From assembly GCF_009758015.1 (NCBI RefSeq), contig NZ_WSEL01000009.1, forward strand, positions 558,001 to 622,000: 64,000 nt of DNA, read 5' to 3'. A program made the translations under genes and the position numbers. The notes under the pieces were generated by a model. That model was given only the letters and a program-made list of their open reading frames with translations, was not told where the DNA came from and did no database searches. The number at the start of each line of letters is the position of its first letter. The first letter of the stretch is position 1. Positions 1-64,000 of this stretch are shown in pieces. The DNA comes from Ramlibacter pinisoli. GTDB lineage: Bacteria > Pseudomonadota > Gammaproteobacteria > Burkholderiales > Burkholderiaceae_C.

Positions 1-1116
1 GGCAACTACGGCCAGGCCGTGCCGCTGCAAGGCGGCGTCGTCCTGGACATGAGCGGCTACAACGCCTTCCTGTGGGCGCGCGACGGCGTGGCCCGGGCGC
101 AGGCCGGCATCCGGCTGTCGGAGCTGGAGAGCGCCATCCGGCCGCTCGGCTGGGAACTGCGCTGCGTGCCCAGCACCTGGCGCAGCGCCACGCTGGGGGG
201 CCTGTACGGCGGCGGCTTCGGCGGCATCGGTTCGATCAACTACGGCCCGCTGGCCGCGCGCGGCAACGTGCTGGGCATCAAGGCCATCACGTTCGAGGCG
301 CAGCCCCAGGTGGTCGAGCTTCGGGGCAGCGACGCACTGCAGCTGCACCACATGTGGGGCACCAACGGCCTGGTGCTCGAAGTCGAGGTGGGCCTTGCGC
401 CGGCGCACGACTGGGTGGAGCAGCTGGTGGTGTTCGACAGCTTCGATGCCGGGCTGGACTTCGGCGACGCCGTCTCGCGCAGCACCGGCATCGTCAAGCG
501 CGAGCTGTGCTTCCTGGCGGCACCCATCCCCGACTACCTGCGCCAGCTGGCCGACCACCTGCCGGCCGGCTGCCACGCCTGCATCGTGGCGGTGGCGCCG
601 GCCAGCGAGCCGGCGCTGCAGGAAGTGGTGGCGCAGTTCGGCGGCAAGGTCACCTGCCGCAAGACCGCCGAGGAGGTGCGCACCAGCAACCGCACGCTGC
701 TCGAATACACCTGGAACCACACCACCCTGCATGCCCTGAAGGTCGACATGACCCTCACGTACCTGCAGATCGCCTTCACCCCCGGCCAACACCTGGAGCA
801 GGTGCGCCGGATGGAGGCGTTCTTCGCCGGCGAGGTGCTCACCCACACGGAATTCATCCGCAACATCGACGGTCACATGGTCTGCACGGCCCTGCAGCTG
901 GTGCGCTTCACCTCCGAGGAGCGGCTGCGGGAGATCATGCGGCTGTACCGCGAGAACGGCATCCGCGTGAACGACCCCCACGTCTTCATCGTCGAGGACG
1001 GCCGGGCCCAGGGCTCCCTGGCCCCGGGCGCCCTCGCCATGAAGCGACGCTTCGATCCCCTCGGGTTGCTGAACCCGGGCAAGGTCAGGGCGTGGATGGA
1101 TGGGGTGCCGGCATGA
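1..1116 (+). CDS. FAD-binding oxidoreductase, GlcD-like (5' end outside window)
   Basis: The frame is open from the first base, so the N-terminus is missing; 371 residues are visible. It looks like a PCMH-fold flavoenzyme of the glycolate oxidase / D-lactate dehydrogenase family (GlcD). A glycine-rich flavin-binding stretch (GGLYGGGFGGIG) lies near visible residue 70, and the C-terminus carries the family-typical FDPLGLLNPGKV. Such enzymes oxidise 2-hydroxy acids or related alcohols in the cytoplasm. The substrate cannot be read from the sequence. It precedes, on the same strand, a binding protein, two Rieske oxygenases and an amidohydrolase, which suggests a catabolic role, but a 496-bp structured gap separates it from them. 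The family assignment is good; the physiological role is inference. Confidence 0.75.
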   Translation, partial: GNYGQAVPLQGGVVLDMSGYNAFLWARDGVARAQAGIRLSELESAIRPLGWELRCVPSTWRSATLGGLYGGGFGGIGSINYGPLAARGNVLGIKAITFEAQPQVVELRGSDALQLHHMWGTNGLVLEVEVGLAPAHDWVEQLVVFDSFDAGLDFGDAVSRSTGIVKRELCFLAAPIPDYLRQLADHLPAGCHACIVAVAPASEPALQEVVAQFGGKVTCRKTAEEVRTSNRTLLEYTWNHTTLHALKVDMTLTYLQIAFTPGQHLEQVRRMEAFFAGEVLTHTEFIRNIDGHMVCTALQLVRFTSEERLREIMRLYRENGIRVNDPHVFIVEDGRAQGSLAPGALAMKRRFDPLGLLNPGKVRAWMDGVPA

Positions 1117-1612
1117 GCTGCCGGCCGGGACCGAACCGTCCAGGGGCCTGCCAGAAACGCCAGAGCGCAGAACGAACCCGCGTCGATCAGGCAGAGCCTG
1201 CCCACGCGGCAGGTGGTGCCTGGCAGGGTCGATTTGTGGGACGGCGGAGACGGACCGGGCCGGGCGGAGCGCGCGCCAGCGCGCATCGTGAACTGACTCC
1301 GGCTCATTGTCTGAACGGAGCGCTTAGCGCGCAGTGAGTTTGAGCCGGCAAGCCCGGCCCGGTGCTAGTTGGAGCGCAGTCGCGGGCGAGCGAAGCAAAG
1401 CCGCGACCGGCACACCATGAGAACCTGCCAGGCACCACCTGCCGCGCCCCCACCCCATCGCGCTCCCACCCGGCACGCCTCTTGCAAATCGCTCCCCGGA
1501 GTAGAAGCAGTCAGTGGCGCAGGCCGCGGGTCATTGCTCCGGTGGCGGGACGAGGGTCCCGCCGCGCACCTGATCGGTGCGCCTTGTTCCATCGACATCA
1601 CCGGAGAACCGC
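1117..1612. other. 496-bp gene-free gap with nested inverted repeats
   Basis: I see no convincing gene here: the open frames are codon shadows without ribosome binding sites. The gap holds a widely spaced inverted repeat (listed separately) and, near its right end, a GGAGA ribosome binding site at 1602-1606 for the next gene. A promoter for the downstream operon is likely somewhere in 1446-1600, but no clear -35/-10 pair stands out. Confidence 0.6.
1206..1445. repeat. Perfect 22-bp inverted repeat enclosing smaller palindromes
   Basis: Positions 1206-1227 and 1424-1445 are exact reverse complements (22 of 22), 196 bp apart. Nested inside are a 12-bp exact inverted pair (1254-1265 with 1352-1363, ACCGGGCCGGGC) and an 8-bp pair (1299-1306 with 1341-1348, CCGGCTCA). 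The segment could fold into a long cruciform or branched RNA. No transposase frame lies between the arms. It may be a non-autonomous repeat element or a strong structured spacer between operons. Confidence 0.7.
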
Positions 1613-2581
1613 ATGCAGGCCAGATCCTTCTTCACCGTCTTCGCCCTCGCGGCAGCCGCCACGGCGGTCCACGCGCAGGACAAGGTGTCCATCCTCACCT
1701 CCTGGTATGCCCAGGCCGAGCACGGCGGCTACTACCAGGCCCTGGCGACCGGCATCTACAAGAAGTACGGCCTGGACGTCACCGTGAAGATGGGCGGGCC
1801 GCAGGTCAACTCGGTCCAGCTCATCGCGGCGGGCCAGGCCGACTTCATCATGGGCAAGGACTTCCAGACCCTGTCGGCCATCGAGCAGGGCGTGCCGCTG
1901 GTGACCGTCGCGGCGCTGTTCCAGAAAGAGCCACAGGGAATGGTCACGCATCCCGACGTGAACGGCCTGGGCGACCTGAAGGACAAGACCGTTCTGCTGG
2001 CCACCAGCGGGCGCAGCAGCTGGTGGCCGTGGCTGAAGATCAAGTACGGCTACAAGGACGAACAGACCCGGCCCTACAGCTTCAGCATGCAGCCGTTCTT
2101 CGCCGACAAGTCGGTGGTGCAGCAGGGGTTCCCGACCTCCGAGACCTTCATCGCCGACAAGGCCGGCCAGAAGGTGAAGTTCTTCCTGTTCGCCGACGAC
2201 GGCTATCCCCCCTACGGCAACACCATCGTCACCACCCAGAAGATGGCCAAGGACAAGCCGGATGTCGTGCAGCGCTTCGTGAAGGCCACCATCGAAGGCT
2301 ACAAGAGCTACCTGGACAACCCTGCACCCGGCAACGCGCTGATCAAGCAGGAGAACCCCAAGATGGAGGACGACCTGATCGCCTACGGCGTGCGGCGCAT
2401 GAAGGAGATCAACTTCCTCGGCGCCGGCGACGCTGCCCGGATGGGCGTGGGCATCATGACCGACGCGCGCTGGAAGCAGACCTACGACCTGATGGTCACC
2501 AGCGGCCAGGTCAAGCCCATCGCCAACTGGCAGCAGGCGTACACGACGCAGTTCGTCAAGGACCTGAAGGTCATGCCCTGA
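1613..2581 (+). CDS. ABC transporter periplasmic substrate-binding protein (NMT1/SsuA-like)
   Basis: A 322-residue secreted protein. The ATG at 1613 is preceded by GGAGA at good spacing and begins a clean Sec signal peptide (residues 1-22, ending in VHAQ), so I prefer it to upstream starts in the same frame. The body, with 'YYQALATGIYKKYGLDVTVK' near the N-terminus, matches the NMT1/THI5/SsuA class of binding proteins that capture nitrogen- or sulfur-containing organics for import. No permease or ATPase gene is adjacent; these may lie left of the window or be encoded elsewhere. It sits 19 bp upstream of the Rieske oxygenase pair, so it probably delivers their substrate. Family call solid, ligand unknown. 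Confidence 0.85.
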   Translation: MQARSFFTVFALAAAATAVHAQDKVSILTSWYAQAEHGGYYQALATGIYKKYGLDVTVKMGGPQVNSVQLIAAGQADFIMGKDFQTLSAIEQGVPLVTVAALFQKEPQGMVTHPDVNGLGDLKDKTVLLATSGRSSWWPWLKIKYGYKDEQTRPYSFSMQPFFADKSVVQQGFPTSETFIADKAGQKVKFFLFADDGYPPYGNTIVTTQKMAKDKPDVVQRFVKATIEGYKSYLDNPAPGNALIKQENPKMEDDLIAYGVRRMKEINFLGAGDAARMGVGIMTDARWKQTYDLMVTSGQVKPIANWQQAYTTQFVKDLKVMP

Positions 2582-2600
2582 ACGAGCCAGGACCCCGCCC

Positions 2601-3659
2601 ATGCTCGTCACCCGACAACCCGTCCTGCGGCGCTTCTGGTACGCCGTGATGCCGATGGACCGGCTCGATGCCGGACCGCAACCCTTCACCCTGCTGGGCG
2701 AGCCCATCGTCCTGTGGAAGAAGGCCGACGGCTCGCCCGCCGCCGTGCGCGACCGCTGCTGCCACCGCACCGCGAAGCTCTCCAGGGGCTTCGTCGAGGG
2801 CGACCACATCGTCTGCGGCTACCACGGCTGGACCTACGACTGCAGCGGCGCCTGCGTGCGCATCCCGCAGCAGCCCGACCTGCAGATCCCGGCCGGTGCC
2901 CGGGTGCCGGCCTACCACTGCGCGCAGAAGTTCGGCTACGCCTGGGTCGCCCTCGAGGACCCGCTGGTGCCCCTGCCCGACACCCCCGAGGAGAACGACC
3001 CGGCCTTCCGCCGCATCCACCAGATGGACGAAACCTGGAACACCGGTGCGCTGCGCATGATGGAGAACTCGTTCGACACGGCGCACTTCGCCTTCGTGCA
3101 CAAGGGCACCTTCGGCCAGGGCGACCAGCCCAAGCCCAGGTTCTTCGAGCTGCGCGAGACCGACTATGGCTTCGAGGCCGAGGCCATCGTGCCGATCAAC
3201 AATCCCCCGGCGTCGCACCGCATCACCGGCAGCACCGAGCCCACGACCACGCGCCACTTCCACAACCAGTGGCACCTGCCGTTCCTGCGGCGGCTGGGGC
3301 TGGCGTACCCGAACGGCCTGCTGCACAACCTGTACACGGCGGCGACGCCGATCGACGACCACCGGATCCGCCTGATCCAGTGGCTGTACCGCAACGACTC
3401 CGAGGCCGACTGCTCCGCCGAGGAACTGAATGCCTGGGACCGCCGGGTGGTCGAGGAGGACCGGGTCATCCTGGAATCGGTCGATGCCGACGCCCCCGTC
3501 GACGTCGGCCGCCGCGACGAGCAGAGCATGCTGAGCGACCGGCCCGGAATGATCATGCGCCGCCGGCTCCTGGAACTGCTGCACGCCCACGGCGAAACCG
3601 AGGTGCACGGCTGGCCCAGCGCAGCGCCGTCGCCCGAGAGGGAGACAGCCCCATGCTGA
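2601..3659 (+). CDS. Rieske non-heme iron oxygenase, alpha subunit (first copy)
   Basis: 352 residues, the size of VanA / phthalate-oxygenase-type alpha subunits. The Rieske [2Fe-2S] ligands are visible as C53-x-H55 and C72-x2-H75 (CGYHGW). The mononuclear iron motif D-x2-H-x4-H is present in 'NSFDTAHFAFVH'. The enzyme should hydroxylate or demethylate an aromatic or heterocyclic substrate using electrons from a reductase, none of which is encoded nearby. Its stop codon overlaps the start of a close paralogue (ATG at 3653, TGA at 3657-3659), indicating translational coupling. Arrangement with an amidohydrolase and a binding protein suggests breakdown of an N-containing ring compound; that is inference. 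Confidence 0.88.
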   Translation: MLVTRQPVLRRFWYAVMPMDRLDAGPQPFTLLGEPIVLWKKADGSPAAVRDRCCHRTAKLSRGFVEGDHIVCGYHGWTYDCSGACVRIPQQPDLQIPAGARVPAYHCAQKFGYAWVALEDPLVPLPDTPEENDPAFRRIHQMDETWNTGALRMMENSFDTAHFAFVHKGTFGQGDQPKPRFFELRETDYGFEAEAIVPINNPPASHRITGSTEPTTTRHFHNQWHLPFLRRLGLAYPNGLLHNLYTAATPIDDHRIRLIQWLYRNDSEADCSAEELNAWDRRVVEEDRVILESVDADAPVDVGRRDEQSMLSDRPGMIMRRRLLELLHAHGETEVHGWPSAAPSPERETAPC

Positions 3660-4711
3660 CCACGCGACAAAACGTCCTGCGCCGCTTCTGGTACGCGCTC
3701 ATGCCCATGTCGTTCCTCGACCAGGGCCCCCGCCCCTTCCGGCTGATGGGCGAGGACATCGTGCTCTGGAAGCAGGCCGACGGCACGCCGGCGGCCGTGC
3801 GCGACCGCTGCTGCCATCGCACCGCGAAGCTCTCGAAAGGCTTCGTCGAGAACGGCAACCTCGTCTGCGGCTACCACGGCTGGACCTACGACTGCACCGG
3901 CGCCTGCGTGCGCATTCCCCAGCAGCCCGACCTGCAGATCCCGGCCGGCGCCCGGGTGCCGGCCTATCGGGCCCAGGAGAAATACGGCTACGTGTGGGTG
4001 GCGCTCGAGGACCCGCTGCAGCCCATCCCGCACTTCCCGGAGGACGGCGCGCCCGGTTTCCGGCGGATCTTCCAGTTCTACGAGGAATGGAAGACCGCGC
4101 CGCTGCGCATGATGGAGAACTCGTTCGACAACTCGCACTTCTCGTACGTGCACAAGGCGAACTTCGGCATCCTCGAGAACCCCAAGCCGGCGCCCTACAG
4201 CTTCGAGGAGACCGACTACGGCTTCGAGGCCATCACCACGGTGCCGATCCGCAATCCGCAGCAGAGCCATCGCATCACGGGCACCACGGACCCGATCACC
4301 GACCGGCACCTGGTCAACCGCTACTACCTGCCCTTCGCGCGCCGCTTCGGCTGCACCTACCCGGCCAGCGGCCGCGCGCACATCATCTACAACTGCGCGA
4401 CGCCCATCGACGACGACCGCATCATGCTGGTGCAGTGGCTGTACCGGAACGACACCGAGGCCGAGTGCAGCACGCAGGAGCTGATCGACTGGGATGCGCA
4501 GATCACGGCCGAGGACAAGGACATCCTGGAGGCGACCGACCCGGACGCCTGTGTGGACACCAGCCGCCGGGCCGAGTTCCACATGGCGTCCGACAAGCCG
4601 GGCCTCGTCATCCGCAAGCAGCTGCTCGCGCTGCTGCGCGCCCATGGCGAGGAGGAGGTCTACCGTGGCTCGGCGCCGGTGTCGCGCACGATCCCCATCA
4701 CGTCGGCATGA
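3653..4711 (+). CDS. Rieske non-heme iron oxygenase, alpha subunit (second copy)
   Basis: 352 residues, a tandem paralogue of the preceding gene, with near-identical opening and the same spacing of Rieske ligands (C53, H55, C72, H75) and of the iron motif ('NSFDNSHFSYVH'). The copies diverge most in the catalytic half, as expected for a duplication that acquired a second substrate or a partner subunit. GGGAGA at 3640-3645 serves as ribosome binding site inside the first copy. Its stop overlaps the ATG of the amidohydrolase (4708). Two alpha-type subunits side by side without a beta subunit or reductase is notable. They could catalyse successive steps or form a hetero-oligomer. Confidence 0.88.
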   Translation: MLTTRQNVLRRFWYALMPMSFLDQGPRPFRLMGEDIVLWKQADGTPAAVRDRCCHRTAKLSKGFVENGNLVCGYHGWTYDCTGACVRIPQQPDLQIPAGARVPAYRAQEKYGYVWVALEDPLQPIPHFPEDGAPGFRRIFQFYEEWKTAPLRMMENSFDNSHFSYVHKANFGILENPKPAPYSFEETDYGFEAITTVPIRNPQQSHRITGTTDPITDRHLVNRYYLPFARRFGCTYPASGRAHIIYNCATPIDDDRIMLVQWLYRNDTEAECSTQELIDWDAQITAEDKDILEATDPDACVDTSRRAEFHMASDKPGLVIRKQLLALLRAHGEEEVYRGSAPVSRTIPITSA

Positions 4712-6132
4712 GTTCGCTCCTCATTCGCAACGCGACGGCCATCCTCACGGGCCTCAAGGGCGGTGAGGCACGCCACCGCGGCCCGGACATCCGGCTGCGC
4801 GACGGCCGGATCGCCGCCATGGGCGCCCTGGCGCCCGAACCCGGCGAGGCCCAGCTCGATGCGACGGACTGCGTCATCTACCCGGCCTGGGTGAACACGC
4901 ACCACCACCTGTTCCAGTCGCTGCTCAAGGGCGACCCCAGGGGGCTGGATGCCACGCTGGGGCCCTGGCTGCAGGCCACGCCTTGGCGCCTGCGGCCGCA
5001 CATGGACGAGGCCATGTTCCGCCTGGCCGCCCGCATCGGCCTGGTGGAACTGGCGCTGTCCGGCTGCGGCACGGTCGCCGACCACAACTACCACTACTGG
5101 CCCGGCATGCCGTACGACGGCTCGGCGGTGCTGTTCGAGGAGGCGCAGGCGCTGGGCCTGCGCTTCGTGCTGTGCCGCGGCGGCGGCACCCTGTCGCGCG
5201 TGGCCCTGGCCGACCTGCCGCCCTCGCTGCAGCCGGAGCCGCTCGACACCTACCTGGCCGACGTCGAGCGCCTCGCGTCACGCTGGCACGATCCTGCGCC
5301 CGATGCCATGCACCGCGTCGTGGTCGCACCGACGACACCGCCGCACGCGATGCGCCCGGACGAACTGCGTGAGACGGCCGCCTTCGCCCGGGCACGCGGG
5401 CTGCGCCTGCACTCGCACCTGTCCGAGACCGTGGCCTACCAGGACACGGTGCACGACCTGCACCGCATGAAACCGGTGCAGTTCTGTCAGTCGGTCGACT
5501 GGCTGGGCCCGGACGTCTGGTTCGCGCACCTGGTCAAGCTCGACCCCGACGAGATCGCGCTGCTCGGCGCCACCGGCACCGGCATCGCCCACTGCCCGCA
5601 AAGCAACGGCCGGCTGGGCAGCGGCATCGCGCCCGTGCGCCAGCTCGAGGCGGCCGGCGCGGCGGTGTCCATCGGCGTCGACGGTGCGGCGTCCAACGAG
5701 GCGGCGGACATGCTGTCCGAGACGCATGCCGCCTGGCTGCTGCAACGTGCGCGCGCCGGCGATGCCGCCGTCGCCCGCTACCGGGGCGGCCAGGGCGAGG
5801 CGCAGGCTGCCGCCGCGGCGACCGTGGAGGACGTGGTGCGCTGGGGCACGGCCGGCGGCGCGCAGGTGCTCGGGCTGGACGCCGTTGGCACCCTCCAGCC
5901 GGGCCAGGCGGCCGACCTCGCGATCTACCGGCTGGACGACGATCCGCGCTACTTCGGCCTGCACGATCCCGCGATCGGGCCGGTGGCCAGTGGCGGGGCG
6001 GCGCACCTGCACGCCTTGCTGGTGGCCGGGCAGCCTGTCGTCTCGCAGGGCCGCCTGCCCGGCATCGACCTGCGCGACCTCGGGCAGCAGGCGCGGCGCG
6101 AAGTCCGGCGTCTGCTGGCGTCAGTCGGCTGA
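4708..6132 (+). CDS. ATZ/TRZ-type amidohydrolase (8-oxoguanine / hydroxy-triazine deaminase-like)
   Basis: 474 residues. The metal-dependent hydrolase signature is complete: H65-x-H67 in 'WVNTHHHLFQSL', a third histidine in 'LHSHLSE', a fourth in 'GIAHCPQSN', and the catalytic aspartate in 'GVDGAASNE'. This pattern, including the 'NTHHH' loop, fits the subfamily holding guanine and 8-oxoguanine deaminases and atrazine-pathway hydrolases such as AtzB. These enzymes remove an amino or other leaving group from a purine- or triazine-like ring in the cytoplasm. The start overlaps the upstream oxygenase stop (ATGA). The 3' end overlaps a convergent MFS gene by 12 bp. The ring substrate is not determinable from sequence. 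Confidence 0.82.
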   Translation: MSSLLIRNATAILTGLKGGEARHRGPDIRLRDGRIAAMGALAPEPGEAQLDATDCVIYPAWVNTHHHLFQSLLKGDPRGLDATLGPWLQATPWRLRPHMDEAMFRLAARIGLVELALSGCGTVADHNYHYWPGMPYDGSAVLFEEAQALGLRFVLCRGGGTLSRVALADLPPSLQPEPLDTYLADVERLASRWHDPAPDAMHRVVVAPTTPPHAMRPDELRETAAFARARGLRLHSHLSETVAYQDTVHDLHRMKPVQFCQSVDWLGPDVWFAHLVKLDPDEIALLGATGTGIAHCPQSNGRLGSGIAPVRQLEAAGAAVSIGVDGAASNEAADMLSETHAAWLLQRARAGDAAVARYRGGQGEAQAAAAATVEDVVRWGTAGGAQVLGLDAVGTLQPGQAADLAIYRLDDDPRYFGLHDPAIGPVASGGAAHLHALLVAGQPVVSQGRLPGIDLRDLGQQARREVRRLLASVG

Positions 6133-7593
6133 GGGGGCGGCCGGCGTGCGGCCGGCCAGGTCCATGCGCGGGGCCCGGCTGGCGAAGAACGCGCCGGCCG
6201 CGGCATACAGGGCCACGACGCCGAACACGATGTGGAAGGCATGGGTCACCTGCCCCGGATCCAGGCCGTCCAGTCGCACCGTGGCCCCTTCGCCGCCGCC
6301 GGCGCGCAGGTTCAGCAACGCGAAGGCCAGGCCACCGAAGGCCGCGGTGCCGACGGCCGCGCCGGTCGACCGGGTGATCGACAACAGGGCGGATGCGGCG
6401 CCCAGCCGTTCCCGGCCGCCCAGGACCTGGACGGCGATCTGCGCACTCGGCATCACGGTGCCGAAGCCCATCCCGCACAGCGCCGCGGCGACCGAGATGC
6501 CCAGGTGCGACGGCGGCAGCACGGCCAGCCCGAACAAGGCCACGGCGGCGGTGCCCAGCCCCCAGGGCGGCAGCACACCGCTGCGCTGGCTGCGGCTGCT
6601 GAAGCGGGCGTTGAGCGTCGAGCCCACCACCATGCCGATGGTCAGGGGCAGCAGCTGCAGGCCGGCGCCGGTGGCGCTGGTGTTCTGTCCCACCTGCAGG
6701 TAGATCGGCAGCAGGAACACCAGCGCGAACATCGAGCCCGAGAACCCCATGACCGACAGGCAGACCCAGCCGACGCCCGGCACCCGCAGCACGTCCAGGG
6801 GCAGGAAGGGAAACGGGTGCCGGCGCTGCTGGTATGCAAGCAGCGCGCCGCTGCCGGCCGCCAGCGCGAGCAGGCCTGCGCTCACCGCCGACAGCAGCGG
6901 GAAGCGGTGCCCCACCAGGCTCAGCCAGAGCAGCGCACTGGCGGCACAGGTCGCGAACAGCACCACGCCCATCGGGTCGTACGGCGCGTCTCGCACGGCC
7001 GAGCGTGCCGGCCGCGGCAGCGATGCCACCCGCCAGGCGGCCACCAGGCCCAGCGGCAGGTTGACCAGGAACAGCCAGCGCCAGTCGCCGTGGTTGACGA
7101 CGAAGCCGCCGATAACCGGGCCGCCCACGCTGGAGACCGTGAACACGGCCGCGAAATAGCCCTGGTAGCGCGGCCGCTCCGATGGCGGCACCAGTTCACC
7201 GATGAGGGACTGCGACAGCACCATGAGGCCGCCGCCGCCCAGCCCCTGCAGCACGCGGGCGCCGATCAGGAAATGCATGTCGCGCGCCATGCCACAGGCG
7301 AGCGACCCGGCAACGAACACGGCCAGCGCCACCAGCAGGACGTTGCGGCGCCCGTAGCGGTCGCCCATCCGGCCGTAGAGCGGTGCGGCGATGGTGGCGG
7401 CCAGCAGGTAGCCGACCGCGATCCAGGAGGTGTCGGACAGGCCACCGAGGTCGCGTGCGATGCGGGGGGTCGCCGCCGCCAGCAGCGTCTGGTCGACCGC
7501 GGCCAGGAACATGGGCAGCATGACCGCGCTGAACAACGTCAGGAAACCGGAGCGGGCGTCGGCGGCACCGGCGACGGCAGGGGAATGGGCCAT
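6121..7593 (-). CDS. MFS drug:H+ antiporter, DHA2 family (14 TM)
   Basis: About 490 residues with many hydrophobic helices, consistent with the 14-TM DHA2 (EmrB/QacA) branch. The N-terminal 'LAAVDQTLLAAATPRIA' is the family motif in TM1, and 'GRMGDRYGRRNVLL' is the MFS loop 2-3 signature. I chose ATG 7593 (MAHSPAVAG) because the longer frame adds an arginine-rich stretch unlike a membrane protein start. It probably exports a toxic compound with proton antiport at the inner membrane. It lies convergent to the catabolic cluster and could export an intermediate, but a general efflux role is equally likely. Confidence 0.85.
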   Translation of the reverse strand: MAHSPAVAGAADARSGFLTLFSAVMLPMFLAAVDQTLLAAATPRIARDLGGLSDTSWIAVGYLLAATIAAPLYGRMGDRYGRRNVLLVALAVFVAGSLACGMARDMHFLIGARVLQGLGGGGLMVLSQSLIGELVPPSERPRYQGYFAAVFTVSSVGGPVIGGFVVNHGDWRWLFLVNLPLGLVAAWRVASLPRPARSAVRDAPYDPMGVVLFATCAASALLWLSLVGHRFPLLSAVSAGLLALAAGSGALLAYQQRRHPFPFLPLDVLRVPGVGWVCLSVMGFSGSMFALVFLLPIYLQVGQNTSATGAGLQLLPLTIGMVVGSTLNARFSSRSQRSGVLPPWGLGTAAVALFGLAVLPPSHLGISVAAALCGMGFGTVMPSAQIAVQVLGGRERLGAASALLSITRSTGAAVGTAAFGGLAFALLNLRAGGGEGATVRLDGLDPGQVTHAFHIVFGVVALYAAAGAFFASRAPRMDLAGRTPAAPSAD

Positions 7594-7727
7594 GGGCGCC
7601 GATCCTACGGGCTCGCGCCGGCAGGCGCCGTCAGCCCGCGGGCGCAACCGGCGTCGTCAGTCAGGCGTGCGACGACCAAGGGCGCCCGGCCGATGCGGCC
7701 CCACTGCGCCCCGGCGGCCGTGCCGCA

Positions 7728-8765
7728 CTAGTAGCGCCAGTAGAAGCGGTCGTCGATCTGCTCCGACGCGCTGAGGTATTTCAGTTGCTTGAGCCGGGTG
7801 AACGGGTTGGCCGCGAAGCCGGCCGCATCCAGTCCGATGCGGGTGAACACGTCGTGCAGCTGGCGTGCGCCCTTGCGCGCATCCCAGGTGCAGCGGAAGC
7901 CGGGCAGTTGCCGGTGGATCTTGGCGAAATCGACGCGGTAGCTGCGGTTGTCGCCGCCGCTCGGGCCGAAGGTCAGCTCGCAGCCCGGATAGACGCCGGC
8001 CACGATCTCCGCGATCTCGCGTACCTGGTAGTTGTCGGCGTCGTGGCCGACGTTGAAGACCTCGCCGTGCACCGCGTCCTGGGGTGCCTCCAGCGCGCAG
8101 GCGATCGCCTCGCAGATGTCCAGCACGTGCACCAGCGGCCGCCACGGCGTGCCGTCGCTGGTCATCGCGATCTTGCCGGTGGTGGCAGCGATCCCGCACA
8201 GGTTGTTCAGCACGATGTCGAACCGCATCCGCGGCGAGGCGCCGTAGGCCGTGGCATTGCGCAGGAAGGTCGGCGAGAACGCGGGCGTCGCCAGGGCGGC
8301 GACATCGCGCTCGACCAGCGTCTTGCACCGGGCATAGGCGGTCTGCGGGTTGACCGGCGAGCGCTCGGTCATCGGCTCGGCCCCGTCGGCCACGCCGTAG
8401 ACACTGCAGGAGGAGGTGTAGACGAAGCGCTTCACGCCGGCCGCCCTTGCCAGCTCGGCCAGGCGCACCGACGCGCGGTGGTTGATCTCGAACGTGAGTT
8501 CGGGAACGTTCTCGCCCAGCGGGTCGTTGGACAGCTCGGCCAGGTGCACGACGGCGTCGACGCCCTGCAGCAACTCGGGCGGAAGCTGGCGGATGTCGCC
8601 GTTGACCGTGCGCGGAAAGTGCGGAACCAGGGTGCGGTCGCTGAACAGCCATCCGTCGCGGTAGTACCCGGTGTCGAATCCGACGATGTCGTGCCCGCGC
8701 GCCTGCAGCAGCGGCGCCAGCAGGCAGCCGATGTAGCCCTCCACCCCGGTGACCAGCAATTTCAT
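7728..8765 (-). CDS. NAD-dependent epimerase/dehydratase (extended SDR, nucleotide-sugar type)
   Basis: 345 residues. The Rossmann motif TGVEGYIG starts at residue 6 and the catalytic triad is visible as S118/S119, Y144 and K148 (YARCK). This is an extended short-chain dehydrogenase acting on nucleotide sugars: a 4-epimerase, 4-ketoreductase or dehydratase. It overlaps the rfbC-like gene by 4 bp (8762-8765), so a joint product is likely. Its reaction is probably modification of a keto-sugar made by the neighbouring enzymes. The exact stereochemistry cannot be deduced. Confidence 0.82.
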   Translation of the reverse strand: MKLLVTGVEGYIGCLLAPLLQARGHDIVGFDTGYYRDGWLFSDRTLVPHFPRTVNGDIRQLPPELLQGVDAVVHLAELSNDPLGENVPELTFEINHRASVRLAELARAAGVKRFVYTSSCSVYGVADGAEPMTERSPVNPQTAYARCKTLVERDVAALATPAFSPTFLRNATAYGASPRMRFDIVLNNLCGIAATTGKIAMTSDGTPWRPLVHVLDICEAIACALEAPQDAVHGEVFNVGHDADNYQVREIAEIVAGVYPGCELTFGPSGGDNRSYRVDFAKIHRQLPGFRCTWDARKGARQLHDVFTRIGLDAAGFAANPFTRLKQLKYLSASEQIDDRFYWRY

Positions 8766-9334
8766 GGATGCATCCTTTCGAGCGCGCCGGGCGACCGGCC
8801 CGGCTCGGGAATGAAGTCCGGCCAGGACCGGTCCTTGTCGGAGATCTGCCGCACCGGCTGCGGCCAGCGGATGTCGAAGGCGGGGTCGTCGTGGCGCGCG
8901 CCGCGCTCGGCCGTCGGCTCGTAGAAGGCCGACATCTGGTAGCTGACCACGGCGTCGTCGGTGAGCGTGATGAAGCCGTGGGCGAATCCCTTGGGCACCA
9001 GCAGCATGCGGCCGTTCGATTCGGTCAGTTCCACGCCGATCCAGCGGCAATAGGTGGGCGATTCCGGGCGCAGGTCGACGATGGCGTCCCAGACGGCGCC
9101 CCGCAGGCAGCGCACGAGCTTGTCTTCCTGGTGCGGTGCGCCCTGGAAATGCATGCCACGCAGGGTGCCGGCCTGGTGGTTGACCGAGACGCTGCCCTGC
9201 ACCATGCGCGACGGCAGGCCGTGGGCGGCGAACTCCCGCTCGCACCAGGTCCGGGCGAATTGCCCACGCTCATCCCGGCGCGGCTCGAGGTCGACAACCG
9301 TGGCCCCGGGCAGCTCCGTCGCCGTGAAGATCAT
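8762..9334 (-). CDS. rfbC: dTDP-4-dehydrorhamnose 3,5-epimerase-like protein
   Basis: 190 residues, the usual RfbC/RmlC length. The cupin active-site histidine is in 'GTLRGMHFQ' (H62) and 'PKGFAHGF' marks the second conserved strand. RmlC enzymes epimerise C3 and/or C5 of 4-keto-6-deoxy nucleotide sugars. No rmlA, rmlB or rmlD accompanies it, so here it may act on a CDP- or dTDP-keto sugar in the same island rather than in rhamnose synthesis. It overlaps both neighbours by 4 bp (9331-9334 and 8762-8765) in a three-gene minus-strand operon. Confidence 0.85.
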   Translation of the reverse strand: MIFTATELPGATVVDLEPRRDERGQFARTWCEREFAAHGLPSRMVQGSVSVNHQAGTLRGMHFQGAPHQEDKLVRCLRGAVWDAIVDLRPESPTYCRWIGVELTESNGRMLLVPKGFAHGFITLTDDAVVSYQMSAFYEPTAERGARHDDPAFDIRWPQPVRQISDKDRSWPDFIPEPGRSPGALERMHP

Positions 9335-10404
9335 GGGCGCATCGTCCTCGCGTCGCGGGCCACGCCCGGTGCATGCTGGACATGTGTGCCGGGCTTGGCG
9401 GCGGTGGCACGGGGACGGACACTGGGCACCGAATGCAGCCGCACCGGCGCCGCGGGCGACGGCGCGCTGCCGTCCCGCAACAGCTCGCCCACCACCCGCT
9501 GGCGCACCGGCGCAGCGGGATCGTCCGGGAACTTGCGGGCGAAGTAGGCGGGCGAGTCGCGCAGCAGCTGCAGGTCGCCCTCGCCGAAGGTCCCCACGTG
9601 CGCGCCGTCGAACCTCTGGATCTCGTGGTTCATCGGGCCACGTGTCGCGGCCAGCTGCATCAGCAGCGTCGGGAACAGGAATTCCTCGGCAATGCGCAGG
9701 CCGCTGAAATAGTCGCGCACGCCCGGCCGCTCGAACAGGCGCACCATGCCCTCGACCATCTCGCGCCGGGCGCCGAACCAGGCCGACCCGTAGTACGGGC
9801 GGAAGGCCTCGCCGAAGGGATGGCGCCCGATCGCGGGCCGCGCGAGGGCCTTGATCAAGAGGGCGGACGGCCAGGACAGCAGCCCCCTGCCCTCTCCGCT
9901 GTGCAGCCAGATGCCGGCCTCGTCGCGGCGTCCCGGCGAGTTGCCGAAGTACAGGTTGGACGCCTGCCGGGCGACGCGGTGGCGCCAGGTGTCCTGGGGC
10001 GTGAAGGCCCGGTAGCCCACGCTCATCAGCGCATCGCGGTCGCCGAGCAGGTCGATGCAGTCGAAATGGGCCTGCGCGCCGCCGTCCACGCAGGCCTCGA
10101 ACTGGGCGATCGGCTTGATCGGCAGGCAGGTGGGGCTGAGCAACTGGAGGTAGTCGAACTCGAAGTTGCGCAACGCGTGGCGCAGCGAGTGGAAGATGCC
10201 GTCGACGAACCCGAAATACGCCCAGCCGGTGCGCTTCGGCTCAGGGACCAGCCGCACGTTGGGCGCATCGAGGGGAAAGTGCGGCGTCTGCGAGAAATCG
10301 TGGTGGACCAGCGCGACGTGCGGAGCCAATGTCCCAGCCAGCTGGTCGACGGTCTCAGGCCTGCTGACCGCCGACATGATCAGGAACAGGATTCGCGGCT
10401 GCAT
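9331..10404 (-). CDS. Core-2/I-branching-type glycosyltransferase (GT14-like)
   Basis: 357 residues. The N-terminal 'ILFLIMSAVSRPE' and the central 'DYLQLLSPTCLPIKP' resemble the bacterial core-2/I-branching N-acetylglucosaminyltransferase family (GT14), in which the 'LLSGxDxPI' segment lies in the donor site. The ATG at 10404 sits 7 bp after AGGAG; the TTG just before it is less likely. It probably adds a sugar to a surface glycan. As the first gene of the operon with rfbC and the epimerase, it may transfer the sugar those enzymes make. Family assignment moderately sure; donor and acceptor unknown. Confidence 0.65.
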   Translation of the reverse strand: MQPRILFLIMSAVSRPETVDQLAGTLAPHVALVHHDFSQTPHFPLDAPNVRLVPEPKRTGWAYFGFVDGIFHSLRHALRNFEFDYLQLLSPTCLPIKPIAQFEACVDGGAQAHFDCIDLLGDRDALMSVGYRAFTPQDTWRHRVARQASNLYFGNSPGRRDEAGIWLHSGEGRGLLSWPSALLIKALARPAIGRHPFGEAFRPYYGSAWFGARREMVEGMVRLFERPGVRDYFSGLRIAEEFLFPTLLMQLAATRGPMNHEIQRFDGAHVGTFGEGDLQLLRDSPAYFARKFPDDPAAPVRQRVVGELLRDGSAPSPAAPVRLHSVPSVRPRATAAKPGTHVQHAPGVARDARTMRP

Positions 10405-10625
10405 CAAGGTGCTCCTCGGGTGTCCATCGCAGCGGTTGCCCGGCTGGTTCGGCTAGGCCTCAAGGGCGGCCTGCACGGCAGAACTATACGGAGGCCCAGC
10501 TGGCCGCAAGGCATCCATGGCCCATTTTGGATGTTGTCCGACAGAGCGGCCCGCCAGCATCCGACAGGGCCCATCCGTATCGGCCGCTCCTGCGTTGCGG
10601 CCCCGCATCGAACAATGGCCGAGCC
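10405..10625. other. Divergent intergenic region between glycosyltransferase and SDR genes
   Basis: 221 bp separate two divergently read genes, so promoters for both must lie here. The stretch is GC-rich, and I see no convincing -35/-10 pair or operator palindrome. Confidence 0.4.
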
Positions 10626-11354
10626 ATGAACCCGCTGCAGGATCGCACTGCCCTCGTCACCGGCGCCAGCAGCGGCGTCGGCAGGGCGATCGCGCTGGCG
10701 CTCGCGGCGCACGGCGCCGACCTGTCCCTGGTGGGCCGGCGCCCCGGGGCGCTGGAGGCGGTCGCGCAGCAGGCCCGCACAAGCGGTGGCCGCGCCCGCT
10801 GCTACCAGGCCGACCTGGCCTCGGAACAGGACCTCGGGTCGCTGCTGGACACGCTGCGCAGGGACCTTCCCTCGCTCGACATCCTGGTCCATTCGGCCGG
10901 TGTCATCCGACACGGGTCGTTCGCGACGGCCAGCGCCGACCAGTTCGACCACCACTACCGGACCAACGTGCGTGCACCCTACGCACTCACCCAGGTTCTC
11001 CTGCCCGCCCTCCTGGCTGCGCGAGGCCAGGTCGTGTTCGTGAACTCCTCCGCCGGGCTCTCGGCCGGAGCCAACGTGGGCCAGTACGCTGCCACCAAGC
11101 ATGCGTTGCGGGCGATGGCCGACAGCTTGCGTGCGGAAGTGAACCCTGGCGGCGTGCGCGTCCTCAGCCTCTATCTGGGCCGCACCGCGACGGCGATGCA
11201 GGAGGAACTGCATGGCGTGGAAGGCAAACCCTACCGCCCGGAGCTGCTGATTCAACCGGCCGACGTCGCGGCGGCCGCGTTGCACGCGTTGCAGGCGCCG
11301 CGCAACGTGGAGATCACCGAGATCTGCATGCGGCCCATGGTGAAGCAGGCATGA
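10626..11354 (+). CDS. Classical short-chain dehydrogenase/reductase
   Basis: 242 residues, the classical SDR length. Cofactor motif TGASSGVG starts near residue 13, 'NSSAG' holds the catalytic serine and 'YAATK' the Tyr/Lys pair. It should reduce a ketone or oxidise an alcohol with NAD(P)H. It opens the plus-strand arm of the glycan island, facing away from the glycosyltransferase operon, and could reduce a keto sugar, although classical SDRs act on many substrates. A 7-bp stem-loop lies after it (11402-11408 with 11428-11434). Confidence 0.82.
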   Translation: MNPLQDRTALVTGASSGVGRAIALALAAHGADLSLVGRRPGALEAVAQQARTSGGRARCYQADLASEQDLGSLLDTLRRDLPSLDILVHSAGVIRHGSFATASADQFDHHYRTNVRAPYALTQVLLPALLAARGQVVFVNSSAGLSAGANVGQYAATKHALRAMADSLRAEVNPGGVRVLSLYLGRTATAMQEELHGVEGKPYRPELLIQPADVAAAALHALQAPRNVEITEICMRPMVKQA

Positions 11355-11401
11355 GGGCGCGCATGGCTGGCGTCCTACGCGGGGGCACTCCAACGTCCGA
11401 C

Positions 11402-11434
11402 GGGGCTGGATGTGCGTGAACACGGATCAGCCCC
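11402..11434. other. Stem-loop after the SDR gene
   Basis: GGGGCTG at 11402-11408 pairs exactly with CAGCCCC at 11428-11434 around a 19-nt loop. No T-tract follows on either strand, so it is not a textbook intrinsic terminator. It may mark the transcript end or stabilise the 3' end. Confidence 0.4.
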
Positions 11435-11502
11435 AATAATGAAAACGGCCGAGCCTTCGTTGGCGGCCGGCCGACGCAACCGTGCAAAGCAGGGAGAACT
11501 TG

Positions 11503-12783
11503 ATGTCGACGATTCTGGAACGGCTCGGCGCCACCACCACGGGTGCGCCCCGCCAGGCAACATGCCGGTTCTGCGGCTCCGCGCTGCACCACACCTTCAC
11601 CGACCTGGGCATGTCGCCGCCCTGCGAGAGCTTCATCGCCGCAGAGCAGCTCAACCAGATGGAGCCGTTCTATCCGCTGCACGTCCACGTGTGCGACCAG
11701 TGCTTCCTGGTGCAGCTGGAGGAATACGTCAGCCCGCAGGCCATCTTCACCGAATACGCCTACTTCTCCTCCTACTCCACCAGCTGGCTGGCCCACGCGA
11801 AGGCCTACACCGACAAGATGGTCGAGCGCTTCGGTCTCGGCGCCGGCAGCCTCGCCGTCGAACTGGCCAGCAACGACGGCTACCTGCTGCAGTATTTCGT
11901 CGAGAAGGGCATTCCCGTGCTGGGCGTCGAACCGGCTGCCAACGTCGCGCGGGAAGCCGTGAAGAAGGGCATCCCGACCCTGGTGCGGTTCTTCGGCCGG
12001 GAACTGGCGGCCGAGATGGTGCGCGGCGGCACCCGCGCCGACCTCGTCCTGGGCAACAACGTCTTCGCCCACGTGCCGGACATCCGCAGCTTCGCCGACG
12101 GCATGCGGCTGCTGCTCAAGCCGCGGGGCGTGGTCACGCTGGAGTTCCCCCACCTCATGCGCCTGATGGAAGGCAACCAGTTCGACACGATCTACCACGA
12201 GCACTTCTCCTACCTGTCGTTCACCACGGCGATGAGGATCCTGGCCAAGTCCGGCCTCGCGGTGTTCGATGTCGAGGAGCTGCCCACCCATGGCGGCTCC
12301 CTGCGCGTCTATGCGCAGCTGGCAGACAGCGGCCCGCACCCCGTCGGCGAGCGGGTGCGGGAGCTGGCCCGGCGCGAGGAACTGGCGGGATTCGCGCGCA
12401 TGGAGACCTACCGCGCGTTCGACGAGCAGGTGAAGGCGACCAAGCGCCGCATCCTGGCGTTCCTGATCGACGCCAAGCGCGACGGCAAGACCATCGTCGG
12501 CTACGGCGCGCCCGGCAAGGGCAACACCCTGCTGAACTACTGCGGCATCCGCAGCGATTTCCTGGACTACACCGTCGACCGCAACCCCTACAAGCACGGG
12601 AAGTTCCTGCCCGGCACCCACATCCCGATCTTCGCCCCGGAGAAGATCCGCGAGACCCGGCCCGACTACGTCTTCATCCTGCCGTGGAACCTGAAGGACG
12701 AGATCCGGGAGCAGCTGTCGTACATCCGCGAGTGGGGAGGCCGCTGCGTGGTGCCGATCCCGGACGTGGAGATCCTTGGGTGA
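11503..12783 (+). CDS. NovU/TylCIII-type nucleotide-sugar C-methyltransferase
   Basis: 426 residues in three parts. The N-terminal zinc-binding domain has 'CRFCGS' and 'CDQCF' cysteine pairs. A Rossmann SAM-binding domain follows, with 'VELASNDGYLL' near residue 120. The C-terminal C-methyltransferase domain includes 'VGYGAPGKGNTLLN'. This architecture is that of sugar 3-C-methyltransferases (TylC3, NovU/CloU, EvaC), which methylate a 4-keto-deoxy nucleotide sugar to give a branched sugar. AGGGAGA at 11491-11497 supports the ATG at 11503. Its stop overlaps the next start (GTG 12780). Together with rfbF and rfbC-like genes it predicts a methyl-branched deoxysugar. Confidence 0.85.
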   Translation: MSTILERLGATTTGAPRQATCRFCGSALHHTFTDLGMSPPCESFIAAEQLNQMEPFYPLHVHVCDQCFLVQLEEYVSPQAIFTEYAYFSSYSTSWLAHAKAYTDKMVERFGLGAGSLAVELASNDGYLLQYFVEKGIPVLGVEPAANVAREAVKKGIPTLVRFFGRELAAEMVRGGTRADLVLGNNVFAHVPDIRSFADGMRLLLKPRGVVTLEFPHLMRLMEGNQFDTIYHEHFSYLSFTTAMRILAKSGLAVFDVEELPTHGGSLRVYAQLADSGPHPVGERVRELARREELAGFARMETYRAFDEQVKATKRRILAFLIDAKRDGKTIVGYGAPGKGNTLLNYCGIRSDFLDYTVDRNPYKHGKFLPGTHIPIFAPEKIRETRPDYVFILPWNLKDEIREQLSYIREWGGRCVVPIPDVEILG

Positions 12784-14111
12784 GCAACCCGGCCGGCTCC
12801 GCCGGCGAGCCCGCACCGGACGGCGCGGCCATGCATGCGCTGGTGCGCGAGCTGTACCCGATCTGCCGCAGCATCACCGGGGACGGTGTGCGGCAGACGC
12901 TGGCCCGCCTGCAGCAGGACATCCCGCTGCAGGTGCACGAGGTGCCCAGCGGAACGCCGGCGTTCGACTGGACCGTGCCGCGGGAATGGAACATCCGCGA
13001 CGCCTACGTCAAGGACTCGCGCGGCCAGCGGGTGATCGACTTCCGCCGCCACAACCTGCACGTGGTCAGCTACAGCGTGCCCGTTCGCGCGCGGATGTCG
13101 CTGGCCGAGTTGCGCCCGCACCTCCACAGCCTTCCCGACCAGCCCGACCTCATCCCGTACCGCACCTCCTACTACCGCGAGTCGTGGGGGTTCTGCCTGC
13201 CGCACCGGCAGCTGGAGGGCATGGCCGAGGACGACTACGAGGTGTGCATCGATACCACCCTCGAGCCCGGCCACCTGACCTACGGCGAATGCGTGCTGCC
13301 TGGCAGCGAGAGCTCCGAGGTGCTGCTCTCCTGCCACACCTGCCACCCCTCGCTGTGCAACGACAACCTGTCGGGGATCGCGGTGGCCACGTTCCTGGCG
13401 CGGCACCTGGCCGGGGTGCCGCACCGCCACACCTATCGCTTCGTGTTCATCCCGGGCACGATCGGATCGATCACCTGGCTCAGCCGCAACGAGGAGCAGG
13501 CCAAGGCCATCCGGCACGGCCTGGTGCTCACCTGCCTGGGCGACAGCGGCAACTTCACGTACAAGCGCAGCCGCCGGGGCGACGCGCCCATCGACGCCGC
13601 GGTCCGGCACGTGCTGCGGCACTCCCGGGGCGAGCACGCCCTCCTGGACTTCTCTCCCTACGGCTATGACGAGCGGCAGTACTGCTCGCCCGGGTTCGAC
13701 CTGCCGGTGGGTTGCCTGATGCGCAGCCACTACGGCCAGTTCCCGCAGTACCACACGTCGGCCGACGACCCCGGCTTCGTCACGCCCGGCCAGCTGGCCG
13801 ATTCGCTGGCGACAGTGCTGTCGGTCGTGCAGGTCCTGGAGCACGACCTCGCCTACGTCAACCTGAATCCGAAGTGCGAACCGCAGCTGGGCAAGCGGGG
13901 ACTCTATGGCGCCATGGGTGGCACCAGCATCCGGGACCTGGAGATGGCCATGCTGTGGGTGCTGAACCAGTCCGACGGGCGCCATGGCCTGCTGGACATC
14001 GCCGAGCGTGCCGGCCTGCCGTTCGAGCGCATCCACGAAGCCGCCAGGCTGCTGCTGCAGCACGACCTGCTGGCGCCGGCAGCCGCCGCCCCCTCACGCG
14101 CCCAGCACTAG
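12780..14111 (+). CDS. DUF4910-type aminopeptidase-like protein of a glycan island
   Basis: 443 residues from a GTG overlapping the upstream stop, with GGAGA at 12768-12772. The protein matches the DUF4910/DUF2172 'aminopeptidase-like' family found in polysaccharide and sugar-modification clusters. Metal-site candidates are 'SCHTCHPSLCNDNLSG' (His and Asp in an M28-like arrangement) and 'HTSADDPGF' toward the C-terminus; a winged-helix-like tail follows. Although the fold is peptidase-like, cluster context suggests hydrolysis of an amide on a sugar or sugar precursor. The real substrate is unknown. The 3' end overlaps the convergent PIG-L gene by 18 bp. Confidence 0.72.
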   Translation: MSNPAGSAGEPAPDGAAMHALVRELYPICRSITGDGVRQTLARLQQDIPLQVHEVPSGTPAFDWTVPREWNIRDAYVKDSRGQRVIDFRRHNLHVVSYSVPVRARMSLAELRPHLHSLPDQPDLIPYRTSYYRESWGFCLPHRQLEGMAEDDYEVCIDTTLEPGHLTYGECVLPGSESSEVLLSCHTCHPSLCNDNLSGIAVATFLARHLAGVPHRHTYRFVFIPGTIGSITWLSRNEEQAKAIRHGLVLTCLGDSGNFTYKRSRRGDAPIDAAVRHVLRHSRGEHALLDFSPYGYDERQYCSPGFDLPVGCLMRSHYGQFPQYHTSADDPGFVTPGQLADSLATVLSVVQVLEHDLAYVNLNPKCEPQLGKRGLYGAMGGTSIRDLEMAMLWVLNQSDGRHGLLDIAERAGLPFERIHEAARLLLQHDLLAPAAAAPSRAQH

Positions 14112-14756
14112 CTTGCGGCAGTGGAACGCCTCGGCGTGCCGTTCGGGCGCGCCGCTTTCGATGCCGCGCAGCCGGGCGATCGAGAGGAAGGTGTCCTCCG
14201 CCATCCAGTCCTTGCCGGCCTGCGAGCGGTAGACCTCCCGGATGATGCGGGCCTTGCGCTCGACCATCGCCTGCGGCAGCGGGCTGTAGAGGTTGGGCGT
14301 GCCCAGGTCGCCGTCGTACTTGGGGATCTCGTATTCCAGGATCAGGTGCCGCCGCCAGGTGTTCCAGGTCAGGTCGCTGACCGTGCGGTGGTCCTGGTGC
14401 CGGTCGTCGCGGTGATGGGTGAAGATCACATCCGGATCGACTTCCTGGCGCAGCTCGTCGAAGCACTGCTTGACCTCGGCGCCCTGGTAGGGGAAGTAGC
14501 CGTCCCGGAACTGCCGGACCACGACACGGGCCCGCCCTGCGGCATCGCCGAGGAAGCGGGCCGCGCCGGCACGCGCCTCCTGCTCGCGGACGGCGTCGGA
14601 ACTGAAGACCACCCAGGTGACCTGCGCGTGCGGTCGCTGCGCCAGCAACTGCAGGATGGTGCCGCCGCAGCCGATCTCGATGTCGTCGCAGTGCGCGCCG
14701 AGGAACAGCAGCTCGAGCGGGCCGGACGGATCGCGGGCCAGGGACAGCGGCAGCAT
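14094..14756 (-). CDS. PIG-L (LmbE) family deacetylase
   Basis: 220 residues with both zinc motifs of the family: 'AHCDDIEIGCGG' (residues 21-32, a variant of AHPDD with Cys for Pro) and 'THHRDDRHQDHR'. LmbE-like enzymes remove N-acetyl groups from amino sugars or pseudopeptides. It is translated 13 bp after the cytidylyltransferase gene, on the same strand. In this island it most likely deacetylates a glycan precursor or an N-acetylated sugar nucleotide, consistent with the amide-hydrolase-like neighbour. Specificity unknown. Confidence 0.82.
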   Translation of the reverse strand: MLPLSLARDPSGPLELLFLGAHCDDIEIGCGGTILQLLAQRPHAQVTWVVFSSDAVREQEARAGAARFLGDAAGRARVVVRQFRDGYFPYQGAEVKQCFDELRQEVDPDVIFTHHRDDRHQDHRTVSDLTWNTWRRHLILEYEIPKYDGDLGTPNLYSPLPQAMVERKARIIREVYRSQAGKDWMAEDTFLSIARLRGIESGAPERHAEAFHCRKLVLGA

Positions 14757-14769
14757 GCGTGGTCCGCGG

Positions 14770-15594
14770 TCACTGCCCCGCGGGAACGTCCGTGCGGCGC
14801 TCGACCGCCGCGGCCTTGCCGGCCTTCCACACCTCCCAGGGGGCGTTGCCGGTCGAGTACAGGTTCTCCAGGTGCTGCTTGTCCTTGATGGTGTCCATGC
14901 TGGCCCAGAAGCCGTCGTACACGTAGGCCAGCAGCTGCTGGTCGCTCGCGAGGCGGCGGAACGGCTCCTCCACCAGCTCCTCGCGGTCGCGCATGTACTC
15001 GAAGATCTGCTTGTTGAAGATGAAGTAGCCGCCGTTGATGCGGATCGCGCCGTTGTCGATGGGGCGGATGTCGGCCACCATGTTGCTGCCGGGTTGGAGT
15101 GAGACCACGTGGTAGCTCAGGTTCGGCCGCACGCACATGAAACTGGCCACCTTGCCGTGCTGGTGGAAGTAATCGAGGTGCTCGGTCAGCGGCAGGTCGG
15201 TCAGGCCGTCGCTGTAGTTGACCAGGAACTCATCCTCCCCCTGCAGGTACTTCTGCACGGCCCGCAGCCGCTGCCCGATGTTCGACGAGATGCCGGTGTC
15301 GGCGAACGTGATGCGCCAGTCCTCGATGTCGCGGCCCATGAGCTCCACGTTCCGGCCGCCGCCGGAGAGCACGAAGTCGTTCGAGACGCACTCGTTGTAG
15401 TTCAGGAAGTAGTTCTTGATCGCGTCGGCGCGGTAACCGAGGCAGAGGATGAAATCCTTGTGGCCGAAATGCGCGTAGTACTTCATGACGTGCCACAGGA
15501 GCGGCCGGTGCCCGATGTGCACCAGCGGCTTCGGCACGTTTTCGGCATCACGGATGCGCATGCCCAATCCACCGCAAAACAACACGACTTTCAT
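14770..15594 (-). CDS. rfbF: Glucose-1-phosphate cytidylyltransferase
   Basis: 274 residues, close to the 257-aa classical RfbF. The nucleotidyltransferase motif is 'LFCGGLGMRIRD..PKPL' at the N-terminus, with Met where most have Thr. 'GYRADAIKNYF' and 'GRNVELM' are characteristic of the CDP-glucose branch. The enzyme makes CDP-glucose from CTP and glucose-1-phosphate, the entry to CDP-3,6-dideoxy and CDP-branched sugars. The expected next enzyme, CDP-glucose 4,6-dehydratase (RfbG), is not in this window. It probably shares a transcript with the PIG-L gene downstream. Confidence 0.87.
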   Translation of the reverse strand: MKVVLFCGGLGMRIRDAENVPKPLVHIGHRPLLWHVMKYYAHFGHKDFILCLGYRADAIKNYFLNYNECVSNDFVLSGGGRNVELMGRDIEDWRITFADTGISSNIGQRLRAVQKYLQGEDEFLVNYSDGLTDLPLTEHLDYFHQHGKVASFMCVRPNLSYHVVSLQPGSNMVADIRPIDNGAIRINGGYFIFNKQIFEYMRDREELVEEPFRRLASDQQLLAYVYDGFWASMDTIKDKQHLENLYSTGNAPWEVWKAGKAAAVERRTDVPAGQ

Positions 15595-15737
15595 GCCTGC
15601 CCGTCCTGTCAGATGCTGAAGGACAAACTTTGCGACAGATCAGGCGCCCGCACTTGAGCAAGCTAACAGCGGTTGCAGAGGTTACGTCTTGCCTTCCCAT
15701 GAGCTCGATGGCGCGGACGGCGGGCCGACCCGGCGCT

Positions 15738-16577
15738 CTACAGCTTTTCGGTCTCGCCCTGCCGTGGCTGCCACTTCATGAGCCGGCGCTCAATGCGCCC
15801 CACCAGCCCATCGAGGGCCAGCGCGAAGGCCGTCAACACGACAATGCCCGCGAACACCGTGTTGACGTCGAACGTGCCCTCGGCCTGCAGGATCAGGTAA
15901 CCGACGCCGCGGGCCGACCCCAGGTACTCGCCCACCACTGCGCCCACGAAGGCGAGCCCGACCGACGTGTGCAGGCTGGAGAACACCCAGCTGGTGGCGC
16001 TGGGCAGGTAGACGGTGCGCAGGAGCTGCCGGCGGTTGGCGCCCAGCATGCGCGCGTTGGCCAGCACCACCGGGCTGACCTCCTTGACGCCCTGGTAGAC
16101 GTTGAAGAAAACGATGAAGAACACCAGGGTGACCGCCAGCGCCACCTTGCTCCAGATGCCCAGCCCGAACCAGAGGGCGAAGATCGGCGCGAGGATGACG
16201 CGCGGCATCGAGTTGGCGGCCTTGAGGTAGGGGTCGAGGATGGCGCCGGCCGCCGGCGCCAGCGCCAGCCACAGGCCGAAGCCCAGGCCGAGCAGCGTGC
16301 CGGCGCCGAACGCCAGCACCGTCTCCAGCAAGGTGATGCCCAGGTGCAGGTAGATGTCGGCGCGGCCTTCCAGGCCCTCCGGGAACAGCGCGTTCGGCGG
16401 CAGCGTGGCCGGCACGAACCACGCCCAGATGCGCCCGGCCACCAGCACCGGCTCGCCGATGAAGAACGCCGTCTGCTGGTTGCGCGACAGGAGATGCCAC
16501 AGCACCAGCATGCCGGCCAGCACCGCCACCTGCCAGGCTCCCAGGTTGCGTTCGTTGGGGCGCACCGCAGACCACAT
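15738..16577 (-). CDS. ABC transporter permease, SsuC/TauC-like
   Basis: 279 residues with about six hydrophobic helices and the inner-membrane signature 'ANSMPRVILAPIFALWFGLG' in the cytoplasmic EAA-like loop. This is the permease type paired with SsuB/TauB ATPases for sulfonate, taurine, nitrate or aromatic import. The start at 16577 (MWSAVRPNER) lies 4 bp after the ATPase stop. It is the third gene of a binding protein - ATPase - permease operon on the minus strand. Confidence 0.88.
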   Translation of the reverse strand: MWSAVRPNERNLGAWQVAVLAGMLVLWHLLSRNQQTAFFIGEPVLVAGRIWAWFVPATLPPNALFPEGLEGRADIYLHLGITLLETVLAFGAGTLLGLGFGLWLALAPAAGAILDPYLKAANSMPRVILAPIFALWFGLGIWSKVALAVTLVFFIVFFNVYQGVKEVSPVVLANARMLGANRRQLLRTVYLPSATSWVFSSLHTSVGLAFVGAVVGEYLGSARGVGYLILQAEGTFDVNTVFAGIVVLTAFALALDGLVGRIERRLMKWQPRQGETEKL

Positions 16578-16581
16578 CGCG

Positions 16582-17397
16582 CTACGCGGCCTTCTGCAGT
16601 TGCTGGGCATAGCCCTTGAGCACTTCGTCGCGCAGCACCGCCCAGATGCGCGCGTGCAGGTCGACGAAGCGCGGGTGCATTCGCACCTCGGCCACGTCAC
16701 GCGGGCGCGGCAGGTCGATCGTGAATTCGCCGATGGGGTGCGTGGCCGGCCCGGCGGACAGCACGACGACGCGGTCGCTCATGGCGATGGACTCGTCGAG
16801 GTCGTGCGTGATGAACAGCACGGCCTTCCGCTTCGCCGCCCACAGCGCCAGCACCTCGTTTTCCATCAGCTGGCGCGTCTGGATGTCCAGCGCCGAGAAC
16901 GGCTCATCCATCAGGATGATGTCGGGGTCGAGCGCCAGCACCTGGGCGAGCGCCGTGCGCTTGCGCATGCCGCCCGAGAGCTGGTGGGGGTAGCGGTCCT
17001 CGAAACCGGACAGGCCCACGCGGGCCAGCCAGGCGCGCGCCTGGTCGGCCGCGTCGGCATCGCCGGCGCCGCGATACTGCAGGCCGGCCATGACGTTCGC
17101 CAGCGCGCTGCGCCAGGGCATCAGGGCGTCGGACTGGAACATGTAGCCGGCCCGGCGGTTGGTGCCGGCCAGCGGCTCGCCGAACACCCGCACCTGGCCG
17201 GACGAGGGTTGCAGGAGGCCGGCCGCGACGTTCAGCAACGTCGACTTGCCGCAGCCGGTGGGGCCGACGACCGAGACGAACTCGCCGGCGGCCACCCGCA
17301 GGGTGGTGCCGCCGACGGCCGTGTAGCGCTGGCCGGGAGCGTCCTTCGACCGGAAAGTGACGGTGAGGTCGACGAGTTCGAGGGCGTCCGCAGCCAT
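16582..17397 (-). CDS. ABC transporter ATP-binding protein, SsuB/TauB-like
   Basis: 271 residues with a full nucleotide-binding domain: Walker A GPTGCGKST, ABC signature LSGGMRKR, Walker B IILMDEP and switch histidine in 'FITHDLDES'. It energises import through the neighbouring permease and should form a homodimer at the inner membrane. It begins 3 bp after the binding-protein stop (17401), so the operon is tightly coupled. Confidence 0.9.
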   Translation of the reverse strand: MAADALELVDLTVTFRSKDAPGQRYTAVGGTTLRVAAGEFVSVVGPTGCGKSTLLNVAAGLLQPSSGQVRVFGEPLAGTNRRAGYMFQSDALMPWRSALANVMAGLQYRGAGDADAADQARAWLARVGLSGFEDRYPHQLSGGMRKRTALAQVLALDPDIILMDEPFSALDIQTRQLMENEVLALWAAKRKAVLFITHDLDESIAMSDRVVVLSAGPATHPIGEFTIDLPRPRDVAEVRMHPRFVDLHARIWAVLRDEVLKGYAQQLQKAA

Positions 17398-17400
17398 CCC

Positions 17401-18447
17401 TCAGGCTTTGAACTTGTCTTTGGCCCGGCGGGCGAACTCGTTGGTGTAGGTGCGGGCCAGGTTGATCTTGTCGACCTTGACCGTGGGCTCGAAGCTCGCC
17501 AGGGCCTTCAGCGCCGTGCGTGCGCCCTCCTCCGGCAGCAGGCCATCGAGGCAGATGGCCTCGCGCACCTTGTTGAAGGAGGCCAGGTAGAGGGCGCGGT
17601 CGCCCAGCAGGTAGCTGTCGGGGACGGTCTTGATGATGTCGCTCGGTCCCGCGGTCTGCAGCCACTTCAGGCCGTGCACGATGGCATTGGCCAGTGCCTG
17701 GCAGGTATTGGGGTACTTCTGGACGAATTCGACGTGCGTGTACAGGCAGGCGGCCGGCATCAGCCCGCCGAACACCTCCTGCGTGCCCTTGAGCGTGCGC
17801 GTGTCGCTGATGATCTTCACGTCGCCCTTCTGCTCGAGCATCGTCATGACCGGATCGATGTTGCTCATGGCATCGATCTGGCCGGAACGCAACGCCGCCA
17901 GCGCGCCGGCCGCCGTCCCCACGCCGACATAACTGACCTCGTTGGCCTTGATGCCGGCGCGCGAGAGCACCAGGTTGGAAACCATGTTGGTCGACGAACC
18001 GGGCGCGGTGACACCGATCTTCTTGCCCCGCAGGTCGGCCAGCGACGTGTAGCCCGACATGGTCTTGGTGGACACGCCCATCGCGATCTGCGGTGCGCGG
18101 CCCTGCAACACGATGGCCTCGATGAACTGGTTCTTGGCCTGCATGTTGATGGTGTGCTCGTACGCGCCGCTCACGATGTCGGCCGAGCCACCCACCAGCG
18201 CCTGCAGCGCGCGCGCGCCGCCGGAGAAGTCGGAGATTTCCACCTCGAGGCCTTCGGCGCGGAAGTAGCCGAGTTGCTCGGAGATGGTGAGGGGCAGGTA
18301 GTAGAACGCCGCCTTGCCGCCGACCGCCAGCGAGAGCCGGGGCTTCTCGATGCGCGCCTGCGCGCGCAAGGCGGGGACCGCCACTACCGCGACCGCCGCG
18401 CCGGCGGCGAGCGCGAAGCTGCGGCGGGTGATGGCGGGGGCAATCAT
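17401..18447 (-). CDS. ABC transporter substrate-binding protein, SsuA-like
   Basis: 348 residues. The ATG at 18447 follows GGAGAA at good spacing and starts a signal peptide with 'TRRSFALAAGAA', which could be recognised by the Tat pathway. The mature part has 'GYFRAEGLEVEISDFSGGA' and 'TAPGSSTNM', typical of SsuA/NMT1-like periplasmic proteins. It should bind a small organic anion or heterocycle for the importer encoded downstream. It resembles the binding protein at 1613 only in family, so the two systems probably have different ligands. Confidence 0.87.
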   Translation of the reverse strand: MIAPAITRRSFALAAGAAVAVVAVPALRAQARIEKPRLSLAVGGKAAFYYLPLTISEQLGYFRAEGLEVEISDFSGGARALQALVGGSADIVSGAYEHTINMQAKNQFIEAIVLQGRAPQIAMGVSTKTMSGYTSLADLRGKKIGVTAPGSSTNMVSNLVLSRAGIKANEVSYVGVGTAAGALAALRSGQIDAMSNIDPVMTMLEQKGDVKIISDTRTLKGTQEVFGGLMPAACLYTHVEFVQKYPNTCQALANAIVHGLKWLQTAGPSDIIKTVPDSYLLGDRALYLASFNKVREAICLDGLLPEEGARTALKALASFEPTVKVDKINLARTYTNEFARRAKDKFKA

Positions 18448-18562
18448 CGGGGTTCTCCGGGGCGGCTGTCTCTCGTGCAACGAGGTTAGCCAAGGAGATC
18501 CCTGCACCGCATCGGGACCATCCCGTGCGGGTTTCCACGTAACCCCAGCGGGCAGCCGGGCG

Positions 18563-18976
18563 CTAGCGCAGGCCGGCCAGCAGGATGCCCACGTTCACCA
18601 CGAACGCGAGGGCCCAAATGGCCGACCGGATGGTCGGCAGGCCGGCCACGTACATGGCGATGTAGACCACCCGCAGCGTGACGAAGACCACCGCCAGGAT
18701 GTCCACCAGCGTCTGCGGCGCGGCCACCTGGTGGGCGATGACGACGGCTCCGATGAAGAACGGGAGCGCCTCGAAGCTGTTGGCCTGGGCGGCGTTCGCG
18801 CGCGCCCGCCAATCGGTGAGCTTGCCGAGCCACGCCCGGGGATCCTGGTTGTCGTACCCGCCCTGGCTGCGTGGCCGGCCGAATCCGCCCGACTTGGCCA
18901 GGTAGGCGCAGGCGTACGGCAGCAGCGCGGCGGCGAGCACGCACCAGTAGGCAACGGTGAAGCGGACAGGTCCCAT
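18563..18976 (-). CDS. MAPEG family membrane protein
   Basis: 137 residues with four predicted helices and the MAPEG features 'RARANAAQANSFEALPFF' and 'RVVYIAMYV' (the eicosanoid/glutathione-metabolism membrane family). Bacterial members are inner-membrane proteins of unclear function, some with glutathione-transferase activity. It is the last gene of a dnaX-ebfC-recR transcript, 38 bp after recR; the link is probably positional only. Confidence 0.8.
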   Translation of the reverse strand: MGPVRFTVAYWCVLAAALLPYACAYLAKSGGFGRPRSQGGYDNQDPRAWLGKLTDWRARANAAQANSFEALPFFIGAVVIAHQVAAPQTLVDILAVVFVTLRVVYIAMYVAGLPTIRSAIWALAFVVNVGILLAGLR

Positions 18977-19014
18977 CGTGGTCGTTCTTGTTGGAGTTGG
19001 TACGCCGCCCTGGC

Positions 19015-19602
19015 TCAGCGACGGTCGACGAGGGCGTGGGCGATGGTGCCCAGGTCCACGTATTCGAGCTCGCTGCCGGCCGGCACGCCGCGCGCGAGGC
19101 GCGTGACTTTCAGCCCGCGCTGCTTCAGGGCCTCGCCGATGACGTGCGCGGTGGCCTCGCCCTCGGCGGTGAAATTGGTCGCCAGGATGACCTCCTGGAC
19201 GAGGCCGTCGGTGGCGCGCTGGAACAGCTTGCCCAGCCCGATGTCCTGGGGGCCGATGCCGTCCAGCGGACTGAGCTTGCCCATCAGCACGAAATAGCGG
19301 CCTCGGTACGCCGCAGTGCGCTCCAGCGCGGCCTGGTCGGCCGGCGTCTCGACCACACAGAGCTTGCTGGCATCGCGCTGCGGATCGCGGCAGGTCGGGC
19401 AGACCTCTTCCTCGGTGAAGGTGTGGCACAGGCTGCATTGCCGGATGCGGGCGGTCGCCTGCATCAGCGCCTGCGCGAGCAGCTGCGCGCCTTCGCGGTC
19501 GTGCTGCAGCAGGTGGTAGGCCATGCGCGACGCCGACTTCACGCCGACGCCGGGCAGGCGCCGCAAGGCGTCGACGAGTGCGTTGAGGGAGGGATCAGCC
19601 AC
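19015..19602 (-). CDS. recR: Recombination mediator protein RecR
   Basis: 195 residues, full length. The helix-hairpin-helix '[20 protein letters not shown]', the zinc finger 'CSLC...CPTC' and the Toprim region ('[13 protein letters not shown]') are all present in order. RecR works with RecO (and RecF) to load RecA on single-stranded gaps. It sits 33 bp downstream of ebfC, the standard dnaX-ebfC-recR order. Confidence 0.97.
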
Positions 19603-19635
19603 GGCCGCCCGCCCGCGCGTCGCGCCCGTGCCCGC

Positions 19636-19968
19636 TCAAAACGGGAACTTCATGCCGCCGGGCAGGCCCGGCATGCCGGCAGTGATCTTGCCCATCTTCT
19701 CCTGCGAGGTCTCCTCGGCCTTGCGCACGGCGGCGTTGAAGGCGGCGGCGACCAGGTCTTCCAGCATGTCCTTGTCGTCGGCGAGCAGGCTGGGGTCGAT
19801 GGCGACGCGCTTGACGTCGTGCTTGCACGTCATGGTGACCTTGACGAGGCCGGCGCCCGATTCCCCGGTGACCTCGATGGTCGCCAGTTCGTCCTGGGCT
19901 TTCTTCAGGTTGTCCTGCATGGCCTGGGCCTGTTTCATCAGGCCGGCCAGCTGTCCCTTGTTGAACAT
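19636..19968 (-). CDS. ebfC: Nucleoid-associated protein YbaB/EbfC
   Basis: 110 residues, typical length. The N-terminal '[12 protein letters not shown]' coiled-coil and central '[17 protein letters not shown]' are family hallmarks, and the glycine/methionine-rich tail '[10 protein letters not shown]' is common. EbfC dimers bind DNA non-specifically or with modest preference and influence nucleoid structure. It lies 36 bp after dnaX, probably co-transcribed with it and recR. Confidence 0.96.
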
Positions 19969-20004
19969 GCGTCGATTCCTTTGCGTGGTTGCCGCGTGCC
20001 GTAG

Positions 20005-21834
20005 CTACGCGGGCTTGATGCTTCCAGGCACGATTCTCGCGCCAAAGTCCCGCATCATCTGCTGCACGAACGGATCGTTCAGGATGACTTCCTCGGCGGC
20101 CTTCTGGCGCTCGGCTGCGGCAGCCGCGTTGCGGCGCGCGGGACTGTCGGTCACCGGCCCCACCTCGACCGCCAATGCCACGTCGTGCCCCGCCGCGCGC
20201 AGGGCGGTCTGCAGGCGCTCGCGCGCGGCCGGCTGGTTGAGCGATTCGCGCTCGACGCGCAGCAGCCAGTGCCCCGTGTCGCGGGCCACCAGCTGCGACT
20301 GCAGGCCCAGCTCGCGCACCAGCGCCGAGATGGCCTCCGCCGCCGCCAGCTGCTGCACCGTGGCATGCCAGAAATCGCCCTCTTCCGTCGCCACGAAACC
20401 GGTGGCCGGAGCCGACGCGGCCTCGCGCGCCGACTCGGGCTGCTGGCGCACCGGGACGCCGACCACCTCGCCGCCGCCCGCAGCGGGACGCTCGCGCGCC
20501 GGGGCTGCACCGCGCACGGCCGGCGGTTCGACCACGGGCAGCACGCGGCCGGGCGGAATGTTGTTGGCGGGCGCCGTGGCCGGGCGTGCCGGCGCGGCAG
20601 CGGGGGCCAGCGCCGCCGGAGCAACCACGGGGGGCGCGGCGGGTGCGCGAACCGGCGCGAGCGGCACCGCGGCAGGCGGCTCAACCGCCGGCCTGGCGTC
20701 GATCAGAGTTTTTTTTTCCGCCGCGGCGGTGGCCGTGCCGGGCTGGAAGGCGAGCAGCCGCAGCAGCACCATCGTGAGCGCGGCGTATTCGTCGGGGGCC
20801 AGGCCGAGCTCGGCACGGCCATGCAGGCACATCGTGTAGAGCAGCTGGGTCTCGTCGGCGGGCAGCAGGCCGGCCAGGCGCGTGACCTGCCCCGCGTCGG
20901 GGTCGGCGGCGTCGCCGGCTTCGGGCACCGCCTGCACGACCGCCATGCGCTGCAGCACGGCTGCCATTTCCTCCAGTGCGCCGGCGGCCGACAGGCCATT
21001 CAACCGCAGTTCCCCGGACACCGCCACCACGGTGCGGCCGTCGCCGGCGGCGAGCGCCTCGATCAGCCGGAACACGTGGCTGCGGTCGACGCTGCCCAGC
21101 ATCTGGCGCACCGCCGGCTCGCGCAGGCCGCCACCACCGAAGGCGATGGCCTGGTCGGTGAGCGAGAGCGCGTCGCGCATGGAGCCCCGCGCGGCCCGCG
21201 CCAGCAGGCGCAGCGCCTGCGGGTCGGCCTCGACGCCCTCGGCCTGGAGCACGTTCGCCAGGTGGTCGTTGACCGTCTCGGGCGCCATCGGCCGCAGGTT
21301 GAACTGCAGGCAGCGCGAGAGCACGGTGACCGGCACCTTCTGCGGGTCGGTCGTCGCCAGCACGAACTTGAGGTACTCGGGCGGCTCTTCCAGCGTCTTG
21401 AGCATCGCGTTGAACGCGTGCCCGGTGAGCATGTGCACCTCGTCGATCATGAAGACCTTGAAGCGCCCCTGCACCGGCTTGTAGACCGCCTGTTCGAGCA
21501 GCGACTGGACCTCGTCGACGCCGCGGTTCGAGGCGGCGTCGAGCTCGGTGTAGTCGACGAACCGGCCGGAGTCGATGTCGGTGCAGGCCTGGCACACGCC
21601 GCACGGCGTGGCGGTGATGCCGCCCTGCCCGTCCGGGCCCTGGCAATTGAGCGACTTGGCCAGGATGCGCGAGACGGTGGTCTTGCCGACACCGCGCGTG
21701 CCGGTGAACAGGTAGGCGTGGTGCAACCGCTGCTGGGTCAGCGCGTTCGACAGCGCCTGGACGACGTGCTCCTGCCCCACCATCTCGCCGAAGGTCTTCG
21801 GCCGGTACTTGCGGGCGAGCACGAGATACGACAT
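20005..21834 (-). CDS. dnaX: DNA polymerase III subunits tau/gamma
   Basis: 609 residues. AAA+ clamp-loader core: Walker A 'GTRGVGKT' near residue 45, zinc-binding cysteines near 64-79 ('CGVCQAC'), Walker B 'FMIDEVHML' and sensor 'LSRC'. A proline/alanine-rich linker and a tau-specific C-terminal domain follow. Codons 373-376 contain nine consecutive A residues (coding strand; window 20709-20717), giving E-K-K-T. A -1 shift there gives K-K-N-S-D-R-R-Q-A-G-G and a stop at 20681-20683, a product of about 384 residues that matches a gamma-like clamp loader; the other frame stops at 20703. So full-length tau and short gamma may both be made, as in E. coli (ribosomal shift) and Thermus (polymerase slippage). 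Confidence 0.97.
   Translation of the reverse strand: MSYLVLARKYRPKTFGEMVGQEHVVQALSNALTQQRLHHAYLFTGTRGVGKTTVSRILAKSLNCQGPDGQGGITATPCGVCQACTDIDSGRFVDYTELDAASNRGVDEVQSLLEQAVYKPVQGRFKVFMIDEVHMLTGHAFNAMLKTLEEPPEYLKFVLATTDPQKVPVTVLSRCLQFNLRPMAPETVNDHLANVLQAEGVEADPQALRLLARAARGSMRDALSLTDQAIAFGGGGLREPAVRQMLGSVDRSHVFRLIEALAAGDGRTVVAVSGELRLNGLSAAGALEEMAAVLQRMAVVQAVPEAGDAADPDAGQVTRLAGLLPADETQLLYTMCLHGRAELGLAPDEYAALTMVLLRLLAFQPGTATAAAEKKTLIDARPAVEPPAAVPLAPVRAPAAPPVVAPAALAPAAAPARPATAPANNIPPGRVLPVVEPPAVRGAAPARERPAAGGGEVVGVPVRQQPESAREAASAPATGFVATEEGDFWHATVQQLAAAEAISALVRELGLQSQLVARDTGHWLLRVERESLNQPAARERLQTALRAAGHDVALAVEVGPVTDSPARRNAAAAAERQKAAEEVILNDPFVQQMMRDFGARIVPGSIKPA
20709..20717 (-). other. A9 slippery run in dnaX (candidate frameshift/slippage site)
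   Basis: Nine T on the plus strand are nine A in the dnaX mRNA, reading G AAA AAA AAA CT in frame. It is an unusually long A run for such a GC-rich gene and lies exactly at the core/linker boundary where gamma should end. Both alternative frames terminate within about 12 codons. Confidence 0.7.
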
Positions 21835-21884
21835 CGCGGCGATTCTAAGGGCCCGGTCCGACGAGCCCGGGCATCGCAGTCGCC

Positions 21885-21890
21885 TACAAT
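21885..21890 (+). promoter_or_regulatory. -10 element for the 4.5S RNA gene
   Basis: TACAAT lies 9 bp before the predicted RNA 5' end (about 21900). No good -35 hexamer is seen 17 bp upstream, where the DNA is the dnaX leader. Confidence 0.45.
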
Positions 21891-21899
21891 CACCCCTGA

Positions 21900-21989
21900 C
21901 GGGCCTCCCCGCATGGTGAAGCGGCCAACCGGGTCAGGTGGGGAACCAAGCAGCCCTAACTGTGGAGCCAGTGCCGGGGGTAAGGCTCG
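21900..21989 (+). ncRNA. ffs: 4.5S signal recognition particle RNA
   Basis: The short bacterial SRP RNA, about 90 nt. The conserved Ffh-binding apical domain is plain: GGGTCAGGTGGGGAACC followed by AAGCAGCCC, i.e. a GGAA tetraloop closed by TGG/CCA with the GTCAGG / AAGCAGCC internal loops. The ends pair (GGGCCT at 21901-21906 with AGGCTC at 21983-21988). It pairs with Ffh to target nascent membrane proteins. It is read divergently from dnaX, 65 bp away. Confidence 0.93.
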
Positions 21990-22257
21990 TCAACTTCCCC
22001 TCTCAGATGCCTTGCGGATCAAGCACTTAGCCGTGCTGGAGCGGTCCAAAAGGCGGCCTGTGTCACCTGACTGTGTCACCTCGGGTGCCTTCGCTGGCGA
22101 ACCGAGCGCGAAAACTGCGCCTCGCCGTTGCTACTGGCGGCCGATTCCCTCGCTTCGATTGCGAGGATGGAACCGCCGGCACGGCGGAGCGACCTGACAT
22201 CATTCGGCCGGCCACTGCGCCAGCTCTCGCGGCCGCTTCGATTTCCCTCGACGACAA
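21990..22257. other. Gene-free stretch after the SRP RNA
   Basis: 268 bp without a credible gene; short frames on both strands lack ribosome binding sites. It contains an 11-bp direct repeat (CTGTGTCACCT at 22059-22069 and 22071-22081) of unknown meaning. Confidence 0.5.
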
Positions 22258-23289
22258 CTAGCCCCGCCCGTTACCCCGGCCGGAGTTGCCTGGTGCGGGC
22301 AGAGGTGCAGGAGCCGGTGTCGGCGCCGGCGTGGGGGCCGGAGTCGGCGCAGGCGTCGGCGCAGGCGTGGGGGCCGGAGTCGGCACCGGCAGGGGTGCCG
22401 GCGTCGGCGCAGGCCGGGGTGCCGCCGTCGGAGCCGGCGTTGGCGCAGGCCTGGGTGCCGCCGTCGGAGCCGGAGTCGGCGCAGGCCTGGGTGCCGCCGT
22501 GGGTGCCGGGGTCGGCGCCGGCGCAGCGACAGGCGCCGCGGAAACGGGAGTCACCTGGTCCGCGAAGGCGATGAAGCCAATCACCCGGTCCGGGCGCAGG
22601 GCCAGCGTGAACAGCCGCCTCGGCGCCCCGGTGGTATCCAGGTAGGCGACGCCCGAGATGGACGTGCCGTTCCCATGAAGGCAGTCGGCGCCCACGTAGG
22701 TGGCCGACAGCATGTAGACGTTCTTGCCGGTTGCGCGCGGGACCGCCTGGCCGGCCAGGGTGCACCCGGCGGAGGCCACCCAGGTGAAGCGCCCGATCGC
22801 GTCGATCACGGCGACGGTGTTTCCGCTCAGCTCGTACGTCCCCGCCAGGCCATTCGGCGTCGCGGCACTGTCGTAGCTGGCGTTGTAGGACAGAAAGAGG
22901 CGCCGGCCGGTGCTGGCGGTCGCGTCGAGGGCCGTGCGCGCCTGCACGCTGCCGACGAAGGTGGTCTCGGGCTGGAGGTTGTCCAGGAACGAGTAGTCGG
23001 TGACGGATGCATTGAGCGTGGTGCCCACGCCGCTGGCGACGCCCTGGATGGCGCCCTTGAGGCTGAAGCCGTCGGAGGCGATGCCCCAGGCCTGGCCGTC
23101 CTCCAGCACCACCAGGTCCTGCCGGTCACCGGCCGACGTGCGACCGAACCAGATCCCTTCGGCGTTGTTCCGGACGGCCACGGCTTGTGCCGTGCCCTGT
23201 TCGCTGGACCCACCGCCACCACCGCCGCACGCCGCCAGGACGAACGTCACGACCGCGGGAGTCAGGGTGCGCGGATTCCGGTACGACAT
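22258..23289 (-). CDS. Putative lipoprotein with Pro/Ala/Thr-rich C-terminal repeats
   Basis: 343 residues. The N-terminus ends in a lipobox, 'FVLAAC', followed by six glycines, as in many Burkholderiales surface lipoproteins. A globular middle of about 220 residues (with '[20 protein letters not shown]' near residue 44) has no family I recognise. The last 80 residues are low-complexity: three 12-residue units [12 protein letters not shown], then PAPT tetrapeptides, ending in a Gly/Arg tail. Such stalks often span peptidoglycan or extend from the outer membrane. No function is assigned, and no ribosome binding site is obvious before ATG 23289. Confidence 0.75.
22291..22521 (-). repeat. In-frame minisatellite encoding the PAPT repeats
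   Basis: Three 36-bp units followed by 12-bp units, all within the lipoprotein gene and in frame. Every repeat length is a multiple of 3, so copy-number change would alter stalk length without breaking the frame. Confidence 0.75.
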
Positions 23290-23392
23290 CAGGCCACGTT
23301 ACGGCGCGGCCGCCTCGCGCATGGGTCAGGCTTACAAGTCATTGCAGCGGAAACCCGTCGGCATCGGCCGAGCAGGTTCCGGGGCCGGGTCC

Positions 23393-24025
23393 TCAGGTCA
23401 GCAGCGGGCGCGGCAGGATTTCCCAGGAATCGGCCGGCTCCGTGGTCCGCACGGCTTGCCGTCCCTGGTACTCGGCCCAGGCGGTGAGGAACACCATGCC
23501 CACGAAGCCGCCGACGATGAGGAAGGGGTAGGCCATCAGGATCTCCGTCAGCGAGTACTTCCAGTTGAGCGGCCGGCCGATGCCCAGCAGGGCGGCATAG
23601 AACCAGGACACACCCGAGACCGAACCGACGAAGAGCGCCACCATCCGGCGCGGGAAGGTGAGCTTCATCAGGCTCCCGGCGCGGTGCAGGAACGGCATCA
23701 CCTGCCGCTGCAGCACCATGCCGTTCAACGTCAGCAGGACCACCAGTGCGATCTTGGATTGCAGCTTGGGGTTGGCCAGCGTGCCGACGCCCTTGGCCAG
23801 GATGTCGAAGGAGACCAGCCCGATGCCGGTCAGCCAGAGCACGAGCAGCGCGCGCGAAATGGTCTTGTGCAGGTGGGTCAGGTGTTCTTCGTCCTGGGCG
23901 TCGGGTGTGGGCCGCAGCAGCCCCTTGATCATGGCGACGTCGCTGGTGAACACGAGGCCCAGGGCCACGCAGCAAGCGACGAGATGCAGGAAAACGATGC
24001 CCATGCGTATGAGTTCAGGATTCAT
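23393..24025 (-). CDS. Multi-pass membrane protein of unknown function
   Basis: 210 residues with about five or six hydrophobic segments, starting 'MNPELIRMGIVFLHLVACC'. Two histidines in the first helices (in 'FLHLVACC' and 'LTHLHKTIS') and a conserved-looking 'AYPFLIVGGFVGMVFLTAW' near the end recall small haem- or copper-associated membrane proteins, but I cannot name a family. It stands alone between the lipoprotein gene and the sensor kinase, both also on the minus strand. Confidence 0.7.
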   Translation of the reverse strand: MNPELIRMGIVFLHLVACCVALGLVFTSDVAMIKGLLRPTPDAQDEEHLTHLHKTISRALLVLWLTGIGLVSFDILAKGVGTLANPKLQSKIALVVLLTLNGMVLQRQVMPFLHRAGSLMKLTFPRRMVALFVGSVSGVSWFYAALLGIGRPLNWKYSLTEILMAYPFLIVGGFVGMVFLTAWAEYQGRQAVRTTEPADSWEILPRPLLT

Positions 24026-24383
24026 TCCTCAAGGTCCTTCAATGGGGGATTGCAAAGTTCCGACCTATGCGATGCCAGCCAGGGCAACTGCGGTCGGAGC
24101 TGAAACGGGCGCTTTCGTCCCGAGGACCGGACTGTGACGGACGAGCGCGCTTTTCACCCCGCACTCTTGTAACGTGCCGTGTAGGACAAGGGCTTTAGGT
24201 CAAACCACCTACGGTCGGGCTGAACGGTGCGTCGGAAGAGCACTTTCTGGGGCGCTTCAGCCTGGATGTAACGATTCGTGGGGTCGAGCTGCTGCGATCG
24301 GTGTGGCACGACGCAGTGCATTCGGAAACAGATCCGACCGTCTGTCGGACGATTCGCACAGGCCCAGCAGGCAAGGTGGCTCG
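24026..24383. other. 358-bp gene-free gap
   Basis: No credible gene, RNA or strong palindrome is seen. The sequence is somewhat less GC-rich than its surroundings. It separates the kinase 3' end from the membrane protein start, so it should hold the promoter of the latter. Confidence 0.5.
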
Positions 24384-26729
24384 TCAGGAAGCCGGCTGAT
24401 CGACCCTCAGCGCAGAGGTTCGCTCGCTCTCGCCGACGTCCACCAGAGTCAGTTCGAAGTGGAACTCCGTCCGCACGCCCGGCACGCTCTCGAAGCCGAT
24501 GCTGCCGCCGTGGGCCTGGACGATGCTTCGGCAGATGTTCAGGCCCAGCCCGGTGCCGCCCTTCTCCCGCCGGTCGCTGCTGTCGGCCTGGGCGAACCGC
24601 TCGAAGACGCGGGGCTGGAATTCCGGCGGGATGCCCGGGCCATGGTCCAGCACGGCGACCCGGGCCCGGCCCGCTTCCTGCCGCAGTACCACCCGCACGG
24701 TGTCGCCGCGCGGGGAGAACTTGGCGGCGTTCGAGACCAGGTTCACCACCACCTGCGTGATGCGGTCCTCGTCGGCCTCGACCCAGGCGTCACCGGCGGC
24801 ATCCACCTGCAGGTCCACTCCCAGCCCGCGCGCGTAGGGCTCGTTGTCCCGCACCGCTCGCTCGACCAGAGGACGCAGGTTGACGCGCGTGCGGCGCAGT
24901 TCCAGGCGCCCGGACTCGATACGCTCGACGTCCAGCACGTCGTTGATGAGGCGGATGAGCCGCTCGCAGCTGCGGATCGACATCTCGAGCAATTGCTGGC
25001 CTTGCGGCGGCAACGCGCCGCCGAGGCCGCCGGTGAGCAGGCGCAACGATCCGTAGACCGATGTCAGCGGCGTGCGCAATTCGTGCGACACCGTCGAGAC
25101 GAACTCGCTCTTGAGGCGCTCGACCTCCTTGCGCTGCGAGATGTCGTGCATGAACGCGCACAGCACCTGCAGTTGGCCGGTGTTGATGACGCCGACCCGC
25201 AGTTCCACCGGGATCTCGCGCCCGGCGCGGTCGACCACGGTGCGCTCGATGGCGAGCCCGGCCGACGGGAACTGGCCGCTGGTCGTGAACTGCGCCAGCG
25301 TGTTCAAGGCCGAGGTACGGAAGCGCGACGGGATCAGGACCTCGACCAGCGACCGCCCGACGATCTCATCGCGGCGCCAGCCGAACAGGGCCTCCGCGCG
25401 GGAGTTCCAGTCGGTGATGCGGCCGCTGAAGTCGATGCCGATGAAGGGGTCGGGGGCGGATTCCAGGATGGTCTGGATGCGCTGTTCGTTCTCGCGCACG
25501 TGGGCGAAGGTCTCGCGCAGCGCCGCGCTGCGCTCCTCGACCCGGCGCTCGAGCGAGGTGTTGAGCTCGCGCAGCGCGGCTTCCTTCTGCTGCAGGTTGC
25601 GCACCAGCGAATCGAGCGCAGCGCCGAGCTGCGCCACCTCGCGATAGGGCTCCGCCCGCACCTGCACGACGGCGGCATCCTTCTCCAGGTCACGTGCGGC
25701 CGCCGCCAGCGTCTTCAGCGGACGGGTCACCAGCCGCGCCGCGCCCCAGCCGACCAGCGAGAACAGCAGCGCGATGCCCAGGCCCCAGGACGCCAGCCGC
25801 CATTGCAGCTCGCGTACCGGCGCATAGGCCTCGTCCAGGTTCTGGCGCACCAGCACGCGCCAACCCAGGCCCGGGTAGCCCAGGTAGCCATGGTCGTGGG
25901 CGTAGCCCACCAGGTAGTCCTTGCCGTCCGGCCAGCGCTCGGTGGCGTAGCCGGCCTGGCGCGAGGCGGCGGCCAGGCTCGGCACGGCCAGCTTGCGGCC
26001 CTCGACCTCCGGTGGTCCCAGCAGCACCGTGCCGTCGCTGGCCACGATCAGCGGATCCACCGAGCGATCCCGTCCGACCGGCAGGAAGATCGCCCGCCGC
26101 ACGTCGCGCGCCCAGCGCCAGGACAGGTGCACGCCGAACACGTCGGGCTCGGCGCGGCCGGGCCGCGAGACCGGGAAGGCGATGTCGAGGAACCGCATCG
26201 GCTCCCCGCCCGGATTGGGCAGCTGCCTGGCCAGTGGCTCGGCCACGTGCACGTCGCCCACGGTCCCGCCTTCGCGGGCGGCCCGGAACCACGGCTGCGC
26301 AGAAACGTCGTCGCCCGCCAGCACGCCGCCGGTGGACACCAGGACGCGCCCCGCCGGATCGACCAGTCCCATCCAGGCATAGTTGGGATAGGTGCGCTGC
26401 ATCGCCTCGAGTTCGGCGGTCACGGCCCGGGGGTCGGCCAGACGCGCAAGCCGCTGGGCCATCAGCCCCACCTCGCGATGGCGCTCGAACATGCCGCGAT
26501 CGAGCCGGCTGGTGGTCTGGTTGGCCAGTTCCGCCAGGTTGCTGCCGATACTCGATCGCACCTGTTCGCTCGCGATCCGGTCGCCGGCCATCACCAGCAA
26601 CGCCGTGACCAGGATCGAGAGCAGGGAGAAGGCGAAGGCCAGGTAACTGCCGAGTCCATAGCGAACGGCGGCGGGCTTCTCCGGAGCGGCCGAGCCGCCA
26701 GGAACGTCGAGATCTCTCACGCGGCGCAT
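24384..26729 (-). CDS. Hybrid-less membrane sensor histidine kinase (Cache-HAMP-PAS-HisKA-HATPase)
   Basis: 781 residues. TM1 at about 27-48, a large periplasmic Cache-like sensor at about 50-305, TM2 at about 312-333, HAMP, and a coiled coil at about 375-415. A PAS domain spans about 415-530 ('APDPFIGIDFSGRITDWNSR'), then HisKA with H549 in 'VSHELRTPL', and HATPase_c with N box 'NLVSNAAKF', G1 'DHGPGIP' and G2 'GGTGLGL'. It should autophosphorylate in response to an extracytoplasmic ligand. No response regulator is adjacent, so its partner is elsewhere. I start it at ATG 26729; the longer open frame upstream is not protein-like. Confidence 0.87.
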   Translation of the reverse strand: MRRVRDLDVPGGSAAPEKPAAVRYGLGSYLAFAFSLLSILVTALLVMAGDRIASEQVRSSIGSNLAELANQTTSRLDRGMFERHREVGLMAQRLARLADPRAVTAELEAMQRTYPNYAWMGLVDPAGRVLVSTGGVLAGDDVSAQPWFRAAREGGTVGDVHVAEPLARQLPNPGGEPMRFLDIAFPVSRPGRAEPDVFGVHLSWRWARDVRRAIFLPVGRDRSVDPLIVASDGTVLLGPPEVEGRKLAVPSLAAASRQAGYATERWPDGKDYLVGYAHDHGYLGYPGLGWRVLVRQNLDEAYAPVRELQWRLASWGLGIALLFSLVGWGAARLVTRPLKTLAAAARDLEKDAAVVQVRAEPYREVAQLGAALDSLVRNLQQKEAALRELNTSLERRVEERSAALRETFAHVRENEQRIQTILESAPDPFIGIDFSGRITDWNSRAEALFGWRRDEIVGRSLVEVLIPSRFRTSALNTLAQFTTSGQFPSAGLAIERTVVDRAGREIPVELRVGVINTGQLQVLCAFMHDISQRKEVERLKSEFVSTVSHELRTPLTSVYGSLRLLTGGLGGALPPQGQQLLEMSIRSCERLIRLINDVLDVERIESGRLELRRTRVNLRPLVERAVRDNEPYARGLGVDLQVDAAGDAWVEADEDRITQVVVNLVSNAAKFSPRGDTVRVVLRQEAGRARVAVLDHGPGIPPEFQPRVFERFAQADSSDRREKGGTGLGLNICRSIVQAHGGSIGFESVPGVRTEFHFELTLVDVGESERTSALRVDQPAS

Positions 26730-26852
26730 TGTCGGGCATGCCCGGACCGCACAGCCGTCACCTGAGTGAGCCGACAGACGGCGACGGCAAAGTCCCACAG
26801 CCGGGACTATCGTCGCCGCGCAGACTGCCTGCATCAAACAGGAGAAGTCGTC

Positions 26853-27374
26853 ATGCGCAGTGTGGCGAAGGATTCGAGCAGCAAGCGGCCTCGGTGGCGA
26901 GCCCGTTGCGTCGCCGGTTTGTCCTTCGTGGCGGCCTGCTGTGCCAGCACGTGGTGCCTGGCCGTGGAACCAGACCCCGATCTCCTCCAGCTCGTGCAGG
27001 CAGTGGCCGCACCGGCTCGCGACGACCCGGTCAACCGCCTCTCCCTCAGCCTGGTGGCACCGCTGGCCGGCACGATGCCGTCGTCCCGAGCGGCCTTTGC
27101 CGCCGACATCGGCCTGCGCTGGCGCGTGCCTCTCGCCTCGCAGCAGGTGGACATCACCGCCTGGCACCGCATGGGACTGCCGGGCGATGCCCTGTCGCTG
27201 GCCCAGCAGCGCGACCCGGCGTTCGGCGCCCGGGTGGAGTTCCAGTTGCCCAAGGCCCGCAGTGGCTTCGCCAGCGAGTTGCGCTTCATCGGCCTGCAGC
27301 TCGACAACGGTGGCCGCATCGGCGTGCGACGCACCGACGGCAATCCCACGCTGTATTACCGCCAGTCGTTCTGA
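26853..27374 (+). CDS. Secreted protein of unknown function, possibly outer-membrane
   Basis: 173 residues from ATG 26853, with a strong AGGAGAAG at 26840-26847. Residues 1-42 form a basic then hydrophobic signal peptide ending 'TWCLAVE'. The mature part alternates polar and hydrophobic residues ('GLRWRVPLASQQVDITAW') and ends in 'TLYYRQSF'. A terminal Phe with aromatic partners is the usual signal of outer-membrane beta-barrel proteins, although the length allows only a few strands. It is divergent from the sensor kinase. I do not recognise a family. Confidence 0.65.
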   Translation: MRSVAKDSSSKRPRWRARCVAGLSFVAACCASTWCLAVEPDPDLLQLVQAVAAPARDDPVNRLSLSLVAPLAGTMPSSRAAFAADIGLRWRVPLASQQVDITAWHRMGLPGDALSLAQQRDPAFGARVEFQLPKARSGFASELRFIGLQLDNGGRIGVRRTDGNPTLYYRQSF

Positions 27375-27388
27375 AGGTCTGGATCTCT

Positions 27389-27407
27389 GGCCGGGCTCGA
27401 CCCGGCC
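27389..27407 (+). terminator. GC-rich stem-loop after the secreted-protein gene
   Basis: GGCCGGG (27389-27395) and CCCGGCC (27401-27407) pair perfectly around a 5-nt loop, 15 bp after the stop codon. There is no T-tract, so it may be a processing or Rho-linked 3' hairpin rather than a strict intrinsic terminator. Confidence 0.45.
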
Positions 27408-27525
27408 TCCCGCTCTCGGACGCGATCGAGTGCGACCTGCGAGCCGGAAATGGCTTGCGACTCCAGCAAGACGGGAGTCGGGTCAGGCGGGCGATCGCGG
27501 GAGCGCCGCCCGGCGCGCCGCCGGC

Positions 27526-30500
27526 TCAGTCGATCGGCACCAGCCGGCCCTCGCCGGTGAGGAACGCGGCACGCACGCCTTCTCCCGGGTTCAACCGGGC
27601 GACGGCCGCGGCATACCGGCGCAGCTGGGCCTGCAAGGCCCCATCGCGCTCGGGCCGGGACGCCGACTTGTAGTCGACCACCCACCAGGTGCCATCGCGC
27701 CGGCGCACCAGGCGGTCCAGGCGCAGCACCTCCCCGCCGTCGGTGAGTTCCACCTCGTCTGCGTGCCAGTCGACGTGCGCCGGGCTCCACAGCCAGGCGC
27801 CCTCGCCGCCCGCGATGCGGTGCGCCATCGCCAACGCCGCTTCCTGCTCCTGCGGCGCCACGCCGAATGCGCGGCCCAGGCGCACCAGGGCGGCGCCGTC
27901 CGGCATGCCACTAGCGCCCTGCAACTCCAGCAGCCGATGCACGAGCTCGCCGAAGCGGGAGGCGGCGCTGCGCTCGGTGCGGGCGGGCGCAGTGTCGGCC
28001 GCCCGGCGCACGGGTCCCGCGGGGACGACCGGGATGACGACAGGCGCGAGGGCCTCCTGCGCCCCCATGGCCACGCCATCCTCGGGCAGTTCGGCCGGCT
28101 GGCACAGCGGCACCAGCCGTTGCCACCAGCTGGGCGCGGCCGCCACGCCGCGCGGCTCCACGCTGGAGAGGACCAATTCGCGTTGGGCCCGCGTCATGGC
28201 GACGTACAAGGCATTGAGTTCCTCGCGCGCGCGCGCCGCCAGTTCTTCCGCAAGGGCCGCGGTGTGACAGCCGGGCGGCCGGGTCTCGCTGGCCAGGAAG
28301 CTGAAGCGGCGCGGGGCCGCCTGCTCGCCCGGCCAGTCGACCAGCACGCCCATGGTTTCCGGCCGCGGCGGGCCGGCATCGGTGTCGAGCAGCAGCACGA
28401 TGGGCGCTTCCAGCCCCTTGGCACCGTGCACGGTGAGAAGGCGCACCGCGGCGGCCACCCCCACGGCCGGCCCGCGCACGCCCTGCGCACGCAGGGCTCG
28501 CACGAACGCGTACGGCGTGGCGTAGCGCCCGCCTTCCAGCTGGAGGGCAGCCCCCGGCAGTGCGCGCAGGTTGGCCAGCGCCGCATCGCGCAGGGCGGGC
28601 GGCACCGAGGCGGCATAGCGCGCCAGCACGTCGCCCTGCTGGCAGATCGCGTCCAGGGCATCGTGGGGCGGCAGCTTGCGCACCAGCTGGCGCCAGCCCG
28701 CCAGCGTCTGGCCGACGGCGACCAGGGGGGCGTCGAGCCCGTCGCCGGCGCAAAGCAACTCCAGCCAGGAGCGCGGCGTGCCTTCCGCGCGGCGGCGGCG
28801 CGCCAGCTCGGCCAACTGCACCAGCGCCGGGTCGCCCAGGCCGAACACGGGAGACTTGAGGACTCGGGCGAGCGACAGGTCGTGCGTGGGTGAGACCAGG
28901 ACGTCGAGCAGCGCGACCAGGTCCTGCACCTCCGGCGCCTCGCCCAGGTCGGTCTTCTCGGGCTGCTGGGCCGGCACGCGCAGCAGCCGCAGTTCGTCTT
29001 CCAGGACCGCGAGGCGATCGCGCTTGCGTGCCAGCACCAGGATCTCGGCCGGCGGCACACCGGCCTGGATGCGGCCAGCGATCCAGCGCGCTGCCTGCCG
29101 GCATTCGAGGGTGACGAGATGTTCCTCGGGCAGCTCGCGCGGCTCGGACAGGCTGTCGCGCCAGCCTTGCGGCTGCGCGTCGGCCGCGCGCACGGGGACG
29201 GGCCGGGCGACGACGGGCAGGTGCAGCAGGTTGCCGCGATCGCGCGAGCCGGTGCTGTGGACCCGGAAGTCCTGGTACTGGCCGGCGGCCTGCGCCTCGG
29301 CCATCACGTGGTTGACGGCGGCCAGCACCTCGGGCGCATTGCGCCGCGTGTGGTCGCAGCTGAGCCGCACGCCACCGAGGCCCTGCGCCACGAACCGCTG
29401 GGCGGCCGCGAACACTTGCGGCTCGGCGCGGCGGAACCGGTAGATGCTCTGCTTGGGATCGCCGACGATGAACACGCTGGGGGGCGTGCCACCGGCCCCG
29501 GCGTAACCGCTCAGCCAGGCGTACAGGGCCTGCCACTGCAGCGGGTTGGTGTCCTGGAACTCGTCGACCAGCAGGTGCCGGACGTGGGTGTCGAGCCGCT
29601 CCTGGATCCATCCCGACAGGACGGGGTCGGACAGCAGGCGGTGGGCCGCCTGTTCCACGTCGCTCATGTCGACCCAGCCCTCGTCGCGCTTGAGCGCGGC
29701 GAACTCGTGCACCAGCAGCCGCGACAGCCGGGTCAGGCGCTGGTGGTGCAGCCAGGCCTCGTGCTGCGCCTGGGCGCGGCACAGCCGCTGCAGCTCCGCC
29801 TCGGCTTCCTGGGCTGCCTCGTATTTGGCCAGGTGCTGCGTCAGCCGGTCGTCGCCGGCAACGAAGAACGCCTTGCGCAGCATGGCCAGGCGCTGACCGG
29901 GATCGTCGAGCGCGAAGGCATCGACCACGGCGTCGGCCGCCTTGCGCGGAGTCTTGTTCTCCTGCGCTCCGAGCAGCCGTGCACGCGCAAGCCAGCGGTC
30001 GCGAGCGCCCGGCGTGGCGAGCGATGCGTCCGGGCGGGCGAAGGCGGCGAAATCCGGGAACAGCGCCGCGAAGGGCTGGACGGACCCGGCCACCACGCCG
30101 GCGCCATCGGCCAGCATGAACTCGACCCGCTTGGACAGGGCTGCACGCAAGGCCTTCAGGGTCTGGAAGCGGCCGTGGGCGGCGACCGACTCCTCGTAGT
30201 CGCGCCGGGCCTGCGGATCGGTGACCACCACGGCATGGAAGCGGCGCCAGACCTTGTCGACCGCCTCGGTGTCGTCCTCCAGCAGAGTGTGGCGCGGCGG
30301 CAGCCCCAGCGCCTCCAGCGTGGCGAGCGGCGCGTTGCGCAGCAGTGCCGCGAACCAGCCGTGGAAGGTGCGGATCTGGACCGGCCGGCCGCCGGCCAGC
30401 AACCGGGCGTGCAGCGTGCGCAAGGGATCCGCGAGGCCCTGCGCCTCGGCGGCCGGCACACCGCGCAGCTGCAGTTCGGCGGCCAGCACGGCCGGCTCGG

Positions 30501-30777
30501 CCGTCGAGAAGGCTTGCAGCCACTCCTGCAAGCGTTGCCGCATCTCGCCGGCCGCCTTGCGCGTGAACGTGATGGCCAGCACTTCGTGCGGCTGGGCGCC
30601 GTCGAGCAGCGCACGCAGGATGCGCGACACCAGCATCCAGGTCTTGCCGGCGCCGGCGCAGGCCTCCACGGCCACGCTGCGCCGCGGATCACACGCCACC
30701 GCGTAGAACGCCGGTGGCGGCACGCGGACACCGTCGATTTCGTACGCCAGGTCCGTCACGGGTGATGCCTCAGCCAT
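27526..30777 (-). CDS. addA: UvrD-family helicase-nuclease, AddA-like
   Basis: About 1083 residues. Superfamily 1 helicase motifs: Walker A 'CAGAGKT' (residues 40-46), 'ITFTRKAAGEM', motif II 'LLVDEFQDTNPLQW' and motif III 'VGDPKQSIYRFRRA'. The C-terminus has a RecB-type nuclease signature ('RLDRLVRR...WWVVDYKS'). With the upstream gene it should form an AddAB-type helicase-nuclease that resects double-strand breaks for RecA. The gene overlaps the upstream stop. ATG 30777 and ATG 30786 are both possible starts, and I chose the shorter overlap. Confidence 0.85.
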   Translation of the reverse strand: MAEASPVTDLAYEIDGVRVPPPAFYAVACDPRRSVAVEACAGAGKTWMLVSRILRALLDGAQPHEVLAITFTRKAAGEMRQRLQEWLQAFSTAEPAVLAAELQLRGVPAAEAQGLADPLRTLHARLLAGGRPVQIRTFHGWFAALLRNAPLATLEALGLPPRHTLLEDDTEAVDKVWRRFHAVVVTDPQARRDYEESVAAHGRFQTLKALRAALSKRVEFMLADGAGVVAGSVQPFAALFPDFAAFARPDASLATPGARDRWLARARLLGAQENKTPRKAADAVVDAFALDDPGQRLAMLRKAFFVAGDDRLTQHLAKYEAAQEAEAELQRLCRAQAQHEAWLHHQRLTRLSRLLVHEFAALKRDEGWVDMSDVEQAAHRLLSDPVLSGWIQERLDTHVRHLLVDEFQDTNPLQWQALYAWLSGYAGAGGTPPSVFIVGDPKQSIYRFRRAEPQVFAAAQRFVAQGLGGVRLSCDHTRRNAPEVLAAVNHVMAEAQAAGQYQDFRVHSTGSRDRGNLLHLPVVARPVPVRAADAQPQGWRDSLSEPRELPEEHLVTLECRQAARWIAGRIQAGVPPAEILVLARKRDRLAVLEDELRLLRVPAQQPEKTDLGEAPEVQDLVALLDVLVSPTHDLSLARVLKSPVFGLGDPALVQLAELARRRRAEGTPRSWLELLCAGDGLDAPLVAVGQTLAGWRQLVRKLPPHDALDAICQQGDVLARYAASVPPALRDAALANLRALPGAALQLEGGRYATPYAFVRALRAQGVRGPAVGVAAAVRLLTVHGAKGLEAPIVLLLDTDAGPPRPETMGVLVDWPGEQAAPRRFSFLASETRPPGCHTAALAEELAARAREELNALYVAMTRAQRELVLSSVEPRGVAAAPSWWQRLVPLCQPAELPEDGVAMGAQEALAPVVIPVVPAGPVRRAADTAPARTERSAASRFGELVHRLLELQGASGMPDGAALVRLGRAFGVAPQEQEAALAMAHRIAGGEGAWLWSPAHVDWHADEVELTDGGEVLRLDRLVRRRDGTWWVVDYKSASRPERDGALQAQLRRYAAAVARLNPGEGVRAAFLTGEGRLVPID

Positions 30778-33268
30778 GCCACGCATCCCGTCGGCACAGG
30801 CCGCGCGCGGCGCAGAACTCGCACACGCGGCCTTCGCCCAGCGCCGGCAACGAGGCGCCGGCTGCGATGCGGCCCAGGTCATGCACGATGCCGGCAACCA
30901 GCGCGTCCCGGGCTTCGACGACGGCGGGCTGCTCCACCTTGTGCGTCTCGCCGCGTTCGCCCACGTTCACGTAGGCGGCCGCCAGTGTGTCGTCCTCCAG
31001 CAGCGCCGCGTAGAACGCCAGCTGGGTGTCCTCGTCGGGCAGTTTCACCCGGTCGCGGGAGGCCTGCAGGGCCTCGGTCTTGTAGTCGACGACCATGCGG
31101 CGGCCGTCCGCGAGCCGATCGATGCGATCGATGCGGCCGACCAGCCGGATGTCGCCGAGCCGGATCTCGTGCTCGGTCTCGGCGGTCTCGAAGCCGGCGC
31201 CGGCCGCCTCGTGCTTGTCCTGCCACGCCAGGTAGCCGGCGCGCACCTGCGGCCATGCGGCCGCGAACGGCAGGAACTCGCCGTCCGCCAGGCCGGCGCT
31301 CGACGTCGCCGATGCGGCGCAGCGGTCGATCAGGGTCAGGCGGTCCGTGCCGGGCTCGTCCTGCAAGGCCCGGTGGTAGTCGCGCAGGACCAGGTGCAAC
31401 CAGTTGCCGAAGTCGCGCTTGTCGACCTCGACGTCGATCTCGGCGGCTTCCTGCAGGCCGAGCTGGCGCAGCGCGAAGAAGCGGTAGGGGCAGCGACGCA
31501 GGTCCTCGTAGGCACTGGCGGAGAGCGGGTCGACCGGCAGGGACGGCGCGACCGGCAGCGGCCGCGCAACCGGCCGCGCATCGAGCTCCCGCAAGGCGCG
31601 CGGATCAGGCGCCGGCGACAGGCCGGGCTGCTGCAGGCGCAGGGCCTGCACCAGCGGACTGGGCAGGACGGGCTCGCCGCTGTCGTCACTGGCGCGCCAG
31701 AGCAGGTCGACATGCGGGACGCGCAGTGCGTTGCGCCACCCGGCCTGCTGCTCGCGCGCCAGGTCCTCGCGCGACGGCAGTCCGAGAGCGGCGCGCTGGG
31801 CGGTGGTCCAGGCGCCGGGCGGCTCCGGGGCGGCCGGCAGGCGGACCTCGTCACAGCCGGGCATCACCAGCGCAGCGAAATCGCGCGCGAGCAGCTGGTG
31901 GAACGGCAGGATCACCACGTCCTCGATGGCGGGAGCCGGCGGGACGAAGCTGGCGCCCTCGAGGCTGTCGTCGACCCAGGTCGAGAACTCCGTGGCAGTG
32001 AGCCGACGGCTGCCGTGGGGAAGCAGGAGCCATTCGGCCTGGGCCGCGTCGGACAGCGCGAGCACGTCAAGGACCTGCGCCCCGGCCGCGTCGGCGTGCA
32101 GGCTGTCCCAGTGGCCGGTTGTTTCCAGCAGTTCGCGTAGCGCTTCCTGCCACTGCCGCAGGGGACGCGCAGCCTGCAGGGTGGCGCGCCAGGCGTCGGC
32201 CAGGGCCACGCTGTCGTCGGCCAGGCCGCGCGCATCGGACCAGTCGCGCAGACCGGCGCGGCGCACGCGCCGCTCCAGCGCGGAGGTGGAGCCGCTCGGG
32301 ACCGCGGGTGCGTTCTTCAGCCAGTCGAGCACCACATCGGTCGACGCGTCATGCCGGCACGCGCGCAGCAGGCCCATGACGTGGGCGGCCGCGCGCGTGG
32401 TCGAGAGCTTCCAGCCGGTCTCGTCGCGCACCGCGACACCGCGGCCGTCGAGCAGCGCACGCACGCGCCGCGTCAACACGCGGTCGATGGCGGCCAGCGC
32501 GACCGGCGCACGGCCGGCTTCCAGGTGCCGCAGCACACTGGCCGCCGCGAGTTCCGCTTCCTGGGCCGGGTCGGCGGCCTGGTGGAGTGCGAGCTTGCCG
32601 GAGGACTGCGGGCCGTCGAGCGACAGGCGCACGGCCTTGTCGCCGGCGAGGGCAGCCAGGGTCCCGCCCAGTGCGTCAGCCTGGAAGCCTTCGCAGATCA
32701 CCAGCAGGTCGAGGTCTGCGAGCACGCGGCTGTCCAGCAAGGGATCGGTGGCGTAGCGGCTGGCGGCAGCCCACTCGAGCGCGATGCGGGCGATGGCCGC
32801 CTCGAGTGCGAGCACCGGCGAATCGAGCCCGGACGACACGGCCTGGCGCGCCTGGGCGGCCCACGCCGCGCGTTCGGCGGGCGGTCGGGCGGCGGCTGCG
32901 GCCGCAGCCTGCCAAGCCGCTTCCACCAGCGCGCCGGCGAGCGAGCCGGCCCGTGTCGCGAGCCCGGCGCGTTCCAGCCAGCCGCGCGCGGTGAGCACGT
33001 CGCGGCCCATGTCGAAGGCGAGGTCGTCGGGACCGGGCGACTGGCCCAGGCGGGCCGCCCAGTTCATGCTGGTCTCGAAGCGGGGCGCGAATCCGTCGGG
33101 CTGCAGCAACGACCAGGCGCGTCGGGCGACCGGCATCAGCTGCGCATACGGCACCAGCACCACGGTGCGCGATGCATGCGCGCGGCGATCGCTCAGCAGA
33201 CCTCGCACATGGCCCAGCACACGGGCCCAGAGCACGGCGGACCGATGGTCCGGCGCTATCCCATCCAT
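30770..33268 (-). CDS. addB: PD-(D/E)XK nuclease, AddB-like
   Basis: 832 residues. ATG 33268 is preceded by GGGAGG at ideal spacing. The N-terminal half is a degenerate helicase-like domain; the C-terminal nuclease has 'GRIDRIDRL...MVVDYKT'. A cysteine before the domain ('RRCPYRFFALRQL') and three at the end ('VCEFCAARGLC') match the four-Cys iron-sulfur staple of AddB nucleases. It pairs with the AddA-like protein (8-bp overlap) for break resection. It is read divergently from trxA, 116 bp away. Confidence 0.82.
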   Translation of the reverse strand: MDGIAPDHRSAVLWARVLGHVRGLLSDRRAHASRTVVLVPYAQLMPVARRAWSLLQPDGFAPRFETSMNWAARLGQSPGPDDLAFDMGRDVLTARGWLERAGLATRAGSLAGALVEAAWQAAAAAAARPPAERAAWAAQARQAVSSGLDSPVLALEAAIARIALEWAAASRYATDPLLDSRVLADLDLLVICEGFQADALGGTLAALAGDKAVRLSLDGPQSSGKLALHQAADPAQEAELAAASVLRHLEAGRAPVALAAIDRVLTRRVRALLDGRGVAVRDETGWKLSTTRAAAHVMGLLRACRHDASTDVVLDWLKNAPAVPSGSTSALERRVRRAGLRDWSDARGLADDSVALADAWRATLQAARPLRQWQEALRELLETTGHWDSLHADAAGAQVLDVLALSDAAQAEWLLLPHGSRRLTATEFSTWVDDSLEGASFVPPAPAIEDVVILPFHQLLARDFAALVMPGCDEVRLPAAPEPPGAWTTAQRAALGLPSREDLAREQQAGWRNALRVPHVDLLWRASDDSGEPVLPSPLVQALRLQQPGLSPAPDPRALRELDARPVARPLPVAPSLPVDPLSASAYEDLRRCPYRFFALRQLGLQEAAEIDVEVDKRDFGNWLHLVLRDYHRALQDEPGTDRLTLIDRCAASATSSAGLADGEFLPFAAAWPQVRAGYLAWQDKHEAAGAGFETAETEHEIRLGDIRLVGRIDRIDRLADGRRMVVDYKTEALQASRDRVKLPDEDTQLAFYAALLEDDTLAAAYVNVGERGETHKVEQPAVVEARDALVAGIVHDLGRIAAGASLPALGEGRVCEFCAARGLCRRDAWHG

Positions 33269-33384
33269 AGCATCCTCCCACCCGCCCGCTCCCGGTGTGG
33301 GACCTTGGTTTCTGTCACAATGCCCTGACTGTAGCGGCATCGATCGTGACTCCATCGATCGCCACGTAGAAAGGAACTCCCCCC

Positions 33385-33717
33385 ATGGCCAGCGACCTGA
33401 TCAAGCACATCTCCGACGCCAGCTTCGAAGCCGACGTCCTGCAGGCGGGCAAGCCCGTCCTGGTGGACTACTGGGCCGAGTGGTGCGGTCCCTGCAAGAT
33501 GATCGCGCCCATCCTCGACGAGGTGTCCGACTCCTACAAGGACAAGCTGCAGGTCGCCAAGATGAACGTGGACGAGAACCGCGACATCCCGGCCAAGTTC
33601 GGCATCCGTGGCATCCCCACGCTCATGCTGTTCAAGGACGGCCAACTGGCCGCCACCAAGGTCGGCGCGATGAGCAAGGCGCAGCTCACGGCCTTCCTCG
33701 ACCAGCAACTGGCCTGA
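33385..33717 (+). CDS. trxA: Thioredoxin
   Basis: 110 residues, classical thioredoxin with the redox pair C34/C37 in '[13 protein letters not shown]' and cis-proline loop '[11 protein letters not shown]'. It reduces cytoplasmic disulfides using electrons from thioredoxin reductase. AAAGGAA at 33370-33376 gives the ribosome binding site. The trxA-rho arrangement is conserved in many proteobacteria. A strong hairpin follows the stop. Confidence 0.98.
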
Positions 33718-33751
33718 GCGGCCATCCCGGGCCGGCGGCCCGGCCCATCCG

Positions 33752-33773
33752 ACGGGGCGCGCCAGCGCCCCGT
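33752..33773 (+). terminator. Terminator-like hairpin after trxA
   Basis: ACGGGGCGC (33752-33760) pairs with GCGCCCCGT (33765-33773) over a 4-nt GCCA loop, followed by TGTCGTT. A 9-bp stem with a weak U-tract, 34 bp after the stop. Confidence 0.6.
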
Positions 33774-33806
33774 TGTCGTTCCGGCGCCCACCGCCCGGAT
33801 TTATTG

Positions 33807-33812
33807 CATAAT
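33807..33812 (+). promoter_or_regulatory. Candidate -10 for rho
   Basis: CATAAT preceded by TTG (extended -10 style), in an AT-richer patch 138 bp before the rho start. No good -35 is seen. The long leader would fit Rho autoregulation. Confidence 0.45.
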
Positions 33813-33949
33813 CTGACGAATCGCTGAACCGCATCGCCGCGGTCAGTTCGATCCCCGGTCCGCCTGGCGCCTCTGCCTGGCTCCAGGACCTCCCCCCGCC
33901 GACCCAACAATGCCCGACCCCACCGGGGTCCATCCAAAGCAGTCGAGCC

Positions 33950-35215
33950 ATGCACCTCAACGAACTCAAGGCGCTCCACGTCTCCGAAGTCCTCAAACAA
34001 GCCGAGGAACTGGAGATCGAGAACACCGGCCGCATGCGCAAGCAGGAGCTGATGTTCGCCATCATCAAGAAGCGCGCCCGCGCCGGCGAGCAGGTGTTCG
34101 CGGACGGCGTGCTGGAGATCCTGCCCGACGGCTTCGGCTTCCTGCGCAGCCCGGACACCAGCTACACGGCGAGCACGGACGACATCTACATCTCTCCCTC
34201 CCAGGTGCGGCGCTTCAACCTGCACACGGGCGACATGATCGAGGGCGAAGTCAGGACCCCCAAGGACGGCGAGCGCTACTTCGCTCTGACCAAGCTGGAC
34301 AAGGTCAACGACGGCCCGCCGGAGCAGAACAAGCACAAGGTGATGTTCGAGAACCTCACGCCGCTGTTCCCGAAGGAGCAGATGAAGCTGGAGCGTGACG
34401 CGTTCAAGGGCGAAGAGAACATCACCGGTCGCATCATCGACATCATCGCCCCCATCGGCAAGGGCCAGCGCGCCCTGCTGGTGGCGCCGCCCAAGAGCGG
34501 CAAGACGGTGATGATGCAGCACATGGCCCACGCGATCGCGGCCAACTACCCCGACAGCCACATGATGGTGCTGCTGGTGGACGAGCGGCCCGAGGAAGTG
34601 ACCGAGATGCAGCGCTCGGTGAAGGCCGAGGTCATCGCCTCCACCTTCGACGAACCGGCCGCCCGCCACGTGCACGTGGCCGAGATGGTGATCGAGCGCG
34701 CCAAGCGCCTGGTGGAGCTGAAGAAGGACGTGGTGATCCTGCTGGACTCCATCACCCGCCTGGCCCGCGCCTACAACAACGTCGTTCCCTCGTCGGGCAA
34801 GGTGCTCACCGGCGGCGTCGACGCCAATGCCCTGCAGCGCCCCAAGCGCTTCCTGGGCGCCGCGCGCAACGTCGAGGAAGGCGGCTCGCTGACCATCATC
34901 GCTACCGCCCTGATCGACACCGGCTCGCGCATGGACGAGGTGATCTTCGAGGAGTTCAAGGGCACGGGCAACAGCGAAATCCACCTGGACCGCCGCCTGT
35001 ACGAGAAGCGCGTCTTCCCGTCGATCCAGCTCAATCGCAGCGGCACCCGCCGCGAGGAACTGCTGCTGGCCCCCGAGATCCTGCAGAAGACCCGCATCCT
35101 GCGCCAGTTCATGTACAACATGGACGAGATCGAGGCGATGGAGATGGTCCTGAAGTCCATGAAGGCCACCAAGACCAACGTCGAGTTCTTCGACATGATG
35201 CGCCGCGGCGGCTGA
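33950..35215 (+). CDS. rho: Transcription termination factor Rho
   Basis: 421 residues, full length without a large insertion. The N-terminal helix bundle ('[20 protein letters not shown]') and cold-shock-like RNA-binding domain ('[20 protein letters not shown]') precede the RecA-like motor with P-loop '[11 protein letters not shown]'. The Q and R loop region ('[12 protein letters not shown]') and Walker B '[13 protein letters not shown]' are intact. The hexamer translocates along mRNA and terminates transcription. Promoter and leader sit in the 232-bp trxA-rho spacer. Confidence 0.98.
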
Positions 35216-35230
35216 TCACCGCTCTCGCGC

Positions 35231-35236
35231 TATAAT
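35231..35236 (+). promoter_or_regulatory. -10 element for rpmE2
   Basis: A perfect TATAAT just after the rho stop, 72 bp before the rpmE2 start. No clear -35 at 17 bp. Confidence 0.6.
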
Positions 35237-35307
35237 CGAAGGCTGTCTTGCGGAAAGTAGTCCGGATGTCCCGGGCCGGCTCCCGCACCTGATCGAAGGA
35301 GAAGACC

Positions 35308-35568
35308 ATGGCCAAAGAAGGCATCCACCCGAACTACCGCGACGTCCTGTTCGTGGACCTGTCCAACGGGTTCAAGTTCGTCACCCGCTCCTGCGTCAGC
35401 ACCAAGGAGATGGGCAAGACCGACGACGGCAAGGAACTGCCGATGTTCAAGCTCGACACCTCGAGCGAATCGCACCCGTTCTACACGGGCACCCAGAAGT
35501 CCGTGAACGACATGGGCGGCCGGGTCGACAAGTTCTTCAAGAAGTTCGGCAAGACGGCCGCCAAGTAA
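35308..35568 (+). CDS. rpmE2: 50S ribosomal protein L31, type B
   Basis: 86 residues. It has the L31 opening 'MAKEGIHPNYRDVLFVD' and the type B insert. The zinc-binding CxxC pair of type A L31 is absent: only C31 remains. Zinc-free L31 is used when zinc is scarce, and in many bacteria the gene is Zur-regulated; I see no clear Zur palindrome here, so it may be the constitutive copy. GAAGGAGAAG at 35295-35304 is a strong ribosome binding site. An intrinsic terminator follows. Confidence 0.95.
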   Translation: MAKEGIHPNYRDVLFVDLSNGFKFVTRSCVSTKEMGKTDDGKELPMFKLDTSSESHPFYTGTQKSVNDMGGRVDKFFKKFGKTAAK

Positions 35569-35584
35569 GCAGCCGTCCCGCACG

Positions 35585-35619
35585 AAAAGGGCAGCCCGGG
35601 CGACCGCGCTGCCTTTTTT
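35585..35619 (+). terminator. Intrinsic terminator of rpmE2
   Basis: AAAAGGGCAGC and GCTGCCTTTTTT form a GC stem (35590-35595 with 35608-35613) extended by A-U pairs, with six T at 35614-35619. Confidence 0.88.
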
Positions 35620-35671
35620 GTTGCCGCGGCGCGGCAAGCCCCGGACCGCTGCCTATGACACACTCGCGCGC

Positions 35672-37360
35672 GTGAACCAGCCCACCCCCGCCATCGTCGC
35701 CCAGAGCGCCGTGCGGCGGCTGCCGCGGCTCGCGCTGTTCCTGTTCTGTGCCGCCTATGTGCTGCCCGGCTTCGTCGGCCGCGAGCCGTGGAAGAACGCC
35801 GACATCACGGCGTTCGGCTACATGCACGAACTGGCCACCGGCGCCGCCAACTGGCTGGCCCCCACGCTGCTGGGCCAGCCGCCGGAGTTCGACGCACTGC
35901 TGCCCTACTGGCTGGGCGCCTGGGCCATCCGGCTGACCCAAGCCTGGTTGCCGGCCGACGTGGCCGCCCGGCTTCCCTTCATCGCGCTGCTGGTCCTGAC
36001 GTTGCTGGCCACCTGGTACGGCATCTACCAGCTGGCCCGCACCACCCGGGCCCAGCCGGTCCCGTTCGCCTTCGGCGGCGAGGCCCTTCCGACCGATTAC
36101 GCCCGCGCCATCGCCGACGGCGGCATGCTGGCCCTCATCGCCTGCCTGGGACTGGCGCAGCTGAGCCATGAAACGACGCCCGCCCTGGCGCAGCTCGGTT
36201 GCTCGGCCCTGGCCTTCTATGGCATGGCCGCCTTGCCCGACCGCAGGCCAGCTCCCTTGCTGGCGATCGCCGCCGGCCTCGTGGGGCTGGCCCTCAGTGG
36301 CGCCCCGACCACCGCCGTGCTGCTGGCGATTGGCGGCGGAGCGATCACGCTGCTCGATCCGGCCAGGGACGAGTCGCCGCACAGCCCGGCCTGGCTCTCG
36401 GCCGTCGTCCTGCTGGTCGTGGCCGGTGTCGTGGTGCTGCTCGCCGGCCAGCTCGGCCTCTGGCGCTGGCGGCTCTGGCCGCAAGGCCAGCGCGACTGGC
36501 AGGCGGCCGGCAAGCTGCTGCTGTGGTTCACCTGGCCGGCGGGGCCCCTGGCGATGTGGACGGTCTGGCGCTGGCGCCGGCAGTTGAGCAGCCGCCATGT
36601 CGCCCTGCCGCTGTGGTTCGCCGCCGTCGCCATTGCCTCGACATTGCTGACGCCCTCCTCCGACCGTTCGCTGCTGCTCGGCCTGCCGGCGCTCGCGGCC
36701 CTGGCAGCGTTCGCGCTGCCGACCCTCAAGCGCAGCGTCTCTGCCCTGATCGACTGGTTCACCCTACTGTTCTTCACCGGCTGCGCGGTGGTGATCTGGG
36801 TCGTCTGGATCTCGCTGCAGACGGGCGTGCCGGCCCAGCCCGCCGCCAACGTCGCCCGCCTTGCGCCCGGGTTCGTTCCGAGCTTCTCCGCCATCGCCTT
36901 CGCTGCCGCCCTGGCCGGCACGCTGGCCTGGGCCTGGCTGGTGAAATGGCGTGCCGGTCGGCACCGCTCGGTCCTGTGGAAGAGCCTGGTGCTGCCGGCG
37001 GGTGGCTCTGCCCTCTGCTGGCTCCTGATGATGACCCTGTGGCTGCCGGTGCTGGACTACGCGCGCAGCTACGCGCCTGTCGTGCGAGGGGTGACCCAGG
37101 CGATGGGCCGGCCCACCTGCATCCAGGAGTTCGGCCTCAACCGCGGGCAGGTGGCGGCCTTCCGCTTCCATGGCCAGCTCGAGGTGCACGCCGCCGGCGC
37201 CGACGAAGACTGTCCCTGGCTGGTGATCGCGTCCGACTACCAGCCGGTCGCCACGATGGCGCTGGACATGAAGCGCTGGACGCCGGTCGTCACCGTGCGC
37301 CGGCCCACCGACGCCAAGGACAACGTCCTGCTCTATCGCTTCCACCGGCCCGGCAGTTGA
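35672..37360 (+). CDS. Polytopic membrane protein, ArnT/PMT-like glycosyltransferase fold
   Basis: 562 residues from GTG 35672. About ten to twelve TM helices; the early loop 'GREPWKNADITAFGYM' carries the acidic/Asp pattern found after TM1 in GT-C transferases (ArnT, PMT), with a second acidic 'PPEFDALLPYWLGAW'. A C-terminal non-membrane domain of about 100 residues follows. It may transfer a lipid-linked sugar at the periplasmic face, for example to lipid A or protein. The function is inferred from the fold only. Its stop overlaps the next start (TGATG). Confidence 0.65.
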   Translation: MNQPTPAIVAQSAVRRLPRLALFLFCAAYVLPGFVGREPWKNADITAFGYMHELATGAANWLAPTLLGQPPEFDALLPYWLGAWAIRLTQAWLPADVAARLPFIALLVLTLLATWYGIYQLARTTRAQPVPFAFGGEALPTDYARAIADGGMLALIACLGLAQLSHETTPALAQLGCSALAFYGMAALPDRRPAPLLAIAAGLVGLALSGAPTTAVLLAIGGGAITLLDPARDESPHSPAWLSAVVLLVVAGVVVLLAGQLGLWRWRLWPQGQRDWQAAGKLLLWFTWPAGPLAMWTVWRWRRQLSSRHVALPLWFAAVAIASTLLTPSSDRSLLLGLPALAALAAFALPTLKRSVSALIDWFTLLFFTGCAVVIWVVWISLQTGVPAQPAANVARLAPGFVPSFSAIAFAAALAGTLAWAWLVKWRAGRHRSVLWKSLVLPAGGSALCWLLMMTLWLPVLDYARSYAPVVRGVTQAMGRPTCIQEFGLNRGQVAAFRFHGQLEVHAAGADEDCPWLVIASDYQPVATMALDMKRWTPVVTVRRPTDAKDNVLLYRFHRPGS

Positions 37361-38712
37361 TGGCGGAGTTGCGGACCATCGCCCGCCACGCGGGGACGGT
37401 GCTCGTGGGCCAGCTCGCCACCATGGCGTTCGGCGTCGCCGACACCATGATCGCCGGCCGCTACCGCACCGACGCCCTGGCGGCCCTCTCGGTCGGCTCG
37501 GCGGTCTACATCAGCATCTTCGTGGCGCTGACCGGCCTGGTACAGGCGCAACTGCCGGCTTGGGCGCAACTGCGCGGAGCCGGCCGCGAGGCGGAGGTCG
37601 GCCGCTCCGTGCGGCAGGCGCTCTATCTGTGCCTGGTGGCCTCGGCCGCGGGCATCGCTGTCCTGCGCTGGCCGGGCCCGCTGCTACAGTGGGCCCAGGT
37701 GCCCCCGTCGCTCGAAGGCGAGGTGCAGGCCTACCTGGGCATCCTGGCTCTCGCCTTGCCCGCCGCCCTGCTGTTCCGGGGTTACTCCACGCTCAACCAG
37801 GCCCTGGGCAAGCCGGTCCTGGTGACCTGGCTGCAGACCGGTGCGCTGGCGGTGAAGGTGCCGCTGTCGATCTGGCTGACCTTCGGCGGCGCCGGCGTTC
37901 CCGCCCTGGGCCTGGCCGGTTGCGCCTGGGCCACCGTCATCGTCCAGTACCTGCTGCTGGTGCTGGCGATCGCCACCATCCGCTTTGGATCGTTCTATGC
38001 GCCCTACCGGATCTGGCAGCGGATCGAGCCGCCCGATGGGGCCACCCTGCGCGGATTCGCCCGGCTGGGCGTGCCCACTGCCCTGGCGGTCATGGTGGAG
38101 GTCACGTCCTTCACGCTGATGGCCCTGTTCATTGCCCGCCTGGGCAGCCAGGCCTCGGCCAGCCACCAGATAGCGGCCAACCTCACGGCGGTGCTGTACA
38201 TGATGCCGCTCTCGCTGGGCCTGGCGGTGAGCGCGCGGGTGAGCTACTGGCTCGGCAGCGGCGACGAGCGCCAGGCGCGCCAGGCCCTGCGCCTGGGCTA
38301 CAAGCTGGGCCTCGCGCTGGCAGCCTCCAGCGCGGTGCTGGTGCTGCTCGGACGCCACGCCATCGCCCACCTCTATGCCGGCGACAAGCCCGAGGTGGTC
38401 GCAGCCGCGGGCAGCCTCCTGCTCTGGGGGGCGGCCTACCACGTGGCCGACGCCCTGCAAGCCCTCAGCTTCTTCGTGCTGCGCAGCTACGGCGTCGCCA
38501 ATCGGCCGCTGGTCGTCTATTGCGTGCTGCTCTGGGGCGTCGGCTTGGGAGGCGGCTACGTGCTGGCCTACCAAGGCCTAGGAACCCTGGCTCCCATGCA
38601 GTCGCCGGCGGCGTTCTGGGCCGCGGGAGCCTTCGCGCTGGCGGCGACCGCGGCCACCTTGTTCATCCTGCTGTGGCGGGTTGTCCGCTCCCGGCGTCCT
38701 TCGTTCGCTTGA
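37360..38712 (+). CDS. MATE family efflux transporter
   Basis: 450 residues with about twelve TM helices in two homologous halves ('GQLATMAFGVADTMIAGR' in the first, 'AVMVEVTSFTLMALFIARLG' in the second). NorM/MdtK-like transporters export cationic drugs using Na+ or H+. It is coupled to the upstream membrane protein by a TGATG overlap. The last 50 bp (38663-38712) overlap the 3' end of phoR on the other strand. Confidence 0.88.
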   Translation: MAELRTIARHAGTVLVGQLATMAFGVADTMIAGRYRTDALAALSVGSAVYISIFVALTGLVQAQLPAWAQLRGAGREAEVGRSVRQALYLCLVASAAGIAVLRWPGPLLQWAQVPPSLEGEVQAYLGILALALPAALLFRGYSTLNQALGKPVLVTWLQTGALAVKVPLSIWLTFGGAGVPALGLAGCAWATVIVQYLLLVLAIATIRFGSFYAPYRIWQRIEPPDGATLRGFARLGVPTALAVMVEVTSFTLMALFIARLGSQASASHQIAANLTAVLYMMPLSLGLAVSARVSYWLGSGDERQARQALRLGYKLGLALAASSAVLVLLGRHAIAHLYAGDKPEVVAAAGSLLLWGAAYHVADALQALSFFVLRSYGVANRPLVVYCVLLWGVGLGGGYVLAYQGLGTLAPMQSPAAFWAAGAFALAATAATLFILLWRVVRSRRPSFA

Positions 38713-40015
38713 GCGGGCGCATCCTCCCGGCCGGGAAAGTGATGGCAAAGCAGGACCCAACGCCCGGCGTGCTGTCGATGCGCAACTGCGCACCGTGGCG
38801 CTGCACCACGTGCTTGACGATGGCCATGCCGAGGCCGGTGCCGCCGGTTTCGCGCGAACGGCTGCGGTCGACGCGATAGAACCGCTCGGTCAGCCGCGGC
38901 AGGTGCTCGGCCGCGATGCCTGGACCGGTGTCGCGCACGCTGAACTCGCCCCGGCCATCCGGCAACACGCGCCAGGCAACGGCCACCTCGCCACCCGACG
39001 GGGTATAGCGCACGGCATTGCTCACCAGGTTGGACATCGCGCTGAGCCATTCGGATGGCGCGCCCGACACCTCGTGGTGCGCGGTGGTGTCGAAGTGCAG
39101 GTCCAGCGACTTGTCCAGCACCGACGCCAGCGAGAGCGCCTCCTGCTCGCACTGGGCCAGGAAGGACGCGACCGGCGTCCACTCACCGGCCCCTGGCGCC
39201 GGGCTGCCTTCGAGCCGCGAGAGCGTGAGCAGGTCGCTCACCAGGGTCTGCATGCGCGAGCCCTGCTGGGACATCAATCCCAGGTAGCGCGTGCGGTCGG
39301 CCTCGCCGAGGGGCAGCGTCTGCAGCGTCTCGATGAAACCCGCCATCACCGTCAACGGCGTGCGGATCTCGTGCGAGACGTTGGCCACGAAGTCGCGCCG
39401 CATGGTCTCGGCCTGCTCGAGGGCCGTGACGTCGCGCGACAGCAGCAGCTTGCGGCCCTGCCCGTACGGGTGCAGCTGGACCGACACTCGCGCCGGCACC
39501 GCGGAAGAGCCGGCGCGTCCGGCGATGACCACGTCGCGGCTGAAGTCCCCCTGCGCGCCATAGGCCGTGAAGGCCGGATCGCGCAGCAGGTTCCCGATCA
39601 ACTGTTGCAGGTCGCGCTCCGGGTCGATGCCCAGGTGGCCGGCCGCCGTCTCGTTCACCCACTCGATGCGCCCCTCGGGGTCGAGCAGCACCACGCCATT
39701 GGGCGAGGCCTGGATCGCCGCCAGGAATTCGCGCAGGCGCGCTTCCGCGTCCTCGACCTCGCGCTGGCGCCCACGCAGGACGCGCCGCATGCGCTCGGCG
39801 ATCTCGCCCCACAGTCCGGACGTCGGTGGCGGCTCCTCCGCCGCGCCGCGGCGCAACCATTCGAGCACGAGCGAGCCCCGCACCACGTCGATCCCGAACC
39901 AGACCAGGGCACCCAGGAACACGCCCACGGCCGCCCCCCGGTCCGCGGCCGCCAGCCAGCCGGCCAGCGCACCGGCCGCCAGCAGGAGGAAGAAACTGCC
40001 TACGCGCCAAGCCAT
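38663..40015 (-). CDS. phoR: Phosphate regulon sensor histidine kinase PhoR
   Basis: 450 residues. Two N-terminal hydrophobic helices (about 5-23 and 29-46) with almost no periplasmic loop, a PAS domain at about 95-200, H215 in 'NVSHEIRTPL', N box 'NLVSNAVRY', G1 'DTGPGIA' and G2 'GGTGLGMAI'. This is the PhoR architecture: it senses phosphate through the Pst/PhoU complex rather than by its own periplasmic domain. It is the last gene of the pst-pho operon, 26 bp after phoB. A basic tail of about 18 residues lies in the region overlapping the MATE gene. Confidence 0.95.
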   Translation of the reverse strand: MAWRVGSFFLLLAAGALAGWLAAADRGAAVGVFLGALVWFGIDVVRGSLVLEWLRRGAAEEPPPTSGLWGEIAERMRRVLRGRQREVEDAEARLREFLAAIQASPNGVVLLDPEGRIEWVNETAAGHLGIDPERDLQQLIGNLLRDPAFTAYGAQGDFSRDVVIAGRAGSSAVPARVSVQLHPYGQGRKLLLSRDVTALEQAETMRRDFVANVSHEIRTPLTVMAGFIETLQTLPLGEADRTRYLGLMSQQGSRMQTLVSDLLTLSRLEGSPAPGAGEWTPVASFLAQCEQEALSLASVLDKSLDLHFDTTAHHEVSGAPSEWLSAMSNLVSNAVRYTPSGGEVAVAWRVLPDGRGEFSVRDTGPGIAAEHLPRLTERFYRVDRSRSRETGGTGLGMAIVKHVVQRHGAQLRIDSTPGVGSCFAITFPAGRMRPLKRTKDAGSGQPATAG

Positions 40016-40041
40016 GGAAGTGAGGAGACCGTTGCCCGGCC

Positions 40042-40752
40042 TCAGCCGGCGCGCACTGCTGCCTGCGGTTGCGCCGTCAGCCGGTAGCCGGCCCCCCGCA
40101 CGGTCTCGACCATGGCACCGGCCTCGCCCAGCGACTCGCGCAGCCGCTTGACGTGCACGTCGACCGTGCGCTCCTCGATGAAGACGTGGTCGCCCCACAC
40201 CTTGTCGAGCAGCTGCGAGCGGCTGTGCACGCGTTCCGGATGCTTCATCAGGTAATTGAGCAGCTTGAATTCCGTCGGGCCGACCTTCACCGGCTGGCCG
40301 CGGAAGCTGACTCGGTGCGTCGCCGTGTCGAGGACGAGCTCGCCGATGGTGACGGTCTCCGTCGCCTGCTCCGGCGCCCGGCGGCGCAGGACGGCGCGGA
40401 TGCGCGCCAGCAGCTCCTGGGTGGAGAACGGCTTGGTGATGTAGTCGTCGGCACCGGCATCCAGGCCCGCCACCTTGTCCGGCTCGTCGCCGCGCGCGGT
40501 CAGCATGAGGATGGGAACGGCCTTGGTGCGGGCGGTGCCTCGCCACTTGCGCGCCAGGGCCAGGCCGCTCTGGCCGGGCAGCATCCAGTCGAGCAGGATG
40601 ACATCGGGCAGGACGGCATCGAGCTCGCGCTGCGCGGCATCGCCATCCTCGGCCCAGATGGGCTGGAAGCCGTTGTGGCGCAGGTTCACCGCCACCAGTT
40701 CGGCGATGGACGGCTCGTCTTCGACGAGCAGGACGCGGGGCATGCTTTTCAT
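40042..40752 (-). CDS. phoB: Phosphate regulon response regulator PhoB
   Basis: 236 residues. Receiver domain with acidic pocket E11/D12, phospho-acceptor D55 in 'VILLDWMLPG' and the conserved 'KPFST' lysine; then a winged-helix OmpR-type domain ('GPTEFKLLNYLMKHPERVHSR', recognition helix 'RTVDVHVKRLRESL'). It binds Pho boxes and activates pst, and probably ppk and the lipid operon in this window. The start MKSMPRVLLVEDEP (40752) fits homologues better than the MPR three codons later. Only 4 bp separate it from phoU. Confidence 0.96.
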   Translation of the reverse strand: MKSMPRVLLVEDEPSIAELVAVNLRHNGFQPIWAEDGDAAQRELDAVLPDVILLDWMLPGQSGLALARKWRGTARTKAVPILMLTARGDEPDKVAGLDAGADDYITKPFSTQELLARIRAVLRRRAPEQATETVTIGELVLDTATHRVSFRGQPVKVGPTEFKLLNYLMKHPERVHSRSQLLDKVWGDHVFIEERTVDVHVKRLRESLGEAGAMVETVRGAGYRLTAQPQAAVRAG

Positions 40753-40756
40753 CGGT

Positions 40757-41458
40757 TCACCGCAGCGCGGACTCGATCTGCTCCATCGACGAATGCCGCA
40801 CGTCGGCACCCTTGACGACATAGATGATGAACTCGGCGATGTTCTTCGCGTGGTCGCCGATGCGCTCGAGCGCCTTGGCCAGGAACAGCAGGTCGAGACT
40901 GGAGGAAATGGTGCGCGGGTCTTCCATCATGTAGGTGATGAGCTTGCGCACGAAGCCGTCGAACTCACGGTCGATGAGGTCGTCCTCCTTGAGGATCGCC
41001 AGGGCCGTGGCCGTGTCCAGCCGCGCGAAGGCGTCGAGGGCCTTGCGCAGCAGCCCGGAGGCCAGGTCGGCAGCCACGCGCAGTTCGGAGGCCGGCAGCG
41101 TGCGGGTCGCACCGCTGTCGATGATGGACTTGACCATGCGGGCGATCTTGGCGGCCTCGTCACCTACCCGCTCGAGGTTGGCCGTGGTCTTGGAGATCGC
41201 CATCAGCAGCCGCAGGTCGCGCGCGGTCGGCTGGCGCCGCGCGATGATGGACGACAGCTCGCGGTCGATGTCCACCTCCATGGCATTGACGCGCTGCTCG
41301 GTCTCGAGCACCTGCGTGGCCGCATCGGCATTGAACTGCGACAGCGCATAGACCGCCTGGCGGATCTGCGATTCGACGAGCCCGCCGAGCTCCATGACGC
41401 GCGAAGACACGCCATTGAGTTCGCTGTCGAACTGGGTGGAAAGGTGCTTGTCGGGCAT
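40757..41458 (-). CDS. phoU: Phosphate transport system accessory protein PhoU
   Basis: 233 residues forming two repeated three-helix bundles with the metal-binding signatures 'ERVGDEAAKIA' and 'ERIGDHAKNIAE'. PhoU links the PstB ATPase to PhoR and keeps PhoB off when phosphate is plentiful. It sits between pstB (19 bp away) and phoB (4 bp), in the operon order pstS-C-A-B-phoU-phoB-phoR. Confidence 0.96.
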   Translation of the reverse strand: MPDKHLSTQFDSELNGVSSRVMELGGLVESQIRQAVYALSQFNADAATQVLETEQRVNAMEVDIDRELSSIIARRQPTARDLRLLMAISKTTANLERVGDEAAKIARMVKSIIDSGATRTLPASELRVAADLASGLLRKALDAFARLDTATALAILKEDDLIDREFDGFVRKLITYMMEDPRTISSSLDLLFLAKALERIGDHAKNIAEFIIYVVKGADVRHSSMEQIESALR

Positions 41459-41477
41459 GGCGGTCCTCCAGGGGCGG

Positions 41478-42251
<774 letters not shown>

Positions 42252-42260
42252 GGGGACTCG

Positions 42261-43148
42261 TCAGGTCTTGTGGCGGGTGAGCACGCGCGCCAGGATGTTC
42301 AGCGCCAGCACCGCCATGGTGATGAGGAAGACGCCGGCCCAGGCGAGCTGCTGCCAGTTCTCGTAGGGGCTCATGGCGAACTTGAAGATGGTGACCGGCA
42401 GGCTGGCCATCGGCTCGGACAGGTTGGAGGTCCAGAACTGGTTGTTCAGCGCCGTGAAGAGCAGCGGCGCGGTTTCGCCCGAGATGCGCGCCACCGCCAG
42501 CAGCACCCCGGTGACCACTCCGGCGCGCGCCGCCCGCAGCGTGATGCTCAGGATGACCTTCCACTTGGGTGCACCCAGCGCGTAGGCCGCCTCGCGCAGG
42601 CCAGCCGGCACCAGCATCAGCATGTTTTCCGTGGTGCGGATGACCACCGGCACCACGATCAGCGCCAGCGACAGGGCGCCGGCCCAGCCGGAGAAGTGCC
42701 GGAAGCGCGAGACGACCACGGCGTAGATGAACAGGCCGATGACGATGGACGGCGCCGACAGCAGGATGTCGTTGACGAATCGCGTCGTCGTCCCCAGCAC
42801 GCCCTTGCTGTCGTACTCCGCCAGGTAGATGCCGGCCATGATGCCCACGGGCGTGGCCACGAACGTGGCCAGTCCCACCATCAGGCAGGAGCCGTAGATG
42901 GCGTTGGCGATGCCGCCGGCCTCGTTGGGCGGCGGCGTCATCTCGGTCAGGGTCGACCAGGCGAGCCCGCCGATGCCGAGGCGGAAGGTCTCGAACAGGA
43001 TCCACACCAGCCAGAACACGCCGAACGCCATGGCGGCCAGCGAGAGCGCCAGCGCCACCTGGTTCACGCGCTTGCGCGCCGCATAGCGCCGCTCGCGGGC
43101 ACGCGCGGCATCGGCCTTGCGCAGAAGGGTCTCGCCGGTGCCGATCAC
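42261..43148 (-). CDS. pstA: Phosphate ABC transporter permease PstA
   Basis: 295 residues with six TM helices and the permease loop '[20 protein letters not shown]'. I start it at GTG 43148, which overlaps the pstC stop as GTGA; longer in-frame readings run into pstC. The N-terminal basic stretch ([17 protein letters not shown]) is cytoplasmic. It pairs with PstC to form the phosphate channel. Confidence 0.94.
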
Positions 43149-44110
43149 GATTTCGCCCCTTCGGCCCTGCGCAGGCGCGACAGCAGCAGCTTGGACAGCG
43201 CCAGCACCACGAAGGTGATGAAGAACAGCACCAGCCCGAGGTAGATCAGCGAGGCCTGGTGCAGGCCGCTGGCCGCCTCGGCGAACTCGTTGGCCAGCGC
43301 CGAGGTGATGCTGTTGGCCGGCTGGAACAGCGAGAGCGAGTCGAGCTGGTTGAAGTTGCCGATGACGAAGGTCACGGCCATGGTCTCGCCCAGCGCCCGG
43401 CCCAGGCCGAGCATGATGCCGCCGACCACGCCCGCCTTCGTGTACGGCAACACGACGCGCGAGACCACCTCCCAGGTGGTCGAGCCGAGGGCGTAGGCCG
43501 ACTCCTTGAGCATGGGCGGGGTGACGTCGAAGACGTCCCGCATCACCGAGGCGATGAACGGGATGATCATGATGGCCAGGATGATCCCGGCCGAGAGGAT
43601 GCCGATGCCGACCGGCGGACCGGACACGAGCGCGCCCAGCACCGGCACGCCGGCGAACAGGGCCTGCAGCGGCTGCTGCACGAACGTGGCCAGGATGGGG
43701 CCGAAGACCAGCAGGCCCCACATGCCGTACACGATGGAGGGCACCGCTGCCAGCAGTTCGATGGCGGTTCCGAGCGGGCGCTTGAGCCAGGCGGGCGACA
43801 GCTCGGTGAGGAACAGCGCGATGCCGAAGCTGACGGGCACGGCGATCACCAGCGCGATGAGCGAGGTGGCCAGGGTGCCGTAGATCATCACCAGGCCGCC
43901 GTACTCGCCGCCCACCGGGTCCCAAACGCTGCTGGTGATGAACCCGATGCCGTACTTCCCGATCGCCGGCCAGGCACCCGCCAGCAGCGACAGCAGGATG
44001 CCGGCCAGCAGTGCGAGCGTGAGGATGGCCGAACCGCGGGCCGCCCACCCGAACAGCCGGTCGCCCCAGGGCGCGGCCCGGCGGGGGCGGCTGGCGGGAG
44101 GAAGGCTCAT
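43145..44110 (-). CDS. pstC: Phosphate ABC transporter permease PstC
   Basis: 321 residues with six TM helices and permease loop '[20 protein letters not shown]'. ATG 44110 is preceded by GGAGGG. It is separated from pstS by 129 bp containing a hairpin. That fits the classical arrangement in which the abundant binding protein is followed by attenuated expression of the membrane genes. Confidence 0.95.
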
Positions 44111-44214
44111 TCGGCGCCCTCCCTTCCGGGCTGGCACGGCGCCAGGGACGGCGAAGGGGGCCTCATGGGCCGGGAGTGTAGAGGACACCGGAACTGTTCT
44201 CGTCTGTGGAACGG

Positions 44215-44232
44215 GGGCGGCCGCAGCCGCCC
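44215..44232 (-). other. Hairpin in the pstS-pstC spacer
   Basis: GGGCGGC (44215-44221) pairs with GCCGCCC (44226-44232) around CGCA, 8 bp after the pstS stop. Without a U-tract it may protect the pstS 3' end or partly terminate, giving more PstS than PstCAB. Confidence 0.5.
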
Positions 44233-44239
44233 ACCTCTC

Positions 44240-45277
44240 TTACTTGAAAGCGATGGCCTTGCCGCTGGCGTCCTTCAGCTCGGTCGCCCACAGCTTCTCG
44301 ACCTGGGTCTTCACGGCCGCGGGCATGGGCACGTAGTCGAGGTCGTCGGCCGTCTTGTCGCCGCTCTTGTAGGCCCACTCGAAGAATTTGATGGTGGCAG
44401 CGGCCTGCGCCGGCTTGTCCTGCACCTTGTGCATCAGGATGAAGGTGGCGCCGGTGATGGGCCAGCTCTCCGCGCCCGGCTGGTTGGTCAGGATCTGGTA
44501 GAAGCTCTTGGACCAGTCGGCCCCGGCGGCGGCGGCCTTGAAAGCCTTGTCTTCCGGCGCCACGAACTGGCCGGCCGCGTTCTGCATCAGTGCGTAGGCC
44601 ATCTTGTTCTGCTTGACGTACGCGTACTCGACGTAGCCGATCGCGTTGGGCAGCCGGCCGACGAAAGCGGCCACACCCTCGTTGCCCTTGCCGCCCGCGC
44701 CGGTCGGCCAGTTGACGGCGGTGCCCTCGCCCACCTTGGACTTCCACTCCGCGTTCGCCTTCGACAGGTAGTTGGTGAAGATGAAGCTGGTGCCGGAGCC
44801 GTCGGCGCGCCGCACCGGGGCGATGGCGGCGTCGGGCAGGCTCAGCGACGGGTTCAGGGCCTTGATGGCCGGGTCGCTCCACTTGGTGATCTTGCCCAGG
44901 TAGATGTCGCCCAGCACCTGGCCGTTCAGGCGCAGCTGGCCCGGGCCGATGCCCTTGATGTTGACCACGGGGATGACGCCGCCGATGACGGTCGGGAACT
45001 GGACCTGGTTCTTCTTGGCCAGTTCCTCGTCCTTCAGGGGCGCATCGGACGCGCCGAAGTCGACGGTCTTGGCGTCTATCTGGCGGATGCCGGCACCGGA
45101 CCCCACGGACTGGTAGTTGATGCGAATGCCGGTCGCCTTGTTGTAGTCAGCCGCCCACTTGGCATACAGCGGCGCCGGGAAGCTTGCACCGGCGCCCGTC
45201 ACTTCCTGGGCCGCCGCGAGGCCCGCGAACGTCAGGGAGACGAGGCCGAGGGTGGCCACACGGAAAGTCGAAGTCAT
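44240..45277 (-). CDS. pstS: Phosphate-binding protein PstS
   Basis: 345 residues. ATG 45277 follows AGGAA and starts a Sec signal peptide (residues 1-23, ending AAAQ). Phosphate-contact loops are visible: 'GAGASFPAPLYAKW' at the mature N-terminus, 'YQSVGSGAGIRQ' and 'RRADGSGTSFIFTNYL'. It captures inorganic phosphate in the periplasm for PstCAB. A Pho box with a matching -10 lies upstream, so it should be strongly induced by phosphate starvation. Confidence 0.97.
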   Translation of the reverse strand: MTSTFRVATLGLVSLTFAGLAAAQEVTGAGASFPAPLYAKWAADYNKATGIRINYQSVGSGAGIRQIDAKTVDFGASDAPLKDEELAKKNQVQFPTVIGGVIPVVNIKGIGPGQLRLNGQVLGDIYLGKITKWSDPAIKALNPSLSLPDAAIAPVRRADGSGTSFIFTNYLSKANAEWKSKVGEGTAVNWPTGAGGKGNEGVAAFVGRLPNAIGYVEYAYVKQNKMAYALMQNAAGQFVAPEDKAFKAAAAGADWSKSFYQILTNQPGAESWPITGATFILMHKVQDKPAQAAATIKFFEWAYKSGDKTADDLDYVPMPAAVKTQVEKLWATELKDASGKAIAFK

Positions 45278-45309
45278 GCTTGTTCCTGGTTGGGGATGGG
45301 ACCGGCGGA

Positions 45310-45343
45310 ACTCTAAGAAGCTTCCGTGACAACGGGATGACAT
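45310..45343 (-). promoter_or_regulatory. PhoB box and -10 of the pst operon
   Basis: On the minus strand ATGTCAT-CCCG-TTGTCAC (45326-45343) is a 7-4-7 direct repeat matching the PhoB consensus. TAGAGT at 45310-45315 lies 10 nt downstream as a -10 element, the standard Pho promoter geometry. Confidence 0.8.
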
Positions 45344-45365
45344 GCGCAACTCCTTCACACCTGGG

Positions 45366-45394
45366 TCGTCACGGATCTGTCACGGCAGGTCACT
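45366..45394 (+). promoter_or_regulatory. Candidate PhoB sites for the fasciclin gene
   Basis: On the plus strand TCGTCAC-GGAT-CTGTCAC (45366-45383) is a 7-4-7 repeat, followed by a third GTCAC at 45389-45393. GTCAC recurs at 45368, 45379 and 45389 (steps of 11 and 10 bp). A weak -10 (TACGCT, 45394-45399) follows. It lies 23 bp from the pst box and faces the other way. Confidence 0.6.
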
Positions 45395-45433
45395 ACGCTC
45401 GCCGCCGACCCAACACCGCAGAGGAGAACCCCC

Positions 45434-45913
45434 ATGTCCATTCACCGACTCGTCCTGATCGCCGGCGCCGCGCTGCTCGCCGCCGGCTGTGCCACAACCC
45501 AGACCCCCGTGTCAGTGGCCGACACCATCGCCCACGATCCCGAGCTGTCGACGCTGAACGGCCTGGTCCAGAAGGCCGGCCTGGCCGACACGTTGAAGTC
45601 CGGCGGCCCCTACACCGTGTTCGCGCCGACCAACGAAGCCTTCCAGGCGGTACCGGCCAAGACGCTGGACGAGCTCGGCAAGGACCCCGCCAGGCTCAAG
45701 GCCGTGCTGTCCTACCACGTGCTGCCGACGCGCCTGACGGCTGACCAGGTCAGCACCAGCAACGCGAAGACCACCGAAGGCGGGAACCTCGCCCTGGCCA
45801 AGGCCGGGGCCTACCTGACGGTAGAAGACGCCATGGTCCAGACGGCCGACATCGCCGCCAGCAACGGGGTCGTGCACACGATCGACCGCGTGCTGATGCC
45901 GCCGCGCCGCTGA
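45434..45913 (+). CDS. Fasciclin-domain lipoprotein
   Basis: 159 residues. Signal peptide with lipobox 'LLAAGC' (C19), then one FAS1 domain with its two conserved boxes: 'GGPYTVFAPTNEAF' (H1) and 'NGVVHTIDRVLMP' (H2). Bacterial FAS1 proteins are surface or periplasmic adhesion-like proteins of poorly known role. Ribosome binding site AGAGGAGAA at 45420-45428. It diverges from pstS, with PhoB-like repeats in its own promoter, so phosphate starvation may induce it. Confidence 0.9.
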   Translation: MSIHRLVLIAGAALLAAGCATTQTPVSVADTIAHDPELSTLNGLVQKAGLADTLKSGGPYTVFAPTNEAFQAVPAKTLDELGKDPARLKAVLSYHVLPTRLTADQVSTSNAKTTEGGNLALAKAGAYLTVEDAMVQTADIAASNGVVHTIDRVLMPPRR

Positions 45914-45914
45914 C

Positions 45915-47063
45915 ATGAGTCCCAAGCACCAGCGTGCATCGTTCACGCCGCGGCGCCGCGCCCTCCTGCTGGCCACGCCGGCCGCCGCGGTCGCACGCCC
46001 GTCGGCGGGCCAGCCCGGCCGGCCGGCCGGCAAGCCGCTCACCGTCGCGCAGATCGTCGACACCTCGCCCGCACAGCAGGACGTCTCCAAGGACTTCCTG
46101 ATCGGCTCGCGCGCGGCCTGGCAGGACATCAATGCCAGGGGCGGCGTCCGCGGCCGGCCCGTCACCCACCTCACGGTCGAGGTCGATGGCACGCCGGCCA
46201 GCCCGCGGGCGGCGCTCGGCTCGCTGCGGGACAACCCCTCCTGCGTGGTCCTGTCAGGGACGGCAGGCGATCCGGTCGCCGTCCAGGTGATCGACCTCCT
46301 GCGGCAGGACAACTTGCCGATCGCGCATGTTGCCCCGTGGCTGCAGGACTCCGTGAGCGACGTCGACGACAGCACCTTCCCGATCTTCGCGTCCCGCCAG
46401 GAACAGATCGTCCATGCCCTGAAGTCGCTGACCACGCTGGGCGTGAAGGACGTCGGGGCCGTGTTCGCGTCCCCGACCGAGCAGGCGCTGTATGGCCGCG
46501 AGCTCGAGCGGGTGGCCGCCACGCTTAATCTCCAACTGAAGACCTACCGGGGCGGCGGCGATCTCGTGCGTCTGGGCTTGCAGCTGACGCCGGGCACGCC
46601 GGCGATCCTGCTCTTCATCGGGGGAACGCCCGAGCTGGTGCAGTTCACCCAGGGGCTGGAGCAGCAGCAACGGCAGCGCTACCTGGTGGCGCTGGCCGAC
46701 GTGAACCTGCAGACGATGGTGCAGATGGGTGGGGGCCGCAGCATCCCGGTGATCGCCACCCAGCCGGTGCCGATGGTCACCGCCAGCCTGCCGATCGTGC
46801 GCGCCTACCGCGACACCCTGGGCCGGCTGTTCGACGAGCCGCCGGCGACGCTGTCCCTGGCCGGCTTCATCGCGGCGCGCTACACGTCCGAGGTCATGGC
46901 CGAAGTTGACGTGCCGCTGACGAGGCAGTCCGTGCTGGCGGCGTTCCGGCGGCGCGCGACACTGGACCTGGGAGGGTTCCGCGTGAGCTTCGACCAGCGC
47001 CGCCGCAGCGGGGCCTTCGTCACCCAGAGCATGCTGACGCCGGACGGGCGCGTGCTGGGCTGA
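45915..47063 (+). CDS. Orphan type I periplasmic-binding protein (LivJ-like)
   Basis: 382 residues starting one base after the fasciclin stop. The arginine-rich start 'TPRRRALLLATPAAAVA' is an export signal, followed by two Leu/Ile/Val-binding-protein-like lobes ('DFLIGSRAAWQDINARGGVRG', 'VQVIDLLRQDNLPIAHVAP'). Such proteins bind amino acids or aromatic acids for Liv-type importers, but no permease or ATPase is near. Tight spacing implies co-transcription with the fasciclin gene. It might act as a sensor partner rather than a transporter part. Confidence 0.78.
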   Translation: MSPKHQRASFTPRRRALLLATPAAAVARPSAGQPGRPAGKPLTVAQIVDTSPAQQDVSKDFLIGSRAAWQDINARGGVRGRPVTHLTVEVDGTPASPRAALGSLRDNPSCVVLSGTAGDPVAVQVIDLLRQDNLPIAHVAPWLQDSVSDVDDSTFPIFASRQEQIVHALKSLTTLGVKDVGAVFASPTEQALYGRELERVAATLNLQLKTYRGGGDLVRLGLQLTPGTPAILLFIGGTPELVQFTQGLEQQQRQRYLVALADVNLQTMVQMGGGRSIPVIATQPVPMVTASLPIVRAYRDTLGRLFDEPPATLSLAGFIAARYTSEVMAEVDVPLTRQSVLAAFRRRATLDLGGFRVSFDQRRRSGAFVTQSMLTPDGRVLG

Positions 47064-47116
47064 AGCCGGCCCGGCGAGCCCCTGCCGACGGCCTCCTTTG
47101 CTATGCTGGCCCGCGA

Positions 47117-48598
47117 ATGGACAACGGAACCCTCCTGGCCGGCGTCGACCTAGGCTCGAACAGTTTCAGGCTCGAGATCGGTCGGCACGACCACGGGCAG
47201 GTCCACCGCACCGAATACCTGAAGGAGACGGTGCGGTTGGGCGCCGGGCTCGACGACTCGCGCAACCTCACCGTCGAAGCCATGCGGCGTGGCTGGGAAT
47301 GCCTGGCGCGATTCGGAGAACGGCTGGCCGGTTTCCGGCGCAGCCAGGTCCGGGCCGTCGCAACTCAGACCCTGCGCGAAGCCCGCAATCGCGATGATTT
47401 CCTCGGCCGGGCCCACGACATCCTCGGGTTCCCGATCGAAGTGATCTCCGGCCGCGAGGAGGCGCGCCTGATCTACCAGGGCGTCGCCCACCTCCTGCCG
47501 CAGTCGGACGAGCGGCGGCTGGTGGTGGATATCGGCGGCCGGTCCACCGAGCTGATCCTGGGTCAGCAATTCGAGGCGCGGGTGACGGAGAGCTATCGCG
47601 TCGGCAGCGTCGCGTGGTCGCTGCGCTACTTTCCGGACGGCACCCTGTCTGCCGCTGCCTTCGAGCGAGCCCGGGTGGCGGCCCAGGCCGTGCTCGAGGA
47701 CGCCACGGTCCGCTACGGCCGCCGCCAATGGGACGTGGCGTACGGATCGTCAGGCACGATCGGGGCGGTCGGCGACATCCTGCTGGCGGCCGGCCGGCCG
47801 GCGGTGTCGCGCGAGAGCCTGTCGTGGCTGCAGGGGCAACTGATCGCGGCCAAGTCGGTCGATCGGGTCCGGCTGGAAGGGCTGAAGGACGACCGGCGGC
47901 CGGTGATCGGTGGCGGACTGTCCGTCCTGCAGGCTGTGTTCGACCAGTTGGACATCCAGGAGCTGCTGCCGGCCGAGGGCGCGCTGCGTCAGGGCGTCGT
48001 GTTCGACCTCCTGGATCGCGAGCATGTCGGAACCGACGTCCGATCGGTCACCGTGCAGAGGCTGGCTACCAAGTTCGGCGTCGACACCCCCCAGGCCACC
48101 CGCGTGGGCAAGGTCGCGCGCCAGCTCCTGCGGCAGTTGCGCGGGGCCGACGACTCCCCACAGGCGTTGGCGCGCCACGAGCGCAAGCTGGGCTGGGCCG
48201 CCCTGCTGCACGAGATCGGCAGCCACATCTCGCACAGCGATGCGCACAAGCACGGCGCGTACATCCTCGACCACGCCGATGCACCCGGTTTTGCGCAACC
48301 CGAACTGCACCGCCTGGGCCTGCTGGTCCTGGGCCACCGCGGCAAGCTGCGCAAGCTCGACGCCGACTTTTCCGACGTGGTGTTCGTGCACCAGCTGCTG
48401 TGCCTGCGGCTGGCCGTGATCCTGTGCCACGCCAGGCGCGATCCCAACCTCTCCGGCCTGCAGTTGCGGGCCGGCAACCAGCAGTTCACGCTGTCCATCC
48501 CGGCCGACTGGGCGCGCGCCTACCCGCAGTCCGCGCATCTCCTGCGCGAGGAAGCGGTCGCGTGGCAGAAGACACCCTGGACTCTCGCCACCGGTTGA
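47117..48598 (+). CDS. ppx: Exopolyphosphatase
   Basis: 493 residues, Ppx/GppA length. The ASKHA phosphate-binding motifs are present: 'AGVDLGSNSFRLEI', 'RAVATQTLREARN', 'VISGREEARLIYQG', 'VVDIGGRSTELILG' and 'GSSGTIGA'. The C-terminal HD-like helical domain includes 'LLHEIGSHISHSDAHKH'. The enzyme degrades polyphosphate (or acts on pppGpp) and opposes Ppk, encoded 1 kb away on the other strand. The start at 47117 agrees with the family. Confidence 0.93.
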   Translation: MDNGTLLAGVDLGSNSFRLEIGRHDHGQVHRTEYLKETVRLGAGLDDSRNLTVEAMRRGWECLARFGERLAGFRRSQVRAVATQTLREARNRDDFLGRAHDILGFPIEVISGREEARLIYQGVAHLLPQSDERRLVVDIGGRSTELILGQQFEARVTESYRVGSVAWSLRYFPDGTLSAAAFERARVAAQAVLEDATVRYGRRQWDVAYGSSGTIGAVGDILLAAGRPAVSRESLSWLQGQLIAAKSVDRVRLEGLKDDRRPVIGGGLSVLQAVFDQLDIQELLPAEGALRQGVVFDLLDREHVGTDVRSVTVQRLATKFGVDTPQATRVGKVARQLLRQLRGADDSPQALARHERKLGWAALLHEIGSHISHSDAHKHGAYILDHADAPGFAQPELHRLGLLVLGHRGKLRKLDADFSDVVFVHQLLCLRLAVILCHARRDPNLSGLQLRAGNQQFTLSIPADWARAYPQSAHLLREEAVAWQKTPWTLATG

Positions 48599-48609
48599 GT
48601 TACCTGGCG

Positions 48610-48638
48610 GAAACGGTCTAAACTGTATATACCGTTTC
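48610..48638. promoter_or_regulatory. Palindromic operator over the promoter of the RHH-like gene
   Basis: GAAACGGTCTA (48610-48620) and TATACCGTTTC (48628-48638) are inverted arms with one mismatch around a 7-bp centre. TTGAGT (48595-48600) and TAAACT (48619-48624) could be -35 and -10 with an 18-bp spacer, so the palindrome covers the -10. AGGAAGG at 48640-48646 is the ribosome binding site. Its small regulator-like product could bind here. Confidence 0.6.
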
Positions 48639-48655
48639 GAGGAAGGACCCGGATC

Positions 48656-49084
48656 ATGGCAACAGTGAAGAAGCCGGTGGCCAAGGCGGCCAGGACGGCC
48701 AAGCCCGTCGCACGGCGCGCAGCGCCGAAGGCGAGCAAGCCTGCACCCAAGGCCTCGCTGGCCTCCAGGGCGGCCGAGCCGCCCAAGGCTGCCAAGGTCC
48801 CGCCGCCATCCAACGCAGCCAAGTCCCCCGACGGCGCCAGGACCGAGAAGGACGACAAGGCCCGCAAGCCGAAGCTGGTGCGCGACAGCTACACCATTCC
48901 CAAGGTCGAATACGCGGTGCTCGAGGCCCTCAAGGTGCGGGCCGCCAAGGCCGGTACGCCGGCCAAGAAGAGCGAGTTGCTGCGCGCAGGCATCAAGGCC
49001 CTGGCCGTCATGCCCGAGTCGGCCTTCCTGGCCGCGGTGGGCGCCGTGCCCGCCATCAAGACGGGCCGTCCGGCCAAGGCCTGA
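48656..49084 (+). CDS. Small basic DNA-binding protein: lysine/alanine-rich tail plus RHH-like domain
   Basis: 142 residues in two parts. Residues 1-75 are low-complexity Lys/Ala/Pro (KPVAKAARTAKPVARRAAPK), like histone H1 or AlgP tails. Residues 78-125 contain 'DSYTIPKVEYAVLEALKVRA' followed by 'KKSELLRAGIKAL', the strand-helix-helix pattern of a ribbon-helix-helix domain. It probably binds DNA in a sequence-aware way with a non-specific tail. It lies between ppx and the convergent sixA-ppk genes, behind a palindromic promoter that suggests autoregulation. No named family recognised. Confidence 0.75.
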   Translation: MATVKKPVAKAARTAKPVARRAAPKASKPAPKASLASRAAEPPKAAKVPPPSNAAKSPDGARTEKDDKARKPKLVRDSYTIPKVEYAVLEALKVRAAKAGTPAKKSELLRAGIKALAVMPESAFLAAVGAVPAIKTGRPAKA

Positions 49085-49091
49085 GCGCCGC

Positions 49092-49553
49092 TCAGGTCGC
49101 GTCGGGCGACTGTACGGCCACCACCACGGTCTGCTGGTGGCCGTCCCGCTCGCGGGTACGCAACCACCACGCCGTGCCCTTGCGCACCTGGCAGGTGCCG
49201 CTGTCCATGCCCAGCAGCTGCGCCACGACCTCGCCCAGCACCGGCTGGTGGCCGACCACGACCACCGGCTGGCGCGCCGACGGCCACTGCGCCGCCTCCA
49301 GGATGCCGGGCACGTCCGCAGCCGGCCCGAGTTCCGGGCGCACCTTGAACTTGCGGCCCAGCGCCCTGGCCGTCTGGTCGCAGCGCCGCGCCGGGCTGCA
49401 CAGGATGCGGGCGCCCTCGGGCAGCAGCCGATCGAGCCAGGCCGCCACGCGGGCCGCCTGCTTTTCGCCACGGGCGGTCAGCGCCCGCTCCAGGTCCTCG
49501 AGGCCCTCGCGCTGGTCTTCGGCCTCCGCGTGGCGCCACAAAATCAGGTCCAT
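49092..49553 (-). CDS. sixA: Phosphohistidine phosphatase SixA
   Basis: 153 residues. The histidine-phosphatase opening 'LILWRHAEAED' carries the catalytic RHA, with 'CSPARRCDQTA' and a second histidine in 'VVVGHQPVL'. SixA dephosphorylates phosphohistidine proteins (for example PTS-Ntr NPr). The start at 49553 overlaps the ppk stop by 10 bp, so the two are translationally coupled. It converges on the RHH-like gene with only 7 bp between stops. Confidence 0.9.
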   Translation of the reverse strand: MDLILWRHAEAEDQREGLEDLERALTARGEKQAARVAAWLDRLLPEGARILCSPARRCDQTARALGRKFKVRPELGPAADVPGILEAAQWPSARQPVVVVGHQPVLGEVVAQLLGMDSGTCQVRKGTAWWLRTRERDGHQQTVVVAVQSPDAT

Positions 49554-51643
49554 GCCGGCTCCTGTGGAATGGCGCGCACCCCATGGCGGGCCATGAGGGC
49601 TTGCTGCGCGCCGTGCCCTTTCGACCCCCGCCGCGAGCGCACGGGCTCGTAGCGGCCATCCGACTGCAGTTCCCAGGCGTCCCGATCGTCGTGCAGGTAG
49701 GCCACCAGGCACTCGTCGACGATGCGCTGGCGCAGCACCGGGTCGGTGACCGGCCAGGCCAGTTCGATCCGGCGCAGCATGTTCCGGTTCATCCAGTCGG
49801 CGCTGGACAGGAACAGCTCCTCCTCGCTTCCTGCCCGCAGGTAGAAGACGCGCGAATGCTCTAGGAAGCGGCCGACGACGGAGCGCACGCGGATGTTGTC
49901 GGTCCAGCCGGGCAGCCCCGGGGGCAGCATGCACGCGCCGCGGATGATGAGGTCGATGTGCGCGCCGTGGCGGCCCGCCCGCACGAGCGCGTGCATCAGC
50001 TGCTCGTCGGTCAGTGCATTCATCTTGAGCACGATCCGCGCCGGCAGCCCGCGCGCCGCCGCTTCGCCCAGCACGTCGATCTTCTCGATCAGGCGCCGGT
50101 GCAGGTGGAACGGCGCCATCAGCACGCAGTTGAGCCGCGGGAGCCGCGTCTGGCTGGCCAGGTGCACGAAGATCGCCTCCACGTCGGCGGTCAGCTTGGG
50201 ATCGGCGGTCAGGTAGCTGAGGTCGGTGTACAGCCGGGCCGTGGACGGGTTGTAATTGCCCGTGGACAGGTGGGCGTAGCGCACCAGCGCACGCCCTTCC
50301 CGCCGGGTGACCAGCAGCATCTTGGCGTGCGTCTTGAGGCCGACCACGCCATAGACCACCTGCGCCCCGATCGACTCGAGCTGCTCGGCCCAGTTGATGT
50401 TGGCCTCCTCGTCGAAGCGCGCCTTCAGCTCCACGACGGCCATCACCTCCTTGCCGCGCCGCACCGCTTCGCGCAGAAGGTCCATCAGGGCCGACTCGTT
50501 GCCGGTGCGGTAGATGGTCTGCTTGATGGCCAGCACGTCCGGGTCGTCGACGGCCTCGCGCAGGAACGCCAGCACGCCGTCGAAGCTCTCGAACGGCTGG
50601 TGGATGAGGACGTCGCCACGGCGCAGCTGGTCGACGATGGGCTCGTTCACGTTCAACCCGGCCGGGAACGACGCCGTGTAGCGCGGGAACTTCAGCTGCG
50701 GCGCGTCCACCAGGTCGATCAGCTGCTGCAGGCGCACCAGGTTCACGGGACCGGACACACGGTACAGCGCCACCGGCGGCAGCGCGAACTGCTGCAGCAG
50801 GAAATGGGCGAGGAACTCCGAGCAGCCCGACGACACTTCCACCCGCACAGCCTGGCCGTAGTGCCGGTGCTGGAGGCCCACCCGCAACGCGGTGCGCAGG
50901 TTGCGCACGTCGTCCTCGTCCACCGCGAGGTCGGAATGCCGCGTCACCCGGAACTGCGAGAACTGCCCCACCTCGCGGCCCGGGAACAGGTCCTGCAGGT
51001 GGGCCCGGATCACGCTCGACAGCGAGACGAACAGGGTCTTGCCGCCCGACACCTTGGCCGGCATGCGGATCAGCCGGGGCAGGACGCGGGGAACCTTGAC
51101 GATGGCGATCTCGTTCTCGCGGCCGAACGCGTCCTTGCCGCCCAGCCGGACGATGAAATTGAGCGACTTGTTGGCGATCTGGGGAAACGGGTGCGCGGGA
51201 TCCAGGCCTACCGGCACCAGCAACGGCCGCACCTGGCGCTCGAAGTAGTCGTCGACCCAGCGCTTCTGGGGTGCTGTGCGCTCGCCGTGCGACACCAGCT
51301 CGATGCCCTGGCGGGCGAACGCCGGCATCAGCTCATCGTTGAAGAGCGCGTACTGCCGCTCCACCAACCGGTGGGCCGCGACCGACAGCGCCTCGAAGCT
51401 CGCTACCGTGTAGAGCCCTTTTCTCTCGCCGGCGAGCGCCGCCGTCAGGTGCGGCGCGGCACGCACTTCGAAGAACTCATCGAGGTTGGACGACACGATG
51501 CACAGGTAACGCAGCCGCTCGAGCAGCGGCACGTCGTCGCGATGGGCCCAGTCCAGCACGCGCTCGTTGAAGGCAAGAATGCAGTGGTCGCGATCGAGCC
51601 ATGGAAGGCTCGAGATGTCTGCGCTGGTCTGGGGCGATGTCAT
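49544..51643 (-). CDS. ppk1: Polyphosphate kinase 1
   Basis: 699 residues, full-length PPK1 with N, head, C1 and C2 domains in order. 'LRYLCIVSSNLDEFFEVR' marks the N domain, 'VGLKTHAKMLLVTRREG' carries the phospho-accepting histidine, and 'VVGRFLEHSRVFYL' the second conserved histidine. It makes polyphosphate from ATP reversibly. No strong ribosome binding site precedes ATG 51643, but two PhoB boxes do, so transcription should rise under phosphate starvation. SixA is translated from the same message. Confidence 0.95.
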   Translation of the reverse strand: MTSPQTSADISSLPWLDRDHCILAFNERVLDWAHRDDVPLLERLRYLCIVSSNLDEFFEVRAAPHLTAALAGERKGLYTVASFEALSVAAHRLVERQYALFNDELMPAFARQGIELVSHGERTAPQKRWVDDYFERQVRPLLVPVGLDPAHPFPQIANKSLNFIVRLGGKDAFGRENEIAIVKVPRVLPRLIRMPAKVSGGKTLFVSLSSVIRAHLQDLFPGREVGQFSQFRVTRHSDLAVDEDDVRNLRTALRVGLQHRHYGQAVRVEVSSGCSEFLAHFLLQQFALPPVALYRVSGPVNLVRLQQLIDLVDAPQLKFPRYTASFPAGLNVNEPIVDQLRRGDVLIHQPFESFDGVLAFLREAVDDPDVLAIKQTIYRTGNESALMDLLREAVRRGKEVMAVVELKARFDEEANINWAEQLESIGAQVVYGVVGLKTHAKMLLVTRREGRALVRYAHLSTGNYNPSTARLYTDLSYLTADPKLTADVEAIFVHLASQTRLPRLNCVLMAPFHLHRRLIEKIDVLGEAAARGLPARIVLKMNALTDEQLMHALVRAGRHGAHIDLIIRGACMLPPGLPGWTDNIRVRSVVGRFLEHSRVFYLRAGSEEELFLSSADWMNRNMLRRIELAWPVTDPVLRQRIVDECLVAYLHDDRDAWELQSDGRYEPVRSRRGSKGHGAQQALMARHGVRAIPQEPAWT

Positions 51644-51654
51644 CCGATGCGAGT

Positions 51655-51672
51655 GTGACGAAACGATGACGA
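51655..51672 (-). promoter_or_regulatory. PhoB box, ppk-proximal
   Basis: Minus strand TCGTCAT-CGTT-TCGTCAC, a 7-4-7 repeat one position off consensus in each half, 11 bp before the ppk start. It is too close to serve as a -35 substitute itself and may extend the PhoB array. Confidence 0.55.
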
Positions 51673-51676
51673 GTTT

Positions 51677-52768
51677 TCATCGGGAGGATGACAGAGTTGT
51701 GACAGCACCGGTGGGCCGCGCGTCGCCGACGGGGTGCCGCGCCGGCACGAGGAAGTCGGCGAACAGGCGGCTGGCGTGCGCCCAGCTGAAATCCAACGCC
51801 CGTTCGCGGGCTTCGACCCGCGGGATCGACAGCGCCGACCGGATCGCGGTGCCCAGGTCTTCGTGCATGGTTCCGCCCAGGCTGCGGCCACCGTCGGGAT
51901 GCGGGCGCCCCAACACCTCCAGGGGACCGTCGACCGGGTAGGCGGCCACCGGCGTCCCCGCGGCCATGGCCTCGACCATGACCAACCCGAACGTGTCGGC
52001 GTGGCTGGGAAACACGAGCACATCGGCTGCCGCATACAAGCGCGCGAGCTCGGGCCGGGACAGCAGGCCGATCCAGCGCACATGGGGATGGCGGGCCTTG
52101 AGTGGGGCCTCGACCGGCCCGACGCCACACACCACCTTGCTCCCCGGCAGGTCGGTCTCGAGGAACGCCTGGATGTTCTTCTCGTACGAGACCCGGCCGA
52201 CGAACAGCGCGATCGGCCTCGGCAGGTCCCGCAGCAGGTCGTGCGGCAGCGGCTGGGCGCTGAAGCCGAACAGCCCGGTGTCCACGCCGTGCGTCCAGGC
52301 CCGCAGGTTGCGAAAGCCCCGCCGTTCGAGCATGGCCAGCACGCTCCGCGTCGGGACCATGACACCCGACGAGGGACGGTGGAAATGGCGAAACAGCGCG
52401 TAGCCCCACCCCACCGGCACCATCGCGGCAGCATGCAGGATCTCGGGAAACTTGGTGTGGAAGGCCGTCGTGAAGGCGAGTCGGCGCCGCAGGCAATAGC
52501 GGCGGCCGGCCCAGCCCAGTGGCCCTTCCGTCGCCAGGTGGATCGCATCCGGCTGGAAAGCATCCAGCTGCGCGGCGAGCTGGCGCCGGGGCGCGACGGC
52601 GAGGTCGATCCCCGGGTAACCCGGGCACGGGCGGGTGCGGAAGTCGCCCGGCTGCACCACCAGCAGGTCGTGCCCCGCTGCCGTGAGTTCGCGCACCAGT
52701 TCCACCAGCGTGGTCACGACGCCGTTGACCTGGGGCATCCAGGCGTCGGTGACGAGGGCGATCTTCAT
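51677..52768 (-). CDS. GT4 glycosyltransferase, Agt-like (glycolipid synthesis)
   Basis: 363 residues with GT-B fold. N-terminal 'IALVTDAWMPQVNGVVTT' is the glycine-rich acceptor-side loop; 'FVGRVSYEKNIQAFLE' and 'VFPSHADTFGLVMVEAMA' (the EX7E donor motif, 'DTFGLVMVE') are GT4 hallmarks. Closest in character to the Agt glycosyltransferases that add sugars to diacylglycerol under phosphate starvation; mannosyltransferases share the motifs. ATG 52768 overlaps the plcP-like stop as ATGA. Gene order olsB - plcP-like - this gene argues for lipid glycosylation. Confidence 0.75.
   Translation of the reverse strand: MKIALVTDAWMPQVNGVVTTLVELVRELTAAGHDLLVVQPGDFRTRPCPGYPGIDLAVAPRRQLAAQLDAFQPDAIHLATEGPLGWAGRRYCLRRRLAFTTAFHTKFPEILHAAAMVPVGWGYALFRHFHRPSSGVMVPTRSVLAMLERRGFRNLRAWTHGVDTGLFGFSAQPLPHDLLRDLPRPIALFVGRVSYEKNIQAFLETDLPGSKVVCGVGPVEAPLKARHPHVRWIGLLSRPELARLYAAADVLVFPSHADTFGLVMVEAMAAGTPVAAYPVDGPLEVLGRPHPDGGRSLGGTMHEDLGTAIRSALSIPRVEARERALDFSWAHASRLFADFLVPARHPVGDARPTGAVTTLSSSR
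51688..51705 (-). promoter_or_regulatory. PhoB box, ppk-distal, inside the 3' end of the glycosyltransferase gene
   Basis: Minus strand CTGTCACAACTCTGTCAT: near-perfect PhoB direct repeat (CTGTCAC-AACT-CTGTCAT). It spans the codons for the last Val-Thr-Thr-Leu-Ser of the upstream glycosyltransferase, 44 bp before the ppk start. Confidence 0.8.
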
Positions 52769-53625
52769 GCAAGCTCCTTGTGGGCGATCCGCGGGGAGGC
52801 GACCGGGTGGTCGACGGCGCCCCACTCCACCAGTTCCAGGCGGCCGTCGAGGTGTTCGACCAACGCGGTCCGGCTCTCCACCCAGTCGCCGTCGTTGCAA
52901 TAGAGCACGCCGTCGATCTCGCGCATCTCGGCGCGGTGGATATGCCCGCAGACCACGCCCTGGTGGCCGCGCCTGCGCGCTTCGTGCGCCACCGCCTGCT
53001 CGAACCCGGTGACGTAGTTCAGTGCCCGCTTGACCCGGTGCTTGAGGTAGCCCGACAACGACCAGTACGGCAGCCCGAACCAGCCCCTGGCCCTGTTCAG
53101 GTGGCGATTGAGCCGCAACGTGAACTCGTAGAGCGTGTCGCCGATGTGGGCAAGCCACTTGGCGCACTGCACCACGCCGTCGAAGGCATCGCCATGCAGC
53201 ACCCACAACCGGCGGCCATCCGCCGTCACGTGCACGGCTTCCTCGGCCACCTCGATGCCGCCGAACGCGTGGCCGGCGAACTGGCGCGCGAACTCGTCGT
53301 GGTTGCCCGGCACGTAGACCACCCGGCAGCCCTTGCGCGCACGGCGCAGGACCTTCTGCACGACGTCGTTGTGGGCCTGCGGCCAGAACCAGCGCCGGCG
53401 CAGCTGCCAGCCGTCGACGATGTCGCCCACCAGGTACAGCTGTTCGCTGGGGTGGCGCTTGAGGAAGTCCAGCAGGGCGGCCGCCTGGCAGCCGGCCGTG
53501 CCCAGATGGATGTCGGACACGAACACCGTCCGGTACGGCGGCCGGACCGGGTCCTCGGACTCCGTCGCGGTCCCGCCGGCGACGCCCGCGGCCACGAAGT
53601 CGACGGTGTCGAAGGCGGTGCGCAC
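52765..53625 (-). CDS. plcP: Metallophosphoesterase, PlcP-like phospholipase C (LpxH-related)
   Basis: 286 residues from GTG 53625, with GAGGAG just upstream. Calcineurin-type metal motifs: D38-x-H40 ('FVSDIHLG'), G67-D68-x2-D71 ('LVGDIVDGW'), G107-N-H-D ('VPGNHDE') and 'CGHIHRAE'. The 'DGWQLRRRWFWPQAHNDVV' segment differs from LpxH (which has an acidic 'GDLFEAW') and resembles the PlcP group. That group removes phosphate head groups from phospholipids during phosphate starvation, giving diacylglycerol. Generic annotation would call it UDP-2,3-diacylglucosamine hydrolase. It lies between olsB and an Agt-like transferase. Confidence 0.72.
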   Translation of the reverse strand: MRTAFDTVDFVAAGVAGGTATESEDPVRPPYRTVFVSDIHLGTAGCQAAALLDFLKRHPSEQLYLVGDIVDGWQLRRRWFWPQAHNDVVQKVLRRARKGCRVVYVPGNHDEFARQFAGHAFGGIEVAEEAVHVTADGRRLWVLHGDAFDGVVQCAKWLAHIGDTLYEFTLRLNRHLNRARGWFGLPYWSLSGYLKHRVKRALNYVTGFEQAVAHEARRRGHQGVVCGHIHRAEMREIDGVLYCNDGDWVESRTALVEHLDGRLELVEWGAVDHPVASPRIAHKELA

Positions 53626-53635
53626 GGCGGGCTCC

Positions 53636-54463
53636 TCAGTGGCCCAGGAAGTGCTTGCGGTAGCGTGGCGGCAGGTCCGCGATGCGCATCAGCATCGGCA
53701 GGTCGGCGCTGTTGAAGTCGGGGTCCCAGGCGGGCGGCCCCAGCACCTTCGCACCCAGCCGCAGGTATCCCTTGATGAGGGCGGGCGGCTCGACGTCCAG
53801 CGTGCCGTCGAGCTGCTCGATCGGCAGCGCGAGCCGCGGACGCACCTGCAGCTCGATGGGCGCAAGGTGCGTCGTCTGCCGCAGCTGGTTCCAGATGCTC
53901 GCGGCGGCGTGCCCGCTGACCACGCCGTTGTGCAGCATCGGGATGCTGGCGCAGCCGACCATGGTGTCCAGCTGGTTGCGCACCATGAACTCCGCCAGCG
54001 CACCCCACAACGCGAGGATGACGCCGCCGTGCCGGTGGTCCGGATGCACGCAGCTGCGCCCCAACTCCACCATCCGCGTGCGCAGCCCGCGCAGCCGGGT
54101 GAGGTCGAACTCGGTGTCGCTGTATGTGCTGCCGACCCGCCGTGCCTGGGCCGGGGTCAGCACCCGGTACGTGCCGACCACTTCGCCGGTGGCTCGATCG
54201 CGCACCAGCAGGTGCTCGCAGAAATCGTCGAACAGGTCGATGTCATGGCCGGGGAGCGCCGTGTCCAGGCGCGCCCCCATTTCGTCCGCGAAGATGCGAT
54301 ACCTCAGGCGCTGCGCCTGCCGGACCTCGTCCTCGTGCTGCGCCCAGCTGACCAGAACCGCGCCGCGCTCCGCAGCAGGAGAGCTCGAACCAGGTCCTGG
54401 AAGCGACCCCCGTGGCAAGGCGATCGGCGACAGCGGCAAGGTGGGATTCGGCAGGTCGTTCAT
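53636..54463 (-). CDS. olsB: L-ornithine N-alpha-acyltransferase-like protein OlsB
   Basis: 275 residues. GNAT-fold acyltransferase with 'QRLRYRIFADEMGA', 'VVGTYRVL' and 'MVELGRSCVHPDHR' (the acyl-ACP/pantetheine-binding region), and the OlsB-type end 'LIKGYLRLGAKVLG'. OlsB moves a 3-hydroxyacyl chain from ACP to ornithine, the first step of ornithine lipids; OlsA is not in this window. ATG 54463 follows CAGGAG. A Pho box lies 65 bp upstream, and the plcP-like gene follows 10 bp downstream. Other long-chain N-acyltransferases remain possible. Confidence 0.8.
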   Translation of the reverse strand: MNDLPNPTLPLSPIALPRGSLPGPGSSSPAAERGAVLVSWAQHEDEVRQAQRLRYRIFADEMGARLDTALPGHDIDLFDDFCEHLLVRDRATGEVVGTYRVLTPAQARRVGSTYSDTEFDLTRLRGLRTRMVELGRSCVHPDHRHGGVILALWGALAEFMVRNQLDTMVGCASIPMLHNGVVSGHAAASIWNQLRQTTHLAPIELQVRPRLALPIEQLDGTLDVEPPALIKGYLRLGAKVLGPPAWDPDFNSADLPMLMRIADLPPRYRKHFLGH

Positions 54464-54527
54464 GCGGGGCTCCTGTCTGGATGCCCGACAGTGTGCGAAC
54501 GGCCGGTGACTCGACCGTTGCAATTGG

Positions 54528-54545
54528 ATGGCAGTTCGATGACCG
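54528..54545 (-). promoter_or_regulatory. PhoB box upstream of olsB
   Basis: Minus strand CGGTCAT-CGAA-CTGCCAT, a 7-4-7 repeat with one mismatch to CTGTCAT in each half, in the 113-bp gap before olsB. The expected -10 position (54512-54517, CGGTCG) is poor. Confidence 0.55.
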
Positions 54546-54576
54546 CGGCGCCCGGCGCGGCCGGCGCACGGCGCAT

Positions 54577-55338
54577 TCACCGCGGCGCGTGGCGGCCCTG
54601 CGCGCCCCACCACTGCGCAACCTGCTCGATCACCCACTGCGGATCGTCGAGCGGCAGGTCATGTCCGGCCCACGGGTGCTCGCGCAGTGGCACCTGCCAA
54701 CCGCGAGCCAATCCGCGCGAACAGGCCGGGTCGACCAGCCGGTCGCCCGCCGAAGCGAGGACCAGCAGTGGCACCGGGGGTGGCGAAGCAGGGGCCCGGT
54801 AGCGGGCCGCCGCCCACAGCTGGCGCCAAGCTGTCCCGGCGCTCACCGGGCGGCTGCGCGCGATCGCGATCCAGCGGGCCACCTCCTGTGCGTGCTGCTG
54901 CGGACGCGCGCTCGTGATCGACAGAATCCGTTGCTCGCGCATGGCGGTGTCCATGCCGGCCAGCATTCGGACCACGGTCGGGTAGTGCACGGGTCGCAGC
55001 CGGCGCCAGAAGGGGCTATGACCGCCGGCGCTCGTGTTCACGAGCACGCAGCCAGCGACCTGGCCCGGAGCCTGTCGGCACCACTCGATGGCGACCATGG
55101 CCCCGAGCGACAGCGCCAGCAACACCGTGGGACCGTCGTGCGGCGGCAGTGCCTGCCGGCAGTGCTGGGCCAGGGCCGCGACGTGCCAGGGAGCCGTCTC
55201 GCCACGACGGGCTCCGCTGCCCGGCAGGTCGATCGCCGCGACGGCGCCGCCGGTCGCCGCGGCCAGTTCCGGGCCGAAGCTGCCCCAGTGCGCCGCCTCG
55301 CGCGTCAACCCGCGCAACAGGACCCAGCGCACGGTCAC
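54577..55338 (-). CDS. Alpha/beta hydrolase
   Basis: About 253 residues, start GTG 55338 overlapping the upstream stop (GTGA). The fold is clear: 'LPGSGAR' after strand 4, nucleophile elbow 'LALSLGAM' (Ser within A-x-S-x-G, the first Gly replaced by Ala), 'LVLASAGDRLVD' for the acid and 'HPWAGHDLPL' for the histidine. The esterase or lipase substrate is unknown. It is coupled to the M14 peptidase gene and lies just upstream of the Pho-boxed olsB operon. Confidence 0.8.
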   Translation of the reverse strand: MTVRWVLLRGLTREAAHWGSFGPELAAATGGAVAAIDLPGSGARRGETAPWHVAALAQHCRQALPPHDGPTVLLALSLGAMVAIEWCRQAPGQVAGCVLVNTSAGGHSPFWRRLRPVHYPTVVRMLAGMDTAMREQRILSITSARPQQHAQEVARWIAIARSRPVSAGTAWRQLWAAARYRAPASPPPVPLLVLASAGDRLVDPACSRGLARGWQVPLREHPWAGHDLPLDDPQWVIEQVAQWWGAQGRHAPR

Positions 55339-56339
55339 CGGTACCACCGCTCGACGGCGGCCTGGCGGTGGCGCTCGCGATCATCCCCAGGTGGCAGCCA
55401 CTCACGCGCCGCCAGCCCGGCGCGGACGAGGAAGTCGAACAGCGGAAAGTGTCGGCGCAACACACGTTGTCGCCGATGCAGCAGCACGGGATTGAACAGC
55501 CCGGCGCGCGACAGCAGCTGTCGGGGATTCTTCTTGACCCACAGCCACGATCCCATCTCCAGCGTCATCGGCAGGAACACGCCGGGGCCATCGCTCGATT
55601 GGAGGTAGAGATGGTCCCAGAGGTCGCCGTGCGCCAGGTACTGCCGGCTCTGCGGCTCCACGACATAGGGATGGTTGGGATGCGACTCCTCGAATGCGAG
55701 CTGGAGCGCGTGCATCTCCGCCAGGTGCGCGATGGCGCGCCGGCTGTGCGCGAACGGGAACCACAGGCGATCGCGCAGGCCGAAACCGGAGTGGCAGTCC
55801 AGCACCAGGCTGCAGGGCCGCGCCTGCAGTTCACGCGCCACGCAGGCACACAGCGCTGCGCTCTCGGGCTCCATCGGGGCGCCCAGCCGGCCGCGGTACC
55901 AGGGCAGGCCGGCGCTCGTGCGCTGCCCGCCCACCAGGGGCGGCACGGGATCAAGCGCATCGACGGGCGCATTGCGCATCAGGTCGACGCCGGCGGCGTT
56001 CGCCCGGGTCCCCCGCAGCATGCCCTCGGGGTTGACGATGGGCATGAACACGAGCCGGACCTGCTCCAGCTGCCGGTGCAGCGTCGCGTCCCATCGCAAC
56101 CGCGCCACCAGGCTGTGCAGCCAGGCGATCACGACCTGCGAGCCGATGCGCTCCAGGCCATGGACACCGCCGAAGAAGCCCACCGCCGGGACGTCCGGCG
56201 CCGGATTGCCGAGCGCCACGGTGTAGACCGGCAGTGCACGGGGCCCCGCCGAGGCTGTATGCCTCACCTCCAGGTGGGAGCCGCCGATATCGAGCACGCG
56301 CTGCAGGTCGTCGAGTTCGGGCAAGGACGTCGCGGTCAC
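55335..56339 (-). CDS. M14 family zinc carboxypeptidase / succinylglutamate desuccinylase-like
   Basis: 334 residues from GTG 56339. The zinc ligands of the M14 family are visible: H-x2-E in 'GGVHGLERIG' and His in 'LDCHSGFG'. 'NPEGMLRGTRANAAGVDLMR' is the substrate-anchoring Arg/Asn loop and 'LEMGSW' the catalytic Glu. It should cleave a C-terminal residue or an amide from a small substrate in the cytoplasm (no signal peptide). It is coupled to the alpha/beta hydrolase by a 4-bp overlap. Weak ribosome binding site. Confidence 0.8.
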   Translation of the reverse strand: MTATSLPELDDLQRVLDIGGSHLEVRHTASAGPRALPVYTVALGNPAPDVPAVGFFGGVHGLERIGSQVVIAWLHSLVARLRWDATLHRQLEQVRLVFMPIVNPEGMLRGTRANAAGVDLMRNAPVDALDPVPPLVGGQRTSAGLPWYRGRLGAPMEPESAALCACVARELQARPCSLVLDCHSGFGLRDRLWFPFAHSRRAIAHLAEMHALQLAFEESHPNHPYVVEPQSRQYLAHGDLWDHLYLQSSDGPGVFLPMTLEMGSWLWVKKNPRQLLSRAGLFNPVLLHRRQRVLRRHFPLFDFLVRAGLAAREWLPPGDDRERHRQAAVERWYR

Positions 56340-56433
56340 CCGGCCAGCTTAGAAGGTCGCAGCGACACCGCCGTGACATGAAAGTGCCACCTGCGCCGGC
56401 TAGGGTGGCGCGGTGCAGACAACGGGCGCGACC

Positions 56434-56577
56434 ATGTTCCAACGCCAATTCCCGCTTCAGTTCCTGGCTGTCCTCCTGGCATTGGCTGCCGGCGTGGGCG
56501 AACTGGTGGCGTTGCAGGTGTGGCGGGTGCGCGACCGGATGGCCGGATCGGGATCCGGATCGCGCTGGACGACCTAG
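56434..56577 (+). CDS. Small single-helix membrane protein (candidate)
   Basis: 47 codons from ATG 56434 (an in-frame GTG at 56413 would add seven). One hydrophobic helix, 'PLQFLAVLLALAAGVGELVA', then a short Gly/Ser tail. The stop TAG (56575-56577) overlaps the MOSC gene stop on the other strand (56574-56576). There is no strong ribosome binding site, so it could be spurious. Confidence 0.4.
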   Translation: MFQRQFPLQFLAVLLALAAGVGELVALQVWRVRDRMAGSGSGSRWTT

Positions 56578-57116
56578 ACGGGCTCCAGCGCCCGGTGTTC
56601 GCCAGCCGGCAAGTCGACGGCGATGGGATCGCCCACGCGCACCTCGCCGCCCTGGAGCACCACCGCCATCACGCCGGCCTTGCGGACCAGCCTGCCCTGC
56701 GCATCGCGATCGAGCACGGCGGCCATCAGCCCCGGCTGGAACTTGTCGATCTGCGAGCACGGATTGCGCAACCCCGTGAGCTCGATGGTGGCCTGGCTGC
56801 CCAGCCGCAACCGCGTGCCGGCCGGCAGCGCCAGCAGGTCCAGGCCGCGCGTGGTCACGTTCTCCCCGAGCTCGCCCGGCCAGACCGCGAATCCCTTGGG
56901 CAGCAGCTCGTCGAAGAGCTCGATCTGCAGCAGGTGGACCTGGCGCAGGTTTGGCGCCGAGGGATCGCGCCGCACGCGGGAGCGGTGCTGCACGGTGCTG
57001 CCGGCGTGCGCATCGCCGGCGACCCCCAGGCCGGCCACCAGGGTGACGGCGTCTTCTGCGAACTTGCCGAAGCTGTGGCTCGCGCTGCGATGGACCGCAG
57101 CGACCTCGCCGTGCAT
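56574..57116 (-). CDS. MOSC domain-containing protein
   Basis: 180 residues. The MOSC fold (molybdenum cofactor sulfurase C-terminal) shows 'GVAGDAHAGSTVQHRS', 'PGELGENVTTRGLDL' and the family cysteine in 'ELTGLRNPCSQID'. These proteins bind a sulfur-bearing cofactor (YiiM-like N-hydroxylated base detoxification is one possible role). It is translated from ATG 57116, overlapping the glmM stop by one base, as the last gene of a ftsH-folP-glmM-MOSC series. Confidence 0.88.
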   Translation of the reverse strand: MHGEVAAVHRSASHSFGKFAEDAVTLVAGLGVAGDAHAGSTVQHRSRVRRDPSAPNLRQVHLLQIELFDELLPKGFAVWPGELGENVTTRGLDLLALPAGTRLRLGSQATIELTGLRNPCSQIDKFQPGLMAAVLDRDAQGRLVRKAGVMAVVLQGGEVRVGDPIAVDLPAGEHRALEPV

Positions 57117-58450
57117 CAGCCAGCCTGGATGGCGTCCGCCAGGGCCGTGGCCCCTTCCTTCGCCAGCGCGCCGTCATCCGCCTCGACCATGACCCGGACC
57201 ACCGGCTCGGTGCCGCTCGGACGGATGAGGATGCGGCCGCGCTGGCCCAGGCGCTTCTCGAGTTCGGCGCGCACCGACGGCAGCGCCTTGGCGGCGGCCC
57301 AGTCCTGGCCGGCCTGCAACCGCACGTTGAGGAGGACCTGCGGGTAGAGGCTGACGCCGGCGAGCAGCTGTGCCAGGCTCTTGCGGCCGCGCACCGCTGC
57401 CTTGAGGACCTGCAGTGCACTGATCAGGCCGTCGCCGGTGGTATGCCTGTCCAGCGCGAGCAGGTGGCCGGAGCCCTCTCCGCCGAGAATCCAGCCGCGC
57501 CGCTCCAGCTCCTCCAGCACGTAGCGGTCGCCGACCTTGGCGCGGACGAACTCCACGTCGCGCGCTCGCAGCGCCTTCTCGACCGCCATGTTGGTCATCA
57601 GCGTGCCGACCACGCCCGGCACGCGCTCGCCGCTGTTCTGCCGGTCGGCGACCATCAGGTAGAGCAGCTCGTCACCGTTGTACAGGCGGCCCTCGGCGTC
57701 GACCAGTTGCAACCGGTCGGCATCGCCGTCGAGTGCAACGCCGAAATCCGCACCGCGTTCACGGACCGCCTGGACCAGCGCCTCCGGGTGCGTGGCGCCG
57801 CAGTCGCGGTTGATGTTGAGGCCGTCCGGCGCAATCCCGATGCCGTGCACCTCGGCGCCCAGTTCATGGAACACCTTGGGGGCGATGTGGTACGCCGCCC
57901 CGTTGGCGGCATCGACGACGATGGAAACGCCCTTGAGCGTCAGGTCGTTGGCGAAGGTGCTCTTGCAGAACTCGATGTAGCGGCCGGCGGCGTCGTCGAG
58001 CCGCCGTGCCTTGCCCAGGTTGGCCGAATCGGCCCAGGCGGGCGGGTCGTTCAACGCGGCCTCGACGGCACGCTCCCACTCGTCGGGCAGCTTGGTGCCT
58101 TGCGCGCTGAAGAACTTGATGCCGTTGTCCGGGTACGGGTTGTGGCTGGCGCTGATGACGACGCCCAGGCTGGCGCGCTGGGCACGCGTGAGGTAGGCCA
58201 CGCCGGGCGTCGGCAGTGGCCCGAGCAGCACGACATCGACGCCGGCCGAGTTGAAGCCCGATTCCAGCGCGCTCTCGAGCATATAGCCGGAGATCCGGGT
58301 GTCCTTGCCGATGAGCACCGTGGGCCGCTCTTCCGACCGCTTCAGCACCCGTCCGACGGCATGGGCCAATCTCAGCACGAAATCGGGGGTGATGGGCGCC
58401 TGCCCGACCGTGCCGCGGATGCCGTCGGTGCCGAAATACGTCCTGCTCAT
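57116..58450 (-). CDS. glmM: Phosphoglucosamine mutase
   Basis: 444 residues. Phosphoserine S102 in '[13 protein letters not shown]', metal loop 'DGDADR', sugar loop 'GEGSGH' and C-terminal phosphate loop 'RPSGTEP' are all intact. It interconverts glucosamine-6-P and -1-P for UDP-GlcNAc, and hence peptidoglycan and LPS. The start (58450) overlaps the folP stop by 4 bp, the conserved folP-glmM pair. Confidence 0.97.
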
Positions 58451-59301
58451 GCTGTCATGCTCCCTTCCACTTCGTCGTTGTGATGGGTCGCCGCCCACAC
58501 CTTCAATGCCGCCACCGTGTCGTGGACGTCGTGCACGCGCACGATGCGTGCGCCGCGCTCGACCGCCAGCACGGCCGCGGCCACGCTGGCCGCCACCCGG
58601 TCGTTCACCGGCAGGCCGGTCACCTGCCCCAGCGATGACTTGCGCGACCAGCCGGCCAGCAAGGCATGGTCGCCGTCCAGGAGCTCCCGCTGGCGGGCGA
58701 GCAGCGCGAAGTTCTGCGCCACCGTCTTGCCGAAGCCGATCCCGGCGTCCCAGACGATCCGGTGAGGTGCCACGCCGCGTGCCGCCAGTTCCTGCGACCG
58801 CGCCGCCAGGAAATCGCGCACCTGAGGAACCGCATCGCCTTCCATCGGAGTGCGCTGCATGGTCTGCGGCTCGCCGTGCATGTGCATGAGGCAGACGCCG
58901 CAGGACGGGTGGGCCGCAACGACGTCGACAGCGCCGGGTTGCTGGAGCGCCCAGATGTCGTTCACGATGTCCGCACCCAGGTCCAGCGCCTGGCGCATCA
59001 CTTCGGGCTTGTAGGTGTCGACCGAGACGGGGACCCCCATGGCCACCGCTTCGCGCAGCACCGGTAGCAGGCGCGCAAGCTCCTCGTCCAGCGCTACAGG
59101 AGGTGTGCCAGGCCGGCTGGATTCACCGCCGAGATCCAGGATGTCCGCGCCCTGCGCGACCAGATGCTCGCAGTGGTCGATGGCTTGTCGGGTCTGGCGA
59201 TAGCGACCACCGTCGGAGAACGAATCGGGCGTGATGTTGACGATGCCCATCACGCGCGGACGCGCCAGGTCGATCCGGTAGCGGGCGGTCTGCCAGTGCA
59301 T
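58447..59301 (-). CDS. folP: Dihydropteroate synthase
   Basis: 284 residues from ATG 59301. TIM-barrel pterin-site motifs '[14 protein letters not shown]', '[15 protein letters not shown]', 'SVDTYKPEV' and 'DAGIGFGKT', with the sulfonamide-relevant 'GWSRKSSLG'. It condenses p-aminobenzoate with dihydropterin pyrophosphate in folate synthesis. No ribosome binding site precedes the ATG. An intrinsic terminator (59333-59354) separates it from ftsH, so it may rely on read-through or an internal promoter. Confidence 0.95.
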
Positions 59302-59332
59302 AGGAGGACGATTGTGCGCCAGCCCGACAAGC

Positions 59333-59354
59333 AAAAAGGGCCCCGGAGGGCCCT
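59333..59354 (-). terminator. Intrinsic terminator after ftsH
   Basis: On the minus strand AGGGCCC-TCCG-GGGCCCTTTTTG: 7-bp stem, 4-nt loop and a U-tract. It lies 25 bp after the ftsH stop and 32 bp before folP. Confidence 0.85.
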
Positions 59355-59378
59355 CTTGCTGCTGGCAGACTGGCTCTT

Positions 59379-61289
59379 TCAGGCTGCCGTGGGCGTCGGG
59401 TCCGTGGCCACGGGGCTGCCACCGGAACCGCCGCCGGACGACGGGCTGCGCGGTGTGAAGTCCTTCGGCGGACGCGGGTCCTTGCCGGCCATGATGTCGT
59501 CGAGCTGCTCGGTGTCGATGGTTTCCCACTCCAGCAGCGCCTTGGCCATGGCATGCATCTTGTCGCTGTGGTCCTCGATGAGCTTGCGGGCCAGGCTGTA
59601 CTGCTCGTCGATGATGCGGCGCACCTCTTCATCGACCTTCTGCATGGTCTGCTCGGAGATGTTGGTGGTCTTGGTGACCGAGCGGCCCAGGAACACCTCG
59701 CCCTCGTTTTCGGCATAGACCATCGGGCCCAGGGCATCGCTCATGCCGTAGCGCATGACCATGTCGCGCGCCAGGTGGGTGGCGCGCTCGAAGTCGTTGC
59801 TCGCGCCGGTGGTCATCTGGTTCATGAACACCTCTTCCGCGATGCGCCCGCCGAACAGCATGGCGATCTGGTTGAGCATGTACTCGCGGTCGTAGCTGTA
59901 GCGGTCCTGCGCCGGCAGGCTCATCGTGACCCCCAGCGCGCGGCCGCGCGGGATGATGGTGACCTTGTGCACGGGGTCGCACTTGGGCAGCAGCTTGCCG
60001 ATGAGCGCGTGGCCGGACTCGTGGTAGGCCGTGTTGCGACGCTCCTCCTCGGGCATGACCATGCTCTTGCGCTCGGGGCCCATCAGGATCTTGTCCTTGG
60101 CCTTCTCGAAGTCCTGCATCTCCACGACGCGGGCGTTGCGACGCGCGGCCATCAGGGCGGCCTCGTTGCACAGGTTGGCGAGGTCGGCGCCCGACATGCC
60201 GGGCGTGCCGCGGGCGATGATGCTGGCGTTGACGTCCTGGCCGATCGGAATCTTGCGCATGTGGACGTTCAGGATCTGCTCGCGGCCACGGATGTCCGGC
60301 AGGGTCACGTAGACCTGGCGGTCGAAGCGGCCGGGGCGCAGCAGGGCGGCGTCCAGGATGTCGGGCCGGTTGGTGGCGGCCACGACGATCACGCCCAGAT
60401 TGGTCTCGAAGCCGTCCATCTCGACCAGCATCTGGTTGAGGGTCTGCTCGCGCTCGTCGTTGCCGCCGCCCAAGCCGGCGCCACGCTGGCGCCCCACGGC
60501 GTCGATTTCATCGATGAAGATGATGCAGGGGGCGTTCTTCTTGGCGTTCTCGAACATGTCGCGCACGCGGGCCGCACCCACGCCGACGAACATCTCGACG
60601 AAGTCGGAGCCCGAGATCGAGAAGAACGGCACCTTGGCCTCGCCGGCGATGCCCTTGGCCAGCAGCGTCTTGCCGGTGCCGGGGGGGCCGACCAGCAGCA
60701 GGCCACGCGGAATGCGGCCACCCAGCTTCTGGAACTTCTGCGGGTCCTTGAGGAAGTCGACCACTTCCTTGACTTCTTCCTTGGCCTCGTCGCAGCCGGC
60801 GACATCGGCGAAGGTGATCTGGTTGTTGTTCTCGTCGAGCATGCGGGCCTTGCTCTTGCCGAACGAGAACGCCCCGCCCTTGCCCCCGCCCTGCATCTGC
60901 CGCATGAAGTAGATCCAGACGCCGATCAGGAGCAGCATCGGGCCCCAGCTCACGAGCAGCGTCATGAGCAGCGAGCCCTCCTCGCGGGGCTTGACGTCGA
61001 ACTTGACCCCGTTGTTGATGAGGTCACCGACCAGGCCGCGATCCAGGTAGGTGGCGGTGGTGCGCACCTTGCGGTCGTCCGTCGTCATGGCCACGATCTC
61101 GGTGCCGCCCTGGCCTTCCTGGATCACGGCGTTCTTGATGCGCCGGCCCCGCACTTCCTCCAGGAAGTCGGAGTAGCCCATGACGCTGGCGCCAGCCGCG
61201 CCCCGGGTGTCGAACTGCTTGAACACCGTGAACAACACGAGCGCGATGACGAGCCAGACGGCTATTTTCGAGAACCACTGATTGTTCAA
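59379..61289 (-). CDS. ftsH: ATP-dependent zinc metalloprotease FtsH
   Basis: 636 residues. Two TM helices (about 8-24 and 110-129) flank a periplasmic domain. AAA+ motor with Walker A 'GPPGTGKT' (201-208), Walker B 'IIFIDEID' and SRH '[20 protein letters not shown]'. Zinc site 'HESGH' (423-427, with Ser in place of the usual Phe). A Gly/Pro-rich C-terminal tail follows. It degrades membrane proteins and short-lived regulators such as RpoH and LpxC. It is preceded by a 505-bp gene-free region. Confidence 0.98.
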
Positions 61290-61794
61290 CTCAGACTCCG
61301 GATGCGGTACTTGGGCCAGTTACGGCTCATTCTAGGGGTTTCAAGTCGTGGAATGTTTCCCCCGGGGACTGCCCCCGGGCTGACTGAACAGCCGGCCTGC
61401 CTGAAATCGCACCGGCTGGGCGTTCGATGCACTGCTCGCCCAAAGGTTGCAAGCAAGGGGCGCCTCGTGCAGGTGCCGGTCCGCATCGCCGCGGAAAATC
61501 CAATGCCCGACAACCGACTTCCAGTCAAGCTGATGCAGGCCTTTTCAGGACCGAATTTGCCTGACTGTGAACTCGACCGCACTTGAGGATAGGCAGAACT
61601 CCCGATCTCGGGTTCCCCAATTCTTGTCACCGCAAACGAAACATTCCTGCTCATTTCGCGGCCCGGGAGCGCTCCGTCCCCAACCGACTCCACCAATCTC
61701 ACCCTTTGTTGCCAAATGCTGGGGCGTGAAATAGTCGTCAGCACCCGCGTCAGCACCGAAAAACGTGACCAGAAGCCGCCGCTGAGGGCCTGAA
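61290..61794. other. 505-bp gene-free region between rlmE and ftsH
   Basis: No credible gene. It is visibly less GC-rich (about 61570-61740), unlike its surroundings. CTTGAAA on the minus strand (61339-61345) resembles a heat-shock -35, but the matching -10 is missing. A 7-bp palindromic stem (CCCCGGG, near 61361-61380) and TAGAAT (61329-61334, minus strand) are the only other signals. The ftsH promoter must lie here. Confidence 0.5.
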
Positions 61795-62454
61795 TCAGCG
61801 GCCCTTGGGGCCGATGCCCACCAGGAAAGTCTCCGAGGACTTGTCCCGCGAGGCCTTGGGCTTGATCGGCTTCACGATCCGGAAGCTTTCCTTGAACAGC
61901 TTCACCAGCTGGCTGTAGCCGCTGCCGTGGAACACCTTGCACACGAGCGCGCCGTCCGGCTTCAGGTGCAACTCGGCAAACGCCACGGCCAGCTCCACCA
62001 GATGCGCGATCCGGGCTGCGTCCGCCGACGCGATGCCCGACAGGTTGGGCGCCATGTCCGAGACCACCACGTCCGCCTTGCGCCCCGCCACCACGGCTTC
62101 CAGCTGCGCCAGCACCTCCGGCTCGCGGAAATCGCCCTGCAGGAAGTTGACGCCTTCGATCGGGTCCATCGGCAGGATGTCGAGCGCCAGGATGGTGCCG
62201 TCCAGTGCGCCCACGGCGGCGCCCTGGGGCGACAGCTTGCGGCGCACGTACTGGCTCCAGGCGCCCGGCGTCGATCCGAGATCGACCACCAGGTGCCCCG
62301 GCCGGATCAGGCCGAGCTGCTCGTCGATCTCCTTGAGCTTGTAGGCCGCGCGCGCCCGGAAGCCCTCCTTCGCCGCGAGCTTCACGTAGGGGTCGTTGAC
62401 GTGGTCGTTGAGCCAGGCCTTGTTGACCTTCTTGCTCTTGGTCTTGACTTTCAA
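61795..62454 (-). CDS. rlmE: 23S rRNA 2'-O-methyltransferase RlmE (FtsJ)
   Basis: 219 residues. SAM-binding motif '[14 protein letters not shown]' and catalytic tetrad candidates: K in '[15 protein letters not shown]', D in 'VVSDMAP', K in 'VCKVFHG', E in 'SSETFLVG'. It methylates U2552 of 23S rRNA in the large subunit. I start it at TTG 62454, with GGAAGG 7 bp upstream, because no ATG or GTG fits the family's [14 protein letters not shown] opening. It diverges from yhbY, whose start is only 36 bp away. Confidence 0.94.
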
Positions 62455-62490
62455 GGAAGTGCCTTCCGCCTGCGATCGATAATACCGGCC
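62455..62490. promoter_or_regulatory. 36-bp divergent promoter region rlmE / yhbY
   Basis: A shared AT core (GATAATA, 62478-62484) reads as GATAAT toward yhbY and TATTAT toward rlmE. With GATAAT only 7 bp before the yhbY ATG, its mRNA could start at the ATG itself. Confidence 0.45.
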
Positions 62491-62964
62491 ATGCCAGCCA
62501 TCCAACTCTCCATTGCCGAACGCAAGGTGCACCGCGCCGAAGCCCACCACCTCGGCCCCGTGGTCATGATCGGCAACGACGGCCTCACGCCGGCCATCGT
62601 CAAGGAGACCGACGCCGCACTGTCCGCCCACGGCCTCATCAAGGTGCGGGTGCTCGGCGACGATCGCGCCGCCCGCGACGCCATGTACGACCAGCTGGCC
62701 GACCAGCTGAACGCCGCCCAGATCCAGCACATCGGCAAGCTGCTGGTGCTGTGGCGCCCCAAGCCCGCCAAGTCCAAGGCAGCCGACGAGGACCGCATGC
62801 CCGGCCCTCGCGACGTCAAGGTCCTGAAATACAGCAAGCGAGGCGGACAACGCCCCGAAGTACGCACCCTGCGCGTGCTGGGGAACCAGCGCCTGACGCC
62901 CGGGGGCCAGGTCAAGCGGGCCAAGCCCAAGCAGAAATCGGTCAAGAAGGGTCGCCTGGACTGA
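62491..62964 (+). CDS. yhbY: YhbY-type CRM-domain RNA-binding protein
   Basis: 157 residues. N-terminal CRM/KH-like domain with '[19 protein letters not shown]' and '[10 protein letters not shown]', then a long basic tail ('[17 protein letters not shown]'). YhbY proteins associate with pre-50S particles and help ribosome assembly; pairing with rlmE is common. No ribosome binding site is visible. The 3' end overlaps the convergent DUF4149 gene by 23 bp. Confidence 0.93.
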
Positions 62965-63394
62965 CGCCGGCGCGGCCGGCTTCGCCGGTCGCCTTCCACA
63001 GCACCACCAGGGCGCAGGCCCACTGCAAGGCGAACATCGCGGTCCCGGCCCCGTGCCAGAGCCGCAGGTTCTCGCGCGCAACGATGCGCGGAGCCACCGC
63101 GAACTCGGCCAGCAAGGCCAGCAGCAGTCCAGCGAGCGTGAAGCCGAGCGCACCTCGTGCCCAGTCCATCCGTGGCGCCTCGCCACGCTGGCGCGACGCC
63201 ATCAGCACGACCACGCCGCAACCGAGCGACACCCAGGTCTGCGCACTGAAGAGCCTGGCGGCCGTCTGGCCAGCCAGGGCTGGCGTGGGGAGGTTCGCGA
63301 AAAGCAAGGGCACCGCCAGGAAGCCGATGGCACTGAGGCTGCCCCACCACAGGGCCGCCGCCAGCACGGGGAGCCGGTGCCGCCAGGTGCTCAT
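62942..63394 (-). CDS. DUF4149 membrane protein
   Basis: 150 residues with four TM helices ('[20 protein letters not shown]' early, '[13 protein letters not shown]' late). This matches the DUF4149 family (old name TMEM205-like) that lies after greA in Burkholderiales. The function is unknown. ATG 63394 overlaps the greA stop by 4 bp. Confidence 0.85.
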
Positions 63395-63870
63395 CCGACG
63401 TAATGCACCGCCACGATCTCGTAGCGCTTGATGCCGCCCGGCGCCTGCACTTCGGCGGTATCGCCCTCTTCCTTGCCGATCAGCGCCCGGGCGATCGGGC
63501 TGGAGATGTTGATCAGGCCTTCCTTGAGGTCGGCCTCGTCCTCGCCGACGATCTGGTACTTGACCTTGTCGCCGGACTCTTCTTCCTCCAGCTCGACCGT
63601 GGCGCCGAACACGACCCTGCCGCCCGCGTCCAGCTGGGACGGATCGATCACCTGCGCGGCGGCCAATTTGCCCTCGAGTTCGCGGATGCGTCCCTCGATG
63701 AAACCCTGGCGATCCTTCGCCGCGTCGTACTCGGCGTTCTCCGAGAGGTCGCCCTGTGCGCGCGCCTCGGCAATGGCATTGATCACCCAGGGACGCTGCA
63801 CCGTCTTCAGCTCATGCAGTTCTGCCTTCAGTTTCTCGATGCCGCGCTTGGTGATGGGAATGGTTGCCAT
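63391..63870 (-). CDS. greA: Transcription elongation factor GreA
   Basis: 159 residues. N-terminal coiled coil with the acidic tip 'DLSENAEYDAAKDRQGF' and a C-terminal FKBP-like domain ending '[13 protein letters not shown]'. It enters the RNA polymerase channel and cleaves backtracked RNA. A terminator-like hairpin lies just upstream, so it has its own promoter or receives attenuated read-through. Confidence 0.97.
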   Translation of the reverse strand: MATIPITKRGIEKLKAELHELKTVQRPWVINAIAEARAQGDLSENAEYDAAKDRQGFIEGRIRELEGKLAAAQVIDPSQLDAGGRVVFGATVELEEEESGDKVKYQIVGEDEADLKEGLINISSPIARALIGKEEGDTAEVQAPGGIKRYEIVAVHYVG

Positions 63871-63890
63871 GTCTGTTCCTCATGCTCGCA

Positions 63891-63923
63891 AAAGCAAACC
63901 GCCGGACGTTGCCGACCGGCGGT
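63891..63923 (-). terminator. Terminator upstream of greA
   Basis: ACCGCCGG (63898-63905) and CCGGCGGT (63916-63923) form a perfect 8-bp stem with a 10-nt loop, followed on the minus strand by TTTGCTTTT. It would end transcripts from the gene to the right. Confidence 0.7.
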
Positions 63924-63985
63924 GTGTTGTTCGGTCTGATGATACCCAAAAGTTCCAGCCCGGCCGTCCGGCCGGGGGCCGGCCG

Positions 63986-64000
63986 CTAGCCCAGCTGGGC
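63986..64000 (-). CDS. Possible 3' end of an upstream minus-strand gene
   Basis: A TAG at 63986-63988 preceded by Ala-Gln-Leu-Gly codons could be the end of the gene upstream of greA (often carB in related genomes). Only four codons are visible, so identity cannot be judged. Confidence 0.25.
   Translation of the reverse strand, partial: AQLG

Follow-up and report, generated by a model that had tools for sequence, protein, structure and literature searches.

The three coupled genes at positions 51677-54463 of the window (the whole 64,000-nucleotide stretch of DNA that was analysed) very probably form a PhoB-controlled lipid-remodelling operon, olsB-plcP-agt, located inside a phosphate-economy island. 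The scheme has its computed basis in family-level gene identities, gene order, recurrence in relatives and the pattern of Pho boxes. The features that it involves are:

53636-54463, minus strand: olsB-like N-acyltransferase (PF13444), a predicted ornithine N-acyltransferase (ATG start; profile match)
52765-53625, minus strand: plcP-like metallophosphoesterase, a predicted phospholipase C releasing diacylglycerol (GTG start; profiles and tree)
51677-52768, minus strand: agt1-like GT4 glycosyltransferase, a predicted diacylglycerol glycosyltransferase (ATG start; tree)
54528-54545, minus strand: Pho-box-like 7-4-7 direct repeat CGGTCAT-CGAA-CTGCCAT, 2 mismatches, 65-82 bp before the olsB-like start
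51688-51705, minus strand: perfect Pho box CTGTCACAACTCTGTCAT, 0 mismatches, before ppk1 and within the GT4 gene at its 3′ end
49544-51643, minus strand: ppk1 polyphosphate kinase (NF003918, 1059 bits, cut-off 691), 33 bp after the GT4 gene
49092-49553, minus strand: sixA phosphohistidine phosphatase (76.6 bits, cut-off 74.5), sharing 10 bp with the end of ppk1
47117-48598, plus strand: Ppx/GppA-family exopolyphosphatase-like gene (408.9, 377.8 and 295.4 bits, all under the cut-offs)
45326-45343, minus strand: Pho-box-like repeat before pstS, 2 mismatches
38663-45277, minus strand: pstS-pstC-pstA-pstB-phoU-phoB-phoR (profile models)

The tight coupling that an earlier note on this DNA had described was verified, with a 10 bp gap between the olsB-like and esterase genes and 4 bp (ATGA) shared by the esterase and GT4 genes. 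Among the neighbours, pstSCAB, phoU, phoB, phoR and sixA each exceed at least one curated cut-off of the profile models.

On the evidence of its sequence, the esterase is of the PlcP type and not LpxH. It carries the DIVDGW motif noticed before, in the form GDIVDGW, and shares 54% identity with the PlcP orthologue of Pseudomonas alcaligenes. Its sole match in a PDB sequence search at E 0.01 is an LpxH (E 0.0043). Against the curated LpxH model TIGR01854 it scores 34 bits, below the cut-off of 190.35, while a separate LpxH encoded elsewhere in the genome reaches 192.6 bits and is 24% identical to the window protein; the search for such a genuine lpxH, named beforehand as a check, thus came out positive. 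Tree placement against LpxH and PlcP gave a concordant answer, with 51 esterases fully apart from 9 LpxH (support 100/100) and the window esterase on the same side as P. alcaligenes and other Pseudomonas-type PlcP orthologues. In this tree, orthologues of other species represent the assayed PlcP of P. aeruginosa and S. meliloti, and the Pseudomonas orthologues were drawn from the best 80 of 525 relatives (Pseudomonas/Pseudomonadaceae records, none titled P. aeruginosa). We consider it extremely unlikely that the esterase is a second LpxH for lipid A synthesis, correctly annotated as such and flanked by unrelated transferases. Its weak matches to LpxH models would fit that reading, as would the source names of its relatives, which, where given among the best 120 of 8000, read UDP-2,3-diacylglucosamine diphosphatase/pyrophosphatase LpxH. 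But besides the tree and the other LpxH above the cut-off, the motifs divide the two groups: GNHD occurs in 52/52 esterases and 0/10 LpxH, and GN[RH]DF in 0/52 and 10/10, though GD[LF]F[ED], which the window protein lacks, is less clean (11/52 and 10/10). The esterase genes are, moreover, repeatedly paired with agt-like genes, in 43 of the 47 genomes having both.

The GT4 enzyme is a predicted diacylglycerol glycosyltransferase of the Agt1 type. In a quick tree without bootstrap it clusters with 46 Agt1-type sequences (47 rows with the window's own), 43 of them plcP-adjacent, and apart from 10 Agt2-type sequences (SH-aLRT 99), where the Agt1 and Agt2 labels on Pseudomonas rows were assigned from position, rank and identity and not from record names. 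It shares 46-49% identity with the Agt1-type enzymes of P. citronellolis and P. alcaligenes. The Agt of SAR11 is able to make glucosyl- as well as glucuronosyl-diacylglycerol (PMC4796936).

For the first gene, the earlier assignment as an OlsB-type N-acyltransferase stands at the level of family membership by homology, but its bit scores fall well below the curated OlsB cut-offs. Two OlsB families are its best NCBIfam models (158.6 and 145.9 bits), and since the cut-offs of 350 or 320 are missed, the gene is filed as OlsB-like and not as a proven OlsB. A search of the genome gives it as the only hit, and it is 42-43% identical to two Pseudomonas homologues that adjoin an olsA homologue. More broadly, an olsA homologue is found in 6/40 plcP- or olsB-centred loci (the source of the query being one of the 6), in 3/9 further olsB loci examined (30 fetched, with 1.5-kb flanks) and beside olsB in 2/2 Pseudomonas loci, and was found neither at one Rhizobiaceae-like olsB locus nor beside the window gene. 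The genome does hold an unlinked OlsA candidate (locus L005), whose best models are OlsA, but at 142.6 bits against a cut-off of 300. Of 9 olsA homologues from olsB or plcP loci, all match L005 above the genome's two other PF01553 acyltransferases, a comparison biased toward L005 because these homologues were located partly with it as query. This candidate makes an ornithine-lipid route plausible. An unlikely variation, under which the remaining scheme would stand, is that the product of the acyltransferase is a different N-acyl amino acid lipid, such as a glutamine or glycine lipid: its scores lie under the OlsB cut-offs, and Rhodobacteraceae have a glutamine lipid pathway (PMC6298996). Against this, two OlsB families top the models and the search at E 0.001 gave the window protein no match to GlsB models (a Polynucleobacter-like homologue weakly matches one, at 28 bits), its homologues adjoin olsA homologues in the two Pseudomonas genomes and elsewhere, and the P. 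aeruginosa olsBA operon makes ornithine lipid (PMC9804370).

That olsB, plcP and agt share one operon, as had been proposed, proved real, and the same arrangement recurs among relatives, as does the adjacency to ppk and pst. Across 200 genomes of the order, olsB-like and plcP-like genes are both present in 77, and in 14 of these, the window's own included, they lie within 3 kb of each other (<0.5 expected), spanning 8 families and several gene orders. In 57 of the 77 they are not within 10 kb on one contig, though draft assemblies may hide some linkages; the linkage is frequent, not a rule. Some clusters also contain dgkA and olsA, or adjoin pst, phoB, ppk or ppx. The M14 peptidase gene upstream, tried as a further operon member, was set aside along with the upstream alpha/beta hydrolase gene: it is present in 22/200 genomes, and just 3 of the 22, again counting the window's own, have olsB or plcP at a distance of 10 kb or less from it.

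Phosphate control is suggested by repeats resembling the Pho box consensus CTGTCAY-N4-CTGTCAY. The 7-4-7 repeat reported before the first gene is present, with two mismatches to this consensus. The perfect box before ppk1 went unmentioned in the earlier note. With up to 3 mismatches allowed, the window contains 15 sites against 14.2 expected, no excess, while at up to 2 mismatches it contains 4 against 0.97 expected, a number reached by 3 of 100 shuffles; these four lie before olsB, before ppk1, before pstS and beside pstS in the opposite direction. The evidence is carried by this stricter cut and by comparison across loci, not by the whole-window count at 3 mismatches. Boxes with up to 3 mismatches lie upstream of 15/26 olsB homologues, window included, compared with 8% of random segments, and all 15 are in the forward direction; the Fisher p values (9e-11, or 6.5e-10 if the window is left out) are overstated, the loci being related and in part selected for lying close to phosphate genes, and some of the relatives' counted boxes may instead be those of an adjacent phosphate gene. 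Boxes also precede 11/12 pstS (up to 3 mismatches) and 10/11 ppk (up to 2). It could still be that the lipid genes lack phosphate control, the repeat having arisen by chance and the proximity to ppk and pst being inherited synteny. The missing excess at 3 mismatches would agree with this, as would the two mismatches in the olsB box and the close relative L057, where no box was found before olsB at up to 3 mismatches. We regard this as very unlikely, however, given the enrichment before olsB homologues in a single direction, the 0/37 control genes (pstC, pstB, glmM, ftsH) with an upstream box, and a gene order that varies between families, so that the clustering is more than inheritance by itself accounts for. 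The Pho box upstream of olsB is conserved in relatives, though not in every one.

By homology with known systems, a PhoB-controlled operon would work as follows. When phosphate is low, PhoB is predicted to bind the box before olsB. PlcP would then strip the phosphate-bearing headgroup off phospholipids to leave diacylglycerol, to which Agt would add a sugar, giving a glycolipid, while OlsB together with an OlsA encoded elsewhere would produce ornithine lipid. The phosphate of the freed headgroup would go back to the cell pool, and ppk1, since it has its own Pho box, should answer the same phosphate signal as the operon. The earlier suggestion that lipid recycling is joined to polyphosphate storage holds for the adjacency of the genes; that lipid phosphate passes directly into polyphosphate is something we infer from gene position only. 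In P. putida BIRD-1, PlcP, DagK, OlsA and OlsB are reported to be PHO-dependent (PMC5082522). The major polar lipids given for two Ramlibacter species are PE, PG and DPG, with a minor unidentified aminophospholipid in one of them, and neither glycolipid nor ornithine lipid is named there (PMC9705899); these reports may count against the remodelling scheme.

The chemistry of PlcP, Agt and OlsBA and its control by PhoB are already published. PlcP-Agt is known in alphaproteobacteria, where the earlier note had placed it under PhoB control, but is not confined to them, being described also in Pseudomonas (PMC8528852) and in type I and II methanotrophs (PMC9239053). The operons of alphaproteobacteria, SAR11 included, and of Methylosinus trichosporium have the same plcP-agt order as the window and yield glycolipids when phosphate is limited (PMC4796936, PMC9239053); olsB, ppk and pst, present in the window, go unmentioned as neighbours of plcP in the genomic-context section of PMC4796936. 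In P. aeruginosa, PlcP-Agt1 (PA3219-PA3218) likewise has a Pho box before plcP, followed by the GT4 gene (PMC8528852). In contrast to the window, where olsB heads the operon and a search at E 1e-15 gives a single GT4 of the Agt kind in the genome, the two Pseudomonas genomes searched carry olsB on another contig than plcP-agt1 and have a second, Agt2-type enzyme. The OlsBA pathway of Sinorhizobium and Burkholderia has the OlsB-family enzyme in common with the window, where olsB stands with plcP-agt and apart from olsA; in Burkholderia s.l., putative Pho boxes precede olsB in 21/43 genomes (PMC7814305). The P. putida BIRD-1 set comprises the same enzymes under one regulator, a regulon shown by proteomics (PMC5082522), whereas here the set is known as a gene cluster: two Polynucleobacter-like relatives carry plcP, agt, dgkA and olsB in one run, with olsA divergent. 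What is new is the island that unites both lipid branches with phosphate uptake and polyphosphate genes, the combined cluster being a little-described variant. Our literature search, which covered mainly open-access journal papers, gave no account of an olsB gene linked with plcP-agt, nor, with terms including Comamonadaceae, phosphate limitation and ornithine lipid, a description of the low-phosphate lipids of this bacterial group. Through the three genes this Ramlibacter-like bacterium would very probably replace membrane lipids that contain phosphorus with others built on sugars and amino acids once phosphate is exhausted. If the scheme is true, a sizeable share of Burkholderiales, small Polynucleobacter-like genomes included, group phosphate uptake, storage and phospholipid replacement together. 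Genes currently filed as LpxH or generic transferases would need re-annotation, and the group would gain concrete lipid predictions and a simple test of membrane phosphate recycling into polyphosphate.

One further idea, to which we attach very little weight, is that the GT4 in olsB-linked clusters uses ornithine lipid besides or instead of diacylglycerol, so that olsB and agt would make up a single pathway, its product an aminolipid that is glycosylated and free of phosphorus. Such a pathway would account for olsB adjoining agt in one related genome (G019) with plcP elsewhere, and for the fully supported branch of 4 rows that the window GT4 forms with three other olsB-linked GT4, one of them from G019.

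The genes under study lie in a 5.5 Mb genome (11 contigs, completeness 99.98%) of Ramlibacter, a genus in the Comamonadaceae, Burkholderiales, and those relatives of the esterase that are named below family rank are mostly Ramlibacter as well (best 120 of 8000 listed). The operon is laid out as follows:

54463 to 51677, minus strand: genes for an OlsB-family acyltransferase, a metallophosphoesterase and a GT4 glycosyltransferase, in that order

The acyltransferase and esterase genes are 10 bp apart and the esterase and GT4 genes overlap by 4 bp. The earlier note placed the operon adjacent to ppk and close to pst, and this holds: ppk1 starts 33 bp past the GT4 gene and is overlapped by sixA, with a Ppx/GppA-family gene and a complete pstSCAB-phoU-phoB-phoR block farther along. 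Immediately upstream of olsB, on the minus strand, are overlapping genes for an alpha/beta hydrolase (54577-55347) and an M14 peptidase (55335-56339), homologues of which occur with plcP in one relative's locus (L063) and, in that of another (L213), between an olsA-like and an olsB-like gene; of the 22 genomes that carry the M14 gene, just 3 have olsB or plcP within 10 kb of it.

The proposal that this is a lipid-remodelling operon, with a PlcP-like esterase of the kind usually annotated as LpxH, is supported by sequence comparison. The esterase reaches 34 bits on an LpxH profile with a cut-off of 190.35. A genuine lpxH is present elsewhere in the genome, and its product, 24% identical to the esterase, exceeds the cut-offs of both LpxH models used (192.6 bits against 190.35, and 224 against 134). 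A maximum-likelihood tree of 60 proteins splits 51 esterases from 9 LpxH with support of 100/100, in 200 of 200 bootstrap trees, and places the window's esterase outside LpxH on a side that takes in PlcP orthologues from P. alcaligenes and other Pseudomonas-type ones. Motifs divide the proteins similarly: GNHD occurs in 52/52 esterases and 0/10 LpxH, a GDIVDGW-type motif in 44/52 and 0/10, and GD[LF]F[ED] in 11/52 and 10/10. P. aeruginosa PA3219 is a PlcP with experimental support: its deletion mutant is reported to have shown no MGDG (PMC8528852). The P. citronellolis plcP (locus L082, 4001-4828) has a single in-frame stop near its 3′ end in that assembly.

In a quick tree with SH-aLRT support and no bootstrap, the window's GT4 groups with 46 sequences, 43 of them plcP-adjacent, away from 10 Agt2-type ones (SH-aLRT 99); compared with two Pseudomonas species, it is 46-49% identical to Agt1-type and 33% to Agt2-type enzymes. 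No second GT4 of the Agt kind was found in the genome at E 1e-15. Where relatives lack an Agt1-type gene next to plcP, several have an Agt2-type gene in that locus, called by tree in L060, L074, L075, L206, L209 and L211 and by identity only in L210, which hints that one glycosyltransferase type may stand in for the other at plcP loci; in L059 and L061-L063 neither type was seen within the stretch examined. P. aeruginosa is reported to make MGDG by Agt1 and GADG by Agt2 (PMC8528852), and because a SAR11 enzyme reportedly yields both glycolipid kinds (PMC4796936), the sugar used by the window's GT4 cannot be safely predicted.

The acyltransferase, product of the genome's only olsB-like gene, finds its best models in OlsB, at 158.6 and 145.9 bits, well below the cut-offs of 350 and 320; two Pseudomonas homologues (42-43% identity) adjoin an OlsA homologue. 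One of the genome's three PF01553 acyltransferases, the OlsA candidate L005, has OlsA as its best model (142.6 bits, cut-off 300), and each of 9 olsA homologues taken from loci with olsB or plcP is closer to it than to the other two; L005 was itself used, along with one other query, to find these homologues, which tilts the comparison in its favour.

Allowing 2 mismatches to the Pho box consensus CTGTCAY-N4-CTGTCAY, four sites are present in the 64-kb window:

before olsB
before ppk1
beside pstS, one on each strand

One of the pstS sites (45366-45383, plus strand, 2 mismatches) is directed towards a gene at 45434-45913 for a fasciclin-like lipoprotein, a name read off the translation. Among homologues, boxes at up to 3 mismatches stand upstream of olsB in 15/26, plcP in 22/42, agt-type genes in 7/35, ppx in 12/14 and pstS in 11/12, and in 229 of 3000 random segments from the same loci; at up to 2 mismatches they precede ppk in 10/11 and olsA in 3/6. 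Pho boxes were found in none of 37 regions upstream of the control genes pstC, pstB, glmM and ftsH, nor before any of 8 phoB homologues. The p-values for the enrichment before olsB (9e-11, or 6.5e-10 without the window) overstate it, since the loci are related and several have pst or ppk close by, so that a box belonging to one of those genes may have been counted. The same enzymes are reported to be PHO-dependent in P. putida BIRD-1 (PMC5082522), and putative Pho boxes are reported before olsB in 21/43 genomes of Burkholderia s.l. (PMC7814305).

The operon is a set of known parts in a new arrangement, and what goes beyond the open-access literature consulted is the recurrent physical joining of both phosphorus-free lipid branches to phosphate-uptake and polyphosphate genes; judged from gene position, lipid phosphate might also feed polyphosphate. 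Of 200 genomes of the order (a tool-drawn group around the window's genome, which counts among them), 92 have a plcP-like gene (E 1e-50), 138 an olsB-like one (E 1e-20) and 48 an agt1-like one (E 1e-50). Where both are present, plcP and agt lie within 300 bp in 43/47 genomes, and olsB and plcP within 3 kb in 14/77 and 10 kb in 20/77, against chance expectations of 0.45 and 1.3 with every genome taken as 1.3 Mb, the smallest carrying a plcP-like gene. The 14 genomes span 8 families, with orders including olsB-plcP-agt, plcP-agt-olsB and plcP-agt-dgkA-olsB; sharing of order within a family reflects descent, and the whole window order olsB-plcP-agt-ppk-sixA is retained in two same-family relatives (L057, L058). 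Genes of the ppk, ppx, pst or pho kind lie within about 10 kb in 7/20 loci selected on plcP matches, blind to the surrounding genes, and in 14/20 of a second set, 15 of which had been selected for olsB-plcP distances of up to 10 kb. Both sets together hold dgkA-like genes in 11/40 loci (PF01219 match in 4/4 tested), and two genomes that resemble Polynucleobacter in size and gene content have plcP, agt, dgkA and olsB in one cluster, next to a divergent olsA. In a further genome of the order (G019, locus L196, 8402-10220), olsB-like and agt1-like genes are adjacent, near ppk, sixA, ppx and pst, and plcP is elsewhere in the genome.
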